Shown: piece by piece, positions 1 through 64,000 of the stretch | Layout of the letters: every line of letters begins with the position of its first letter | Position numbering within the stretch: position 1 is the first letter of the stretch | Assembly: GCA_024180945.1 (NCBI GenBank) | Contig: JAKSGN010000021.1 | Span: 806,001-870,000 of the forward strand | Direction of reading: 5' to 3' | Length of the DNA: 64,000 nt | Origin: Macrophomina tecta | Lineage: Eukaryota > Ascomycota > Dothideomycetes > Botryosphaeriales > Botryosphaeriaceae | Translations under genes and position numbers: made by a program | Notes under the pieces: generated by a model | What the model saw: the letters and a program-made list of their open reading frames with translations, nothing else | Told to the model about the DNA's origin: nothing | The model's database searches: none

Positions 1-536
1 TGGCCTCCAACATCGCATCCTCTCCAGCACCGAAGAATGCAGAAGTGAGAAAAGGTCGCAAAGCAGAGCCCGCTGCACGATCTTGCAACACTGCAGCCCA
101 GCCCCAGCTCTGCGCGCATTTCACAGGATCAAAGCTTGCGCGTTGTCGCACTCCGCTTTCTGGGGTCGCCTTGGTATGTGCGTGCAGTGCAACTGTCTCA
201 GCATCTGCGACGACCACCTCCTCCTGTCTATCGTCCCCTCCTACCGCTGCCACCACGACGAAAAACACGTGCGCAGCAGCCTGGGCATTTAAAGCAATCC
301 CGCTTTATCGACAAGACCGCAGGCTCGGAAACTCCAGCAGCAACCTTATCCTTCATCCACGCCCGTTCCACTTCTTTACTATTTACCTTTTTTTTCCCCC
401 TTAGGTATCAACGCAACCTTAATAATTCAAAAAGGCCCCCCGGATTTCGAGTTCATATTTCTCATTCCCCCTCACGTTAGAAAAAGCACCGTAGCCAAAA
501 GATAGAGAGAGAGACAACGCCCAGCAAATCCCCAAA
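1..536. other. Upstream region of the SDR gene, no gene seen
   Basis: This stretch contains only short overlapping open frames with no recognisable domain. It ends in a pyrimidine-rich run and a purine-rich GAGA stretch just before the ATG at 537. That is typical of a fungal promoter plus 5' leader, so I read it as the SDR promoter. A gene ending left of the window cannot be excluded. Confidence 0.5.
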
Positions 537-1547
537 ATGACCTCCGCCCCCCGCGTTTCCGCCATGGACAACTTCACGCCAACAACGCACTCCTCCCCAG
601 GCGCAACCCTGCAGGCCGCTCTCTGCCTCCGCGGCCCCTACACCGCCTGCATCATCGGCGCCTCGCGCGGCGTCGGCGCGGGCGTCGCGCTCTCCTACGC
701 CAAAGCCGGCGCGACGACCCTCATCCTCGCCGCGCGCAACGCGGCGCAGCTGTCCGCCGTCGCCGCGCAGTGCGCCGCCATCAACCCGGCCTGCACCGTC
801 CTGACCGCGCCCTGCGACGTCAGCAGCCCCACCAGCGTGCGCGCGCTGGCCGGCTTCGCGCGGGCGGAGCTGGGCAAGCAGCGCCAGCACCTCGACGCCG
901 TCGTCGTCAACTCGGGCTCCGCCGCGCACGTCGAGCTGGAGGAGGCGGCCGGCACCGCGGCGGACCGGCAGTGGGCGCAGGCGTTCGCGGTGAGCGGGCT
1001 GGGCACGTACCACGCGGCGCACTACCTGGCGCCGCTGCTGCTCGAGGGCGCGGGGCGCGCGTTCCTGGCCGTCGGCAGCATCGCGGCGTGCATGCGCCCC
1101 GGCGTCGCCGCGAACAGCAAGGACTGCATCAGCAAGATGGCGCAGGTGCGCATCGTCGAGCACGTGGCCGCGCAGTTTGGCGCCAGGGGCCTGCTGAGCG
1201 TGGCCGTGCATCCGGGCGCGGTGGAGACGGAGATGGCGGTTGAGACGGCGCCCGAGACGTTCAAGAAGAGTGAGTTTGCTTGCTTCCCGATCGGCCTTTT
1301 TTTTTTTTTTTTTTCAGTTTTGTCGTCGTCCCAGGGGAAATGAGGCTAATGCTGGGGGCGACTAGATCTCGTGGATGACCCGGAGTTGTGCGGGCATTTC
1401 CTGGTGTGGTTGACCAGGGAGCCGGGCCGGTTCCAATGGCTGAACGGGAGGCTATTGAGTGCCAACTGGGATCCTGACGAGCTGTTGGAGAGGAAGCAAC
1501 AGATCATTGAAGGGGATCTTCTGAAATTTGAAGCGAAGACGGAGTGA
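537..1547 (+). CDS. Short-chain dehydrogenase/reductase (SDR), 304 aa, one intron
   Basis: This is a classical SDR, a family of NAD(P)H-dependent oxidoreductases acting on carbonyl or alcohol substrates. The exons are 537-1269 and 1366-1547; the intron 1270-1365 (GTGAGT...CTAG) contains a long poly-T run. The nucleotide-binding motif GASRGVG lies near residues 42-48 and a Rossmann fold follows. The usual catalytic Tyr-x-x-x-Lys is not seen: at the expected place the protein reads DCISK, so the lysine is present but the tyrosine position appears to be Asp. An internal Met 9 codons downstream is an alternative start. The C-terminal exon has the low-complexity tail typical of fungal SDRs. It lies about 31 kb from the central PKS pair, so cluster membership is unknown. 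Family assignment is sure; catalytic competence is doubtful. Confidence 0.88.
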
Positions 1548-1624
1548 GGGACGAGAAATGAAGCTAATGCGGGATGCCCCCGGCTATTCATTCAATGACT
1601 AGCAGTGATGGACTTACTGCGTCC

Positions 1625-4052
1625 TCATATATCAAATGTATGGGCCAGATAAAGCAGGTTCTCGAATGAGCTGACATTTTCGAAATTTCCGCGAGGGGAC
1701 AGGAAGTCCCCTAAAGCCCCAGTTGGTGGGCGTCTGCGGCCTTGGGACTCCTTCAGCAATCTCTCCGTATACGTCAGGTCTCCATCTGGCGATCCTCGCG
1801 CAGTCTGGTTCTGGGTCTGCAGGCTATTCGGCGTCTGCGGAACAGGTTCCCCATCCGCAGGAGTGTTTGGTTCAGATGAGGAAGCTGGTGTCTGGCCAAA
1901 GTCGTCATAGAATCGCCTTACGAAAGAGGCCATGTCAAACCGCCGTTGACGTTTTGCCCCGTCTGCCGAACTTGTCTCGGAAGCTTTGCGTTTGCGGGAA
2001 TCCTCGCGGCTGGGAGCAGATGATTTGTCGGCCTCCGACAGCAGCGCTGTCACGAGGCGGACCCCGCAGGTAGCGATCGTGCTACCATCTACATGTCTGA
2101 GATGATAGACCGCTTCTTCGACCAGTTGCCGGTGTTCCGCACGCTCTGAGTCGTCAGAACTGTAGAGCAGGTCAAAGCAGAGGATGATCTGATTTGAGTC
2201 AGCGAGTGTGTTGCAAAGGTTGGTAAGCCAGGACTATTGTGGGCAATCAGAGGGACCCAGATTATTATGGGTACGCCAGAAAGCCGTAGACGCAAGTTTT
2301 GATAAAACACCATGGGATCTCGAGCACTTACACAAGCGGTGACACTGAAAGCATCAAATATCCAGAAGTGCGGCAAGCCCGGATCGTCGGCCTGCTTATG
2401 TTCCTTCAAAATGGTCTTCGCCGCAGCAACGCTCGTCCTCCTCGTGACAGTGAACGAGGGATTAGTGAAGCTTTGGCCAAAGAACTGCCTGTGGATCATG
2501 ATGATCTTGTGAGCTGAGCTAATGGCAAGGCATCGCCTCGCCCACGGCACCCAGCGCGGCCACTCAGGATCAACCGGTGTGTTAGACAGGAAAAGGGGAC
2601 GGTGCGTGGTGGCCAAGGCTCTCATACGCATGTCGTATTTAAGGACTTGTTCGTACTTGGTGAATAGTGTGTTTGTGGTGGCGATGCCGTCTTGCAGCTG
2701 CGGCATGAGCCGGGCTATTTCGTACATATACCTCGGAAAGCTGGCACGGGTTGGCGAAGAGACAGGTTGCTCAAGCATGTCATGCTCGTGACAATTCATG
2801 GGCTTGGCGGTAGAGGTGTGGAGTGGATGGATGCTGTAAGTCTCCGAAAAGGGGATCCCAAACCAGTCTTGAGTGCACAGCTGGCACCAAACCCGCCGGC
2901 CGCGTTCGGCCGAATGGCCTTTGGCGTTGTCGCTCAGCTTGTGTAGGCCCAGGCTCTGGGCTATCCGCACTGCTGATGCAAGAAGGACGGAGTGGTGGTT
3001 CGAGCGTCCAAGCAGGTGAGCCGCAAGCGTCAAAGTTGCAATGGCCTCACAGCTCACGAGCTGGTGCTTTGTCATGAAGTCACCAGCATTGAGGCATGTG
3101 ATGACTGCCCGATGCCATTGCCGGGAGAGACTTGCTTTCTCTTCATCTTGGAACCCCCATCGCGTGACCTGTTGGCGCGATGCACAACACATGCTCCCAG
3201 CCATTATGGAGAAGAGCAAAGCAATCCACTGTAGGTCAATTTCCGGGTGCTCTGTACTGCCGCCGTGTTCGTTGAAAAAGCGATCAAGTTGCTGCCGGAA
3301 GACTGGGGGAAAAAAAGAGCCATGGTACCAGAGAAGGCAATCCTCGTGGTAGGCCAGCAGGTGCTCAATCTGCTGGCGATTCGGTAGAAGGGTCTGAAGG
3401 AGACTGGCGTAAGAGTCTGTATGGAAGACTCCAATGTCCACGGCTGTCTCTGCTTCTCGAACTCCAGTGCGGGGCGGAATGTCTGGGGCATGAGCAACCT
3501 GGCCAGCTGGTTTTCTTCGGCCCATGCTAGGAACTCTAAGATGGATGCAGCTTCTGAGTCGGCGGCTTTGGAGTCATGCAGCGCTGCCGCCGAAGGAAGC
3601 AGGTTGGTAGCAGCATCATGGGTCTGGGCTGACTCGAAGCCGGGGAGACCAGCGGGCACGTGAGGAGATGTTTGGGAGAGCGTGGAGGCACTTCCGGGAC
3701 GGGGCTGTTCATTCTGTTCCTTCACCGTTTTTTCGAGCTCGGCCAGTCGTGTGGAGAGCGATGTGACCAGAGCAGTCAAACCAACAACGGATTGCTGCTG
3801 TGACTGGAGGGTGGCCCCGTGCTCGACAGAGGGAACAGCACCTGAAGGGAGGCGGGCAAGGCCATCACCCTCCCCAGGGCGGGTACAAGAGTCCTGCAGA
3901 CCGCTATGTCGTGTCAGAGTCTATCCAGCAGTGCACGGGAGGTCTGACCGTCTGGTGCAGTTGGAACACGGCACCGTCTTGTCGCATCTGATTTTCTTGC
4001 GGGTGCACGCGTCGCACGCGAGCCGGACGCGGCCGGTGGGAGGGAGGCTCAT
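1625..4052 (-). CDS. Zn2Cys6 transcription factor with fungal-specific TF domain, apparent frame break
   Basis: The protein starts at 4052 with a Zn2Cys6 binuclear cluster, cysteines at residues 13, 16, 23, 29, 32 and 41. Intron 1 (3948-3904, 45 nt) splits the cluster between the fifth and sixth Cys. A short coiled-coil linker follows (the LAELEKTVKEQ region near 3740). Next comes a fungal-specific transcription factor middle-homology domain, then intron 2 (2331-2234) and a charged C-terminal tail ending at 1625. All parts join in phase except at about 3519-3525. There the conserved stretch reads LEFLAW in one frame and GRRKP in the next, as if one base were missing, and I could not place a GT-AG intron to repair it. 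It may be a pseudogene, a sequencing error or an unrecognised splice. The expected product is a nuclear DNA-binding regulator, about 760 aa if the frame is intact. The target is unknown. Confidence 0.8.
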
Positions 4053-4373
4053 GGCGCGTCTGGATTAGTCAGATCACCGAGCGGTTTGGCTTTTAGAAGC
4101 GGCAGGAGCGAGAACAGAGGATTGGAAAGGAGTGGAGGCGGCTGGAGAGGAGGCCGAAGGAGGCGGCCGAACTGCCTCGGGTCCGTCGGCCGAATCTCCG
4201 CATTTGCGCTACTCGGCGTTTAATCAGACTTCGCCACTGCAACATCTGCCTTTTCTCAACTCATTACACTATTTGGTTGCACGATGCTACTGGAGGCGTG
4301 TTTCGTACATGTTGCCTTCGAGGATACGTCTACGCTCGGTCGCCACAGAACCCGACCATGCATGCTTGTGTCC
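4053..4373. promoter_or_regulatory. Upstream region of the Zn2Cys6 gene
   Basis: This 321-bp gap separates the start of the minus-strand regulator (4052) from the stop of the minus-strand deaminase-like gene (4374). No coding domain is visible. It must hold the deaminase 3' end and the promoter of the regulator. I saw no clear repeated motif. Confidence 0.4.
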
Positions 4374-5188
4374 TCACTTCTCATCCGCCGCGCATGAGCC
4401 CTCAGACCTCGAGCAGCCAGCCGGACACGGGTAGTCGGGGTTGTACTGCCACAAGAAATACGGATCCGTCTCGTTCGTCAACACGCCTCCAATCAGCCTG
4501 GACTGGCCCGGCAGGTCAAACGACTGGCGGAAGATGTCCAGAGACGACACGCGGATCTGGCCCCATCCCTGCTCCACGAGCGTCTCAATGCTGGTGCCGT
4601 AGATATACTCCCTGAAGCCCGCCCACCGGATGGCGGACGCGCACTCGAGACCCGTCAGCGCGCTGCCAATCCAGCCTCTGCGATGCACACTCACCATTGG
4701 ACAGCTCTCAGCATTGGTGTACAAGCTCAAGTCGGCGAACGCATCCAGCGCCTCGCTCGCCGTGAGCTTGTACGGGCCCGCCGCATCCGTCAGCACGGCC
4801 GTGCAGTTCGAAATAGCCGCCATCTCACTGCCGCAAAGCCATCAGTCAGTTGCGTCTCAGCGCAGGCGGAGAAAGGGCATGTGCCTCACCCGTGCAGCGT
4901 CGGATTCCCCGTCCTGCTGTTCGCATTCGCGCCGATGCACACCAGCTCGCCCAGCCCGGGCGCCGTGTGGTTCACGATGACGGAGCCGAACGCAGCAAAC
5001 GGGCACGGCGAGCCCAGGTCCGCCAGCGCTGCGTTGGCGCGGCGCATCCAGTGGGCGCGCGTGCTGTGCGCGATGCCGTTGATGGCGAGCGTGGGCGCGG
5101 CGATGACCTCTTGGAGCGAGTTCCCGGACGCCAGGCCGAGGAGCAGGAGCAGGGGTATGCTGCTCAGAGGCGGGGAGAGGAGCTGCAT
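4374..5188 (-). CDS. Secreted cytidine/deoxycytidylate-deaminase-fold protein, 233 aa, two introns
   Basis: Exons are 5188-4890, 4827-4695 and 4643-4374, with introns of 62 and 51 nt in correct phase. The N-terminus is a signal peptide: Met-Gln, then a leucine-rich hydrophobic core over roughly residues 10-20. Zinc-site motifs of the CDA/tRNA-adenosine-deaminase superfamily are both created by splicing. HGE (His plus the proton-shuttling Glu) spans intron 1 and CPMC spans intron 2. The fold segment after CPMC (ASAIRWAGFREYIYGTS) is typical of the family. The C-terminal part carries two extra Cys (PCPAGC), possibly a disulfide in the extracellular space. Family members deaminate cytosine, guanine or adenine-type bases; the substrate here cannot be read from sequence. 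No obvious link to the PKS cluster. Confidence 0.85.
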
Positions 5189-7896
5189 GATCGCGACCGA
5201 GCTGCAGGACAGAACGGTCTTCTCCTGAGCTTGGAGGAGAGACTATTGGTGGGGATGGCGGCGGGGGCAAGCGACGTGGAGGTGTACATGATGGGCAGCC
5301 CACTTTTGGTCTGGACGTCGGTGGCGATAACATGCAAGAACTGTTCTTTCGCTTATCTGCTCGTCGGCCGAGTGTCGGGTTGTGCAATGTCGGGGTATGC
5401 GGGGAACACGGGGTTGAAGCGGGCAGTTAGCCACCGTGGTAGACGACGATGGATATAGTACTCTCCACATGCAGAGCGATGTGGGCAGGAAACCGGTTGT
5501 ATCGGACCACCAGGCTCCTACCCGGAGTGGCTTGCGTCGCCAGGACCACACCCCAGGGCGAGTTGAAGCATTCGTCTGGACGAGATCTCTTACCGGAACT
5601 CCCCAAAACTCGCATAGGCAATTTCCCTGCTCTCCTCGGTCGAATGTCGCCGCTGTCGGTCCGCAGCTGCGCTTGGCAAGTGAAAGAGGCGGGAGTGATA
5701 GTGCCAGTCTCTTGGGGTTAATCTTCATTAGCTCGACACACATCACTCGCCGCATAGGATGTGATCCACGCTTCCTGCATGCTCGAGGCAAGCTAATGAC
5801 CTAGCAACACCTCGATTATGCTGCTCATTGCAAGTAACCGGAGAAGGAAGGACGCAGTCGTCCCTGGCGATACAATGGCCAAAGCCAGCCTCGTGCACCC
5901 ATACAGCCTCCGTGGGTTGAGTGGAAGAACCAAATGACGCTCTTCCGAAACTGCCCGCGGCAGAGAAGGAGCTCAAGCCTGTTTTCTTTAGTTTTCTTCA
6001 GCTTCCTGAGAAATGTGCCGAACATACGCAGCTCCGGACGATAGGAAGCGGCCGCCAGCTCGCCGACTGCGTAGCGGGACGCCAAGGAGTAGCGGCTGGT
6101 CCGCCCATCTACCGTATTTCGCATACATGATTGGGAAGTTTCAGGCGGGAGCGGCCTGGTTTTGAGTCACGTTCCTGCGTCGCGTTCACCGCTAGCAAGA
6201 AGCGATGTACTTTGGAATCCCGGAAGTACGCGCCTCAGATATCGCGCCAGACGACTCGCGCAACTGCCGACGTGTCCCCGGTCGAGACCCTGGATGCGGC
6301 TGAGGAGTTCTCGTGCCTTTGGCCCCACACACGCCGCCTTTCGGACCGACTCGGTAGCGGCTGCTCGGACGTCCTGAAGAAGCAAGGCTGGTTGATGCCA
6401 CAAGTTTGCCCATTTACCGATCCGACCTCCCTCTCGATTGGCCGGCGAGTACGTTGTGCAACATGTTCGATGCGCACCCCATCCGGGTGGTGCCGCGGCC
6501 AAGACCAAGCCATTGGGAAGGCCTTCCTGGAGAGGCAGCACCTGACCGACCACTGCCGCCTAGCCGAAGCCGCCCGGCGCAGGACGTTAAAGTTCAGCGG
6601 CTTTGGTCGGAAACCGAGCAACAGGGCATGGGGGCTGGCGCAGCACGGAAATACGACGGAAATAGTGCAGACGAAGCTCTCGCGCGTAGTTCTCATCAAA
6701 CTGACCCTCACCGTTCCCCAACAACACGACACGGACACCCCGCTCCCACCAGCCCCACCCAACCACACCTAACACCCACGCTCACTGAACTCCGACCTCC
6801 TTGCCAGACGCATCCGCCACTGTCGCAACCGCTTCCTTCTGCGCGCGGTTCAGCACGGCCCCCAGCTCCGTCGCAGACCGCCACCCGCTGCTGGCGTTGA
6901 AGTTGTCCTTCTGCTGAGTGACGTGAGGATGGTGATGCACCGCACTCAGACCCGCGAGCTGCCATATGACATGGGCAGTGGCAGTCATCCTGAGCTCTGC
7001 ACCAGTTGTGTAGCCTCGGCGCCTGGGGTGGCATATATCTGCCGACATGGAGCTCTAGCTGTGAAGTTACCCTGCCTCAGCCCGGACAGATGTTGATGTT
7101 GGTGAGCTTGATCACGAAGTGTGAAAGGTACCGTTGGGTTCGGCTGTTCAGCTAGCTGCATGTATAGTGTATTGGAACTGGCCAAGACTGTTGCTTCGTG
7201 GTACAAATGCGGAGTTTCAGCGCAATAGAGTTAGTGAGCAAGGCTTAAATCACCTTAAACGAACGGTAGATGTTCGTAATCCACAACAGGCTCATGCATA
7301 ACTGGTGAGGTTTTCCCAGTCCGGAAAAAGACTGTGTGATGAGGCCCTGGACGATTCAGCCACTGGATTATTACAACACTGCTGTATGCTCAAATCTTTA
7401 ACAAGACCCCTTTCCGCTCTAGGAATTTTTCTTTTCTGTTGGAAGGAGGAGGGGGGGGGAAGGGGAAATACTAGCGGAGTATGCTCTCATATTTTGAGCG
7501 AAAATTAGGCAATACTTGCAACCAAAGGAGCGTATAGGTGGCATATATAAGCTAATGGAAGAGGTTGTAGGAATTTTTATCATTCCGTGTGGGAATACGT
7601 GCGTGCACCTGCATTTCTGGTGCTGCTATGTTAGGAAGCAGATGTGATGATAAAGGCGAACATGCTCCTCTTCTGCTTATGTTGGTGAGCTTAAAACTGG
7701 TCAACGAACGAGCTTTGCGGGTTGCGAATGAATTGCCGTGTATTCCGTTGCCGTTTTCCTGTTCTCGCACCACGCGTCACTGGCCTAGAAAACCGCCGGA
7801 ATCTCGCTGACCTTGGCGCAGAGTGGCAAGACAATGATCTGTTTGCAGACTATGGAGTCAAGCGCCATGAATTTTGCTTTCGGGATAATACAACGC
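5189..7896. other. Gene-poor region, no supported gene
   Basis: This is about 2.7 kb of intergenic sequence. Open frames on both strands overlap one another and carry no domain or plausible splice structure. The proximal part must contain the promoter of the deaminase-like gene. One CGGAGTA heptamer occurs at 7475-7481. I see nothing else that can be named. Confidence 0.5.
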
Positions 7897-8331
7897 GCAC
7901 ACTCTTAGCGTATAATGTAACACTTTGCAGACTTACGTAGCGAAATACACACCTATTTTACTAAGAAATACAATCTTTTCTTAGTATCTCCACTATAACG
8001 TAGTAATATATAAATAGCTAACTTAGATATACAAATTTAGGATCTTCTTTAGAATTAGAAGGATTAGGGCGGTTAAAAAAGATTAGTCAAGGTGTTAGAC
8101 TAAAAAAAGCACGACGCCGCACTTAGATATTCCAAACTAATTACTTCTTTCTAAAATGCTCTAAAGTCTAATTAAGTTCGGAAGATCTAACTTATTAATA
8201 ATTAAAGAGATTATTAGGATACTTATAGGGGATTTAATAGGTAGATATAAGTAAGAGCCGGGGGTAGAGTTAGTAGTATATATCTTATAACGTAAGTATA
8301 CAGAGTGCTACATTATACGCTAAGAGTGTGC
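7897..8331. mobile_element. AT-rich MITE-like element with 41-bp terminal inverted repeats
   Basis: The left end (7897-7937, beginning GCACACTCTTAGCGTATAAT) is matched by the reverse complement of the right end (8291-8331) at about 37 of 41 positions, with the outer 23 bases identical. The interior, about 350 bp, is markedly more AT-rich than the surroundings and has no open frame. Size, inverted ends and lack of coding capacity fit a non-autonomous DNA transposon (MITE). No convincing target-site duplication is visible next to the ends. The bases GC flank on both sides, but they are palindromic and may belong to the repeat. No second copy was noticed in the window. Confidence 0.75.
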
Positions 8332-9517
8332 ATGTTGTTTCTTCCCCTTTTGCTTTTTGTTAGCACAGGCTCTCGGCCATTCTCAAACTGGGAGAGAAGC
8401 CTAATGACATGCTTTTGCCACTTGAACGCATGTTTCGTACCATCGCATCGAACGCGAAAGGGAGCTCGAAGACGGCAGGCAGCATTTGGTCCTCACTCAG
8501 TTCCCCATACAAATCTCACATGTTGTAGAGCTTTAGGCTGTTTTAAACCCAATGGCTATCCCTCCGAGGGCCTTGGTGAAACTGCAAACTCTCTAATAAA
8601 GGCCAAGAGGCACTACACTACAGCTGGCCATTCTCATTTGGGCTTTCTACTGTTATGCGCATGCCAGTCTTCAAACAGAGGCCTCATTGACCGAAAAGAA
8701 AAAACAGCCCGGTTCGGACAAGGGGGTCCGACGTGGAAAGAGAGACGGAAAGAGAAAGAGATCCTAAACGGATCCACAGACTGCTGCAATAACACTCCAA
8801 ATGCAGCTGGGATCCAGGAATCGAGCTGGTGAGGACTGCACAGGGTCTCACCTTGTATATGATTTCGCCAGTGACAGTGGTGGGCTGACGATGGGAGATA
8901 TGGGCAAATATCAAAATCGATACAACGAATCCTTGGGACTAAAAAAACCTCAATGGCATACCAAAAAGCGTTACTGTTGCGTGCAGCGAAGTGAAAGCGT
9001 CCCAAAAGAGGTCACGTGGCTGCTAGTGACGGCATATTGATCGGCAAAAGATTCAACACCTGTTCTCGGAATGTGAAGGGCGAGGGATAGCGATGTACCG
9101 TTGCCATACACCGCGCAGCTCATGGTGAGTTGAAGCATAAGTCTGAATGCCAAATCCGCTCAGCCTTTACAACACCTATGTCCGGACGACTGCTCCAACT
9201 CATGACGAGGCGGCTTTCAAGCCGCGGCGCCCCGCAGTCGGATTTCGCCGATCATCTTCGGCATATTCGGTCGAGCTATTAGCATGATCGGAGAGTGCTT
9301 GCGTTGGAGAGGAGTGGGTTCCAGCTACAAGCCATGGCCGCAAGCTGTCTACAGCTCAAAGAGCTTGATAGACGAGTTCCAATGTCTCAGCTTAGGTCCG
9401 AGGCTTTGAGAGCGGGAAAAAGTGGTGATGTCGGGTGGGGCGCGTCAAAGGGTCGGACTTAGAGAAGGGTTATGTGTATTTCTATTTGCTGCAGGGCGTG
9501 TTTCGAGACCAGTCCGC
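8332..9517. other. Intergenic region, nothing recognised
   Basis: About 1.2 kb lies between the inverted-repeat element and the 3' end of the glycosyltransferase. Only short shadow frames occur and no domain can be supported. Confidence 0.45.
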
Positions 9518-10867
9518 TCATGAGCGCGGAATTAGTTCCTCTATTGTCTCCAGGATCACACCAAGGGGATCTGCGCTTTCGAATTCCTGCTGAAGCTGTT
9601 TTGCTGCCTGTGCATACATCGGATCCTCCAAGACTTCTTCTACCGATTCCTTTATCAGTGCCGGACCTGGCGTGGCCGTCCTCAGGTTCACCGCCAACCC
9701 TGCCCACTCGGCTCTGGCTGCAACCTCGGGCTTATCTATGCTTCCACCCGCGACGACGAGAGGGACGGCGTGTGTGACGGCCTGAGAAAGGCTTCCGTAC
9801 CCTCCGTTGGTGACAAAGACATCCACGTTCGGGAGCAGTTCGTCATAGGGGATCCAGCCCTCAACACGAGCATTCGCAGGGATCGGAGTTCCCGGAGGCA
9901 GAGCCCTGTCCTTCTTGCCTAACGCAACGACGAGCAGTATGTCTTCACGATCGGCGAGGGCCTCCATGGTGGGGAGGACGAGCTGATGCAGGTCCACGTC
10001 AATGGTTCCCTGACTGACGGCTACAACACGTTTGCCAGAGTTGCGGTGGTTGGCAAGCTCAGACCACCACGCAGGTTTGTCGTACTCGGCAGCGGCCTTT
10101 TGAGTCTTGGGCAGGCCGCCGGAGAAACGAATATTTACGGGGGCATCGGTTCGGGGCCACTCCAAACTCCGCAGGGACAGCTGCACAAAGCGGTCTGGCA
10201 GCAGGTAGGGCTCGTCCCAGAACCAGGCCACGCGCTGGGCGCCGCGGCGGGCCAGGATCTCCTCGTAGCGCTCTTGCGTTTTCGCGAAGGCGCTGCGCGC
10301 CCGCGCGGAGATGGACTCGTCGCGGGCGCGGCCTTGGGGAGAGGGATCGGGAAGCTCTCCGGGGCCCCAGGGAGCGCAGTCGCGGGAAGACAGGCCAACG
10401 GGCACCAGGCCGAGCCCGATCCACGCGTCGGGCCGCGGGCCGGGAGCGTGCGCCATTACCGCGACCGAGCCGAAGAACCAGACGTCGGTTAGAGCGATGA
10501 GCGGGTGGTGCGGGTGAGCCGCGCGGATGTGGCGGATGGCGCCGTGGAGGGCGTCGACCTGGGGGTCCATGTGCTTGCCGACAATGAGCCGCTCGAAGTA
10601 CTGGGCGACCTGGTCCAGCACGTCGTGCTGCCACTGGAATCCGAGCTGGGCTGCTTCATGCTGGGGGTCGTCGACATCGATGGAGGCGGGCAGCGGCATG
10701 AAGCGGGCGCCCGTGGCGGCGATGCTATCCCTGAAAGCCGTGCCTGAGAGCATGTAAACCGTATGGCCGCTCTGGACCAGGGCCGCCGCAACGGCGCGCA
10801 CGGGCGTTACATGGCCGGCGTAGGGCAGCGCTGTCAGCAGGAGAATGGGCGTTGTCGGGGGCGTCAT
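9518..10867 (-). CDS. GT1-family UDP-glycosyltransferase (MGT-like), about 449 aa
   Basis: This is an intronless glycosyltransferase of the GT1/GT-B superfamily, which transfers a sugar from a nucleotide donor to small molecules. The N-terminal acceptor domain opens with the typical TALPYAGHVTPV segment. The C-terminal donor domain carries a PSPG-like region: GWIPYDELLPNVDVFVTNGGYGS, then VPLVVAGGSIDKPEVAARAEWAG. The classical HGG is NGG, as is common in fungal members. I chose the Met at 10867 because it directly precedes the hydrophobic first strand; an in-frame Met at 10921 would add 18 non-conserved residues. The gene diverges from the DUF2306-like gene. If it belongs to the polyketide cluster, a glycosylated product is possible; that is inference from position only. 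Confidence 0.88.
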   Translation of the reverse strand: MTPPTTPILLLTALPYAGHVTPVRAVAAALVQSGHTVYMLSGTAFRDSIAATGARFMPLPASIDVDDPQHEAAQLGFQWQHDVLDQVAQYFERLIVGKHMDPQVDALHGAIRHIRAAHPHHPLIALTDVWFFGSVAVMAHAPGPRPDAWIGLGLVPVGLSSRDCAPWGPGELPDPSPQGRARDESISARARSAFAKTQERYEEILARRGAQRVAWFWDEPYLLPDRFVQLSLRSLEWPRTDAPVNIRFSGGLPKTQKAAAEYDKPAWWSELANHRNSGKRVVAVSQGTIDVDLHQLVLPTMEALADREDILLVVALGKKDRALPPGTPIPANARVEGWIPYDELLPNVDVFVTNGGYGSLSQAVTHAVPLVVAGGSIDKPEVAARAEWAGLAVNLRTATPGPALIKESVEEVLEDPMYAQAAKQLQQEFESADPLGVILETIEELIPRS

Positions 10868-11864
10868 AATGCGCGCGTCTAGTCGGGGTGAAAGTGACAA
10901 CGGGCACGCGTCTTGCAACATCGCCAGCGACGCCCCGAGCGCGCAGCTGCCGCGCCATGCTCTTCTTGGTAAGCGTGGCGCGCTTCAGCCTCGCCCATGA
11001 CCTGCGCTCGGACATTTGGGCGTGCACACCGAACACGCCGAATTCGGGCGGGCCGGGCGCCGGTGCAACGTCTGAACAGGCGTAAGTGCAGCGAGCCAGG
11101 CAAGCGGCCGTCGCCGAGACAAGCACCTTCAGAGTGCCGGCAAAGAGTGCAGGGCGAGGTTCCTACTCGCGCTCGCCAGGAATACCGGTTGGGGGACGAG
11201 CTCGAGGCGAGGTTGCGGGAGAGAGAGAGAGAGAGAGAGGTGGAATTTAGCGTTGTGCCTTACCCGTTGTAGAAACCCGTGACTAGTTTTCGGTAATTAC
11301 ATAAGCCATCAGCTCCGCCTGCCCGGCCGTCTCATGCTCTGCGACCTGACACCGACGTCCTTGGCGGAGACCGTCTCCAACAGGCTTGTGTATACATCCC
11401 CACGCCATTTGCTCGCCCGCTGCTTCGCTGGCCACCGCATCTGGCGCCGTGTCGGTCTGCCTGGCTTGACTAGCCTGGCCCCAGGCCGCAGCTGCTGCGG
11501 TTGTCCAAGCTGACCCCTCGCCCGCGACGGGCGACGGATAGCCTCGGCCAAGCCGCTCAAAGCAGCCGACTGCTGGCATCGCTTGCTGACTGCGCCGGAG
11601 TAAAGAGACTCCGGCACGCAATGTCGCCGCCTAGAGAGATACTCAGCCCCACAAGGGAGCCCACAGCCTCAAGGCTGGCTTCCCAGCCAAGCGCCCTCGA
11701 TCTGTGCCTCGATTGCACGCCTCGCTGTGTGGGTGCTGAGATCGAACTACACGCCCAACTGCCATAAAAGCGCCGGGGAGAAGGCCTCTCGTACTCGATC
11801 GTCGAACCTCTACAATCGTGTGCCTGACTACCTTCCTGCTCGACTTCGGAGCTCGCCGCTCGAA
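10868..11864. promoter_or_regulatory. Divergent promoter region, glycosyltransferase / DUF2306-like gene
   Basis: About 1 kb lies between two divergent starts. It contains a (GA)n tract at roughly 11219-11239 and one CGGAGTA heptamer at 11596-11602. An in-frame upstream Met at 11727 could lengthen the DUF2306-like protein into this region, but the added residues look like translated leader. Confidence 0.45.
11219..11239. repeat. (GA)n microsatellite
   Basis: Uninterrupted GA dinucleotide tract in the divergent promoter between the glycosyltransferase and the DUF2306-like gene. Purine tracts of this kind are common in fungal promoters. Confidence 0.85.
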
Positions 11865-13027
11865 ATGTGGATCCTCAAGCGGCAAGCACCAACAATCTGG
11901 GCACGCATCCGTCGCATGAGTGGCTTCGCCAGGAGCTACACCCTGGTCCTCTTCATTGTTTTCGGCGGCGCCATGCTGGGCTTTACTCTGGCCAAATTCC
12001 AGTATCTGGACTACCGCGGCATCTACTGCAACCGAGAGAGGGCAGGGCGCACCATCAGCACGGCATCCCCTGGCGAATGCTACTGGCTGGACCGAGGCAG
12101 ATACAAGATCGGGATGCTCGTCCACCTGGCCGGCGCACTTCCGGCCGGCTTCCTTGCCGTCTTCCAATTCGTGCCCATCCTCCGCCACAAGGCCATGTCC
12201 ATCCACCGCATCAACGGCCATCTGACCTTGGCCCTGTTCCTAGTCAGCACTGCCGGAGTTTTTGTCTTTGTGCGCCACTCCTTTGGCGGGGAGCTTGCGA
12301 CACAGGCTGCGTCAGGAGTGCTGGCCTTCATGTCAGTGGGCGCCATGGCGCTCGCGTTCTACAATGTGAAGATGCTGCAGATCGACCAGCACCGGGCATG
12401 GATGCTGAGGGGCTGGTTCTACGTAGGCGTTCCCCGTCGCCTGCGCCATCCGCTCGACTCTGACTCGCACCAGGCAGCTTCCATCATAACCGTCCGCATC
12501 ATCGTGCCCATTACGGCGAGGATTGTGTCAGCGCAGGGGCGCTACTTCACCGCACGCCCCTGCGCCCAGCTGGACTACATGTTCAACTCGCAAATGGAAG
12601 AGACACTCCGGCATTACCCAGACTGTGTCAGGTTCTACGACGGCTCCAACGCTGAGCAACACGTCGTCGTCAACGCCAGGTTCGGCACCCATGTGGTGGA
12701 GGTGGGAGCAGCTCTTGGTCTCGGCTTCGGCATGGCCATGTGGCTCGCCCTTGCACTGCATGCAATCGGAGTGGAAGTATATGTGAGCATTACGCACCTC
12801 GCTCCCCCCTCCCCTTCCCCTCCCCTCCAGTCCGAGCCGTGGCGCTGACGTTGCGTCACTAGCTCCGTCTCACACCGCGAGAGGCCAGACGACTGCGGCT
12901 CGAGTCGTACAAGCGGCAGTTGGAGGCAGGCATGCGGAATCCCGGCAGCGCTGGGCTGACCGCTGAGAAGCTGGGTGACGCTGAGCCATGGGTACCCGTG
13001 CGCCTGCAGGCCGGCAACGCATCCTAA
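11865..13027 (+). CDS. DUF2306-like multi-pass membrane protein, two introns
   Basis: Exons are 11865-12422, 12474-12782 and 12863-13027. The first intron (51 nt, in frame, with a CTGAC branch site) is inferred because removing it joins MLRGWFY to AASIITVRI, the usual DUF2306 helix; reading through gives an unlike proline/arginine-rich insert. Hydrophobic helices are seen at the N-terminus (TLVLFIVFGGAMLGFTL), around LAGALPAGFLAVFQF, LALFLVSTAGVFVF, VLAFMSVGAMALAF and near the C-terminus. The histidine/arginine-bearing HRINGHL and DQHRAWMLR segments are typical of this family, whose function is not established. The protein is predicted to lie in a membrane. It sits beside the glycosyltransferase; cluster membership is not proven. 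Confidence 0.78.
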
Positions 13028-13548
13028 TTTCTCGGTGGAGTCTTCGGAGTCGGCGCATGATTGACTGCAGAAGAGAGTTCGTAGCCGCGTAGGGGCGATT
13101 ACACTTTGAAATCAAGTCATGCTTGCATGGTCGGCCCAAAATCGGGAAGGTGAAGCTGCTCGTCAATGGTCGTCTGCCTGACGTTAATAAATGGAATTCA
13201 GCCGCCGCAGGGCCGCTTCGTAGACCATGCAGCTGCGATCCGGAGGCGTTGTCCTGCTTGGCTTGGCTGATGCGGACCGACCTGCCAAAAAAAAAAAAAA
13301 AAGAAGAAGCTCGGATGTGTTTTCCCGGGCTAAGGTGCGTTCCATCGCGCGGCGTAGAACCTTCTGCGCAGCTGCTGAGGATCTGTACTCGTCCCATGCG
13401 CCTGCACGCCGTTTGCGGCAAAGCTTAAGTCGTGCGAACCGTCCTGGGCGGTGAGTAAAAATGTGCGCAGGACCACAGAGCCGGCGGCGCCGGACGCCTA
13501 TAGCCTTGTCCCAAGCGGGCTAGCACCTCTATTTCTTGGTCTTGTCAT

Positions 13549-13610
<62 letters not shown>
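13028..13610. other. Intergenic region between convergent genes, with simple repeats
   Basis: No gene is seen. A poly-A run lies at about 13287-13302 followed by GAAGAAG, and a (TAC)n microsatellite starts near 13549. The region should contain terminators of both flanking genes. Confidence 0.5.

Positions 13611-13614
<4 letters not shown>
13549..13614. repeat. (TAC)n microsatellite, about 22 units
   Basis: A perfect trinucleotide tract abuts the 3' end of the FSH1 hydrolase. Read on the minus strand it is a run of TAG codons in the frame of that gene, so the stop codon is repeated about 22 times. Confidence 0.92.
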
Positions 13615-14453
13615 ACAGGACCCGGAGCGTCGGGTCGTCCTATTGTATCTTCTCGCGCAAACCGACCCGCCTCAGGCAACGCCGAGGAACTTCGCGCAGC
13701 AAATGCGGAAGCCTCCGCGAGTCCAGCGTCCGCTGCCGTGGCGAGGATGGCCTGAACGACGGCGGCGGCGTCGCCCGTTTTGATAGGCAACCGATGGTTT
13801 CCCTGCCACTCCACCAGGCGGGTGGACCCCTTCTCGCAGCACTGGGCCAGCAGCTGCCTGTGCAGACGCAGCCCTGGATCCAGCAGGCCGTGCACGTGGA
13901 TCGTCGGCAGGTGCAGCAGCGCGGGCTGCGCCTCAGCGGGCGGGAGCAGGTCGACCACGGGCGGCCGGCCAGCGATGAGCACGGCGAAGCGAAATGGCGG
14001 CAGGCGGCCGCCAGCAGGCAGCCGGGCCTGGAGATGAGGATGTTCGCGCAGCCGCTGCTCCAGCAGGAGCAGGCTCGCCGCCAGCTTGGCGCCCTGGCTG
14101 AAGCCGAGCACGGCGATCCACTCGCCGCCGCCGCCCTGCTGGTCGTCGTCCCTCATTGCGGCGCGCAGGCGGGCCCAGATGGCGGTGCGGTGGGCGTCGA
14201 CGTCGCGCTCTGGCTCGTCCGGGTGCCATTGAAACCAGGCCCTGAACGGGCCCCAGTCTTGGTAGACGGCCAGCACGTCGGGGCCGGCATGCGAGGGGAA
14301 GGGCGCTTCGGCAAATACGAGCCGGAAGTGCGGCTGCAGCAGGCTGGAGATGGTGCGGCATTGAGCGCGGAAGATGCGAGCGTTGGTCCCGCCGCCGTGA
14401 AGACAGAGGATGCGGGGTAGGCGCAGTGCGGCCGCCTGGCTCGCCTCGTCCAT
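13611..14453 (-). CDS. FSH1-family serine hydrolase, 280 aa (LovG/citrinin-hydrolase type)
   Basis: This is an intronless alpha/beta hydrolase of the FSH1 family (PF03959). The N-terminus has the hallmark RILCLHGGGTNA. The nucleophile elbow GFSQG lies near residues 118-122, and the catalytic His is in the GNH segment near the C-terminus. Several fungal PKS clusters use FSH1 hydrolases to release or edit the chain bound to the PKS (LovG in lovastatin, the CitA/CtnB type in citrinin). It diverges from the second Zn2Cys6 gene. The stop is the first TAG of the adjacent microsatellite. PKS1 has no terminal release domain, so this enzyme and the homologue at 59285 are candidates for off-loading; that role is inferred. 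Confidence 0.87.
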
Positions 14454-15009
14454 GGCGGGTGGGAGTGGTGATGCAGAGTGGATGGCGCAACCGGAACAGG
14501 GCAGCTGGGGGACGCGGCGGCGCGCTTGCTCGGGTCAGCCACGGCCTGCGCGTTGGACGGGCAGGCTCTGGGGCGCTGCCCCTTTTCTACTCGCGGTCCC
14601 GAGCGCATCGAGATGCGGTTTTGCCAACGTCGTCCGCATCGTCGGCCGGTGCGGTGCGGGATGGCGGATTGGCGCTGGAGCTGCCCGCACCCCTGCCCAG
14701 GCGCGCGGTGATGGCCCAAACGAGCCGGACCATGCCCGACTCAGGCTTCGCTAATTTTTCCCTTTAACTGCGAATGTACTATGACTCCGGTGCATCCCTG
14801 CTGTAGGGGTGTGAGCTCGCGACCGATCACACTACTGTCGCCTGCGACTGCATGCCTCAATCCGCAAGCAGCCGCCGGCCACAGTATGCGTTCATGTGTA
14901 AATCGGGTCGCAATTCCTAGATCGCCCCAGATCGCGATTGCAGCAGCCCAGCTATATGTATACAAAAAGCCCCATCCAAAGGTGCATTGTTGAGCCACGC
15001 AGATCCATC
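14454..15009. promoter_or_regulatory. Divergent promoter, FSH1 hydrolase / Zn2Cys6 regulator
   Basis: 556 bp lie between divergent start codons. There is a TATA-like ATATGTATAC about 55 bp before the regulator start. A near match to the cluster heptamer (CGGAGTC, minus strand) lies near 14783-14789. No gene is seen. Confidence 0.4.
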
Positions 15010-16966
15010 ATGTCCTCAAGCCCCAAAACCTCGACCGAAGCCACCTCGCCGCCCGCGGCTGCGGCTCCCCGTTCCCGCCAGCAGGGCGGTCTTGCCTGCG
15101 ACGAGTGCCGCCGGCGGAAGCTGCGATGTGACCGCGGTCAGCCCTCCTGCGGCGTGTGCCGCGAGTCTGGCGTCGTCTGCAACCGGACCACCACCCGCCA
15201 GCCTCGTGGCCCGAAAAAAGGTCACCTTCGGGCTCTGCAGTCCCGCATTGGTAGGTTCGGTCCCGGATGTTCTCTGGTTGCGCGAGCTAAGTCCCCGCAG
15301 TCGCGTTGGAGCGCCGCCTGAGCGACCACAACCTCGGGGACACGGGCCTCGGAGACGCGCTCGGAGACGACTTCTTGAGCTTTCCTGACGAAGGCGATCC
15401 CTTCCCGGCGCTACTCCCCTCGCTCGAGGACCTCATGGCCCAGAACGCCCGGAACGGCCTCCCCGGCGTCACGGAGAGCACCTCGTCCAACAGCTCCGCG
15501 GTGGATCTGCGGTCGCCCCCGATGCTTTCCACCTCGCCGGCTGACTGCATCTCGGACCTGATGCGGTCGGATCTGTACGTCTGCAGCTCCCGCAAGACGA
15601 ACGAGGCACACATGACTGATCGCAGCCCAGGGACCATCTCTTCTTCGACCGAGTCTATACCTTCTGCCCCATTCTCAGCAAACGCCATTACTTCTCGCGG
15701 GCAAGAGGGCCGCGCGCCGGCGAGGGGGGTGCCTTTGCGTGTCTGCAACACGCCATGTGGACGCTGGCGGTGTCGGTGTCGACTCAGTTCCAGCACATCC
15801 AGGAGGAGTTGTACGCCCACACGCGGCTGATGCTCGAGAGGCTCGAATCCGACCCGTTGCAGGGCGACTGCGTCCAGATCGAGCAAGTGCAGGCGCTGGC
15901 ATTGCTGGCCATCTACGAGTACATGCGGGTGGGCCACCGTCGGGGCTGGATGAGTGCAGGCCAGTGTTTGCGGTACGCGGTGTTGCTGAAGCTGCACAAT
16001 ATCGACAGCATTGACGGAATCGCGGCGCAGGCCCCGCAAGCGCTCACCTGGGCCGAGATAGAAGAGCGCCGCCGGACGTTCTGGATGGCCTACACCATCG
16101 ATCGTTTCATCAGCCTGCTGGACCACTTGCCCCTGACCTTCGACCAACACGTGGTGAGCAGTCTCTCTGGGTTGCGCAGGAGGTGGGCCGGGTTGCTGAC
16201 TTGGCTAGATTTTGACCCGTCTGCCGGCGCCCGAAAAAAAGTTCCAGAGCGACCAGCCGGTCATGATGGACTTTCTCTCGGAGCTGAGCCTCGGGGTCCA
16301 GCCCAAAGCCTATTCCACCTTCACCGAATTCATCCGGCTGGTCACCCTGTGCGGCCAGAGCCTCTCGCACCACCAGCAGGGCACCGTCGAGCACGCCTAC
16401 GGCTGCTTTTCCCTCGAGTTCTGGGATCGCCACCAGCGCCTGGACAGCAGCCTCACGCAGAGCATCGACAGCATGTCTCCGCATGACCCTTGTGCACTTG
16501 TCTTCATGGACCCAATGCCTCTTTTCACGCACATGGCGGCGCAGGCGGCAGTGCTGCTGCTGTACAAGGCCAGCCAAACGGCGCCCTGGGACATGGAGGA
16601 CTACCAGGGAGTCATCAACAAGTACGGGGCGCGGGCCCTCGCCGCCGCGCAGCAGATGGTCACGCTGTCAAAATCGCTCATCGAGTTAAGTCATTTCAAG
16701 GTGCGCACCCACCCTCACACGCCCAGTTAGGCTATGAATCATGGGCGCATGTGTCAGGGCTAACGGCCACGTCCAACCAGGTCCACCCCTTCATGCCGGT
16801 GCTGCTCTACTTCTGCGGCGATTTCCTTCGCACTAACACGCACCTCGACCCGACGTTTGAGATGCAGGCGGCGCTGCAGTCGGCGCTGCGCGGGCTGGTA
16901 CAGGTCAATAAGATTGCGCAGGACTGCTTGAGTCGGCTGGAGATGCAGCCGCTGCTGGCAGCATGA
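15010..16966 (+). CDS. Zn2Cys6 transcription factor, 571 aa, four introns
   Basis: Exons are 15010-15250, 15301-15574, 15631-16153, 16209-16700 and 16781-16966, all phase-consistent. The Zn2Cys6 cluster has cysteines at residues 30, 33, 40, 47, 50 and 57, followed by a basic linker. The second intron was placed so that the conserved DLMRSDLDHLFFDRVYTF stretch is restored. The middle domain (fungal-specific TF domain) has helices with the typical EERRRTFWMAYTIDRF segment. An ATG 24 codons upstream in frame is less likely because it precedes non-conserved sequence. It is the regulator nearest to the PKS genes, about 4.7 kb from the end of PKS1. It is the best candidate for the cluster activator, possibly acting on the CGGAGTA sites; that is inference. 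Confidence 0.9.
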
Positions 16967-19900
16967 TTCTGGTCTTTCTCGTTGCGCTCTCTCCATGTCT
17001 CTATCCATTGTTTTGTTTGTTTTTGTGCGGTTTCGAGGCCGCTGTTACCAGATCCTTATTAGAGGATCCCAGCATTACACCCCAAGGGACAGGACTGTGG
17101 CGGCGCATTGGATGCTTTATGGGATGTCATTCAACATACCAACGGTGTTTTTCAGACGGGTTTGAGGGACACTGTTGCATGGGCTAGAGATACTCCGGAA
17201 ACGGGCTGGCAGAGACAGGAAAGAATGTGAGAATGCGATAGACATCCTGACGCGCGTAGTGGAAGGTCGCACATTAAGCTGCGACTAGAGACGTGTCGTG
17301 CAATCATGACTCGCGCGCAGGCACAGGACGGCGGGGGTTTGTTTAAGGCGCGCCGAACGGCGTAGATGCCTAGCTTAATGAGGAAAAGAGGGGCGGGCCG
17401 GCCGAAAGTGGCGGTGGCACGCAGCCGCCCTGGAGAGCACCAGAGGGGGGGGATAGAGCGGAAAGATGCGCTGCCCGGCGACCTGACGCATGGGGCGTCA
17501 GGGTCTAGGCCCCGCTAGCCGCCCGCGTGGATCGCCGCATCCCAAATACGGGATCAAACACGCCTCTTGTTACCCATGCTCTGCGTATTGTGCGGATAAG
17601 CGGGCGATGGCAAGGCTAGTCATAGCTGCCGCCCGGCTTCGTGCAATTATCTAGTGCCGATATCCGCCGGTCGCGGCGAGGCTGCTTTGCATGTTTAGCA
17701 GTGGGCGTGCAGACGCCATTCAGGACGGCAAGGGTCGTGCTGCCGCCTCCACGCCGGGACCCGCCCCTCTCCCAGCCCAAGGGAACGTGATCGCTTCCAC
17801 GTGGAGAGCTCATCAAGCAGGCGTGGTTGTGGGCGGCGTTGGCGGAGTTTCTTCCGTTCCGGCGTCGCAGCGGCTAGTCCGTTTGGGGCTAGCTCTCCCA
17901 CTTTTCGTGCCACACACACCCACCTACACATCACTCTCTCGGAAGCAGATCTTTTGTTCTACCGTATTCGGAGTCCCCGCTATTGCTTCGTTGCTTGGGG
18001 CATCACGCTGATATCCGCTGCCGCCGAGGGAATCTCCTCCACCACCAATCGCTTCGTGCCTCGTGCGACGCTCACCCGGGCCATCAGAAAACAGCGCACC
18101 TAGGCCATCCTCTGTGCTGTTGCCGGTGCTCCGCTAACAGGCGGTCAATACCCGTGACGCACGCTATATGAGCCTCGTGTCTTCACGTGCGAGCCGCCAT
18201 GACATCCACCAGTTCTCGTCGCCACGATGAAACGAGCCCGGTATCGAAGCGAGCGACTGGCATGCAGTTTCATTCAAGCACCGCCCGCGCCAACCTGACC
18301 TCTCCGACACTCTCAACCTCGTTGGCGAAGCCCGCGTCATCCATGCCGTTTTCACCGCACACTGTTTGATGCGCAACATCTCGGGTGGAATCTAGCCCCC
18401 TTGCAAACAACAACCCACTGCTTCTCCCTTGGTCATGGAACTTTCGGATTACGTACCTGGCGCAAGCGCCCTGACTGGCATACTAAGCCACCCGGCACCC
18501 GCTCGGCGCATGACGATTCAGGATGACCGGCCTGCACAAACGTCAGAGTAACCTTAATAATGCCGGCTTCTACACGCCCCATGTCCCACGCGCGGGACTA
18601 TGCTGGGCGTTGTTTTCGGTCTCCGCCGCATGAGCGGTGGCTGGCCGGATGTCTTTCCGGGTATACGTCCAATTGCCTGTTTGACCGCACTCTTGCCTGC
18701 CCACCGACGCTCCTACAGCGCAGCGGGAAAGGTGAAACATGTAGTCGGTGCTGTGGCGGTACGTGGCGCCTTGGTTTGCGGGCTGATAGGTAAGGCATGA
18801 GGTCTGCCCGTAGATACCTTGGCGGGAATGCACGGGGAGAGCCTCATTGACCGTAACCTCCCCCTGCAGTGGCTGCGAGGACTGACCCGGCCATCCACGT
18901 CAGCGATGAAAGAAGTTGCACTAGTCCGTGCTTATTGATGAGCCACCTCTGGACCTTGGGATGAGTCAGCACCTGGCTGGCATGTCCTTGATGCGGTCTC
19001 TGAACGCTTCTTGCGCGGATTCAGCCCATTCTTCAATAACGACTGGCTTGAACTCGGTTATATGGTGTTGTGAGCGCTGGTGATGGCACTTACTGCGCGC
19101 ACGGAAGCGGTGCAACTTTGCCACTGACGTGCAATTGACTTTTTGTACTGTGGTGGCAGGGGTCAATATAGTTATTTGGTGGACCCGTGACAAGGAGGCA
19201 AACCGCTCGGTGCGACCAGAATTATGACAGCCGGTTGGCTGAAATCGCCACGCAAAGGCTGCTTGATGCCCTTGTCACTGGTCCACCAAAGAACGATATT
19301 TATGCTCCCCACCACGGCAGAATTGCCCTGACTCGATTCGGTTGCGCCAAACCCTTGGCTGCTAACCGAGGAGTTCTCGTCTTCCTGACTAGGTATTTGA
19401 AGAAACGCCAAGCTACAGAACCCTATTCCTAAGCAGGCCACCCCCCTGGCCGCCTTTTCCACAGCGCCATTACGAATCTTTACGCCGTTGTTGCATTGGA
19501 ATCGAACCACGCGTATCCCTTGTGCGCCGCGGAGAATTTCTTGTCCGGGCTTCTGGTCAGTTTGCCGGCTCGGGACCCTCTCTAGTCCGCGCTGGCTGAG
19601 GCCTGGCACCCTACGCTGGTGAATTTCTCTCCGAATGCCGCATGCGGCGGAATTCCCGGTCATATGTCGTGGGTTGCGTTTCTCATTCGACACACCGCCC
19701 ACTACTACTCTGCTGTGGCAACTAGCTACGCACCAACACTCCCGTCCGAGCCTGCTAGGCTCCCTTTCCGTGTTCTAGGTCCAGTTCCAAAGATATATGC
19801 AGCGGCGACCGCGAACACATGTGGACGAGGATTTCAAGAGTTCGGCTCCCCGTAGCTGGCAAGACTATGTCGCGATAGTCCTGGCATAGATCAGAGGGAT

Positions 19901-21620
19901 AGCACGCGGCTGCTGGTTCCGCCTTCATTTTGAATCCGAGGTTGCGTTGAACGCCGTCCACACGAGGTCGTGGCCCTCGACATTAGAACGCCGTGCACAG
20001 GAAGCCATACTACCCGATCGGTTTCGTCATCACCATGCCCACTGCATTCCCCGGCCCAGGGATGCTGATCTGGGTGACTCATCGTCATACTCTAAACGTC
20101 CAACTCTGATTTTACGCCATCCAGCAACCTGCAGCAATCCACGCCCCGGGCAAGACCGTGTGAAGACGAACAGGCGTGTAGCAGTAAGTAGCCTAAGTAC
20201 AACGTCCGAATGCAGGATAGCGGCTCTTAGCCTTTATGAGCTTGCTTATCGTTTCACCAACGCCCTCTAAGGGACAAGGGCTGAGTTCACATGGAAAAGT
20301 GGGAAGATCCCGCTACTTGAAATTTAACTTTTCCTACGCCGATGGGCATCTCGCCGAATCTGCTAGCTGAACCTTCGTCTTTGCCATTGTCTCTCGCTTT
20401 TCGCGCTCCCCACAATATATTATACGCCGGCTAATGTCGCCATGCTTAGTGCGTCCGGAGCATTACTAAGCGCACTCGGACGCTCAGGGTCTATCCTGGA
20501 AACTACTGGAACCCGCGCGGCGCCTCGGTGGCTTCTGCGAACAGCAGTTGGGTAACGACCGGCGCGTGTCGCTCACGTGACAGTGCGTAGATGGCGGCCA
20601 CACTCTAGATCGCCAGTCTCTGGCCGACTCGACGAACCCCCTAGAGAGCACTCCCCTCGTGCCATCACTAACATCCCTGCTTGCAGTCCTCGCAGGCGGC
20701 CCAGCTCCAGTCTCCTTCTGATGACGTGTGGCTCTGCGGTCCGGACTACCGATAGAACACCACGAGGACAGGAACGAAATGTCCAACAGAACCCGCACAT
20801 CTATCTCATCAGAGGCGGTCGTGTCGGTTGAGCAAGCCCCACTCATTCTCGCCGGGTTCGCCGGTATTGCGAACCTCCTTTCCGCACCGGAGCTACCCGT
20901 TCATTCGCAACAAGCCACGGAAGCCGGTGAGGCGTGAGGCGCGCCCGCCCATCCCTGTCGCCTCGTCTGCTTGGCCGCGCCTTTGAGCCGCCCACCAGGC
21001 CTGATTTATCGACAAGAGCGCTTCCTTCCGCTACTCCCCGGAAGCGCTGCGGGAGCGATTGCGCCTAGAACCTTATTTTCCGGAGTAGCGTCACATTCGC
21101 TTCGAAGGGCTCTGTACCTACCGATCGCGGTAAGTACTCTAATGTAAACGAACGACGCGACATCAGACCACTTCACAAACAGCAACACTACGTTCCTTGC
21201 TAGCACAACTAGCGCTGGGTCTGAAGTCTTGGTGGCCTTCTTAATGATGCCCAAGAAAGCCTTCGGCATGTGCAATTGATGCGAAAAAAAAGGGGTCACT
21301 TAAGGCGACGACTGGGCTTACGCTAAGTCGACAGAGCTCTGAATTTGTCTACCGCTGCGAACTATCTAACGCACTTGATATCTAAAGGGCCTAAGCTTTG
21401 CGAGACGAACTTTCAATCCGCCGCCAACGCCACAAAAAAAAAAAAGCACGAAGAAACGACAAGGAAATCACCACGAACTAGAGCCAGTCCAAGCGATAAA
21501 ATCGTATGATTTGAAAAACAGTGCTGCGAAAAAAGACCGATGAACCGAATCACTAGCAACGCAGATTGCGGAGAGAAAGAGAGAGAGAGAAAAATATGAC
21601 TGCCCATGTTCCGTCCCACT
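16967..21620. other. 4.65-kb gene-free region
   Basis: No open frame in this stretch has a recognisable domain or a spliceable continuation on either strand. CGGAGTA heptamers occur at 17191-17197 (minus) and 21081-21087 (plus), although neither lies directly upstream of a recognised start. Short A runs and a GAGAGA tract lie near 21430-21445 and 21572-21592. It may be remnant DNA from a lost gene, but I have no positive evidence. Confidence 0.5.
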
Positions 21621-24600
21621 CTACGCCGCCGCGCTGGCCAGGCTGGGACTGAGGTGGGCGCTCTTGCCGGCGATGGTGGTGGCCAGGGCGGTCAGGCTGG
21701 GGCTCTGCATGATGTCGAAGATGGAGATCTCGGCGGCGGCCTTGAGGGCGAGGGCGTTGCGCAGCTCGACAGCTGTGAGCGAGTCGACGCCGAACTCGGC
21801 CATGGGCTTGCCCGGCGCGACCTCGTCCTCGGGCATCATGAAGATGTCCATCAGCTTGGCCGTGATCTCGACCGCGACGGCGGCGCTGGCATCGTCCAAT
21901 GTCTTGGCCCGCGCGATACGGCCGGCCAGATTGTCCGCCGCAGCGGAGCCGCTGGCGCCGTCCGCGGCACTACCGTCCGCGCCGCGAAACTTAGCGGGCC
22001 AGAAGCGCAGGTCGCGCGCGGCGGGACCGCCCTCGTCCCAGAAGGCGCTGGCGGGCGACGTGTTTATGCCGAAGACGAGCTGCGTGGCGTGTGGGTCGGT
22101 GACGGCGCACTCGACAGCCTTCAGCACGTCGCCCTCGCTGAGGATCATGTGCCCCTGCTTCTTGAGGTACGCGCTGGTGTCGTCGTGCTCCGAGACGTAG
22201 CCGACGTTCTTGACGGCGCCGATGTCGATGGACACGGCGGGCAAGCCTTGCGAAGTGCGGTGCCGCGCCAGCGCATCCTGGAACGAGCCGCCGGCGCCGT
22301 AGTTGCACTGCGACGCGATGCCGATGACGCCCGCCACAGAGGAGAGCATGATGAAGAAGTCGAGCGGGGCGCTGGCGAAGGCGGTGTGTAGGTTCCAGCT
22401 ACCCTGCACCTTGGGGCGCAGGCCGGTCTGGTAGTCGGCCAGGGACATTTGCTCGAGGATGGAGTCCTGGGAGAAGAGAAGGGTCAGCAAGACGGAAGAC
22501 TTTCCAAAAGGCGAGGGTTGAGAGACGAGCGTTGCGGCTGTGGTGGTTCACTCACCCGTAGGACCATGGCACCCTGGATCACGCCGCGGACCGGAGGCAT
22601 CTCTGCCGCGAAGCTCGCGATCGCATGCTTCACTGAGGCCTCGTCGGCAATGTCGCAGCTGATGGGCTTCACTTTGCAGCCCAGCTTCGCAATGTCGGCG
22701 AGGAGAGGAGCTGCCTTGTCCGCTGCGCTGGCGCTGCGGGAGAGAACGACGAGGTTCCTGGCACCGTGCTCGGCCAGCCAGTAGCAGATGCTCTGGCCAA
22801 TGCCACCGAAGCCACCGACGACGACGTAAGTCGCGTCAGGGCGCAGCTTTGCAACTGGTGCCTTGAGGATGGCCTGCGGAGATGGTCAGCGATAACGCAC
22901 ACGAGAGGATGTTGCCGCGGGACTCTCTGTCCCTCGCGATGACTTACCGGGACCATGCTGTCTGGCCTCACTGAGAGCACTACCTTGCCCTGGGTGTTGC
23001 TTGACGCCGCAGCGCGGAAGGCCTGGACGACGTCGCTGACGTCGTGCCTGGAGACGGGCACGCCTAGAATCTTCCTGGCCCGGATGAGGTCGAAGACGGC
23101 CGTCAGCGCGCGACTGACCTGCTGCCCCTTGCGCTCGACCAGCAGCGGCAGGTCCACGGCGGCGAAGGAGACACCGCGGGCGAACGCGCCCATGCTTAGC
23201 CGGCTGCTCTGCTCCAGATCGCGTTTGCCCAGCTCGACGAAGCGGCCCAGCGGCGCCACGCAGTCGAGGCTCTCCTGCAGCAGCGCGCCCTCGAGCGTGT
23301 TCAGCACGACATCAACGCCCCTGCCGCCGCTCGTCCGCGCCTTGAGCTCGTCGACGAAGCCATCGCCGCCGGTGAAGAAGATGCGGTCGGTGGGCACGCC
23401 GAGCACCTTGTGCACGAACGCCGTTTGCTCGAGGCCCACCACCGACACGAAGACGTCGGCGCCCGCGTGCTGCGCCAGACGGACGGCCGCCTGTCCAACG
23501 GCACTGCCTGCATCGTGCACCAGCACGCTCTCGCCGCCCGCCAGCCGCGCCACGTCGACGAGCGCGATCCACGCCGACGCGTACGCCACCGGCAGCGCCG
23601 CCGCGAGCTCGAAGCCCATGTCATCCGGGATGCGCACCGCGCTCGTCCACGGCGCCCGCACGCTGCTGGCGAAGCCCTCGCCCGGCAGCAGCGCCGCAAC
23701 CCGGTCGCCCGGCTTGAATCCCGTGAGCGTCGACGCGCGCGTCACGATGCCGGAGCACTCGAAACCAATGCGTCGGTTATCCTGCAGCGCGCCCGTGGCC
23801 ACGCTCACGTCGCGCGGCGAGATGCCGAAGGCGCGGGGGCTGATCTCGAGCTCGTCCGAGGCGAGCGAGGCGCTCGCGTCGTAGTCATTGGTCGGCGCGA
23901 AGACCAGAGAGTCGAGCTGGCCGGGGCTCTCGATGGTGAGGCGCAGGGGAGCGGCGTTGCTGCCGTCGTCGCTGTGCTTGACGAAGGGCCGGAGGCTGGT
24001 GCTGCTAGATTCCGAGGGCTTGGGGAACCACGTCTGCGCGCGATCGTGGTCCTTGAAGTAGCGCAGCACGTTGACAACACCGCCGCGCTCGGCGAACTCG
24101 TAGTCGCGCGGATCGCTGGCGGGCGAGGACAGGTCGGCAAAGAGCTCTGTGAAGACGGAGGCGATGGCGGCGGCCGAGGCGGGCGTCCAGGCGTCGCGCG
24201 AGGGGTCGAGATCGAGCGTTCCGATGCGCTTGCCGACGTACTCGAGGCGCAGGATGCGCGTGAAGCCCTGCGCCAGGCTGGCGAAGGGGTCGTTGCTGTC
24301 GACGGCCCCGCCGCGCGTGACCCAGAGCAGCCCCTTGGAGGTGGTGCACAGCGTGCGGATGGCCTCGAACTGGGCGCTGGTCGGGTCCTGGAGCATGGAG
24401 GCGGAGAGCTCGCCGACGAAGACGACCAGCTTGCCCTCGCAATCGAGCCTGTCGTACGGCTGGACGGTCGGAGCTGCGCCAGTGATGGCGGCCACGGCGC
24501 TGCTCAGCTCGTCGAGCCATTCCTGCGCTGGCGCAGGCGTTGGAGCGGCGATGACGACCTCCGGCGCGTACGTGCGGGCAGAACGCTCGGCGGACGAGAG

Positions 24601-27600
24601 GATGACGCTGTAGGAATACTGCGTCTCGCTCTCGCAGTCGTGCACCTCGACGTCCACGCCGGTGAAGCCGCTGCGCCTGAGCTCGCCGTCCCACTGGCTG
24701 ACGGAGAGCGAGGGGGCCAGCAGCCGGTGCTCTTCCTCGCCCTGCCAGTGGTCCGGCAGCAGGCCGAAGGCGAACTGGACGTCCAGCTGGTCCCGCGTCG
24801 GCTCCAGGAGGATGAGCTTTCCGCCGGGCTTCAGCAGCCTCCGCACGTTTGCGGCCGCATGCTCGATGGACGTCGTCTTGTGCAGGACCTGGGCGGCGAT
24901 GACCAGGTCGTACGACTCGGGCTCGAAGCCCTGCGCGCCCGGGTCGCGCTCGATGTCGAGCGTCTTGAACGACACGAGCTTCTTCCACGCGCCAAACTCG
25001 TCTTCGGCGGCCGCGAAGAAGGCGTCGGACACGTCGGTGAACTCGTACGAGCCGGCGAGCGGGTCGTCGGGGCTGCCAAGCGCGTTGAGCGCGTGCAGGG
25101 TGGTGGCGCCGCTGCCAGCGCCGACTTCGAGCACCTTGGCCCGGGGGTGCTGGTGGGCGAACTGGCGGACGAGCTCGGCCAGCTGCTTCCTGCTGCGCTC
25201 CAGCTGCAGCCCTTCGGCGTAGAAGCGGTACAGCAGCTGGCGCTCCTGCATCAGCTCGAGCGGAGACAGGACGCCGCGCAGGATGTCGGCCAGGTGCGGG
25301 CCGAGGGTGCACACGAGCTCGCCGTTGACGCTCCGGGCGGCGATCTTGGCCTTGAGCGTGGCCTTCTCCAGCGCTGGAACGGAGGCAGGGGCCTTCGCCG
25401 CCTGCAGCTTCATCCAGGCGTAGTAGCGCCGGAAGTGTCCGTCGAGCGCCTGCGCCTCGGCCGGGGTGATGGCCTCCAGCGCGTCCTGGAGGAACCAGGA
25501 GCAGACGAGCCGGACGTCGGCCAGCACCTGCGCCTCGACCGCGTCGGGCTCCTGCGCCAGCTGCTTCTTCAGCAGCGCGGGCGCGGTCAGCGTCAGGGCG
25601 GGCAGCCACCGGGCCGTGAGCAGCTTGTCGTTCTCGGTGGGATCGCCGCCGGCCAGCGCCGCGCCGATCGACTGGAAGTAGAAGTCGTCGATCTTGATCT
25701 TGACGTCCTGCGTGTTGGCCTCGTCCGTCACCGCCACAGCCGCCTTGAAGCCTTGCTTGTCGTTGTCCCACACGCGCGTGTGCGCGCTGAAGCGCGCGCC
25801 AGGCGTGCTGTCAATGTCGCTGGACACCCACAGCTCCTTGATCGTCCGCGGCACCTGCGCCGACGCCATGCTGGCCCCGACGTTTGGCAGCGCCGCGTAC
25901 ACGGCCTGGAAGACGTTGTCGAGCGTGATGGGGTGGATGACGTGCGGGTGCTCGTGCTCGTACGGCATCGTGGCCGCCGTGTCCGCCACCTCGAGCGTGG
26001 CGAGCGAGCCCAGCGGCCGCGCCCGCACGCTCTTCAGGTGCTGGAACATGGGGCCGTGCTGGATGCCCACGCGCCGCATCGAGTCGTACACGTCGGACGG
26101 GCTGATGCGCGAGCGGTAGTCCGACGCGTCGCGCACCACCGCGTGCTGGTCCTCTGCTGCGGGCACGCTGCGCTCGGCAGAAGGAGAAGGCGAAGCAGGA
26201 GCGACAACAGCGGGGCGCTCCGCTGGCTTGAGGACCGCCGGCGGCGTGTCTACGCGCTCGGGCGTTGTGGCCGGCGTGCCGTCACGGTTGTCGTCAGTCG
26301 TCTCCGACCCCGTGTCGTCAGGAGAGTCGTCGCCCCCGCCGGCACCGAGAGCGCCGTTCAGGCAGGCGACGAGGCTGGGGAAGTTGGTGACGCCCATGAG
26401 CTCGTCCTGGGGGAGCGTGCACTGGAAGGCCGTCTCGATCTCGCGCGCCATCTCCATGCCCATCAGCGAATCCACGCCAATGTCCGCCAGCTCAATGTCG
26501 TCCAGGATCTCCTCCACCTCGAGCCCCGAAATGTCGGCCAGGATCTCCTTGAGCTGCTTGATGATGTCGGAGGAGGACCGCGTGGCCGCCTTCGCAGCCG
26601 CGGGCGCGCGGTGTTGTTCGGCGGCAGCCGCAGGCGGAGCAGTGGCGAAGGAGGTGTCGGCCGCGGCGGACGAGGACGGCGACGTGAGCCGCGACAGCAG
26701 CTTACTCATCGAGGCCTTGGACACCTTGGCGTAGTTGATGCCCTCAACGACCTCGACCAGGGATGCCGTCTTGGCCTCGAAGACGAAAACGTCCGTCAGG
26801 AACGAGTTGCCGTCGGCCGCCCGCGAGTGCTGGGCAAAGACATGCCACTCGCCGTGCGACTGCGGCACGCTGGCGGCAAACTTGGGCGATCGCGCCCACC
26901 GCTTGATGCCGTTCGCGATGTACATGTCGCCGGGGTCGCGGTCGGTCATGCAATTGACCCAGATGCCGCCGACCTGGCAGAAGGTGTCGCCGAGGAAGGC
27001 GTCCAGCCAGGACTGGCCGGAGTGCGTCTTGGTGATGCGCCCGGCCGACTCGTGCCCTTTGCCCACCAGCTTCTGCAGCCCGTGGTACCGCTCGCCGTAG
27101 TCGACGATCTCGGAGAAGACGCGGTAGATGCTGCGGCTGCCCTGGATCATCTCGTCCGGGTCGTCGTCCTGCAGGAGCTGCATGCATCGAGCGTGGCTGA
27201 CTTGCCCCTCGTAGCGCGCGAACTCGTCGCTGCTGCTGCTGAGCGCAATCTCGCCCGTGACGTGCGTGGTGGGAGCGGCATTTGGGGGGGAAGAGCTCGT
27301 GCTGGTCATCTTCCAGGCCCAAGTCAGGCGGCCCGCGTCGAGCGCCTCGAGCTCCAACCAGACGCTCCTCGACGGGTCGACGCAGACGGGCACGAGGTTG
27401 GTGATATCGCGAACCTGTGGCAGCAGCGCCGAGGACGACTGAGGCTGCAGGCTGCGCAGGGCTTCGATGGCCAGGTCTATCTGCACCGTGGCCGGGCAGA
27501 TGGGCGCGGTCCCAGCAATCTTGTGACCCCCGACGATAGCCTCGTACTCAGGCGTTGAAGTGTTGACGCGGAAGCGGGCAAGGCGTTGCTCGTTGTCCTG

Positions 27601-30600
27601 GTAGCCGACGAAGGTGAAGAGCGCTGGCTGAGCAACGCCGGCTGCGGCTGTCGCCTTGGGCGGCTCCTTGAGCGCCAGCCAGTGCTTCTGCCTGTCGAAC
27701 TGGTACGGAGGGAGTAGCAGCAGCGCGTAGTCGTATGTCTGGAGCCTCGAATGGCCCCAGTATGCCACGTGCAGCCCGGCCCTCCAGAGAGTGGTGGTCG
27801 TGTCAATGAGCTTCTGGAGGCTCTGCGTGCCAGACACGTTCACTGCTTGGAAGTGGTGTGGTTCGGACGAGCCGAGCGCCTTGGACGCCATGAAAGTGAC
27901 CGTCGCATTCGAGCCTGCCTCCAACCAAATAGCGTTGGGATGCTCCTTTGCCAGGCGACTGACCGCATGGCTGAAGTAGACGGGGTTCCGCAGATGCTCG
28001 GCGAAGAAGTCGGCACAGAAGACGTCGCCGGCTCTGTTCTCCGTGGCGCGTTCCACCGGGATTGTAGGCTTGTTGAAGGTCAGGCCTTCGCCGACGGTGC
28101 GCAGCTGCGGCTTCAGCGCCTCGACGAGGGTCGAGTGGTACGCATTCGAGACATTAAGTCTCTTGAACTTCAGCGTTGGGAACTTGGCAGTGATGGTGGC
28201 GACGACAGCGTCGATGGTGGCCACAGAGCCGGCAATGGTATGGCTCGTGGGCCCGTTGAAGCACGCAATTGTCGCAGGCGTGTTAGATGCGGCGATGAGC
28301 TGGTTGACTTCGTCGGCGTCCGCCTCGACAGCCAGCATGGACCCCTTCTCCGGTCCCCAGGCGTCTCTGATGATGGTGGCGCGGGCAATGACGGCCTTCA
28401 TGGCGTCTTGCAGGCTGAGAACGCCGGAAATGCAGAGCGCAGTGAGTTCGCCAAAGCTGTGGCCGACGACCGCAGCGGGCTCGACACCGCAGTCAATCCA
28501 GCTCTTGGCTGTGGCATACTGCAGTGCAAAGAGCGCTGTTTGCAGGCTGACAATGTCCTCGATGGTCTCTTTCTGGAACACGTGAGGGTAGATGCTGCCG
28601 ACGCCGAGGGTTTGCGCCGTGGCATCGCACCTGTCCAGGTGCCTGCGCAGGACTGCGACGTTGTCATATACTTGGCGGTCGAGACCGACCGAGGTGGAGA
28701 TCTGGCCCCCAAAGCAGAGGATCAGAGGCCGGGGGGCTGGAAGGGAGACCGGAGATGCATCTCCGCTTTCGAGGGCCGTCAACTTGTTGTCCAGCTCTTC
28801 GATTGAGCTGGCAGTGAAGATGTGTGCCCTCTCAAGCGACCTGTTGGACTGACGGGCCACATTGAACGAGAGATCGGCAATGGAGGGGTTCTTCGTCTTG
28901 AGGAAGCGCCGGAGTCTCGTAGCGTAAGCACGGATGCTCCTATCATCAAGTCCACACAGCCAGAACGGATATTTGGGTCCTGCCGGGCTCTGGAAACCGC
29001 TGCCCAACCGGGGGGCCTGCGTGACGAGCATTGACGCATTGGAGCCCGAGGCACCGTAGTTGTTGATGAGCGCAGCCTTGAACTCGGCGTCCCACGGCTG
29101 CAAGGAGGTGGCAATATGCATCTTGTCTGCCGCCGTGGCGTTGATGGCAGGATTGATCGTGGAGAAGCTGGCCTGCGGTGGGATGCTACCTTCCTGCAGC
29201 ATGAGCAGAATCTTCGCCAGCGAAACAACGCCTGACGAGCCCTCCGTGTGTCCGACCAGACCCTTGACGGAGCCCAGCTGCAGCGGCTTTTCGCGCGAAG
29301 AGCCACCAAACACGCGACGGACGCTTTCGTACTCGGCAGGGTCTCCCACCGGGGTACCTGTACCGTGGGCTTCGACGACCGACACCTGACTGGGCTCGAG
29401 CCCGGACCGGCGCACCACTTTGCGGAAGAGATCGGACAGAGAGGGTGCGTTGGGCACGACGATGGGGGTGCAGCTCTGGTTCTGCTGCACGGCAGTGCTG
29501 GAGATGACGCCCAGGATCTGGTCGCCATCCGCAACGGCGGCCGACATCTTCTTCAAGAAGACGGCGCCAACAGCTTCACCTCGGCAGTACCCGTCGGCTA
29601 AGGCATCAAAAGGCTTGCACTGACCAGTCGGACTCAGGAACGAAGCACCCGCCAGGTTCTGGAAAAGCAGGGGGTGTGACATGGTGTTTGTGCCGCCGGC
29701 GAGGGCAGCAGTGCATTCGCCGCTTAGAATGGCGCGGCATGCTTGATGTACCGACACAGCGGATCCAGAACAGGCAGTGTCGATGGTCAAGCCCGGACCG
29801 GTCCAGCCAAAGTAATGGCTGATCTTGCCTGCAATGAAGCCGCGCAGATTGCCTGTGGCGGTGAAGGCATTCGCGGGATGGCAAGCTACGTTTTCAGCGT
29901 AGTCCGTTCCACAGACGCCGACATAGCAGCCAATGTTGCTATCGGTCCGTGCTGCCGCGTCGAAGTAGCCGGACTGCTCGACCGCCTGGTAGGCGACCTG
30001 CATCAGGAGTCGCTGCTGCGGATCCATGGATGCCGACTCTCGAGGCGTCTTCTTGAAGAACTTATGGTCGAAAGCATCGTGGTGGTTGAGGAAGTTTCCG
30101 TACCACGTCTTCTTCGTGTCGTTCTCGCGGAAGACGGAGTCGAAGCTGAACCGGTCACGCGGCACCGGCTTGTGCTGGGACTTGCCTTCTGCGAGAAGCT
30201 GCCAGAACTCGTCCGCGTCGTCGGCCCCGGCGACATGGATGGCCAGACCCACCACAGCAATCTCGTCGGGGGAGCGCTGCGGGAGTGCTACGTCCTCAAA
30301 GTGCAGCACTCGCGAACCGATCCCGCGGAGCAGGGAAGGCGGAACGCACTTCTCAGGTCCGAAGGAGAGCACCCGGGCATCTTTGGCGTCCAAGTGTGCT
30401 GACTTGACCTGAGCGAATGTCTTGTACCACTCCGCCGTGTCCAGGAGGATGGCCCTGATTGCTACCTCGTGTAAGCTTCCTTCGGCCACTACACCGTCTC
30501 CTGAATTGGACCGTAGAGGAGTCCGGAGTGCAGCCGCGTTGCCAAGGGAGAAGTCCGAATTGGAAGTACAAAAGTCCATTATCCGTTGGACAACGGTGGC

Positions 30601-31504
30601 GTGCTTTTGGCTGTGGAAACGTCCACCCAATCCGATTTCGGCAACAATGCACTTAGCAGACTTGAGCGTCTCTTCTACGGCAGGTGCTGATCTGCGAGCC
30701 GTGGTGATCGAGTAAGTGTTCTCATCGTAAACTACGGAAACGTAGGCCTATGGTTGTTAGCCGATTCGCCTTGTGAATGCATTGCCGACTGGGACTTGAC
30801 ACATTCATCAGAACGTAGGTGTTCACCAAACCGATGAAGGTTTACGCTCGGAGAAGTACTTCAAGATTCCATGGACATCGCATTAATGAACTTACTTCTG
30901 GAAATTGCTCCGAGATTTTCTTAACTTTCTCCGTAGCCTCAGGGGACCTTGCCGCTACTGAGAAAGTAGTGGACTCCCCGCTTTCGTCCTGAATATCTTG
31001 AGTGTCCACTGCAGCACCAATAAGCAGTGCGAGCCGCACAGCAGCTGCAGCATTCTTCTCGAATTCTCTCTTCGTGGCGCTGGAGGAGACAACAATGGCG
31101 CTGAGAAGGCCCATGCAGAACCCAACGGCTTCCGATGCTGGAAGCGCCTCTGGTTCGCGGAGGCTGGCGTAGGTGGTATACTGTGTCAACTGCGCTATGA
31201 TAACAAGTGGGCTCAACAGAACGTTGGGCAGGCGAGGGGTGCCTAGAGTGCCGGCCTTGAACCAGTTGCTAAGCTCGGCCAAGTGAGCGGCACCGGGGAC
31301 AGCCGCGATCTCGGTAATTTCTTTGCGGATAAGTTCCCATTGCTCTGGTAGCTCATCGATGGCGCGTAAGGCCCAGGAATGATCATCCGAGCTCAGCACA
31401 GAAGACGCGAGGCTTCGGAACGCCGGTTGGTCAAAAGAGAGGGGCTGTGACCCGAAGAGGAGAACGGTCGCGGCGTTAGGAGGGATAGAGAGTCTGCCGA
31501 CCAT
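21621..31504 (-). CDS. PKS1: chimeric NR/HR polyketide synthase, SAT-KS-MAT-PT-ACP-(half DH)-cMeT-ER-KR-ACP, 3190 aa
   Basis: Exons are 31504-30896, 30747-22948, 22873-22556 and 22466-21621; all introns are phase 0. Non-reducing part: SAT 1-about 340 (GFCMG, Cys130), KS about 364-780 (DTACSGS Cys529, His664, His703), MAT about 870-1190 (GHSFGE Ser967), PT about 1245-1550 (His1278, Asp1457), ACP about 1592-1670 (GVDSLM Ser1630). After an acidic/Pro-rich linker (1672-1740) comes a highly reducing part. It consists of only the C-terminal hotdog half of a DH (catalytic Asp1813 in HPITLD), cMeT (GAGSGATT near 2079-2086), structural psi-KR, ER (about 2470-2800), KR (GGFGGIG near 2823-2829, Tyr2965) and a second ACP (GVDSL Ser3138). 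There is no TE or R domain. Exon 2 alone is one uninterrupted frame running from the SAT through the ER, so the fusion is not a splicing guess. The His-bearing half of the DH is missing and lies in PKS2. It shares a 498-bp promoter region with PKS2. The domain calls are sure; the activity of the chimera is unknown. Confidence 0.93.
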
Positions 31505-32002
31505 GGTCGCAAGTAGTGTATGAGACTATTTGCAGAACGAATGCTGTTGAGTCTTGAGCTGTCGGCCGGGGGAGATGGGACGAAAGAACGTTATAGCTTG
31601 TTGAACAGCCGCTTGACGAGAAGGACGACAGTATTCCAGCGAGAGAATGCTTCCACTAATAACTCGAGGGAGTCGTCCGCCGCACGAGCATTACCATCAA
31701 CGGCAATTTCCTTCGGATACTCCGGTACGGACTATCTTGTTGGTTGTCCTGCTCGGAGTTATTTCTCGGACTCTAGCCAGCCGGCAGTTGCGCATTGATT
31801 GCCCGGCGGCCCATCGGACAGGCGGCCTCACCATTACTCCCAGAGCACCAAAGACGCCTTTGGGACTGCGAAAGACCATGAATAGATAAAAAGAAGGAGA
31901 GTATTGCGAGTGAAGCTGGTTGCTCTTATCTCCTCGTCATTCTTTGTCCCCTCCGGCAACCTCTGCTACCGCCCAACTCAACGTTACCACCGAGCTCTTA
32001 CC
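31505..32002. promoter_or_regulatory. Bidirectional promoter of the chimeric PKS pair
   Basis: 498 bp separate the two divergent PKS starts. Near the middle, 31714-31724 reads CGG-N5-CCG, an everted pair of CGG half-sites of the kind bound by Zn2Cys6 dimers. On the minus strand it begins with the recurrent CGGAGTA heptamer. A further CGG follows two bases later. One CGGAGTT near-match lies near 31755. Under the inversion model this promoter segment was inverted together with both 5' halves. Confidence 0.55.
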
Positions 32003-35000
32003 ATGGGAGAGCAACCGAGTATTCCGATCGCCATTGTTGGCATGAGCTGCAGGTTTGCTGGCGGAGCCACAGACCCCGAAAAGCTTTGGCAACTGTGCGA
32101 GGAAGGTAGAACAGGCTGGAGTGAGATTCCATCCGACAGATTCAATATCGATGGACATTACCATCCCAGGCCAGACCACTTGAACACGGTTCGTTGAGAC
32201 TTCCTGTTTGATTAATAATGTGCTGACGCTTCAAAGACGAACGTGAAGGGCGCATGCTTCTTAGAGGAAGATATAGCCGCGTTCGACGCAACATTCTTCG
32301 GACTGTCAGCAGAGACTGCAGCAGTGAGTTGATCAAGCCCGGACAACGAAATTGCTGCTTCTAACAAGGACTAAGTGCCTGGATCCGCAATTCCGGCTCA
32401 TGCTCGAATCTACGTATGAGGCTTTTGAGAATGCCGGTCTCAGCTTGCAAGAGGTGAACGGCTCTAACACTTCCGTCTACGCCGGTTCATTCTTCAAGGA
32501 CTACCACGATGCAGGCCTCAGGGATGTAACTACTCTGCCACGTTCGTTTCTGATCGGTGTCGGTTCTGCCATGGCTTCCAACCGCCTATCACATTACTTT
32601 GACCTGCGCGGTGCCTCCATGTCCATCGACACGGGCTGCTCAACAACAATGACCGCACTGCACCAAGCGTGCAACGATTTGCGCAACCACGAGTCCAGCA
32701 TGTCCGTCGTCTCGGGCGGTAACCTGATCCTCAACCCTGACATGTTCATCACCATGTCTTCCGTCCAGCTGATCTCCAAGGACGGCAAGAGTTTCACCTT
32801 CGATAGCCGCGCAAACGGCTACGGCCGCGGCGAGGGAGTGGCGACCGTCGTGCTCAAGCGGCTGGATGACGCTCTCCGGGACGGGGACCCCATTCAAGCC
32901 ATCATCAAGGAGAGTGCCCTCAACCAAGACGGCAAGACAGAAACCATCACCACGCCCAGCCAAGAGGCTCAGATAGAGCTGATCAAGCGCGTGTACAAGA
33001 AAGCTGGCCTAGACCCGAAGGACACAGGTTACTTCGAGGCGCACGGCACAGGTACGCCAACGGGAGACCCGCTGGAGGTGGGCGCGATTGCGGCCGCTTT
33101 TAAGGACTCGAGGCCGAGGGACCGACCGCTGGCCATCGGCTCAGTCAAGCCCAACATTGGGCATACCGAGTGCGCCTCTGGCTTAGCAAGCATCATCAAG
33201 GTTGTGAAGGCGCTGGAGAAGGGCAAGATCCCGCCATCAGCGAATTTGGAGAAGCTCAACCCCCGGCTCAAGCTCGAGGAATGGAATTTGAAGGTGCCGC
33301 GCGTGGCCGAGCCGTGGCCAGAGGCAGCAGTCCGCCGCGCATCCGTCAACAACTTTGGCTATGGCGGCGCCAACTCGCACATCATCCTCGAGCACTATCA
33401 GCCAACTTCCGCAGACTCGGACGGCTCACCTACGACTCTGTCCTCCAAGGTGCTCATGCTCAGCGCAAAGGACGAGACTGCGGCTACGACTATGGTGGAA
33501 AATCTGCGCGACTATCTGCTTTCCGCCGAAATCGAGGACGAGACATCCTTCATGCGCGATTTAGCCTACACTCTTGGCCAGCGCCGAACAACCACCTTCC
33601 CCTGGGTCGCCGCCACGACGGCTTCGTCTGTGTCGGAGATTATCCGTGCCATCGACGGCAACCGCATGAAGCCGCGTCGTACTCAGAGCCCGCTGAGGCT
33701 CGGCTTCGTCTTCACCGGCCAGGGCGCGCAATGGTGGGCTATGGGCCGCGAGCTCATCGCTGCGTACCCCGTGTTCCGCGATACGATCGTCGAAGCGGAC
33801 GGCTACCTGCGGGAGTTCGGCGCCAAGTACAGCCTTCTCGACGAGTTGCACCGCGACGAGCAGACGACGCGGGTGAACGAGGCCACGCTGGGCCAGCCCG
33901 TGTGTGTCGCGGTGCAGGTTGCGTTGGTGCGCCTGCTGGAGAGCTGGGGGGTGGTGCCGAGCGCCGTGACCAGCCATTCCAGCGGCGAGATCGCCAGTGC
34001 TTTCGCCGCTGGTGTTCTGAGCCTGAGGAACGCCATGGGCGTTGTGTACGCGCGTGGCACGCTGGCCGCCGATGTGGCCAAGTACTCGACACTGGGGCGT
34101 GGCGGCATGATTGCCGTCGGCCTCGGCGTCGAGGCGGCGGAGAAGTACGTCGAGCGCGTGTCTGCCGGCAAGGTAGTCGTGGCGTGCAGGAACAGCCCTG
34201 CCAGCGTCACCGTCTCCGGAGACATTGCTGGCATCGAAGAGATCGAGAAGTTGTTGAAGGAGGACAATGTCTTCGCCAGGCAGCTGAAGGTGCCTACGGG
34301 CTACCACTCGCACCACATGCAGCCCATCGCCGAGCCGTACCTGAAGTGGCTACAAGCCAACATCACTCCTGAGCCGAGCATGAAGGAAGGCCTCATCTAC
34401 TCCTCGCCTACCACCGGCGGGCGTATGACGGACGCCCAAGAGATTGGCGTGCCGGAGCACTGGGTACAGAGTCTCACTAACCCTGTGCTCTTCACCGAGG
34501 CCTTCACCAACATGTGTTTCGCCGGCCCGGGTGAGCCCTGCGACGTCGATTACGTTATTGAGATTGGCGCACACGCCGCGCTTTCGGGCCCGATTCAGGA
34601 CATCAAATCGCTCGACGCTTTCCAAGGAACCAAGATCGGTTACAGCAGCTGCCTTTTGCGCAAGAAGGATGCCGTGGAAACCGCACAGGCTCTGGCGTGC
34701 GATCTCATCCACAACAGGTACCAGCTGAACATGGGCAATGTCAACCTGACCCCGCGCGGTAATGTGCTGACCGGTTTGCCCAAGTATCCCTGGAATCACC
34801 AGAACCGCCACTGGTACGAGCCCAGGATGAACAGGGCGCACCGAATGCTGTCCGAGGCGCCTCATGACCTGCTCGGAAGCCCTCTCACGGGCGGCAACCG
34901 CATCAATCCCTCGTGGAGACATGTGATCAAGACCTCCTCGCTGCCCTGGATCCGAGACCACGGACTCCAAGGCACCGTCGTCTATCCAGGGGCTGGCTTC

Positions 35001-37760
35001 ATCTGCATGGCCATCGAGGGCCTGGTGCAGGCCGAAAAGTCCAGCGGCGGGAAGCCCATCAGCGGCTACCGCCTGCGCGACATCGACATTCTACAGGCGC
35101 TAGTCATCCCTGAGGGAGACGACGGCATAGAGGTGCAGCTGTCCATGCGTCCATGCGGCGACAAGGCCATCTATGCCAAGGGCTGGAAGGAGTTCCAGAT
35201 CTTCTCCGTCACACACGACGACAAGTGGAGCGAGCATTGCCGCGGCCTGATCCGCCTTGAGCGTGATGATGGCCGGCATAAACAGCGGAAGGGCTTAGCT
35301 GCTGCGAAGCCGATCCAGTCCAAGCCCTTGTCCACCGAGCTGGAGCTGCCCCAGTCCGTGATCCTCGAGGCGTGGGGCGAGTCGAAGCTCCTCACCGACA
35401 AGCTGGTCCAGCAGTATGGCGCCGATGGCTACTTGGAGACCATTCTCCCCAAGCAAGATCGGCTTTGCGTTGCCCTGACTGTTGAAGCGTTCAAGGAGCT
35501 AGGATGCGATCTGGCCGCCGCACAGCCCGGCGATACACTTGAGCACGTTCCCCATATCCCGACCCAGGCCAGATTTGCCAAGTACCTGTACTCCATCCTC
35601 GAATCTGCGCACCTCGTTGACGTGAAAGACGGCGTCATCACCCGCACGGACGCGCCTCTGCTCGTGCGGCCTAGCGACGTCTTGTTGCAGGACCTCATCA
35701 GAAGCCATCCCGAACACTCTCGGCCGAACGAGCTAGCGCATCTGACCGGCACCCACCTGGCAGGCATTCTGACCGGCAAAGAGGACGGCATCAAGCTCAT
35801 CTTTGGCACAGAGAGGGGCCGAGATCTGGTGTCCGGCGTGTACGCTGACTTCCCTCTCAACAAAGTGGGCTACCACCAGATGGGCGACTTCCTCACGAGG
35901 ATACTGTCCAAGGTGCCGAGGCATCCCGGCCAAGGCCCGCTCAAGATCCTGGAGATGGGTGCCGGCACTGGCGCGACGACGAAGAAGCTGGTGCCGCTCC
36001 TGGCGGAGCTGGGGGTGCCCGTTGAGTTCACCTTCACAGACCTCGCGCCGTCCTTCGTTGCTGCGGCGCGGAAGGAGTTCAAGAAGTATCCCTTCATGAA
36101 GTTCCGCGCACACGACATCGAGAAAGCACCAGCCGCCGACTTGATGCATTCCCAGCACATTGTTATTGCCAGCAACGCCGTCCACGCGACGCGCAGTCTG
36201 CCCGACTCGACGGCGAACATCCGCAAAATGCTTCGGCCCGACGGCCTGCTGTTGCTGCTCGAGCTGACTGGGCCTATGTACTGGTGTGACATCATCTTCG
36301 GCGTCTTCGAGGGCTGGTGGCTGTTTGAAGACGGACGCACCCGGGCCATTGCACCCCCGGAACGATGGGAGAAGGACCTCCACCGCGTCGGCTACGGGCA
36401 CGTCGACTGGAGCGATGGCCACTTGCCGGAGATCCAGTGCGAACGCGTCATCATCGCCACGGCTTCTGGCGAGCAGTTTGAACGACTTCCGCTTCCCCCG
36501 GCGCCTCAGCAAGCACCGCCGGATTATAACCACGACGCCCGCCGTGCGGCCACAGATCAGTACGTGCGCAAATACACAGCAGACTTCTCCCTCCCCGCTT
36601 CGTCTAACGATGCCGTAGATCCTGCTAGTCCAACCGTCTTGATCACGGGGGCGACAGGCAGCCTTGGAGCCCACATGGCAGCCCATTACGCGGGCTTGCC
36701 CACTGTCCGGTCGGTCATCTGCCTCAACCGCCGCAGCGGCTCTGACCCCAAGCAGCGCCAGCTACGATCCATGGAAGCGAAGGGGATCAAACTGGACGAG
36801 CGAGCCCTGTCGAAACTCCTTGTCTACGAGACAGACACCGCCAAGCCCTGCCTCGGGCTTCCCCTCGAACACTACGCCGCCCTCCTCCCCTCCCTCACGC
36901 ACATCATTCACAACGCTTGGCCCATGAACGCAAAGCGCCCGCTGAAGGGTTTCGAGCGCCAGTTCCAAGTGATGCGCAACCTGCTCGACCTCGCCGCCGA
37001 CACGTCCGCCCACCGCACCGCCTCGGCCAAAGTCACCTTCCAGCTCATCTCCTCCATTGCCACCGTCGGCCACCACCCCTTCCACGCCGGCACTCCGCAC
37101 ATTCCTGAGGAGCGCATGACCATCGAGTCGGTCCTGCCGAACGGCTACGGCGACGCCAAGTTCGTCTGCGAGCTCATGCTTGACGCGACGCTGCACACGC
37201 ACCCTTCGCGCTTCCGTGCCATGGCCGTGCGCCTGGGCCAGGTCGCAGGCTCGACGGCCTCGGGCTACTGGAACACGATGGAGCACCTTTCGTTCCTGCT
37301 ACGGTCGAGCCAGACACTGGGCGCGCTGCCCGCGCTCACCGGCCCGCTCAGCTGGACGCCCGTCGACGCCGTCGCCGCCGCCGCTGCCGACCTCGCCCTG
37401 CTGCCGCCCGCCCCCCACCCCGTCTATCACATCGACAACCCCGTCCGCCAGCCCTGGGAGCACATGCTGCCCGTGCTGGCCGCGCAGCTGGGCATCGACC
37501 CCGCCGCCGGCATCGTGCCCTTCCGCGAGTGGATTGCGCGCGTGCGCGCCCACCCCGGCCCTGTCGAGTGGGCCAATCCCGCCGCCAAACTGGTCGATTT
37601 CCTGGAGGCCGACTTCGAGCGCATGTCGTGTGGCGGAGTGCTGCTCGAGACGGTGAGGAGCAGGGAGCATTCGCCGACGATGAGGGCCGTCGGCCCGGTG
37701 AGCGAGGAGGTGGTCGCGCGGTATATCAGCGCGTGGAGGGAGGTGGGCTTCTTGGACTAG
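32003..37760 (+). CDS. PKS2: chimeric HR/NR polyketide synthase, KS-AT-(half DH)-cMeT-R, 1885 aa, no ACP
   Basis: Exons are 32003-32188, 32237-32323 and 32376-37760, all phase 0. Highly reducing part: KS about 8-430 (DTGCSTT Cys179, His314, His354), AT about 530-850 (SHSSGE Ser626; the first Gly of the usual GHSSGE is Ser). The N-terminal DH hotdog is about 920-1055, with catalytic His953 in RDHGLQG and its partner strand VVYPGAGF. At about 1055-1080 (genomic 35265-35340) the sequence switches to a non-reducing-type C-MeT. That has the helical lead-in ELPQSVILEAWGESKLLTD, GAGTGATT near 1286-1293 and SNAVHATRSL. It is followed by a terminal thioester reductase (GATGSLGA near 1516-1523, Tyr in NGYGDAK), which releases aldehydes in group VII NR-PKSs. 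No GxDS phosphopantetheine site, ER or KR exists, so the protein cannot hold a growing chain on its own ACP. An upstream in-frame ATG at 31904 is less likely. It is the reciprocal partner of PKS1. Confidence 0.92.
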
Positions 37761-38679
37761 TTCCTCCGTTTTTCTCTCCTTTTCTCCCTCTACTCGGCTC
37801 TGCATTTGCTTTATGTGCGTGGCATCTTCTTCTTCTTCTTCTTCTTTTTACCCTTTAACCCAGGATATCCAGCAACAATGCGCTTCTTGGCTTTGATATG
37901 ATGATATGTATGAACTCTTGGGTTTTTCGTCTTCACCGTATACTTAGAGCAATATATAGACGCCACCTCAATGCACTCCACAAAGCAACATCTATATCTT
38001 GAAATGAGACTCATGCCTCCGCTCTGACAATCAATTCTGAACGTTGACAGATGACACAAGTTGTGAGACATAGAATCCTGCCGCATGGGGGCTCCAAGCG
38101 ATGGCTCCCCTCACCCGAAAGTGCCTGACTTAGGCTTTGACTAAACCAGAAGTTGGGAGTTCTCTTTAGGCTACCTTAGTGACGGGTTGGTGATTACCAA
38201 TCCCATAGATTTCCAATCAGCGGGGCCCAACTGCGCAATTTCATTATCAAGGAGGAATAGAGGCTCCGACCTTTGCAAAGAAACTCCGATGGGACAGTGC
38301 TTTGATGAAGGACAAACAATGCGTCAATTCTACGTTCTCTTCCGATATGCAGACTCACTCAGGCCACAAGTTGCCGGCATGACTCAAAATCTTGCCATGC
38401 ACGAAATCGGCATCCATCAACGTTTTAGCTGGCCTTGGAGTGGGGTTCCGAATCGGGAAAATGCGGTCTGCGTCGGCACCACTCAACGCGGCAAGCGTCT
38501 CTCTGATTTCTTTTCCATTCTACAAGGAGAAGACCCAGACACATCCGTCCCATCACTACGATCGATTTTGTTTGCAATTCTTTTTTTTTTTTTTTTTTTT
38601 TGCAGCTAGCAATACCATTTCGTAACCAGCGGTTTACACGAGACTCCTCGCACCATTGAACCACCCCCTCCGTACGTGT
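37761..38679. other. Intergenic region between convergent PKS2 and acyltransferase genes
   Basis: 919 bp without a supported gene. It carries a (TTC)n tract at 37825-37847 and a 21-base poly-T run at 38581-38601. Terminators of both genes should lie here. Confidence 0.5.
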
Positions 38680-40065
38680 CTATATCGTTCCCACTTTCGG
38701 CCCCTCCTCGATCATCGAGGCGCACTGCCGCCACTCGGGATCGTTCCTCAGCCCGTCCAACTCCACTTCCGGAAGACAGAGCAGCAGCAGCAAGTCGCCG
38801 CTGGCCTCGGGCGGGTAGATGTAGAACACGCCGGCCAGGGGAGCCAGCCGCGGCCGCCTGCCCAGGTCGGGCTTGCCCAGCGGGCCGAAGTCGAAGCCGT
38901 TCACCTTGGCGTTCATCATGGACGAGTGCCCGACGTCGAGCACGGGGTTCAGGCCGCCGGCGTACATCAGCTGCTGCTTGTCGCGCACGCCGGCGACGAA
39001 CGAGGCGTAGCTGCGCGCCGAGAACTCGGTGTTGACCTCGTCGAGGTCGCGGCGCAGCCAGCTGGCGATGGTCGACAGCGGCAGGTCGACCAGCTCCTGC
39101 AGGCTCAGCCGCGTCGCCGCCTGGTACACCATCTGCCCAAGGTAGCCCGGCGACACGTTGACCGCCGGCCGGATGTCGATCGCGCGCGAGAACTTGGACA
39201 CGCCCGTGGGCGGCAGCCCGGTCTTGATGCGCACGGCCGCCAGCCGCTTCCAGAAAAGGGCGCACAGCGCGTCGTTCGCCGAGATGAAGGGGACGCTGGG
39301 GTCGAAGCCCTCGGGCTGCTCGGCAAGCTTCTTGATTCCCGGGATCGCCTCCTTGTGGAAGCGAAAGTACGTCCACTTCGGCGTTGCACGTGGCTGCAAC
39401 ACCGGCGGGGCGGGGTTGGGCTTGAGGAGATAGCTGTGGTCGCGCATAGGCTCGTACGGGTCGAGCAGGGGGATGACTTCCCTGGGATCTTGATTCGCCG
39501 CCTTGATGATATCTTCGGGGAACGGTTCGCCGCGCAGCGCGTTTGAGAGGAGGGCGATGAGAGTGAAAGCACCAGTGCCGTCGACCATGTTATGTTGATT
39601 GCTGAATGTGAGCAGGAAGCCGCCTTTGACGAATGTGATTTGGAACACAAATGGCGGTGCGGGCCCGATCTTGGCTGTGTCGTATCCGAGAGGAAATCCT
39701 GGGAACGGGCAGATGACTTCTCCGTCGAGCATTGAGAAAGGGGCGTCTGCTGCTAGCATCTCTTGGTACGTGGGAAGGATGTTCGAGGCGTCCTTTACCT
39801 TCAGTAGGTTATGAGGAGGGGTGTTTTCGGGCCATGGCGCCATCTTGAGAACCCCAGAGCTCCCTGCTTCTCCGGGTACATGAATAACTCGGCCTGTCAG
39901 CCACGGTATCTTTGCCAGGATCTTCGCGGTGGCCTGCTCCATTGCACTGACGACCTTCTCCTTTGTGAGGCCATCGCGCATGGGAAATAGAGAAACGCCG
40001 TGATTGTACGTCTTCAATTGGGGGAACTGTCCGAGGACATCCTCGTTTCGTGCGTAGTCCGCCAT
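38680..40065 (-). CDS. BAHD-like / trichothecene 3-O-acetyltransferase-like acyltransferase, 461 aa
   Basis: This single-exon acyl-CoA-dependent acyltransferase belongs to the fungal transferase family (PF02458-like). The catalytic HxxxD motif is HNMVDG near residues 155-160, in a strand-loop FLLTFSNQHNMVDGTG. The C-terminal structural motif is a reduced DFGPLG instead of DFGWG. Met at 40065 was chosen because homology-like sequence starts there; the open frame extends 78 codons upstream to 40299 without family features. Such enzymes add an acyl chain to a hydroxyl of a polyketide, as in azaphilone clusters. It diverges from the FMO-MFS gene with a 543-bp promoter, consistent with co-regulation. 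Substrate and acyl donor are unknown. Confidence 0.87.
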   Translation of the reverse strand: MADYARNEDVLGQFPQLKTYNHGVSLFPMRDGLTKEKVVSAMEQATAKILAKIPWLTGRVIHVPGEAGSSGVLKMAPWPENTPPHNLLKVKDASNILPTYQEMLAADAPFSMLDGEVICPFPGFPLGYDTAKIGPAPPFVFQITFVKGGFLLTFSNQHNMVDGTGAFTLIALLSNALRGEPFPEDIIKAANQDPREVIPLLDPYEPMRDHSYLLKPNPAPPVLQPRATPKWTYFRFHKEAIPGIKKLAEQPEGFDPSVPFISANDALCALFWKRLAAVRIKTGLPPTGVSKFSRAIDIRPAVNVSPGYLGQMVYQAATRLSLQELVDLPLSTIASWLRRDLDEVNTEFSARSYASFVAGVRDKQQLMYAGGLNPVLDVGHSSMMNAKVNGFDFGPLGKPDLGRRPRLAPLAGVFYIYPPEASGDLLLLLCLPEVELDGLRNDPEWRQCASMIEEGPKVGTI

Positions 40066-40608
40066 GACGCAAAGGTGGTCTTTTAGCGAGAAGAAATTCT
40101 GAATCTTGAAGATACGGAGAGATGTTACACAGTTGAAGAGAACATTCCTTATACCAAGCCGTTGGTTTCTTCTACACGTGCACTTTCTACACAGAGCCTT
40201 CACTTTCCGAGAGTTGAAGCCGAGATGGCGAGGCGTTACTCCTGCAGAAAGTCCGAAGTCCGCCGTAGTATCTAATTTGCGGACCAATACCAACTCCAAC
40301 CCCTGGGGAAAACGTTGGGGCTAAGACATCGCCGAAATCGACGCTACCTCGGAATTATCACTCGTTCCGATATATTGGCCTTAGTCCTTGCCCCCGTGGT
40401 CTGATCGTCATACCGTCAAGCAAAGGTTTTCGGCGGCTTCAAATAGGAAACAAAGCGGACAGACAGGTCGCCACGCCCGCCGTCGCCTCTTTGAACGGCC
40501 TGCCCACATACTCCCAAGCAGCCCCTGAAGACGGGTAAGCTCATACGGACACCCTTTTCTGCATCAAAGGCTCGGATTGAGCGCATAGCACCGACGGCAA
40601 CGACAGAC
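40066..40608. promoter_or_regulatory. Divergent promoter, acyltransferase / FMO-MFS
   Basis: 543 bp between divergent starts. No exact CGGAGTA is present; GTTACTCC, half of the palindrome seen at 61693-61711, occurs near 40235-40242. No gene is seen. Confidence 0.4.
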
Positions 40609-43600
40609 ATGTCATCGGACGAGGCTTCTTTCCATGTGGCCATTGTTGGCGGCGGTATCACCGGCTTGTCGCTAGCCCTTGGTCTCTTGACACGCGGCAT
40701 CAAGTTCACCATCTATGAGCGAGCGCGCGGCTTCGGTGAAATTGGTGCGGGTATCGGCTTCACCCCAAATGCAGAGCGTGCCATGCAACTACTGGACCCT
40801 CGCATCCATGCAGCGTTTCGCAAAGTGGGCGCCAAGAACACAGAGGACTACTTCAACTATGTGGATGGATATCACTACGATCCGAGCAACCCGGAACATG
40901 AGGAAACCATCCTCAGGCTGTACCTTGGAGAGCGGGGCTTCGAAGGATGCCGTCGGTCGGATTTTCTTGACGAACTCATTCAGCACATCCCAGAAGAAAA
41001 TGTTCAGTTCAGGAAGGAGCTTGTCGAAGTGACGGAGAGGTCCGGCGACGGAAGACTTCTTCTCAGCTTCCAAGACAGCACCAGTGCCGAGGCTGATGTT
41101 GGTGAGAGCGTCTGCACTGCCTAAGAGAAGCAACAAACGGCCAGCTAATCAGCATGCAGTGATCGGCTGCGACGGTATCAAATCAAAACTGAGGCGCATC
41201 ATGATAGGAGATTCGCATCCGGCCGCCCACCCATCCTACAGTCACAAGTACGCAATCCGAGGGATTGTTCCCATGGAGAAGGCTAGAGCTGCTCTTGGGC
41301 TGTGGCGAACCTCCAATCGTGTGATGCACTGCGGCCCCCGAGCGCACGCATTGACTTTCCCTGTCGCCGCTGATACGCTGCTGAATGTTGTTGCGTTCGT
41401 TACTGATCCGAACGAATGGCAGACGGCAGACGGGAAAATGACGGCGCCAGCTGCCAAGAGCGAAGCCACCCAGGGCTTCGCCCAGTTCAGTCCCGTTGTG
41501 AGGGCCATTATGGATCTACTGCCAGAGCAGCTCGACAAGTGGGCCGTTTTTGACACGTACGACAACCGCGTCCCGACGTACGTGTCTAGCCGCCTGTGCC
41601 TCGCCGGCGATGCCGCTCATGCAGCGTCGCCGCATCATGGCGCCGGCGCGGGCTGCGGGCTCGAGGACTGCCTTGCGCTTGCAGTCTTGCTGGAAGCAGT
41701 CGCCCGGCAAAGCGGGACGGACAGGAGCGAGAGCTTGCGGAACGCACTGCTGGTGTACAACGATGTTCGGTATCAACGATCCCAATGGCTGGTTGAGACG
41801 AGCCGCGACGTGGGCGACGTCTACGAGTTCATGCACCCTGAGAGCGGATCGGACCACAAGCTGATAGCACAGGAGATCGAATCCCGCTCACACGCGATAT
41901 GGCGCTACGATGTTGATGGGATGGTCTCGGATGCCTTGAACAAGTTTCAACAGAAAACGGTCGATGGATCCATCAGCTCAGAGCCGTCCGAGAAGCAGAG
42001 TTCTGAGGGCGGCTCGAACAAGGGATCGGTGGATGGGGCAGCCGTCCTCGTTCCCGAAAAGGAATCCTCAGCGACGGAAGTGGGCCTCGAAGCCGCAAGG
42101 CCGCCAGAGGACAAAAGATATCTTTCAGGCTTCAAGCTAGCCGCTGTGATCGGGTCGTTCTGCATGGTGTGCTTTTTGATGATGCTGGACATATCCATTC
42201 TCTCTACTGTAAGTTAGCTAGTCAGAAAAATTGCACATGTTCTCGCGCGTCGAAATGTCGCTGACGAACTTCAACCAGGCGATTCCGTACATCACCGATG
42301 AATTCAATTCTCTCTTAGACGTGGGCTGGTATGCCAGCGCATACACACTTGTCACGTAAGATGCCCAAACCGGTGATTGCGTTGCATCTTTGACAGAACA
42401 TCAGTGCTTCGCTGCAGCCTCTGAGCGGCAAGATGTATGCCCGTCTCAACTCGAAGGTATTCACGTTCCAAATTGCTGTCTTCTGGCAAGCCGTGCTGAC
42501 TTCCACAGATCCTTTTCCTGGGCTTCTTTGCGTTCTTCGAGATTGGCTCCGCTATATGCGGCGCAGCCCAGTCTTCCTTGATGCTAATCCTGGGTCGCGC
42601 GGTTGCTGGCCTGGGTGGAGCTGGCCTGATGAACGGCGGATTCACTATCCTCAATTCCTGTGTTGAACCGAACCAACGACCGAGCATGCTGGGGTTGTTA
42701 ATGGGTTGTAAGTAAAGAGGTGCCATGGCGCAGAAGACTTTGCTGAATCATGGGCTCCAGTTGGAAATCTGGGTGGCGCGATTGCCCCAATCATCGGAGG
42801 AGTTATCACAGAGTATGCTTCATGGCGCTGGTGTAAGTGCAACGCTCTTGCAAAGCTTTCTGTTCTAATGAACGCAGGTTTCTACATAAACCTTCCCATC
42901 GGGGCTGCTCTAGCCCCGTTCCTTGTGTGGATCCACATTCCCGACCACATCCCAAAGCCGCATTGGAAGACGGTCGTCCGCAATCCGCTTTCCGAGTTCG
43001 ATCTGATCGGCTTTGGCTTCTTCGCACCTGCGGCGGTTATGCTCTTCCTCGCACTCGAATCTGGGGGCAACAGGCACCCGTGGAGTAGCGCAGAGGTAAT
43101 CGGGCTCTTTTGCGGAGCGGGCGCCATGTTCATCATCTTCGTCGTTTGGAACAAGCGGCTGGGCGACGCGGCTATGATTCCCCTTTCCATGCTGCGCCAG
43201 ACGATTGTATGGTCCAGCTGCGTGACCATACTCATGCTATCAGGGACGGTGTTCGTCGCTGCCTACTATCTGCCCTTGTACTTCCAGGGCGTCCGCGCCG
43301 ACTCGCCGTTCGAGAGCGGCGTCAACTTTCTCCCCACCATCCTCACGCAAGTTGTATTCACTCTCCTGTGCGGAGGCTTGGGTAAGACCCTCACTCTCTA
43401 CTCATGATATTTGAAGTCCCGGCCTTGACTCGCTTCTAGTTCAGAAGATTGGGTATTATCTGCCATTCATCCTCGTAGGCGGCGTCCTGAATTCCATCGG
43501 CTCAGGGCTCCTAACCACGATGTCTCCGTCCACCACGATTGCCAAATTGGCCGGGTATCAGATTTTGTCCGGCAGCGGGCGTGGACTCTCGCTTCCGATT

Positions 43601-44044
43601 GTAATGTTTTCCCGCTTCACCGGCAAACAAGCCCCAGCTCTCCCCGTAGACTGACTCGTTTTCCTCCAGCCGATGGTGGCGGTGCAGAACACGCTCTCGC
43701 CCGAGCACATCCCCACGGCTATGGCCACTTTTGTTTTCTGCCAGGACTTCGGTGCCGCGTTGATGACGGTCATTGCGCAGACCATCTTCACCAACGGGCT
43801 GAAGACGGAGCTGGCCGAACACGCGCCCACGCTCGACGCCAGGGCAATCATTTCCGCTGGTTCGACCGCCATGAGGAGCCTCGTTTCAGGAGACGAGCTG
43901 CCGAGTCTGCTTAGTGCTTACAGCGAGGCTGTCGCAAGCACCTTCTACCTCGCGACAGCCACGTCGCTGGCAGCGTTCTTCGTCTCTTACTTGATGGGGT
44001 GGAAGGATATTAGACAAAACAGCGGGCGCCTGGGAGTTGCGTAG
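40609..44044 (+). CDS. FAD-dependent monooxygenase fused in frame to a 14-TM MFS transporter, 993 aa, eight introns
   Basis: Exons are 40609-41101, 41160-42208, 42279-42355, 42405-42456, 42509-42707, 42761-42832, 42878-43381, 43440-43600 and 43670-44044; the total is an exact multiple of three. Residues 1-about 429 are a salicylate-hydroxylase-like FAD monooxygenase: the GGGITG dinucleotide motif near 13-18, the RR-containing FAD/NADPH loop, and CLAGDAAHAASPHHGAGAG. Such enzymes hydroxylate and dearomatise the ring in azaphilone and sorbicillinoid pathways. Residues about 430-485 are a Ser/Glu-rich linker. The rest is an MFS drug:H+ antiporter-type exporter (ILSTAIPYITDEF, GRAVAGLGGAGLMNGGFTI, EYASWRWCFYINLPIG). 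In the frame that continues into the transporter there is no stop codon after the monooxygenase and no ATG before the first TM helix. Two genes split by an unseen start or splice remain possible. Confidence 0.85.
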
Positions 44045-44380
44045 ATGCAGATGTATCAAATTTAGTGCATTCCTATGTTCGCAGACAGTGGTTCTCGCCA
44101 ATATGGGTCGTTCCGCCAATCGGGCGGTTGTTGAAGAGCAAATGGAAGACGAGTCCGCAAAATTGCCTAGAGCAGTTGATGTTGTAGCTGTACTTCACAA
44201 AAGTGGTCTGGTTGATTGGAATTCTCGAAATAACTGTGGACTTTCGGCTATATATAGAAAACGACTCTCCGCGAAATGTTGCGTGACAATGCGATGTAGA
44301 CTTTTTGATCTGACCGCAGCAGATGCACCGCGGGCAGGAGCACTCGGAGAAGGAGAAGTGGCCCGCAACAAAAAGCATGG
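44045..44380. other. Short intergenic region, convergent genes
   Basis: 336 bp with no gene seen; it holds the 3' ends of the FMO-MFS gene and the uncharacterised gene. Confidence 0.45.
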
Positions 44381-45061
44381 CTACTGCTTGCCCTGTTCCG
44401 CTGCTTGCTTGGCCTGGAACTCCGCCAGCCACTTGGCCTTCGCCGCCTGCACCTCGGCGAACCTCTGCTCGCGCGTCTCCTTGGGCCCCTGAAAGACGCA
44501 GATGGTGTCGTCGAACAGCTTGTTCAGCCTGTCGAACGAGCCCTCGACCTCGGCGAGCGCGGGGCCGGTCAGCTTTGCCCTAGCAGATTCCTGGAACGGC
44601 ACGAAAGGATCGCGATGGTGCTCGGAGAGGCCGAGGCCGACGTTCCACGCCATGACGAGGGTCTCGAGCGGGCGAATCAGCGTGAACTGGTGCATCAGCA
44701 GGCCCATGGTGCGCTCGACGTTGCGCAGCTCTGCTGCAACGGCGCTCGAGTCGGCCTCGGACAGTGGCGCCAGGTGGTCGAAGATGCACTTGGTGCGCAG
44801 CAGCGTGGCCGCCATGGTGTCGAGGCAGGTGTGGAACACGACGTCCTGCTGGTCCGTCGGATTCGACGACCACCCCCACACGGTGCCCTCGAGCCAGCCG
44901 TTTTCAATCGAGTACTGGCGGATGCCTGCGATGATGTCTTGCGGAGTCCACCTGGGGCCGAAGCGTGCGCGCCTGGCGTCGTCGAGCGGTGGTATTACGT
45001 AGTCCTTGATCCCGGAAGGAGCCGTTACGGGGACGTTGGGAGAGGGTGCGGTGGCTGCCAT
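44381..45061 (-). CDS. Uncharacterised helical protein, 226 aa
   Basis: This is an intronless open frame with normal coding character, starting at the Met at 45061 (an in-frame Met at 45124 adds 21 residues). I do not recognise a named family. It is mostly helical. The middle has conserved-looking His/Trp-rich segments (ENGWLEGTVWGW; MAWNVGLGLSEHHRDPF), and the C-terminus is a Lys/Ala/Glu-rich amphipathic helix. There is no signal peptide or membrane helix. It sits between the FMO-MFS and MDR genes inside the cluster, with a CGGAGTA heptamer about 210 bp upstream. A cluster-specific enzyme or accessory role is possible but not shown. Confidence 0.7.
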   Translation of the reverse strand: MAATAPSPNVPVTAPSGIKDYVIPPLDDARRARFGPRWTPQDIIAGIRQYSIENGWLEGTVWGWSSNPTDQQDVVFHTCLDTMAATLLRTKCIFDHLAPLSEADSSAVAAELRNVERTMGLLMHQFTLIRPLETLVMAWNVGLGLSEHHRDPFVPFQESARAKLTGPALAEVEGSFDRLNKLFDDTICVFQGPKETREQRFAEVQAAKAKWLAEFQAKQAAEQGKQ

Positions 45062-45675
45062 GGCTTTTGAGTGAGGTAGAAGAGGCAATTGACTGTGATC
45101 TGTGACTGAGCATGCAAATGCCACGTCTAATCCAGCTCACTTATATAGGAGGAATAATGTCTCGTCGAGAGGAAGACCTTCGTTGCAGTAGGCGGCGCCC
45201 TTGCCGTCACATTTCAGGTGTATTTCCGAAGACTGCAGTACATGCTTTCCTCGGACTTTTTCAATTGACGTCGGAGTATCTCGGTTTCACCCCCACGGTG
45301 GGGGGCAGTGACCAATTAGCTTCGCATCAGGATGATGAGTGCGAACAGCCCTCGCACAGTAAATTTTTAGGAGGGAGGGCTCTCCATGAAGTGCATGGCC
45401 ATGGCTACAGGAGAGTAAATACGGGTGATGCGAAGGGCTTCCTCTATTCAAATGAGGGGACTCATGAAGACATTGCGGCCACGCACTGTGACACTTGCAC
45501 GGGTTCACGAGGCAATCGAGAAGTCACTCGCTGGGTGGGCGATATCCATTCAGTTGAAAACAGTGTAGACTTTGTCGCGGAGTTCGTCTAAGGGTATGGT
45601 CCCAGCATGCACCCGAGCCTCGAGTCACGCACAACGCCATCAACCGACAGGGGAAAAAAAAAGGGTGGGAAACAT
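45062..45675. promoter_or_regulatory. Upstream region of the uncharacterised gene
   Basis: 614 bp between the start of the uncharacterised gene and the stop of the MDR gene, both minus strand. A site at 45272-45284 reads CGGAGTATCTCGG, the cluster heptamer followed by a second CGG. No gene is seen. Confidence 0.45.
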
Positions 45676-46797
45676 CTACAAAGTGACGACCACCTTCCTC
45701 GCAGACACGCCCTTCTTGACCACGTCCAAAGCCTCCTGAATGTGCTCCAATCCATTGCCGACCACGTATGGCTCCGGGGCAGCGACGTACTTTCCCGCAG
45801 CCAGCGCATCGGGCAGGAAGTGCTCGTAGATGGCGCTGCCAACCTCATTCGCCATCAGGTCGTCGCCCCAGATGAACTTGGCGCCGATGCCCTTGACCTT
45901 GCATTTGACGAACGTGCTCACGTTGAACCACAGAAACGAGGCAATGAAGGAGACCAACGCCATGCCCTTGGGCGGGATATCTGCCGGCATGGGCACGCTG
46001 GCCTGGGCAATGAACTTGCGTCCCTGCTGCGTCGCGGCCACGATCTCGATGCAGGCCTCCATGGAGCCTGCGCCGATGGCTATCGCGCCGGCGCTCGTCT
46101 TGCTCTGGAGCACGTCGATTATGTCGGCGACGGCGGTCGGACTGCGGTAGTCGAAGACCTTGCTGGCGCCCAGCCCGGTCACGTACTCGAAGTTCTTGGG
46201 CGAGGCCGTGGCGATGACTTCGTAGCCGGCTGCAACGGCAAGCTGGATGGCGTTGCTGCCAAGGCTGGTCGAGCCGCCCCAGACGAGCAGTGTCTGGCCG
46301 GTCGCGTCCTTGGTCGTCTTGAGCGAGGGGTGGTTGAGGGCGAGGTAGTCTTTCATGAAGAGGCCGCATGCGGCGGTGGACAGGCAGAGCGGCAGCACGC
46401 ACGCCTTCTCGTAGGGCAGGTCGTCCGGGATGGGCGAGACGAGGTTGGTGCGCAGGACGACATACTCCTGAAAGGCGCCCTCGCACGCGCGGTTGCTCCT
46501 CTTGTCGATGCTGACGGCGTGGCCGAGCACGCGGTCGCCGGGCTGAAAGCGCGTGACGCCAGGACCGACTTGCACCACTTCGCCGGCCACGTCGTCGCCC
46601 AGGATGAACGGGTACTTGATCCACCCCATCATGTTGTCTCCCATCGCTTGTTTCATGGCGTCCACGGGGTTGACGGCAATCGCAGCCGCCTTGACAACAA
46701 TCTCGTTGAAGCCGGGCTCGGTGTAGGGAGCTTCTTTGACCTCCAATGGCCAGACTTGCTTGCCCGCCAGCCATGCTGCCCTATTCGTGGGTGCCAT
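45676..46797 (-). CDS. MDR-superfamily zinc-type alcohol dehydrogenase / trans-enoyl-reductase-like protein, about 373 aa
   Basis: This is a medium-chain dehydrogenase/reductase resembling fungal stand-alone enoyl reductases (the LovC/ToxD type). It has an N-terminal GroES-like domain (GFNEIVVKAAAIAVNPVDAMKQ; the PFILGDDVAGEV strand-turn; PGDRVLGHA). A Rossmann domain follows with LLVWGGSTSLGSNAIQLA near residues 160-178 and VIATASPKNFEYV. No structural-zinc Cys cluster is seen. It reduces C=C or C=O bonds using NADPH. The start at 46797 gives the usual family N-terminus. An upstream in-frame Met at 46932 would add a 45-residue Arg/Ser-rich stretch resembling a mitochondrial leader. A CGGAGTACGG site lies at 47333-47342 upstream. 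It could act in trans on a PKS, but PKS1 and PKS3 already carry ER domains. Confidence 0.87.
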   Translation of the reverse strand: MAPTNRAAWLAGKQVWPLEVKEAPYTEPGFNEIVVKAAAIAVNPVDAMKQAMGDNMMGWIKYPFILGDDVAGEVVQVGPGVTRFQPGDRVLGHAVSIDKRSNRACEGAFQEYVVLRTNLVSPIPDDLPYEKACVLPLCLSTAACGLFMKDYLALNHPSLKTTKDATGQTLLVWGGSTSLGSNAIQLAVAAGYEVIATASPKNFEYVTGLGASKVFDYRSPTAVADIIDVLQSKTSAGAIAIGAGSMEACIEIVAATQQGRKFIAQASVPMPADIPPKGMALVSFIASFLWFNVSTFVKCKVKGIGAKFIWGDDLMANEVGSAIYEHFLPDALAAGKYVAAPEPYVVGNGLEHIQEALDVVKKGVSARKVVVTL

Positions 46798-47855
46798 CTT
46801 GGAGGCCAGGCAGCGAATGTGTGAGTGCGACGAGGAGATCGGGCTCGGCGTGGAGGTTCTTCGACGCGTAGTTCTGAGAAAAGGGCGCGGTGTGGCGAGG
46901 GATGCGAGAGGACGTATCCGGTGCAGCAGCATCTGGGCCGCCTTTCGTTCTCCCCGCACCGAGCGAGTCTGCGTTCTTTTGCTCTTTAGTGTCCACCTGC
47001 CCAGCCCGGGAGTGAGGCTTCCGCGGCACAACGGACCGATCCGACTTGCGGGTGCATCCCGATCGCCCGCAGTCCCGGACTTCGGAGTTTCTGATTCGGC
47101 CTATTGGATCTCTCCGCAGCCACCGGGCTTCGCTGCAACTATTCCTCCTCCACGGCCATGCGGCGGACTGCATCGCTAGAAGGGGGATGTGCGTATGCGG
47201 TGTGCGGTTGAGGAGCGTGTCGTGCCATTTGGGCGATCTCGACCGGCTTATATTTCGTTGCAAGATCACGAGCAAGGTGCAGATCGCCCGGCGGATCGAC
47301 AGAGTGGCCGTGGCATCGGAGCAACGCGCGTCCGGAGTACGGTGGGCCGCGCCAGGCCGAAGCGTGGGGGCTCCTGCTCGTGCAGCTCTGAGAGGCCAAA
47401 CGCTGGATTGAATGCCACCTACTTGACTGTCTATGTCCGTGCAAAATAGACGCACGGCCGTCGGTGGATAGGTACCCATCCATGAAACCGTCGTATTGTC
47501 AATGCTCTCGGTAATAACAACACGTGCGGTCTTAGTAGCTAGCAGCAGCATACTATACGGCCTTGGTTGGGCATGCACGCAAGGACGAAGAAGTGGTCCA
47601 ACATCCTGGCAAGACAATACGTCATCCCTTTTTGTGGTCAAATGCTTTGGCCCCGCCGCCAACACTCATTTACGCTTGTCAATGCTAAGGGCTTACGCTT
47701 CCCACGCCAGGACGGGTCGGCCAGGTTATATGGGGATTGCAGCCGTGTCACCAGGAACCAAGATCTCCGAAAGATTACATATGAACAAGTAACAATTTGA
47801 CCAATATCACCGTATTGTGACGCCCGACGCCCGCAAGCCACTCGGTCCCGCGCTA
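46798..47855. promoter_or_regulatory. Upstream region of the MDR gene and 3' end of PKS3
   Basis: 1.06 kb without a supported gene. It includes CGGAGTACGG at 47333-47342 and a CGGAGTT near-match near 47083. The part near 47856 holds the PKS3 terminator. Confidence 0.45.
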
Positions 47856-50800
47856 TCATGAACTCGCCGCCGCGTGAATCTTCTGCACCACCTTCTCGCA
47901 CAACGCGAGCAACGACTTGGCGTTCGTGATGTCCAGCGTCGTCAAATCCACCTGCAGCTCCTTGCGGATCCAGTTGCGCAGCTCGACGGCGGCCAGCGAG
48001 TCCAGGCCGTAGCTGCTCAGCGCCTTGGCCGGCTCCATCGGCTCGGCGAGGCGCAGGATCTGCTGGAACTGCTTGTTGACGACGCCGACGGCGGCGTCGA
48101 GCGCGTCGCCGCCGCTGCGCGCCAGCAGCAGGAACGCCGCGATCTCCTTGTCCTTGCCGTCCCCGGCCGCGGCCGTGCCCTGGCTGCCGCCGGTGCGCAG
48201 CGTGGAGAAGCGCGCGTCGGCCATCAGCGGCGACTCGGGGCCGAGCGGCACGGTGAGGCCGGTGATGAGCTGGTCGTCGCTGGCCGGGTAGCCCGCGTAC
48301 ACCTGCTGCAGCAACGACTGCTCGACGATGCGCAGGAAGAGCTTCTCGTTGATGGGCGTCCACGTGCTCGGGTCGAACATCTGGAGGAGGTCGGTGTTGC
48401 GGCTGATGTACCCGACCTCCTCGATCGCGCCCAGGTCGATCGAGTTGGCGCGCAGGCCCAGCCCGCGCCGGTAGGCCGCGAACGCGTCCAGGAAGGCGTT
48501 GGCGGCCGCGTAGTTGGCCTGGCCGCGCTGTCCGACCACGCCCGAAATGCTGGACAGCATCGAGAAGAAGTCCAGCTCCGACTTGGTCTCGAGCGCGGCG
48601 TTGTGCAGGTTCCACGTCCCTTTGACCTTGCAGTCGACGGCCTGACGGTAGTCGTCGATCGTCATGGAGGTGTATATCTTGTCCTGGTGTTGCGTCAGAA
48701 CCACTGCCATGCTCGCTCACATCGTGGGGGACTTACGCGAAGGACCATGGCGCCCTGGATTACGCCTGCAACCCTCGGCTCTGCCTCGTTGAAGACCCTG
48801 CGGACGTCTTCAACCTTGGACACATCGCCAACCATGAGCTGGACGTGGCACCCTTCGGACTCGATGTTGGCGATCGTGGCTTGGGACGCTGCGTCTGCGT
48901 ATCCACTGCGCGCAAGGACGACCAGGTGCTTCGCACCTCTGCGGGCGAGTTGCACGGCTAGACTCCCGCACAGGCCCTTGAGGCCGCCGACCAGCAGGTA
49001 GGATACGTCCGCACGGAGTCGCAGGGTGCGGGGATGCGGGCGCATCTGCAAGGCTGTCAGCAGCCTACGCGGAAAAGGGGGGGCGGATTTTCTTACCTGC
49101 ACAGTGACATCCGTCTTCGACCCGTTGGAGATGACGATCTTGCCCATGTGCTTTCCTCCTCTCATGTAGTGGAAGGCGGCGGAGATGTCATCCCACGGGA
49201 AGACCTTCATAGGCGTGATGGGCTTGACGATCCGCTGTTCCACAAGCGGCCACAGCCGGTCGAAGATGCTGTGCAAACGTTAGCGTGAGCTGCCTGGCCG
49301 CGGCGAACCAACTTACCCGTCGATGAACGCCGAATCGGCATCGACTCGGCTGTGCCCCATGTCGACTGCATAGTAGCCTACGTTCCGAGCGAAGGGCTCC
49401 ATGGGCAGGTAGTTGCGGTCCACGATGTCCTTCTTGCCCAGCTCGACAAAGGTTCCTCCTTCGCGGATGCAGCGCCACGACTCTTCCAGCGACTCACCTG
49501 TCAGCGTGTTGATGACTACATCAACGCCTTCGTCGGCAGTGGCCTCCATCAGCTCAGCCGCAAAACGAGTGTTGCGGGAGTGGAAGATGTGAGAGTCCGG
49601 AATGCTGTACTCTGCCCTCAAGAACGCACGCTTCTCGTCGTTACCGACCGTGACGAACACCTCCGCACCGATGTGCCGGCAGACCTGGATGCACGCGATA
49701 CCAAGGCCGCCGGCAGCAGAGTGGATGAGCACCCGTTGACCAGACCGGGTCTTGGCAAGATCGAACAGGGCGTGCACCGCCGTCAGGTAGACACATGGGA
49801 TCGTTGCCGCTTCCTCGAGCGTCATCCAATCCGGGACAGCGCGCAGCCGGCCCGCCTTGGTAATGAAACGGTTGGCGAAAGTCCGTTTGCTGAATGCGAC
49901 GACGCGGGCGCCGGGCTTGTACTTCGGCGAGGCCGAGCGGCGGACAACCCCAGCACCCTCGTGTCCCAGCATCCACTCATTCTCGGGGACGGTGCCCATG
50001 CTGATGGCGAGATCCTTGAAGTTCATGCCGGCGGCGTACAGCTCGACCTCCACACAGCCGTCTGGCAGCGACTCCTCTCCCTCGGAAACCTCGAAGTAAG
50101 AGAGCCCTTCGAGGGCGCCCACACGCTCGGTCCTGAGCCTCACAGTGCCAGCGTGGTCGTGCAGGCTGGCTTCTTGGAATTCGCGGCCATGGTCTTCCTC
50201 GTGGACGGCCTTGTTGACCGGATCGTTGGCCAGAACCCGGCTCACGTAAACCCAGCCGTCACGGACTGCATACTCGTGGTCTGCGGGGCCGGGGGCCTTC
50301 GCCTGCTGAAGCTTGAACAAGCTGGGCCGAAGCGCGCCGAAGAAGCGCGGGCCCGTGGCACCCTCTTCGATGTCAAGGGTGGCGAAGTTGACGCCGGGAT
50401 CTTCCGCTCTGACCGATCTCGCCAAGCCATGGATCATGGCCTGTGTAGGCCGCGTTACCTTGTACTGAGAGCCCTCCGTGAGCCAGAGGATAGGGGACCT
50501 GGAGCCCAGGAGCGTCTTGAGCGCATCCCACTGCTGAGCGTTGATGTCGGCTAGGAGTGGAGATTCGAGCTCGTCAACAACGATCACCGGTCCGCTGATC
50601 TCGGATTCTGCTGTAATTGGATAGTCAATCACAGACCAGCCAATCTCCTCCAGCTCCTTTGTCAAACGGTCGTGGACCTGGGTTCTCTCGCGGAAGCGAA
50701 CCATCTTGACTGTCGTGTCCAACTGCCACTTGATGGGAGCTATGGCGATCAGCCACGCGTTGGCTCCAGGAAGCGGGTGGCAGGGCCCAAAGCCTTGGCT

Positions 50801-53800
50801 CTGGATAAGAGACTTGGTTTGTTCCTGGTCGGTGTTGTCCTGCTCCACGACGTAAATGTACCCGTTCGGGTGGCAAAGCGCGACCGCGCATTTGAGAAGC
50901 TCCTCGGTCAAACCCCCCTGGATAATCATGTCAGCTGGCTGCTATCGCGGCTTCACACTATGACATTGGCTCACCGTCCGTATGATGGCAAGATCGGATG
51001 CGAGCTTCAACGGGTTGCTGGGGTCGAACATCTGGAAATCAGCGGCGGGCACCTTCGAATACTTTTCCTGCACAGACACTATAGCCTTTGCGTCGTTCGA
51101 GAAGTAAGTGAACTTCCGGGCGGTGCTCCGGCCACCGGAGCCCGCATCGACCCAGACGCTTGACTCATTGCCGGGCAGCAGGTTTATCTCGGCCACATTG
51201 AGAGTCGGCATCTTGAACGCGACGAGATCCATGAACTCATACGGGTTGAGTTTCACGAAGTAAGGGTCGTTGTGGTTGAGGAACGTGAGGTCCGGCTTCC
51301 ACTGTAGCTGGGTGAACTTGTGCTTCTCCTCTGCCTCTTCGGTGTTGTCCAACTGGTGGAAGTGCAAGCCTTTGAGCTGGAAGAGCAAGTCAACCGTCTC
51401 GGGGTCATATACCCTTGCCTCTGCGACATTGTTCTTGTATACCTCGGGACGCCCAAGCCCACCGTACTTTGAAGACGCCAGCGAGGTAGCTGTCTGGACA
51501 GAAGGCCGCTTGGGTGGACATATGAGGATGTCGTCAATGATGGCAGGGATCAAGGGGTGGTCTACGGCGGTCCTGTTGCCGTGCCAGACAGCCGGAACGA
51601 CGCTCTGAAGACATCCGTCAATGCACGCCGGATGCATAGGATAGCTTGACTGCCCCCATGTGCTGGGCGGCGTGTTGAGGTCCAGCTTGGACCGGACACT
51701 GCGCTTTCCGGAGATGGCCTCGACTTCCAAACTCCTCTGGAACAGAGGCCCGAATTGGAAGCCGGCGGACTCCAGGGCCCTATACCAGAGCTGGCTGTCA
51801 ACGGCGTGGCTGAACGGTCGGATATCGTGGGAGGACGCTTCTATGGGAGGCATGGGTCAGGAGTCGGATCTTGCATGTTTAGGACATGGGAGGGCTCACT
51901 CTTGCTTCTGTTTTCCTCTGCTCGTACGAGACCACGGCAGTGCTCAACCCAGGCATCTCCAGACAGGGAGAAAGCCTTGTATTCATACCAAGGGTTGTCT
52001 TTACCGGGACGCCTTGCGAGGCTAAGCAGGAGTTTGGTCGGCTTCGCCTCATCAAGAACGAGTGCTTTGGGGAATGTGCTGTCCCGCAAGCGGTAGCACG
52101 GGTCCACTGGCGCTGGGATATCATCGATCTGGGCAAGAGCGTGGGTGACCTGGCTCACAGCTTCAACAGCCATGGCCATAAAACCCGCAGCTGGGAAGAG
52201 GATCTCTCCACCGATCTGTGGATATGTTAGATTCTGAATACGCGAGGACCGGCTTGCGACTCACCATATGATCCTTGAGCCAGGGGAGGTCTTCGAGAGA
52301 GAGAGTCTTCTTCCAGGATGGCGAGTGCCACGATGTGCCCAGGATCTTCGTCCCGATGAGGTCGTGGTGGGGGAAAAGACGATAGCGCCAATCCTTGCTG
52401 GACTGGTTCTCATACCAGTACTTGGTGGAGTGATTCCAGGAATAGTTTGGCAAGTCAATGATGACGGATGGCTTTATGCCGGTTAGGCGATTGACCTCCA
52501 TGAGATTCACAGGGTAGCCAGCAGCGAAGAGTCGTCCGGCAACGTCGAAAAGAGAGTTGATGGCTTCTGATCCACGGCTGAGAGCTCCGCAATACTCGAC
52601 GTTGGCTCCACCGGTCACATCATCTTTGATCTGTGCAACCGGTCCGGCCAACGCTTTGCTTGGTCCGACCTCAATGACGAAGTTGGCACCAGCCTTGCCG
52701 GATATCATCTGCTTGAAAGCATTGTCGAACATCACGGGAGAAACCATGTTAGTTTTCCAGTACTGGACGTCGGCCGGCTGGTCCATTTCTCGACCGAGCA
52801 CAGAGGAGAACATCTTCGGCTCGGCTTCCGGGATGATGTTTGAGCTGAAATCGCTTTCGAGCATACGTTCGTATACCTCGCCAATATCCGCCATGTATCT
52901 CGAGTGGTAGGCCAGGTTGACTTGAAGCAGACGAGCAAAGTGACCGTCTTGGACCAAGAGGTCCTTGATCTCATTCAGTGCAGGGACGGCGCCGGAGAGG
53001 GTGACACTCTTGGGGCTGTTGAAGCACGCAATCTGCACCTTTTCCTCGAGCCCAATCATATATTCGGCCACTTCGTTCGGCCCCAGGCCCACCGCAAGCA
53101 TACCAACATCGGAATTGGCGGCCTGACCTTCTCCGGCGAGAGCGGCTTGACCCCTGTAGAAGGCGGCCTTGATGGCGTTCTCCTCGGTCAAGTAGCCTGC
53201 GGCGCACGCTGCAGCAATCTCTCCGGAGGAGTGGCCAACCACAGACTGGGGCGTTACGCCGAAGCTGCGGAGCACGTCCACCAGAGCTAGTTGGAGGGCG
53301 GTGACGAGAGGCTGGGAGAACTCAGGCTGCCTTAGAACCTGGGGGTTTCTTGGCTCCACGAGCTCCTTCAGCAAAGACCATTTGGGCGGGTGTGGCACAG
53401 TCTGCAGAGCCTTGTCGAGGCGCTGGAGCGTGAGTTTAGCGCGAGGAAAAGTGTCGACCAACTGCTTCCCCATTTCCGACCACTGCGCTCCCTGTCCGGT
53501 GAAGACAAATCCGATGCGGGGAGGGCTGTTCCATAGCTTGCCGGTCGTCAGGGCAGTTTCATCGAGGCTGGTGGATGACCTTGAAACCAAGAAGCCTCTG
53601 TTGAAATGCTTCGTTCTCCGCTCGGAGAGGGTGTAGGCCAGGTCCTCCAGCTTGACGCTGACCTCGGGATTCATCAAGTGCTTGGACAGGGCGGAGACGC
53701 AGTTCGGCAAAGACGACTCATCATTGGCGGAGAACACGAGCAGGTGAGGGGGGTGCTCCGTCTTCTCTGTGTCGGTGCTGAAGAAATCATCGAACTGGTC

Positions 53801-55436
53801 GGCCTTTCTGTACGAAGAGACCTGGCGTGGGGTCGACCACTTGCTGGTCTCATCGAGAATCACGTGGGCATTGGATCCGCCATAGCCGAATGAGTTGACG
53901 CTGGCCCTTTTGAACGGTCTCTTGGGCCACGGAATGGCCGTGCGCGAGGCCCGGACTCGCAGACGGTCAAAGTCGACTGGTACGATGGGTCAGCAAGGGA
54001 GCAGAGAGTGTGCGTGTTGACTTACTTTTGGGGTTGGGATCAATGAAGGTGGGGTTTCCCGGGATGACGTCGTGCTCTAGAGCAAGGATGGCTTTTATTA
54101 AACCGGAAAGCCCAGCTGCAGGCTCAGAGTGCCCGACGTTGCTTTTGATGGAGCCAATGATCAGGGGCTGATCGCGTTTCTCGGTATCAAACGCAGCGGC
54201 CACGCCCGACACCTCGGTGGGGTCGCCTGCCTGAGTGCCTGTGCCGTGGCACTCCACGTACGACGTTTCATTGAAGTCCGATATGCCTGCATTGGCATAT
54301 GCTGCCCTCACTGCCGCCGCCTGCGCCTCTGAACTTGGGCTGGCAATTCCGGGGGTGTAGCCGTCGCTGTTGGTCGCAGTGCCGCGAATGACGGCGCGAA
54401 TCGGGTCTCCATCTCGAATTGCGTCGTCGAGCCTCTTGAGGTATACGGCGTTGACGGCCTCGCCCTTGATATATCCATCGGCTTTCGCATCAAAGGCGTG
54501 GCATCTCGCGGTCGGTGACGCCGCGGCCTTCATCGCCCCACCTACGCCGGGTCAGTCAGGGCTGCGAGCCGCCGGCGGGGTCTACTTACGATCCATGCAA
54601 TGCTCGGGGTTCAAGTACATATTTGCAGCGGCGATGATAGCTCCATCGACCTCTCTGGTCTGTAGATATCTGCAAGCAACATCCAATGACTGCAAAGCTC
54701 CCGAGCAGGCTGTGTCGATTGTCATGCTAGGGCCCTGTGCATCGGTGAGCGGCGTTCTAGACTGGGCCCGAAAGAACTGGATTTGCACACCTTGATGTTA
54801 AGGAAATGACTGATACGGTTGCTCAGCATTGCCCTGCCAATTCCCACGGTGATGTTGGGGGCTCTGTCCTCAGGGTCTCGTGACTGAATGGTCTCGTAGT
54901 CTGTTCGCCGTCAGTTCTCAGTCTTACAGGGGTCTCAGTTATGGAAACTGGAACATACCGCCTGCGTACGAGCCCACAACACAAGCCACTGCCGCGCCAT
55001 TCAGCGATTCCAGAGGCACGCCGGCGTTCTCCAGGCACTCGTACACTACCTCGAGCAGCTGTCCCTGCTGCGGGTCGAGAGCAGTTGCTTCTGTCGAGGA
55101 AAGAGAAAAGAAGGCGGCATCGATATCCTCCGGGTTGTGGTTTTCGAGGAACATGCCGCCCGGCGATCCCATCATGTGCGGCTTTCCGGAGCCGTCGTAA
55201 TGGCTCTTGAGGTTAAAGCGGGACGCTGGGGGCTCGTTCCTGGCGATGCCTCCTCTCTCCAAGAATTTCCATAGGGCGTGCGGCGAACTGCTCTCTCCTG
55301 GCAGACGGCAGCCCATGCCAACGACCGCGATAGGATCATGCTGCGGGGATTTCTTGGTCTTCTCATGGCCCTTTCCTCCGGCGGACGGCTTGCTCTCGCG
55401 AAGAGGCTTGCCAGCAATGCTATCGTTTATGGTCAT
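47856..55436 (-). CDS. PKS3: highly reducing polyketide synthase, KS-AT-DH-(degenerate MeT)-ER-KR-ACP, 2350 aa, ten introns
   Basis: Exons are 55436-54959, 54900-54791, 54734-54590, 54541-54026, 53976-52265, 52215-51900, 51840-50975, 50917-49317, 49268-49097, 49045-48737 and 48683-47856; all are in phase. Domains: KS about 34-460 (DTACSGA, Cys206; CHGTGT; NVGHSE), AT with GHSSGE Ser666. The DH is complete: His986 in [15 protein letters not shown], with the motif spliced across intron 5, and Asp in HPACID. A short remnant of the methyltransferase region shows no SAM-binding glycine motif. The ER has [10 protein letters not shown], the KR has GGLKGLCGS and NYAAAN, and the ACP has YGLDSL Ser2304. 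There is no release domain. The intron before exon 8 has alternative acceptors; the one with a CTGAC branch site was chosen. It is organised conventionally, unlike PKS1 and PKS2, and would make a reduced, probably unmethylated chain. It diverges from an alpha/beta hydrolase. Confidence 0.93.
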
Positions 55437-56034
55437 GGCTGAAGATGGAGAGCGGGCAGGGCGGAGGGCGAGGAGAGATTGGTTGGTTTTCCACACCGCA
55501 CGATCATTGAGCCCGTAAGTAATCTATATACCTTCTGCGACACCGGCAGATGTTCAGAGATCACAGCCTGGCGACCCTCGGAGTACGGTTTCGCCTGTCA
55601 AACTGCGGAGCATAATCTTGATAGCGGCCAAAATGACTCTAGCCAACGAGCTACTCCGCGCCGAGGGGACCCTGACAGGCGGGAGCGCTAACATCAGCAG
55701 AGTCCGAGATACAAAGTATACGAACTCTCCTCGCCTGTGATTGGCTGACGAGCGTCGCATCTTAGCCGCTGGCCTCCGCCGGCCGCCGCGCACGCTCCAC
55801 AACATCGTCGATCGGGCCGCCAGTGGAGTTTCTCACGCTCCGACGCCTTTACTCACTCCTCCACGCGGAGTAAGCCAATGCCCACGGCTGCGCGCGTCGT
55901 CATGTTGCTGCATATTCCGAATGTTCCCGCCTGGCCCCTCGTCGAAACAGTTGGCTAAGCCGTAATTGGATTCATAAAACGAGCTTGGGAATGCCAGTTG
56001 CGCAGCAGTAGGACTCACAGCAACCATCGCCGGC
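55437..56034. promoter_or_regulatory. Divergent promoter, PKS3 / alpha-beta hydrolase, three CGGAGTA sites
   Basis: The 598-bp region contains the heptamer CGGAGTA three times: 55579-55585 (plus, extended to CGGAGTACGG), 55652-55658 (minus) and 55866-55872 (plus). By chance about 0.07 would be expected in this length on two strands at equal base use. The clustering supports a regulatory role; the binding protein is unknown. Confidence 0.6.
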
Positions 56035-57039
56035 ATGGCAAGTCGCAGCAACATTGAGTTCAAGACGCTCGATGGTGTGGTGTTGCGGGGATGGCTGTAC
56101 GCTACACCCGCTCGGCGCCCCGGCGTCGTCATCACCCCAGGAGTGAGTCCCGGTCCATCCCTCCACAGCAACTTGGGTCGAACTGACATATCACGGGCAG
56201 TTCAACTGCGTCAAGGAGATGTTCGTGCCTGACGTGGCGGAGTACTTCCAAAAGGCCGGTATAAACGCTCTCGTGTACGATCCGCGCACGCTCGGCGACA
56301 GCGACGGACTTCCGCGAAACGATGTCGACCCGCTTAGGCAAGTCTCGGACTACTCTGATGCTCTGTCCTTTCTTTGCGCGCAGCCTTCTGTCGATGAGAC
56401 TCGGGTTGCATTTTGGGGCATGTCCGTTTCGGCCAGTGTCGCTTTGTGCGCCGCGGCTCTCGACCGTCGAGCCAAAGTATGCCTGGCCATCTGCCCGATG
56501 CTTAACATGGAGACGCCGCCGGACAAGCGTGACGCTGTCCTGGCCAAAAGCATGCAGGATCGACAGTCTCAGACTATTGGAGGCAACAGTCCAACCTACA
56601 TCCCCTTGCTCAACAGCGAGGGCCGCAATCCTGCTGGGCTCGGATTCCACACTGGCCCGGAGGAACTTGCTTTTATGGAAAGCGCCAAGTCACACGGAGC
56701 GCCGAATTACGAGAACAGGACGACACTTCAGGTCAGAGCAGCTCGCCTCACTAATGTCAGGGCATGTGAGCTGACCCAGCGCAGACGTACTACAAGCTCC
56801 TCATGTGGAAGCCGCACAGCATCATCAAGTATCTTAGAAATACTGCCACTTTGATGATTGTGCCTGAGCTTGATAATATTTCCCCTCCGGAAGAGCAATT
56901 AGCTCTCTTTAACACGTTTCCACAACCAAAGTTGAGTTATGTAGCGCCAGGAAAGGGGCATCTGAACGTTTTGGGCGGGGAAGACTTCGCCTCATCGATG
57001 GAACTGCAAGTGGATTGGCTGCTGAAACACTGCGGATAG
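56035..57039 (+). CDS. Alpha/beta hydrolase, polyketide-transferase (Af380)-like, 297 aa, two introns
   Basis: Exons are 56035-56142, 56201-56731 and 56785-57039, all phase 0. The N-terminus (SNIEFKTLDGVVLRGWLY) and the region FNCVKEMFVPDVAEYF...LVYDPRTLGDSDG match the alpha/beta-hydrolase group that includes the fumagillin polyketide transferase Af380 and related cluster enzymes. The nucleophile elbow is WGMSVS, with the acid in VPELD and the His in GKGHLN near the C-terminus. Members transfer or release polyketide acyl chains, or hydrolyse esters. The divergent arrangement with PKS3 suggests it handles the PKS3 product; that is inferred from position and family. Confidence 0.85.
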
Positions 57040-57401
57040 CGCGTGTATAACCCAAAGAGAGCATCATATTGGCTTCCTACCACGCTTTAAAATGACTCAT
57101 CGTATGGTCCGCGCAATGACTTAGAGAGTTCGACACAAGATGCGCGTGTGCAAATGCGCCAGCTGATGATGCCTATTCTTCTGGCTCCCCTCTATATGTA
57201 TATCCAACATGTTTGCATCTCATCTATCCCGATCGCCTCGTGAAGTGCGTGTGATGGCTGAGCTCTTTTGCCTGGCCAATTCCAGAGCCAAAGCCAGCTT
57301 TTCCTTAATTGATACTACTATTTGAGCCGTAGAAGGTTTCACTTCTCCAAATGAGTGCCTTGTTGAAAAGCCTGGGTAGCCACATCCGCGAACCGGTCAT
57401 T
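57040..57401. other. Intergenic region between convergent hydrolase and P450 genes
   Basis: 362 bp with no gene seen; it contains the 3' untranslated regions of both neighbours. Confidence 0.45.
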
Positions 57402-59071
57402 TCAGTCAATAATGATCTGCACGCCCTTGCTCCCCTTGCGCGGCTTTGCCGCAAACATATCCCTTGACATTAGAATGTCCCGCTCCTTGAGGGTATCATG
57501 CACCCGTGCGGTCTTCGCCATCGGACTCCTGAAAAAGTTCGCCAAGGCAATATAGATCTCAGCCCAGCCAACGTTCATGCCGGTGCAGCTGCGAGTGCCG
57601 CGGGCGAAAGCGACCATGTACCGGGTGAGCAATTTCCCATCAGGCGCACGCGGGGGAGGGGAGCCAAGCCAGCGCTCGGGAACGAAGCCGAACGGGTCCG
57701 GGAAGATGGTTGGGTCGTGCGAGACGGCGTAGTTGTCCATGCTGACCATGGTGCCTGGCGGGATCGTCCACTCGCCGTACTGCAGCGCGCCGCCCGGCCA
57801 CGCGCGCGGCATGCGCGACCCCGGATACGACCAGCGTAGCGACTCATGCACGACGGCGGACAGGTACGGCAGCTGCTCCAGCTCAGCCCAGGTCGGCATT
57901 TTGGAGGTGTCGGGGATGGCGGCGTGCAGCTCGGAAGTGAGCTTGTCGAAGATGCGCCGGTCCGACAGGATGAAGAAGCAGGCCACGGAGATGACGCGGC
58001 CGGTGGCCTCGCTGCCGGCGCCGAGGATGCTGACGCCCTCATCCAGGAGGCGCGGGAGCGTCTTCTCTTCGGGTGGGAGGTCGGAGCGGAGGAGTGCCCT
58101 GAAGATGCCGTCGCCGGTCTTTTCGCCCCGCGCCTCGGCCTCCATGACGCCTTTGATGTTTGATTTGAGGCCCTGCAAGTTATTGTTTCCCACTTTCAGA
58201 CACAGAACTTCCGAATACTGGGGGAGCCGGGGTAACCTACGGCCGTGAAGTCAACGACAGATGCAATTTGCGGGCTCAACGTCTTGACCAGCTTCTCAGG
58301 GAGACTCTGAGTGAGCTTTGCGAAGTATGGTATGTATGTGAGCGCATGAACGGACTCGATCATGTCGCTCATGGCTTGGTTAAGGTCGGAGTGGAAGTCC
58401 GGGGTATCAAGGAACTCGGAGGGGCGGTCAAAACAAAACACCATTACGACGTCAGAAGCGAAGCAGCCCCACATTTTGGAGAAATTGGCTACTCTGCCAG
58501 TGCCCTTATACTCGTTCTCGAGCCTATTAAGCACCTTCTCCACAAGTTTTTGAATTTGTGGGGCAAACTCGGCAACTTTCTGTTTGGAAAATGAAGGGTT
58601 GAGAGCACCGCGGCGCAGACGGTGGAAGGCGTGCTCAACCGAGGAGTTTGCAGAGGATGGATTAGAGAAGCGATCTCTGTGGTATTTCGGCTTCTCAACC
58701 GGCCGCGAGGGTTTGTAGAACTCTTCATGATATGACGAGTCTTGGATATGGATTTCGTCGGGGTTCAGTCTTATGATAGGCCCTTGGAAGATTTGTCAAT
58801 CATCGTTCATCAATCTCCCCGCGGAAGCCAACAGCTGTCGACGCATCTAGAACCCACCGTATCTCTCGTGCCACTTGCGATACTCCCAGACAAATTGGCC
58901 TCCCTCTCCGTGGAACATGTTGTAGTAAATCTCCACAAGGTAGGTCGCTGCTGCAAGCTTCGGACCAGGAAACCTGCGGAGGGGGTGGAAGAAGAGACGG
59001 TACACCACAAGGGAAACAGCGTAAACAACTGCGACAAGGGCCGCAAGACCTGCCATGCGAAAGCAATCCAT
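57402..59071 (-). CDS. Cytochrome P450 monooxygenase, 516 aa, two introns
   Basis: Exons are 59071-58858, 58782-58237 and 58192-57402. An N-terminal membrane anchor (AALVAVVYAVSLVVYRLFF) is followed by the proline-rich hinge FHPLRRFPGPK. The I-helix motif is AGSEATGR, the ExxR motif is ESLR, and the heme-binding loop FARGTRSCTG carries the Cys ligand. The last intron uses a less usual donor (GTTACC), chosen because it keeps the frame. The protein sits in the ER membrane and would oxidise a cluster intermediate, using a CPR partner. It shares a 213-bp divergent promoter region with the FSH1 hydrolase at 59285. Confidence 0.9.
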
Positions 59072-59284
59072 GGTTGTTGGAAATCCTGAAGGGATGAAGA
59101 TGCAAGAGCCAAAGGCGACGGAGTTGAGGTTTTAAACCTGGTGTCGGACTTCGGGATATCGCGGGTGAAGGGGGCTGACTGATGGTATCGCACGGTAAAA
59201 CGGAATCTACCGTGACCGTACATCCTACTTAAGCTGCTTGAGCTGCAGGTCGCACTTTCAATCACTCCACAAACGCCGCCCAAC
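59072..59284. promoter_or_regulatory. Compact bidirectional promoter, P450 / FSH1 hydrolase
   Basis: 213 bp between divergent start codons. A CGG-N4-CGG direct repeat lies at 59145-59154. No exact CGGAGTA is present. Confidence 0.45.
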
Positions 59285-60166
59285 ATGACCGTCCGAATCC
59301 TCTGTCTTCATGGCATGGGCACCAATTCCAAGATCTTCGCGGCACAAACAGGTATACAGCTCGGCTTCAACTCAGGATCCGCCAACTAAAAGATCTGTAC
59401 AGCATTTTTCCGCTCCATGCTGCCATCGAGTTACGAGTTCGTCTTTCTGCCAGGCAATCTGCCTTGTGAGGCGGCTGAGGGCATTACGGCATTCTACCCT
59501 GGGCCGTACAGATGCTGGTACGACACGCCGTCGACAGCAAACATCGAGAAAGCGCAAGCGCTCGTTCTCAACTACGTCAGAAAAGCCGGACCGTTCGATG
59601 GAGTGATGGGCTTCAGCCAGGGCGCAGCGCTTGCGGCATCGATAATGCTGCGGCACGAAGCAGCCGGGGCCGCTTCGCCTTTCAAATTCGCCGTGTTCAT
59701 GGGTTCGGCGCTGCCCTGCTCAGAATCTACATCCCGCGGAATTGACTTGAGGATCCCGTTTGGATGCGTCGCCAAGACACCTACGACGACCACTCAGATC
59801 CCCGAGCATCTCCTGGCCGGGCCAACTCCCGACGACAGCAGGGCCAGTGTTACGGAGCGATTCAAGCTGGGCCGCGGCGAATCGTTCTACCAAATGTACC
59901 ACCCCTCGGTAGACGAGGTCCGCATCAGGTCGCCAACGGTGCACGTGATCGGCGCCCAGGACAAATGGCGATTGCAGTCCTTCGATCTGATTGGCTTGTG
60001 TGCCAAGGAAAACGCTTTTGTCCTGGAGCATCCGCTCGGGCACGAAATGCCGCCGAGGATCATGGCGGAGGACCTCTGCGACCTGATCGAAACGGCAGTC
60101 TCTCTCGGACTTGCCAGCGCAGAAACAAACGATGGAGGCGAGACTGGGCTTGCCGGGAGGCTATGA
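59285..60166 (+). CDS. FSH1-family serine hydrolase, 276 aa, one intron
   Basis: Exons are 59285-59351 and 59403-60166. The N-terminal RILCLHGMGTNS, the nucleophile elbow GFSQG near residues 110-114, the acid in GAQDKW and the His in LGHEMP form the FSH1 catalytic set. Homologues in PKS clusters release or proof-read the acyl chain. It is the second FSH1 gene in the window (the other is at 13611-14453). It sits between the P450 and the ketoreductase, so it is the more likely cluster thioesterase-like enzyme. Its PKS partner cannot be told from sequence. Confidence 0.88.
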
Positions 60167-60427
60167 GCTTTTAGTTTCGTCGGAGTTTGGAGGCGCTTTG
60201 GGGGGCGGGGCGGAGTTGGCTGTCGTCCGAATAGAAACTCCGAGCCCGAGTCCTTCACGAACCTTAATTGCATACATCTTCTCAGTCCATCATGGTTTCC
60301 CACTCTCAGTGTGCAAACGATTACAACATAAAGGTCGACTGTGCGGGGAAAGCGGTACAGCATGCACATGTTCACCTGTTGTTTGGCAGCGCACCACGGA
60401 TTAAGTGATGAATGAAAGTCTCATCTG

Positions 60428-61560
60428 CTACACCCCGTACTTCTTGAGCAGATTCACCGTATCAACAACGCACTTCCTCAGCGATATGAAATCCCTGCCC
60501 AGGAGCTGTCGCGCCCTCGCATGGTCCACCTTGTATACCCCACCGTCGGGATACCCGACGCTGCTCCACTGCTCCTTCGGCGGCAGCCGATGCCTGAGCT
60601 CCGGAAACTCCTCGTCGATAATCTGCAAAATGTCTCTGTTTGAAAACTGCTCCGGGGATGTGAAGAAGATCCTTTCGCCAGCCGCTGCCGGATCCTCCAT
60701 CGCCCGGACGTGCCCGAGCGCCATGTCGCGGACGTCCAGCCACGCGTAGAACGTTGTCGGCAGCAGCATGCCGTTCAAGAAACCAACGAAGCGCCTGTTG
60801 GAGTTGTTCAGCGCGTCCAGACCGGACAGGTAGTGCACCACCGGCCCGAAGACGAAGGGCGGGTTCAGCGTCGTGAGCGAGAAGCCCGGCTTCTCGCGCT
60901 CGACGAACTCCCAGGCCGCCCGTTCCGCGAACGTCTTGCTGCCGCGGTATGCCGCCACCGCGTCCTGCAACGCCTCTTCCTGCGTGATGGGGTTCCAGTC
61001 GGCGGCAGTATAGGTGTGCGTTGGCCAGTCGCCCTTGGCCAGGTCGACCATGGCGGCGAATGAGGAAAGCACTACGACGCGCTTGACCGTCGGAGCAAAT
61101 TGCTTGACCGACGAGAGCAGTCCAACCGTCCCGATAATTGCGGGGTCCAGGACTTCCTTCTGCACGTCCGTGACGCTGAGACTCAGGGGGCTGGCCGTGT
61201 GAATGACAGCGTCGAAAGGTGGATTCGACTGGACAGCAGTGTCGAATGCGCCCATGACGGCGATATCTGGGACGATGGCAAAGCCAAGCTTATCTTGCGA
61301 GACCTCCGGGTGTGCATCTCTAATTCGGCTGGCCTTGTCATTGCTCCGGACTGTAGTCACGACTGAATGGCTGTTGTGCGCGGCACTGTCTCAGCAAATC
61401 GCGCTCAAAACTTCCTGTAGTGACGATTTTACCCGCGTTCAAGGAGCGCATCGAGTACGTGCGCGGCAATAAATCTGTGGATGAGCTGTCAGGGCGGCTC
61501 GTATATCTCGCAGGACAGGACGGGAACTTACCCGCTCCCACCGGTTAAGAGAACATGCAT
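60428..61560 (-). CDS. Extended SDR ketoreductase (dihydroflavonol-reductase-like), 337 aa, two introns
   Basis: Exons are 61560-61532, 61474-61433 and 61370-60428; two very short 5' exons assemble the NADPH-binding motif LTGGSGFIAAHV. The catalytic YxxxK is YRGSK, with the Ser in VVLSSFAAMV. The substrate-side segment FSLTTLNPPFVFGPVVH is typical of dihydroflavonol/cinnamoyl-CoA/aldehyde reductase-like extended SDRs. In azaphilone clusters a protein of this type reduces a side-chain ketone before ring formation, so a similar step is plausible here. Three CGGAGTA heptamers lie in its upstream region. Confidence 0.9.
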
Positions 61561-61921
61561 CGTGGGAACCTTGCGGCAGAGGAAATGGCCGTGCCAATGT
61601 CTGCCAGCGCCTTACTCCGCACTCTACCCTTTTAAGTCTGAATTTCTGAAGTCGATCGGCCAGTTTTGCCCTGATCATAATGTCTACGTGATGTTACTCC
61701 GATGGAGTAACAGATCCCCCGTAAAGCCTTCGACGAACACAGCGCAGACCTCAATTGACTGCTTCTGCCTGTTCATGTGTGACCGAAGCAGTCCCGGAGT
61801 AGGGGCAGAAGGAGCGATGGAAGATCACGCGATCATTAATCGGCTAACGCACTACCGGGTTTAACAAGGAGCTTACGTTGGGACTTGGGCGCAAAGTGGA
61901 TACAGGAGAAAATTTGCAGCA
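61561..61921. promoter_or_regulatory. Divergent promoter with three CGGAGTA sites and a palindrome
   Basis: The 361 bp carry CGGAGTA at 61613-61619 (minus), 61695-61701 (minus) and 61795-61801 (plus). The middle site sits inside a perfect inverted repeat, GTTACTCCGATGGAGTAAC (61693-61711): 8-bp arms with a 3-base spacer. It lies between the ketoreductase and the SPT23/MGA2-like gene. Confidence 0.6.
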
Positions 61922-63739
61922 ATGCTGTTTTCGAACGTACCAATGCACCCTCCCCCGATGACGTTTATCGAAATAGGGGCCTTGGGTCCCGAAGCGGAAA
62001 CTTGGGCATCGGAGTTTCTCCAGGATTTTGATGAAAACCTCGGCGCCGATAAGACGCAGGGCTTCTTTGAAGATCTGACAGTCTCTTCTGTTGCTGTGGA
62101 TGGAGAACGAACTATGGATACAATGGAAACGTTACGGGCTACAGCACTCCCGTCTCCAGACTCGGACACTGAATATTTCGACAAACCGCCGCAGACCCCG
62201 AACACCTCAACATCGTCATTCAGTTATCATGATTGCCGAGCAATACAGTCGTTGGCTCACACACCATCCACGCTTTACGTTCAGCACAGCGCAAATAAAT
62301 CGAGAGTTGAGACTCAGATCAAGACCCGACTCATCCTGGACCCATTGCCCCCCGGTGTTACCAAGCTCCATCTTCCATATTGGTCTGTAGGAAAAGCAAA
62401 ATACCTTGTCAAGAAAGAAGAGAGGGTGAAATCCCCTGATACTCTGGAATTGCATACTTCATTGGTACGAGCAAGCGCAATGAAGTACGAAGATTACAGG
62501 CGCCAGCCTTTGAGTACAGATGCCATAAAGATCAACACGTTGGCACTACCTGGCGAACAAGGTAGACAACCGACTGAGAGAGGGGGGAATGTTCGCATCT
62601 GTCAGCTCTGCAAGCTCCGCGAGCGGAAAAGAGCGTCTCGCAAAGTCGGTATGCAGGGGGACGAGCAGCTGTGGAGAGAAGTCGAGGACGAACGCGTCAT
62701 AATTTTCAATGATACCGAGTACAAGGAATGGAGATTGCCAAGCGCCGTGAATGACTGCAGAGCATTGGGGCAGCAGCTCCACTGGAGATCTGGTGCCATG
62801 CAGGTGGAATTACCTATGCGCATAGCATGTTACTGCCGCCACCACGGAGAGCAATCCGGCTTTTGGTATGTTGACACGCCTCCATAACTTGGAAACACTT
62901 ACTCACTCTGCGATGTCAGTGTTATTTTCACCATCCGTGACCACCGGGACAACGTGGTTGCGCAAAGCATGAGCCGGCCAATATTGATCACCGACGACCA
63001 CAAAGCGTTTCCGCGGCCCTGCCTCAACGGCTCTGACCCGCGCTCTCTCGATCTTTCATCAGGCCTAACGTGGCCGGAGCAGGCAGCATGGAACACTCCA
63101 CAGCACCTCTTCGACTGTATCCTATCGGAAAGCATCGACATCCGCAACCCGAACAAGCGAATATCACCACCAGCCGACTACCAACCTGACACGAAGCGCA
63201 TGCGAGCAGACCCTATCCCAGCGCAGCAAACATCGCCTCGGCCCGCCAGCCTTCAGGCCGGCACTCCGCCGCAGACACGGCTCGCAACGGAGCAACAGGA
63301 ACAACAACGCGCGGGCGGAAGCGAGGCAGGAAACCCGCGCATCTACAAGATCATTCCGAGCGAAGTCCCCTCGCACGGCGGCGTCGAGGTCGTCTGCCTC
63401 GGCGACCACTTCGACCGCACCACCGAGGTGCTATTCGGCGGCCGCTCCGCGCTCACGACGACCTTCTGGAACAGCAAGGCGCTCGTCTGCCTCGTCCCGC
63501 CCTGCGCCTCTGCGGGCCCGGTCCCCGTCGATCTGCGGGTGGCGGGCGCCGGCGAGGGGCTGCCGCTGGTGGGTGGCGGCTTGCGCGGGCTGCTCACGTA
63601 CGTGGATGGCCCGTCGTGCCCGGCGGTCGGCGCTGGATCAGGCCAGAAGGGCGGCGCTGCAGCAGCAGCAGGAGGTCTCGACGCTGTGCATGCGGGTTTG
63701 GTGTTGCAAAGCCCGTATGCGGGCGGCGCGGGTTGCTGA
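61922..63739 (+). CDS. SPT23/MGA2-like protein with IPT/TIG domain, C-terminus lacking ankyrin repeats, 587 aa
   Basis: Exons are 61922-62865 and 62920-63739. The first exon carries the conserved N-terminal region of fungal Spt23/Mga2 proteins (LPPGVTKLHLPYWSVGKAKYL; MRIACYCRHHGEQSGF). Exon 2 continues with VIFTIRDHRDN and the ILITDDHK stretch. A basic/Gln-rich linker and an IPT/TIG immunoglobulin-like domain follow (IYKIIPSEVPSHGG to about PVPVDLRVAG). In full-length homologues this is followed by ankyrin repeats and a C-terminal membrane anchor cleaved to release the factor. Here the frame ends after a Gly/Ala-rich tail, and no ankyrin repeat is visible in any frame to the window edge. It may be a truncated paralogue, or further exons may lie beyond 64000. 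Confidence 0.75.
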
Positions 63740-64000
63740 TTTTGCGAACACATGTGGATATCAGATTCAGCGCATCAAGACCAAATTGAAGCATGGTGGG
63801 GCCCAAAATCGTCTGGCAGCGTTGGGCACATCGCAGGGGTGTGGTCGGCCATGGCACGTGTGTGGCACCGTAGCACTTCCTAGAGGCTTATCCTCTGTGC
63901 GTAGAAATAAGATTGTGTCTGTTAGCTCTCTCCTTCGTGCCCCGTGTTGATCGGTAGTTCGCGAGGCTGCAGAGGCTCCCGCGCCGCGTGGCGTCCCGAA
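63740..64000. other. Right edge of window, nothing recognised
   Basis: 261 bp downstream of the SPT23/MGA2-like stop codon. No ankyrin-repeat coding sequence or other domain is visible in six frames. Confidence 0.4.

What the first reader, a model, noticed from the sequence alone, without database searches (positions are those of the whole stretch)
26133..35345. Divergent PKS genes are reciprocal NR/HR chimeras, explained by one ~9.1-kb inversion
Seen: PKS1 (minus) is NR-type SAT-KS-MAT-PT-ACP joined to HR-type (C-half DH)-cMeT-ER-KR-ACP. PKS2 (plus) is HR-type KS-AT-(N-half DH) joined to NR-type cMeT-R. The missing pieces of each are present in the other. The switch points are equivalent: between the two DH hotdog halves for HR, and in the linker after the ACP for NR. 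They lie at about 26133-26343 and 35265-35340. Known: HR and group VII NR PKSs are often divergently paired in azaphilone and sorbicillinoid clusters. Inference: a conventional divergent pair underwent an inversion with one breakpoint inside each gene, swapping the 5' halves and carrying the shared promoter along. Both products stayed open, which is unexpected if they were simply broken. I know of no described precedent.
Basis: partly seen in the sequence, partly recalled or inferred. Interest (0 to 1): 0.97.

Follow-up and report, generated by a model that had tools for sequence, protein, structure and literature searches.

The report
Polyketide synthases with swapped halves
In a fungus whose sequence matches the charcoal-rot fungus Macrophomina phaseolina, two neighbouring genes for giant natural-product enzymes each consist of one half of a reducing and one half of a non-reducing enzyme, most likely because one old flip of DNA cut through both genes; one hybrid recurs in another Macrophomina genome and the other in a different genus, so the swapped enzymes probably still work, predicted as a two-protein team.

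Summary
PKS1 (31504-21621, minus) reads SAT-KS-MAT-PT-ACP|DHc-cMeT-ER-KR-ACP. PKS2 (32003-37760, plus) reads KS-AT-DHn|cMeT-R. Each conventional parent, represented by Neofusicoccum HR- and NR-PKSs, maps onto the window in two halves on opposite strands; the breaks narrow to 26136-26242 and 35276-35319. Assembly error is unlikely: M. phaseolina MS6 has the PKS2 chimera (99% identity), and Diplodia intermedia, another genus, has the PKS1 chimera (69-88% over the pieces). Trees of the four halves agree but for one weak branch; Macrophomina plus Diplodia is one clade. No unbroken parental copy was found elsewhere in the genome. Most domains keep their invariant residues, and branches are about as long as those of a conventional Polyplosphaeria pair, so the genes look functional. 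PKS2 has no carrier domain, and the dehydratase His and Asp halves sit on different proteins, each predicted to fold as a hotdog; I infer that the two proteins work as a complex in trans. Against it: no Diplodia PKS2 was found, and its reducing methyltransferase is degenerate. Six literature searches showed no precedent.

The parts
21621..31504 (-). PKS1 chimeric gene, 3190 aa, exons 31504-30896, 30747-22948, 22873-22556, 22466-21621
   Evidence: GT..AG borders; first border agrees with D. intermedia P0003
30896..31504 (-). SAT domain exon (NR-type)
   Evidence: PF16073 E 3.9e-15
29164..30264 (-). NR-type KS; motif DTACSGS at 29761-29781
27868..28713 (-). MAT domain; GHSFGE at 28447-28464
26698..27540 (-). 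PT domain (approximate limits, by alignment to NR-PKSs; GHKIAGTAPICP at 27493-27528)
26359..26556 (-). NR-type ACP; GVDSLMGME at 26452-26478
26136..26242 (-). left join: NR 5' half to HR 3' half, inside one exon
25660..26139 (-). C-terminal hotdog of the HR dehydratase (DHc) with catalytic Asp motif TLDNVFQ at 25906-25926
   Evidence: PF14765; fold
24814..25131 (-). HR-type cMeT core, SAM motif EVGAGSG at 25108-25128
22975..23856 (-). ER domain
   Evidence: PF08240/PF13602
22209..22826 (-). KR domain over an intron (approximate 5' limit; second half by Pfam, first half by motif)
   Evidence: PF08659
21675..21866 (-). HR-type ACP
   Evidence: PF00550/PF23297
31505..32002 (.). 498-bp intergenic stretch between the two start codons, presumed shared promoter, inside the inverted segment
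32003..37760 (+). PKS2 chimeric gene, 1885 aa in the MS6 model, three exons (last from 32376)
32376..33251 (+). HR-type KS (main part); DTGCSTT at 32628-32648
33705..34589 (+). AT domain; HSSGE at 33975-33989
34863..35204 (+). N-terminal hotdog of the HR dehydratase (DHn) with catalytic His motif RDHGLQGTVVYP at 34953-34988
   Evidence: PF21089; fold
35276..35319 (+). right join: HR 5' half to NR 3' half, inside one exon
35379..36251 (+). NR-type cMeT: HTH_51 plus methyltransferase, EMGAGTG at 35952-35972
   Evidence: 5mpt (citrinin PKS) matches this part by sequence
36642..37382 (+). reductive release domain R; TGATGSLG and YGDAK motifs
   Evidence: PF07993
38680..40320 (-). acyltransferase (TRI-like_N / Transferase), probable cluster gene
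40495..42217 (+). FAD-dependent monooxygenase (FAD_binding_3), two open stretches, probable cluster gene
42712..43407 (+). part of an MFS/TRI12-like transporter

Best explanation
PKS1 and PKS2 are reciprocal chimeras of one highly reducing and one non-reducing polyketide synthase, most likely produced by a single ~9.1-kb inversion that cut once inside each of two divergent genes in a common ancestor of the Macrophomina and Diplodia gene copies, and the two proteins probably still act together as one split machine. Shown: the domain order, the positions of the joins, the PKS2 join in MS6 and the PKS1 join in D. intermedia, the Macrophomina+Diplodia clade, no unbroken copy found in this genome, and the conserved dehydratase His and Asp. 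Inferred: the inversion flipped the shared promoter together with both 5' halves, so the two genes stayed divergent and co-regulated. Inferred and untested mechanism: every activity of the old pair is still present once, but redistributed. PKS2 has no carrier protein, so its KS-AT must extend chains on the HR-type ACP at the end of PKS1. PKS1 supplies KR and ER. The dehydratase active site would be rebuilt in trans from the His-bearing hotdog of PKS2 and the Asp-bearing hotdog of PKS1, which would also dock the two proteins. The reduced chain would then pass through SAT to the NR-type KS-MAT-PT-ACP of PKS1, and the cMeT-R tail of PKS2 would methylate and release it as an aldehyde, which neighbouring oxygenase and acyltransferase genes would turn into an azaphilone-like compound.
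For: Reciprocal mapping of the parents with gaps of 7-8 residues. MS6 PKS2 chimera at 99.4% (HR half) and 99.6% (NR half). D. intermedia PKS1 chimera, 76% over the NR half, 69, 80 and 88% over three HR pieces. Four half-trees that agree but for one weak branch; Mp+Dint 100/100 and 100/99; Mp with Neofusicoccum to the exclusion of Dint rejected, AU p 1.5e-8 and 4.6e-84. The only scored places at 65-80% identity to the parents are the split halves; other matches listed are at 23-53%. Path lengths from the node shared with the conventional Polyplosphaeria pair, chimera/Polyplosphaeria: NR5' 0.31/0.32, NR3' 0.27/0.34, HR5' 0.18/0.17, HR3' 0.35/0.41 (from the trees). Invariant columns broken in the window: 0-12% per catalytic domain, mostly in the range of conventional rows. 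DH His and DH Asp each invariant in a 23-row alignment that includes the chimeras. Each DH half is predicted as one hotdog; besides whole PKS DH domains both match FabZ chains.
Against: No D. intermedia PKS2 is listed among annotated proteins of 995-3167 aa or 495-1575 aa, so PKS2 may be dispensable there; unannotated, shorter or longer copies are not excluded. D. intermedia's HR cMeT breaks 24 of 68 invariant columns (18 gaps) and the linker before it 8 of 13 (7 gaps). In the window some parts lie above most conventional rows: PT 9 of 110 (D. intermedia 11 of 110; conventional 1-5 of 111-115), the structural psi-KR 4 of 41 (conventional 0-3 of 41-44), DHc 5 of 42 (conventional 0-2 of 42-44, except Polyplosphaeria 7 of 49), linker 3 of 13. 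From the node shared with Neofusicoccum the chimeras have two to four times its path length. No expression, interaction or product data. The ancestral divergent orientation is inferred from the present one. The DH models are of middling confidence (mean pLDDT 73 and 76), and docking was not modelled. Neofusicoccum falls outside Mp+Dint+Pleosporales, so inheritance may not have been simply vertical.
Confidence: 0.62

Rival explanations
1. PKS1 works alone as a new kind of synthase (non-reducing front end with a reducing tail) and PKS2 is a by-product that is being or has been lost.
For: D. intermedia has PKS1 but no PKS2 was found; PKS1 alone has two ACPs, a KS and an AT.
Against: In Macrophomina PKS2 is open over 1810 codons and is as constrained as PKS1: R 2 of 131, KS 4 of 143, AT 3 of 138, DHn 1 of 45 invariants broken. 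PKS1 has only the Asp half of the dehydratase, yet that half is kept.
Confidence: 0.2
2. Both chimeras are dead or dying relics of an azaphilone-type cluster, open only because the breaks happened to be in frame.
For: An in-frame result has a chance of about 1 in 3 (reasoning); the reducing cMeT of D. intermedia is degenerate and a few parts of the window's PKS1 break more invariants than most conventional rows.
Against: About 5000 codons without an unexplained stop, 69-88% identity between genera, path lengths like those of the conventional Polyplosphaeria pair.
Confidence: 0.12
3. The joins are an assembly or strand-switch artefact.
For: None found; reads could not be inspected.
Against: MS6 PKS2 and D. 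intermedia PKS1 come from other assemblies; the longest exact inverted word shared by the two 800-bp break regions is 10 bp.
Confidence: 0.01
4. The swap arose by reciprocal gene conversion, by template switching or by stepwise fusion and loss, rather than by one inversion.
For: The two joins together are about 34 residues longer than the two parental linkers (139 against 105; from the linkers printed), so the breaks were not clean or the linkers grew; original break ends are not preserved.
Against: Present geometry (divergent, promoter between, 5' halves exchanged, no duplicate halves found) is what one inversion gives in one step; the others need several.
Confidence: 0.05

Closest known systems
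HR-PKS/NR-PKS collaborating pairs of azaphilone, asperfuranone and sorbicillinoid clusters (AzaA/AzaB, AfoE/AfoG, SorB/SorA named in passages of PMC6763771)
   Same: Same parental domain types; oxygenase and acyltransferase genes beside them here; SAT-mediated hand-over expected
   Different: Here each protein is half of one and half of the other; in the known pairs each synthase is whole (recalled)
Neofusicoccum ribis NR-PKS P0004 and N. parvum HR-PKS P0124
   Same: 64-80% identical to the matching halves
   Different: Conventional, uninterrupted proteins; the half-trees place them outside the Macrophomina+Diplodia+Pleosporales set
Diplodia intermedia PKS1 chimera P0003 (3042 aa)
   Same: Same join between NR ACP linker and DH C-half; sister to the window gene in both trees
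   Different: Reducing cMeT partly missing; no PKS2 partner found; named only 'Type I Iterative PKS'
FabZ-type dehydratases (single hotdogs)
   Same: Each DH half resembles one FabZ chain, so a two-chain dehydratase is a plausible state
   Different: Here the two halves are different sequences carried on different megasynthases; assembly is untested
Engineered fungal PKS domain swaps (review PMC11026467, 12 of 32 passages seen)
   Same: Chimeric PKSs made by exchanging domains
   Different: Engineered; the passages seen describe no natural reciprocal NR/HR exchange

Membership tests
NR-PKS with SAT-KS-MAT-PT-ACP-cMeT-R (group VII label recalled) | All seven domains on one chain | tested here: not met
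   First five in PKS1, last two in PKS2 (PT by alignment)
NR-PKS with SAT-KS-MAT-PT-ACP-cMeT-R (group VII label recalled) | No reducing domains | tested here: not met
   PKS1 carries ER and KR
HR-PKS (KS-AT-DH-cMeT-ER-KR-ACP) | Full reducing set with KS-AT on one chain | tested here: not met
   KS-AT-DHn in PKS2, DHc-cMeT-ER-KR-ACP in PKS1
HR-PKS (KS-AT-DH-cMeT-ER-KR-ACP) | No SAT or PT | tested here: not met
   PKS1 has SAT and PT (alignment); PMC6763771 (passage) states that no HR-PKS with SAT and PT was known
HR/NR pair of an azaphilone-type cluster | The pair together holds one full HR and one full NR domain set | tested here: met
HR/NR pair of an azaphilone-type cluster | FAD monooxygenase and acyltransferase genes nearby | tested here: met
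   38680-40320 and 40495-42217
HR/NR pair of an azaphilone-type cluster | Makes an azaphilone or related aldehyde | not testable with these tools
   No product data
Reciprocal chimera by inversion | Halves of each parent on opposite strands at one locus, no intact parent left | tested here: met
   own-genome searches, of which only the best candidates are scored
Reciprocal chimera by inversion | Un-inverted divergent order in the ancestor | tested here: inconclusive
   Eight genomes have NR and HR relatives whose longest contigs have the same listed length, three with consecutive locus tags, but strand could not be read

The most novel reading that the evidence does not exclude
A natural inversion has turned two whole iterative synthases into an obligate two-protein megasynthase whose dehydratase is shared: the catalytic His sits on one giant protein and the catalytic Asp on the other, and the hotdog-hotdog contact is both active site and docking joint. 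PKS1 is the first synthase with SAT and PT at the front and a full reducing wing at the back, and it has been kept in two genera.
Probability: 0.4. Interest if true: 0.95.

Novelty: new variant of a known kind. Interest (0 to 1): 0.86.

Why it matters
It is a natural version of the PKS recombination that engineers attempt: a reducing and a non-reducing synthase exchanged halves, and one of the hybrids is found open in two genera. It points to linkers that tolerate a cut (after the NR ACP; between the two DH hotdogs), and it makes a direct test possible of whether a fungal type I dehydratase, and a whole HR synthase, can work when split over two proteins. It also suggests a route by which biosynthetic gene clusters may diversify: divergent pairs with a shared promoter can swap halves by one inversion without losing co-regulation.

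Tried and rejected
A second case of the same kind in this genome: the R-domain match on C7 (330843-332099, plus) near an NR-PKS on the minus strand looked like another inversion. Pfam shows an AMP-binding/carrier/reductase (NRPS-like) gene beside an NR-PKS frame in which no R domain was found. Rejected.

Inverted repeats as cause of the inversion: in 800-bp regions around the breaks the longest exact shared words are 11 bp direct and 10 bp inverted, and none has both ends in the narrowed break intervals. Nothing to build on.

GC3 as an age marker: blocks of 300 codons go from 0.90 to 0.96 across the PKS1 join (p 0.005, so not quite level) and from 0.78 to 0.79 across the PKS2 join (p 0.84); parental joins would step by 0.18 and 0.11. 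In 232 overlapping-block steps from 15 other PKS frames (16 stretches fetched, one gave no frame), 3.0% and 12.5% are as large, so this is only mild support for an old event.

D. intermedia PKS2: sought in two searches with different length ranges, not listed. dN/dS: not possible, since only the window gives coding DNA. NR linker lengths in seven other NR-PKSs: the pattern used found no pair of ends, no result. Timing: Diplodia and Macrophomina are in different clades of the family (PMC13188853, passages); crown ages of 44, 44, 61 and 70 million years for the family are printed in PMC9961722 (table passage). Because the gene tree may not be the species tree, no age is claimed for the inversion. 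PMC8336260 (passages) and PMC8012773 (passages) gave no branching order that I could read.

Literature: six searches for HR/NR chimeras, split or inverted PKSs: 1 paper; 79 papers, 15 listed; 9; 10; 11, 10 listed; 845, 15 listed. I saw these listings and passages of PMC6763771, PMC5576322 and PMC11026467; none describes such a pair. Four more searches concerned the organism, phylogeny or azaphilones. The library holds no bioRxiv collection, and most papers of subscription journals are missing.

Full report
What is there. The window is C19:806001-870000 of a 54.1-Mb genome in 37 contigs. PKS2 is 99% identical to a Macrophomina phaseolina MS6 protein (P0123), so the source is a Macrophomina, most likely M. 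phaseolina. Translation and Pfam confirm two divergent giant genes with 498 bp between their start codons. PKS1 (minus, four exons, 3190 aa) is SAT-KS-MAT-PT-ACP followed by a C-terminal dehydratase hotdog (PF14765), cMeT, ER, KR and an HR-type ACP. PKS2 (plus) is KS-AT-N-terminal dehydratase hotdog (PF21089) followed by HTH_51-cMeT-R of the non-reducing type. No carrier domain was found in PKS2.

Where the joins are. The conventional N. parvum HR-PKS (P0124) and N. ribis NR-PKS (P0004) each align in two pieces on opposite strands, with only 7-8 parental residues between the pieces. This puts the joins at 26136-26242 and 35276-35319, inside single exons and in linkers: after the NR ACP, and between the two hotdogs of the HR dehydratase. 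In the own-genome searches, which score only the best candidates, the only places at 65-80% identity to these parents are the split halves; the other matches listed are at 23-53%. No unbroken parent was found.

Not an artefact, and not confined to one genome. MS6 has the PKS2 join (P0123; 99.4% over the HR half, 99.6% over the NR half). D. intermedia has the PKS1 join (P0003, 3042 aa; NR half 76%, three HR pieces 69, 80 and 88%); its only public assembly is described as Illumina/SPAdes (passages of PMC12217926). Among the 120 listed of 1828 relatives of PKS1, only P0003 lists SAT together with PF14765 and KR (read by eye). Among the 120 listed of 3341 relatives of PKS2, only P0123 lists PF21089 together with HTH_51 (read by eye). 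The unlisted hits were not examined. Neither genome shows both joins in what I saw: a full-length MS6 PKS1 and a D. intermedia PKS2 were not listed.

History. Trees of the four halves, each from 13 rows with the halves kept apart, agree except that in HR5' Macrophomina sits beside Polyplosphaeria with weak support (56/44): Neofusicoccum outside, then Macrophomina(+Diplodia) beside Pleosporales with conventional proteins. Macrophomina plus Diplodia is one clade at 100/100 (NR5') and 100/99 (HR3'). Forcing Macrophomina with Neofusicoccum without Diplodia is rejected (AU p 1.5e-8, 4.6e-84). Forcing Macrophomina (+Diplodia or MS6) with Neofusicoccum gives p 0.054, 0.0056, 0.068 and 0.013 in NR5', HR3', NR3' and HR5', so Neofusicoccum's deeper place is suggested but not settled. 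Eight other genomes have NR and HR relatives whose longest contigs have the same listed length (Melanomma, Polyplosphaeria, Pleopsidium, Xylogone, Hyphodiscus, Kuettlingeria, Pyrenophora seminiperda, Neodidymelliopsis); three of them have consecutive locus tags. This fits an ancestral linked pair. Inference: one inversion with a cut inside each divergent gene. Of two divergent genes it exchanges the 5' halves, carries the promoter along, and, if clean, leaves both joins in frame or both out of frame (chance about 1 in 3). The joins together are some 34 residues longer than the two Neofusicoccum linkers (139 against 105; linkers printed), so the breaks were not clean or the linkers have since grown.

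Are they working genes? Path lengths from the node shared with the conventional Polyplosphaeria pair, chimera against Polyplosphaeria, are 0.31/0.32 (NR5'), 0.27/0.34 (NR3'), 0.18/0.17 (HR5') and 0.35/0.41 (HR3') (trees). In PKS1 63% (NR5') and 68% (HR3') of that path lies after the split from Diplodia and so after the join. From the node shared with Neofusicoccum the chimeras are longer: about 0.34/0.17, 0.35/0.17, 0.26/0.07 and 0.43/0.15 in NR5', NR3', HR5' and HR3'. Columns invariant in the conventional rows (Hyphodiscus left out of the count) are broken in the window at these rates: NR KS 4/197, MAT and its linker 5/133, PT 9/110, linker before the ACP 0/3, ACP 1/31, DHc 5/42, linker 3/13, HR cMeT 6/68, psi-KR 4/41, ER 4/68, KR 2/31 and 1/73, ACP 0/30; PKS2 KS 4/143, AT 3/138, DHn 1/45, NR cMeT 2/88, R 2/131. 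PT, psi-KR and the 13-column linker lie above the conventional rows shown; DHc lies above four of the five conventional rows shown; the rest are within or near their range. The HTH_51 part gave no columns to count. D. intermedia breaks KS 4/197, MAT 6/133, PT 11/110, ACP 0/31, DHc 2/42, linker 8/13 (7 gaps), cMeT 24/68 (18 gaps), psi-KR 4/41, ER 7/68, KR 1/31 and 0/73, ACP 0/30. Catalytic motifs were located by strings chosen from recalled signatures. I read this as maintained function in Macrophomina with some drift, and as loss of one methylation step in D. intermedia.

How it probably works. PKS2 needs a carrier and has none; PKS1 has two. The dehydratase His (34953-34988) and Asp (25906-25926) are each invariant in a 23-row alignment that includes the chimeras, yet lie on different proteins. 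Folded separately, each half gives one hotdog-like model (mean pLDDT 73.3 and 75.6) and matches PKS dehydratases and also FabZ chains (1u1z for DHn, 3az8 for DHc). FabZ-type enzymes are built from single hotdogs (established knowledge). I therefore infer a heterotypic dehydratase formed in trans, which would dock PKS1 and PKS2 and restore both parental activities. This is untested. The neighbours (acyltransferase, FAD monooxygenase, transporter, serine hydrolase, transcription factor) suggest an azaphilone-type product.

What weakens it. No D. intermedia PKS2 was listed in two searches. If it is truly absent, PKS1 can persist alone and the obligate-pair model would not hold there. There are no transcripts, no product and no conventional-pair DNA. 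The GC3 profile changes less across the present joins than it would across the parental ones, but the PKS1 join still shows a small step (p 0.005), and control genes show that such steps are not very rare.

Novelty. PMC6763771 (passage) states that no HR-PKS with SAT and PT domains was known in 2019. Six literature searches listed no reciprocal HR/NR chimera. I file it as a new variant of the known HR/NR pair: by domain order neither protein is a member of the HR or the NR family.

Noticed in passing
window 47880-55334 (minus): A second HR-PKS gene about 10 kb from the chimeras (KS, AT, DH and ER pieces by Pfam, KR by tblastn, in several frames; about 35% identical to PKS2 in the condensing region), with an alcohol dehydrogenase, P450 and serine hydrolase near it.
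   Followed up: partly
window 11604-12848 (plus): DUF2306 membrane protein gene; the listing names a DUF2306 protein in terminal epoxidation in pramanicin biosynthesis of M. phaseolina (PMC12895699, listing only).
   Followed up: no
window 9518-10984 (minus): UDP-glycosyltransferase-like gene; a sugar-decorated product is possible.
   Followed up: no
P0003 (D. intermedia PKS1), HR cMeT region: Two stretches of the reducing cMeT region, about 110 and 35 residues by eye, are missing in the annotated protein; a real deletion or an annotation patch over a lesion cannot be told apart.
   Followed up: partly
L009 3475-9636 (minus) and L010 1670-4099 (plus): An NR-PKS frame without an R domain beside a divergent NRPS-like reductase gene on contig C7; looks at first like a second inversion but the second gene is NRPS-like.
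   Followed up: yes
L026 (G000:C3:28001-38000): Another NR-PKS frame whose third-position GC climbs from 0.59 to 0.97 along the gene, as steep as PKS1; cause unknown.
   Followed up: no
half-trees: Neofusicoccum's conventional proteins fall outside Macrophomina+Diplodia+Pleosporales in all four half-trees (not significant in two), which hints at transfer or old paralogy of this cluster.
   Followed up: partly
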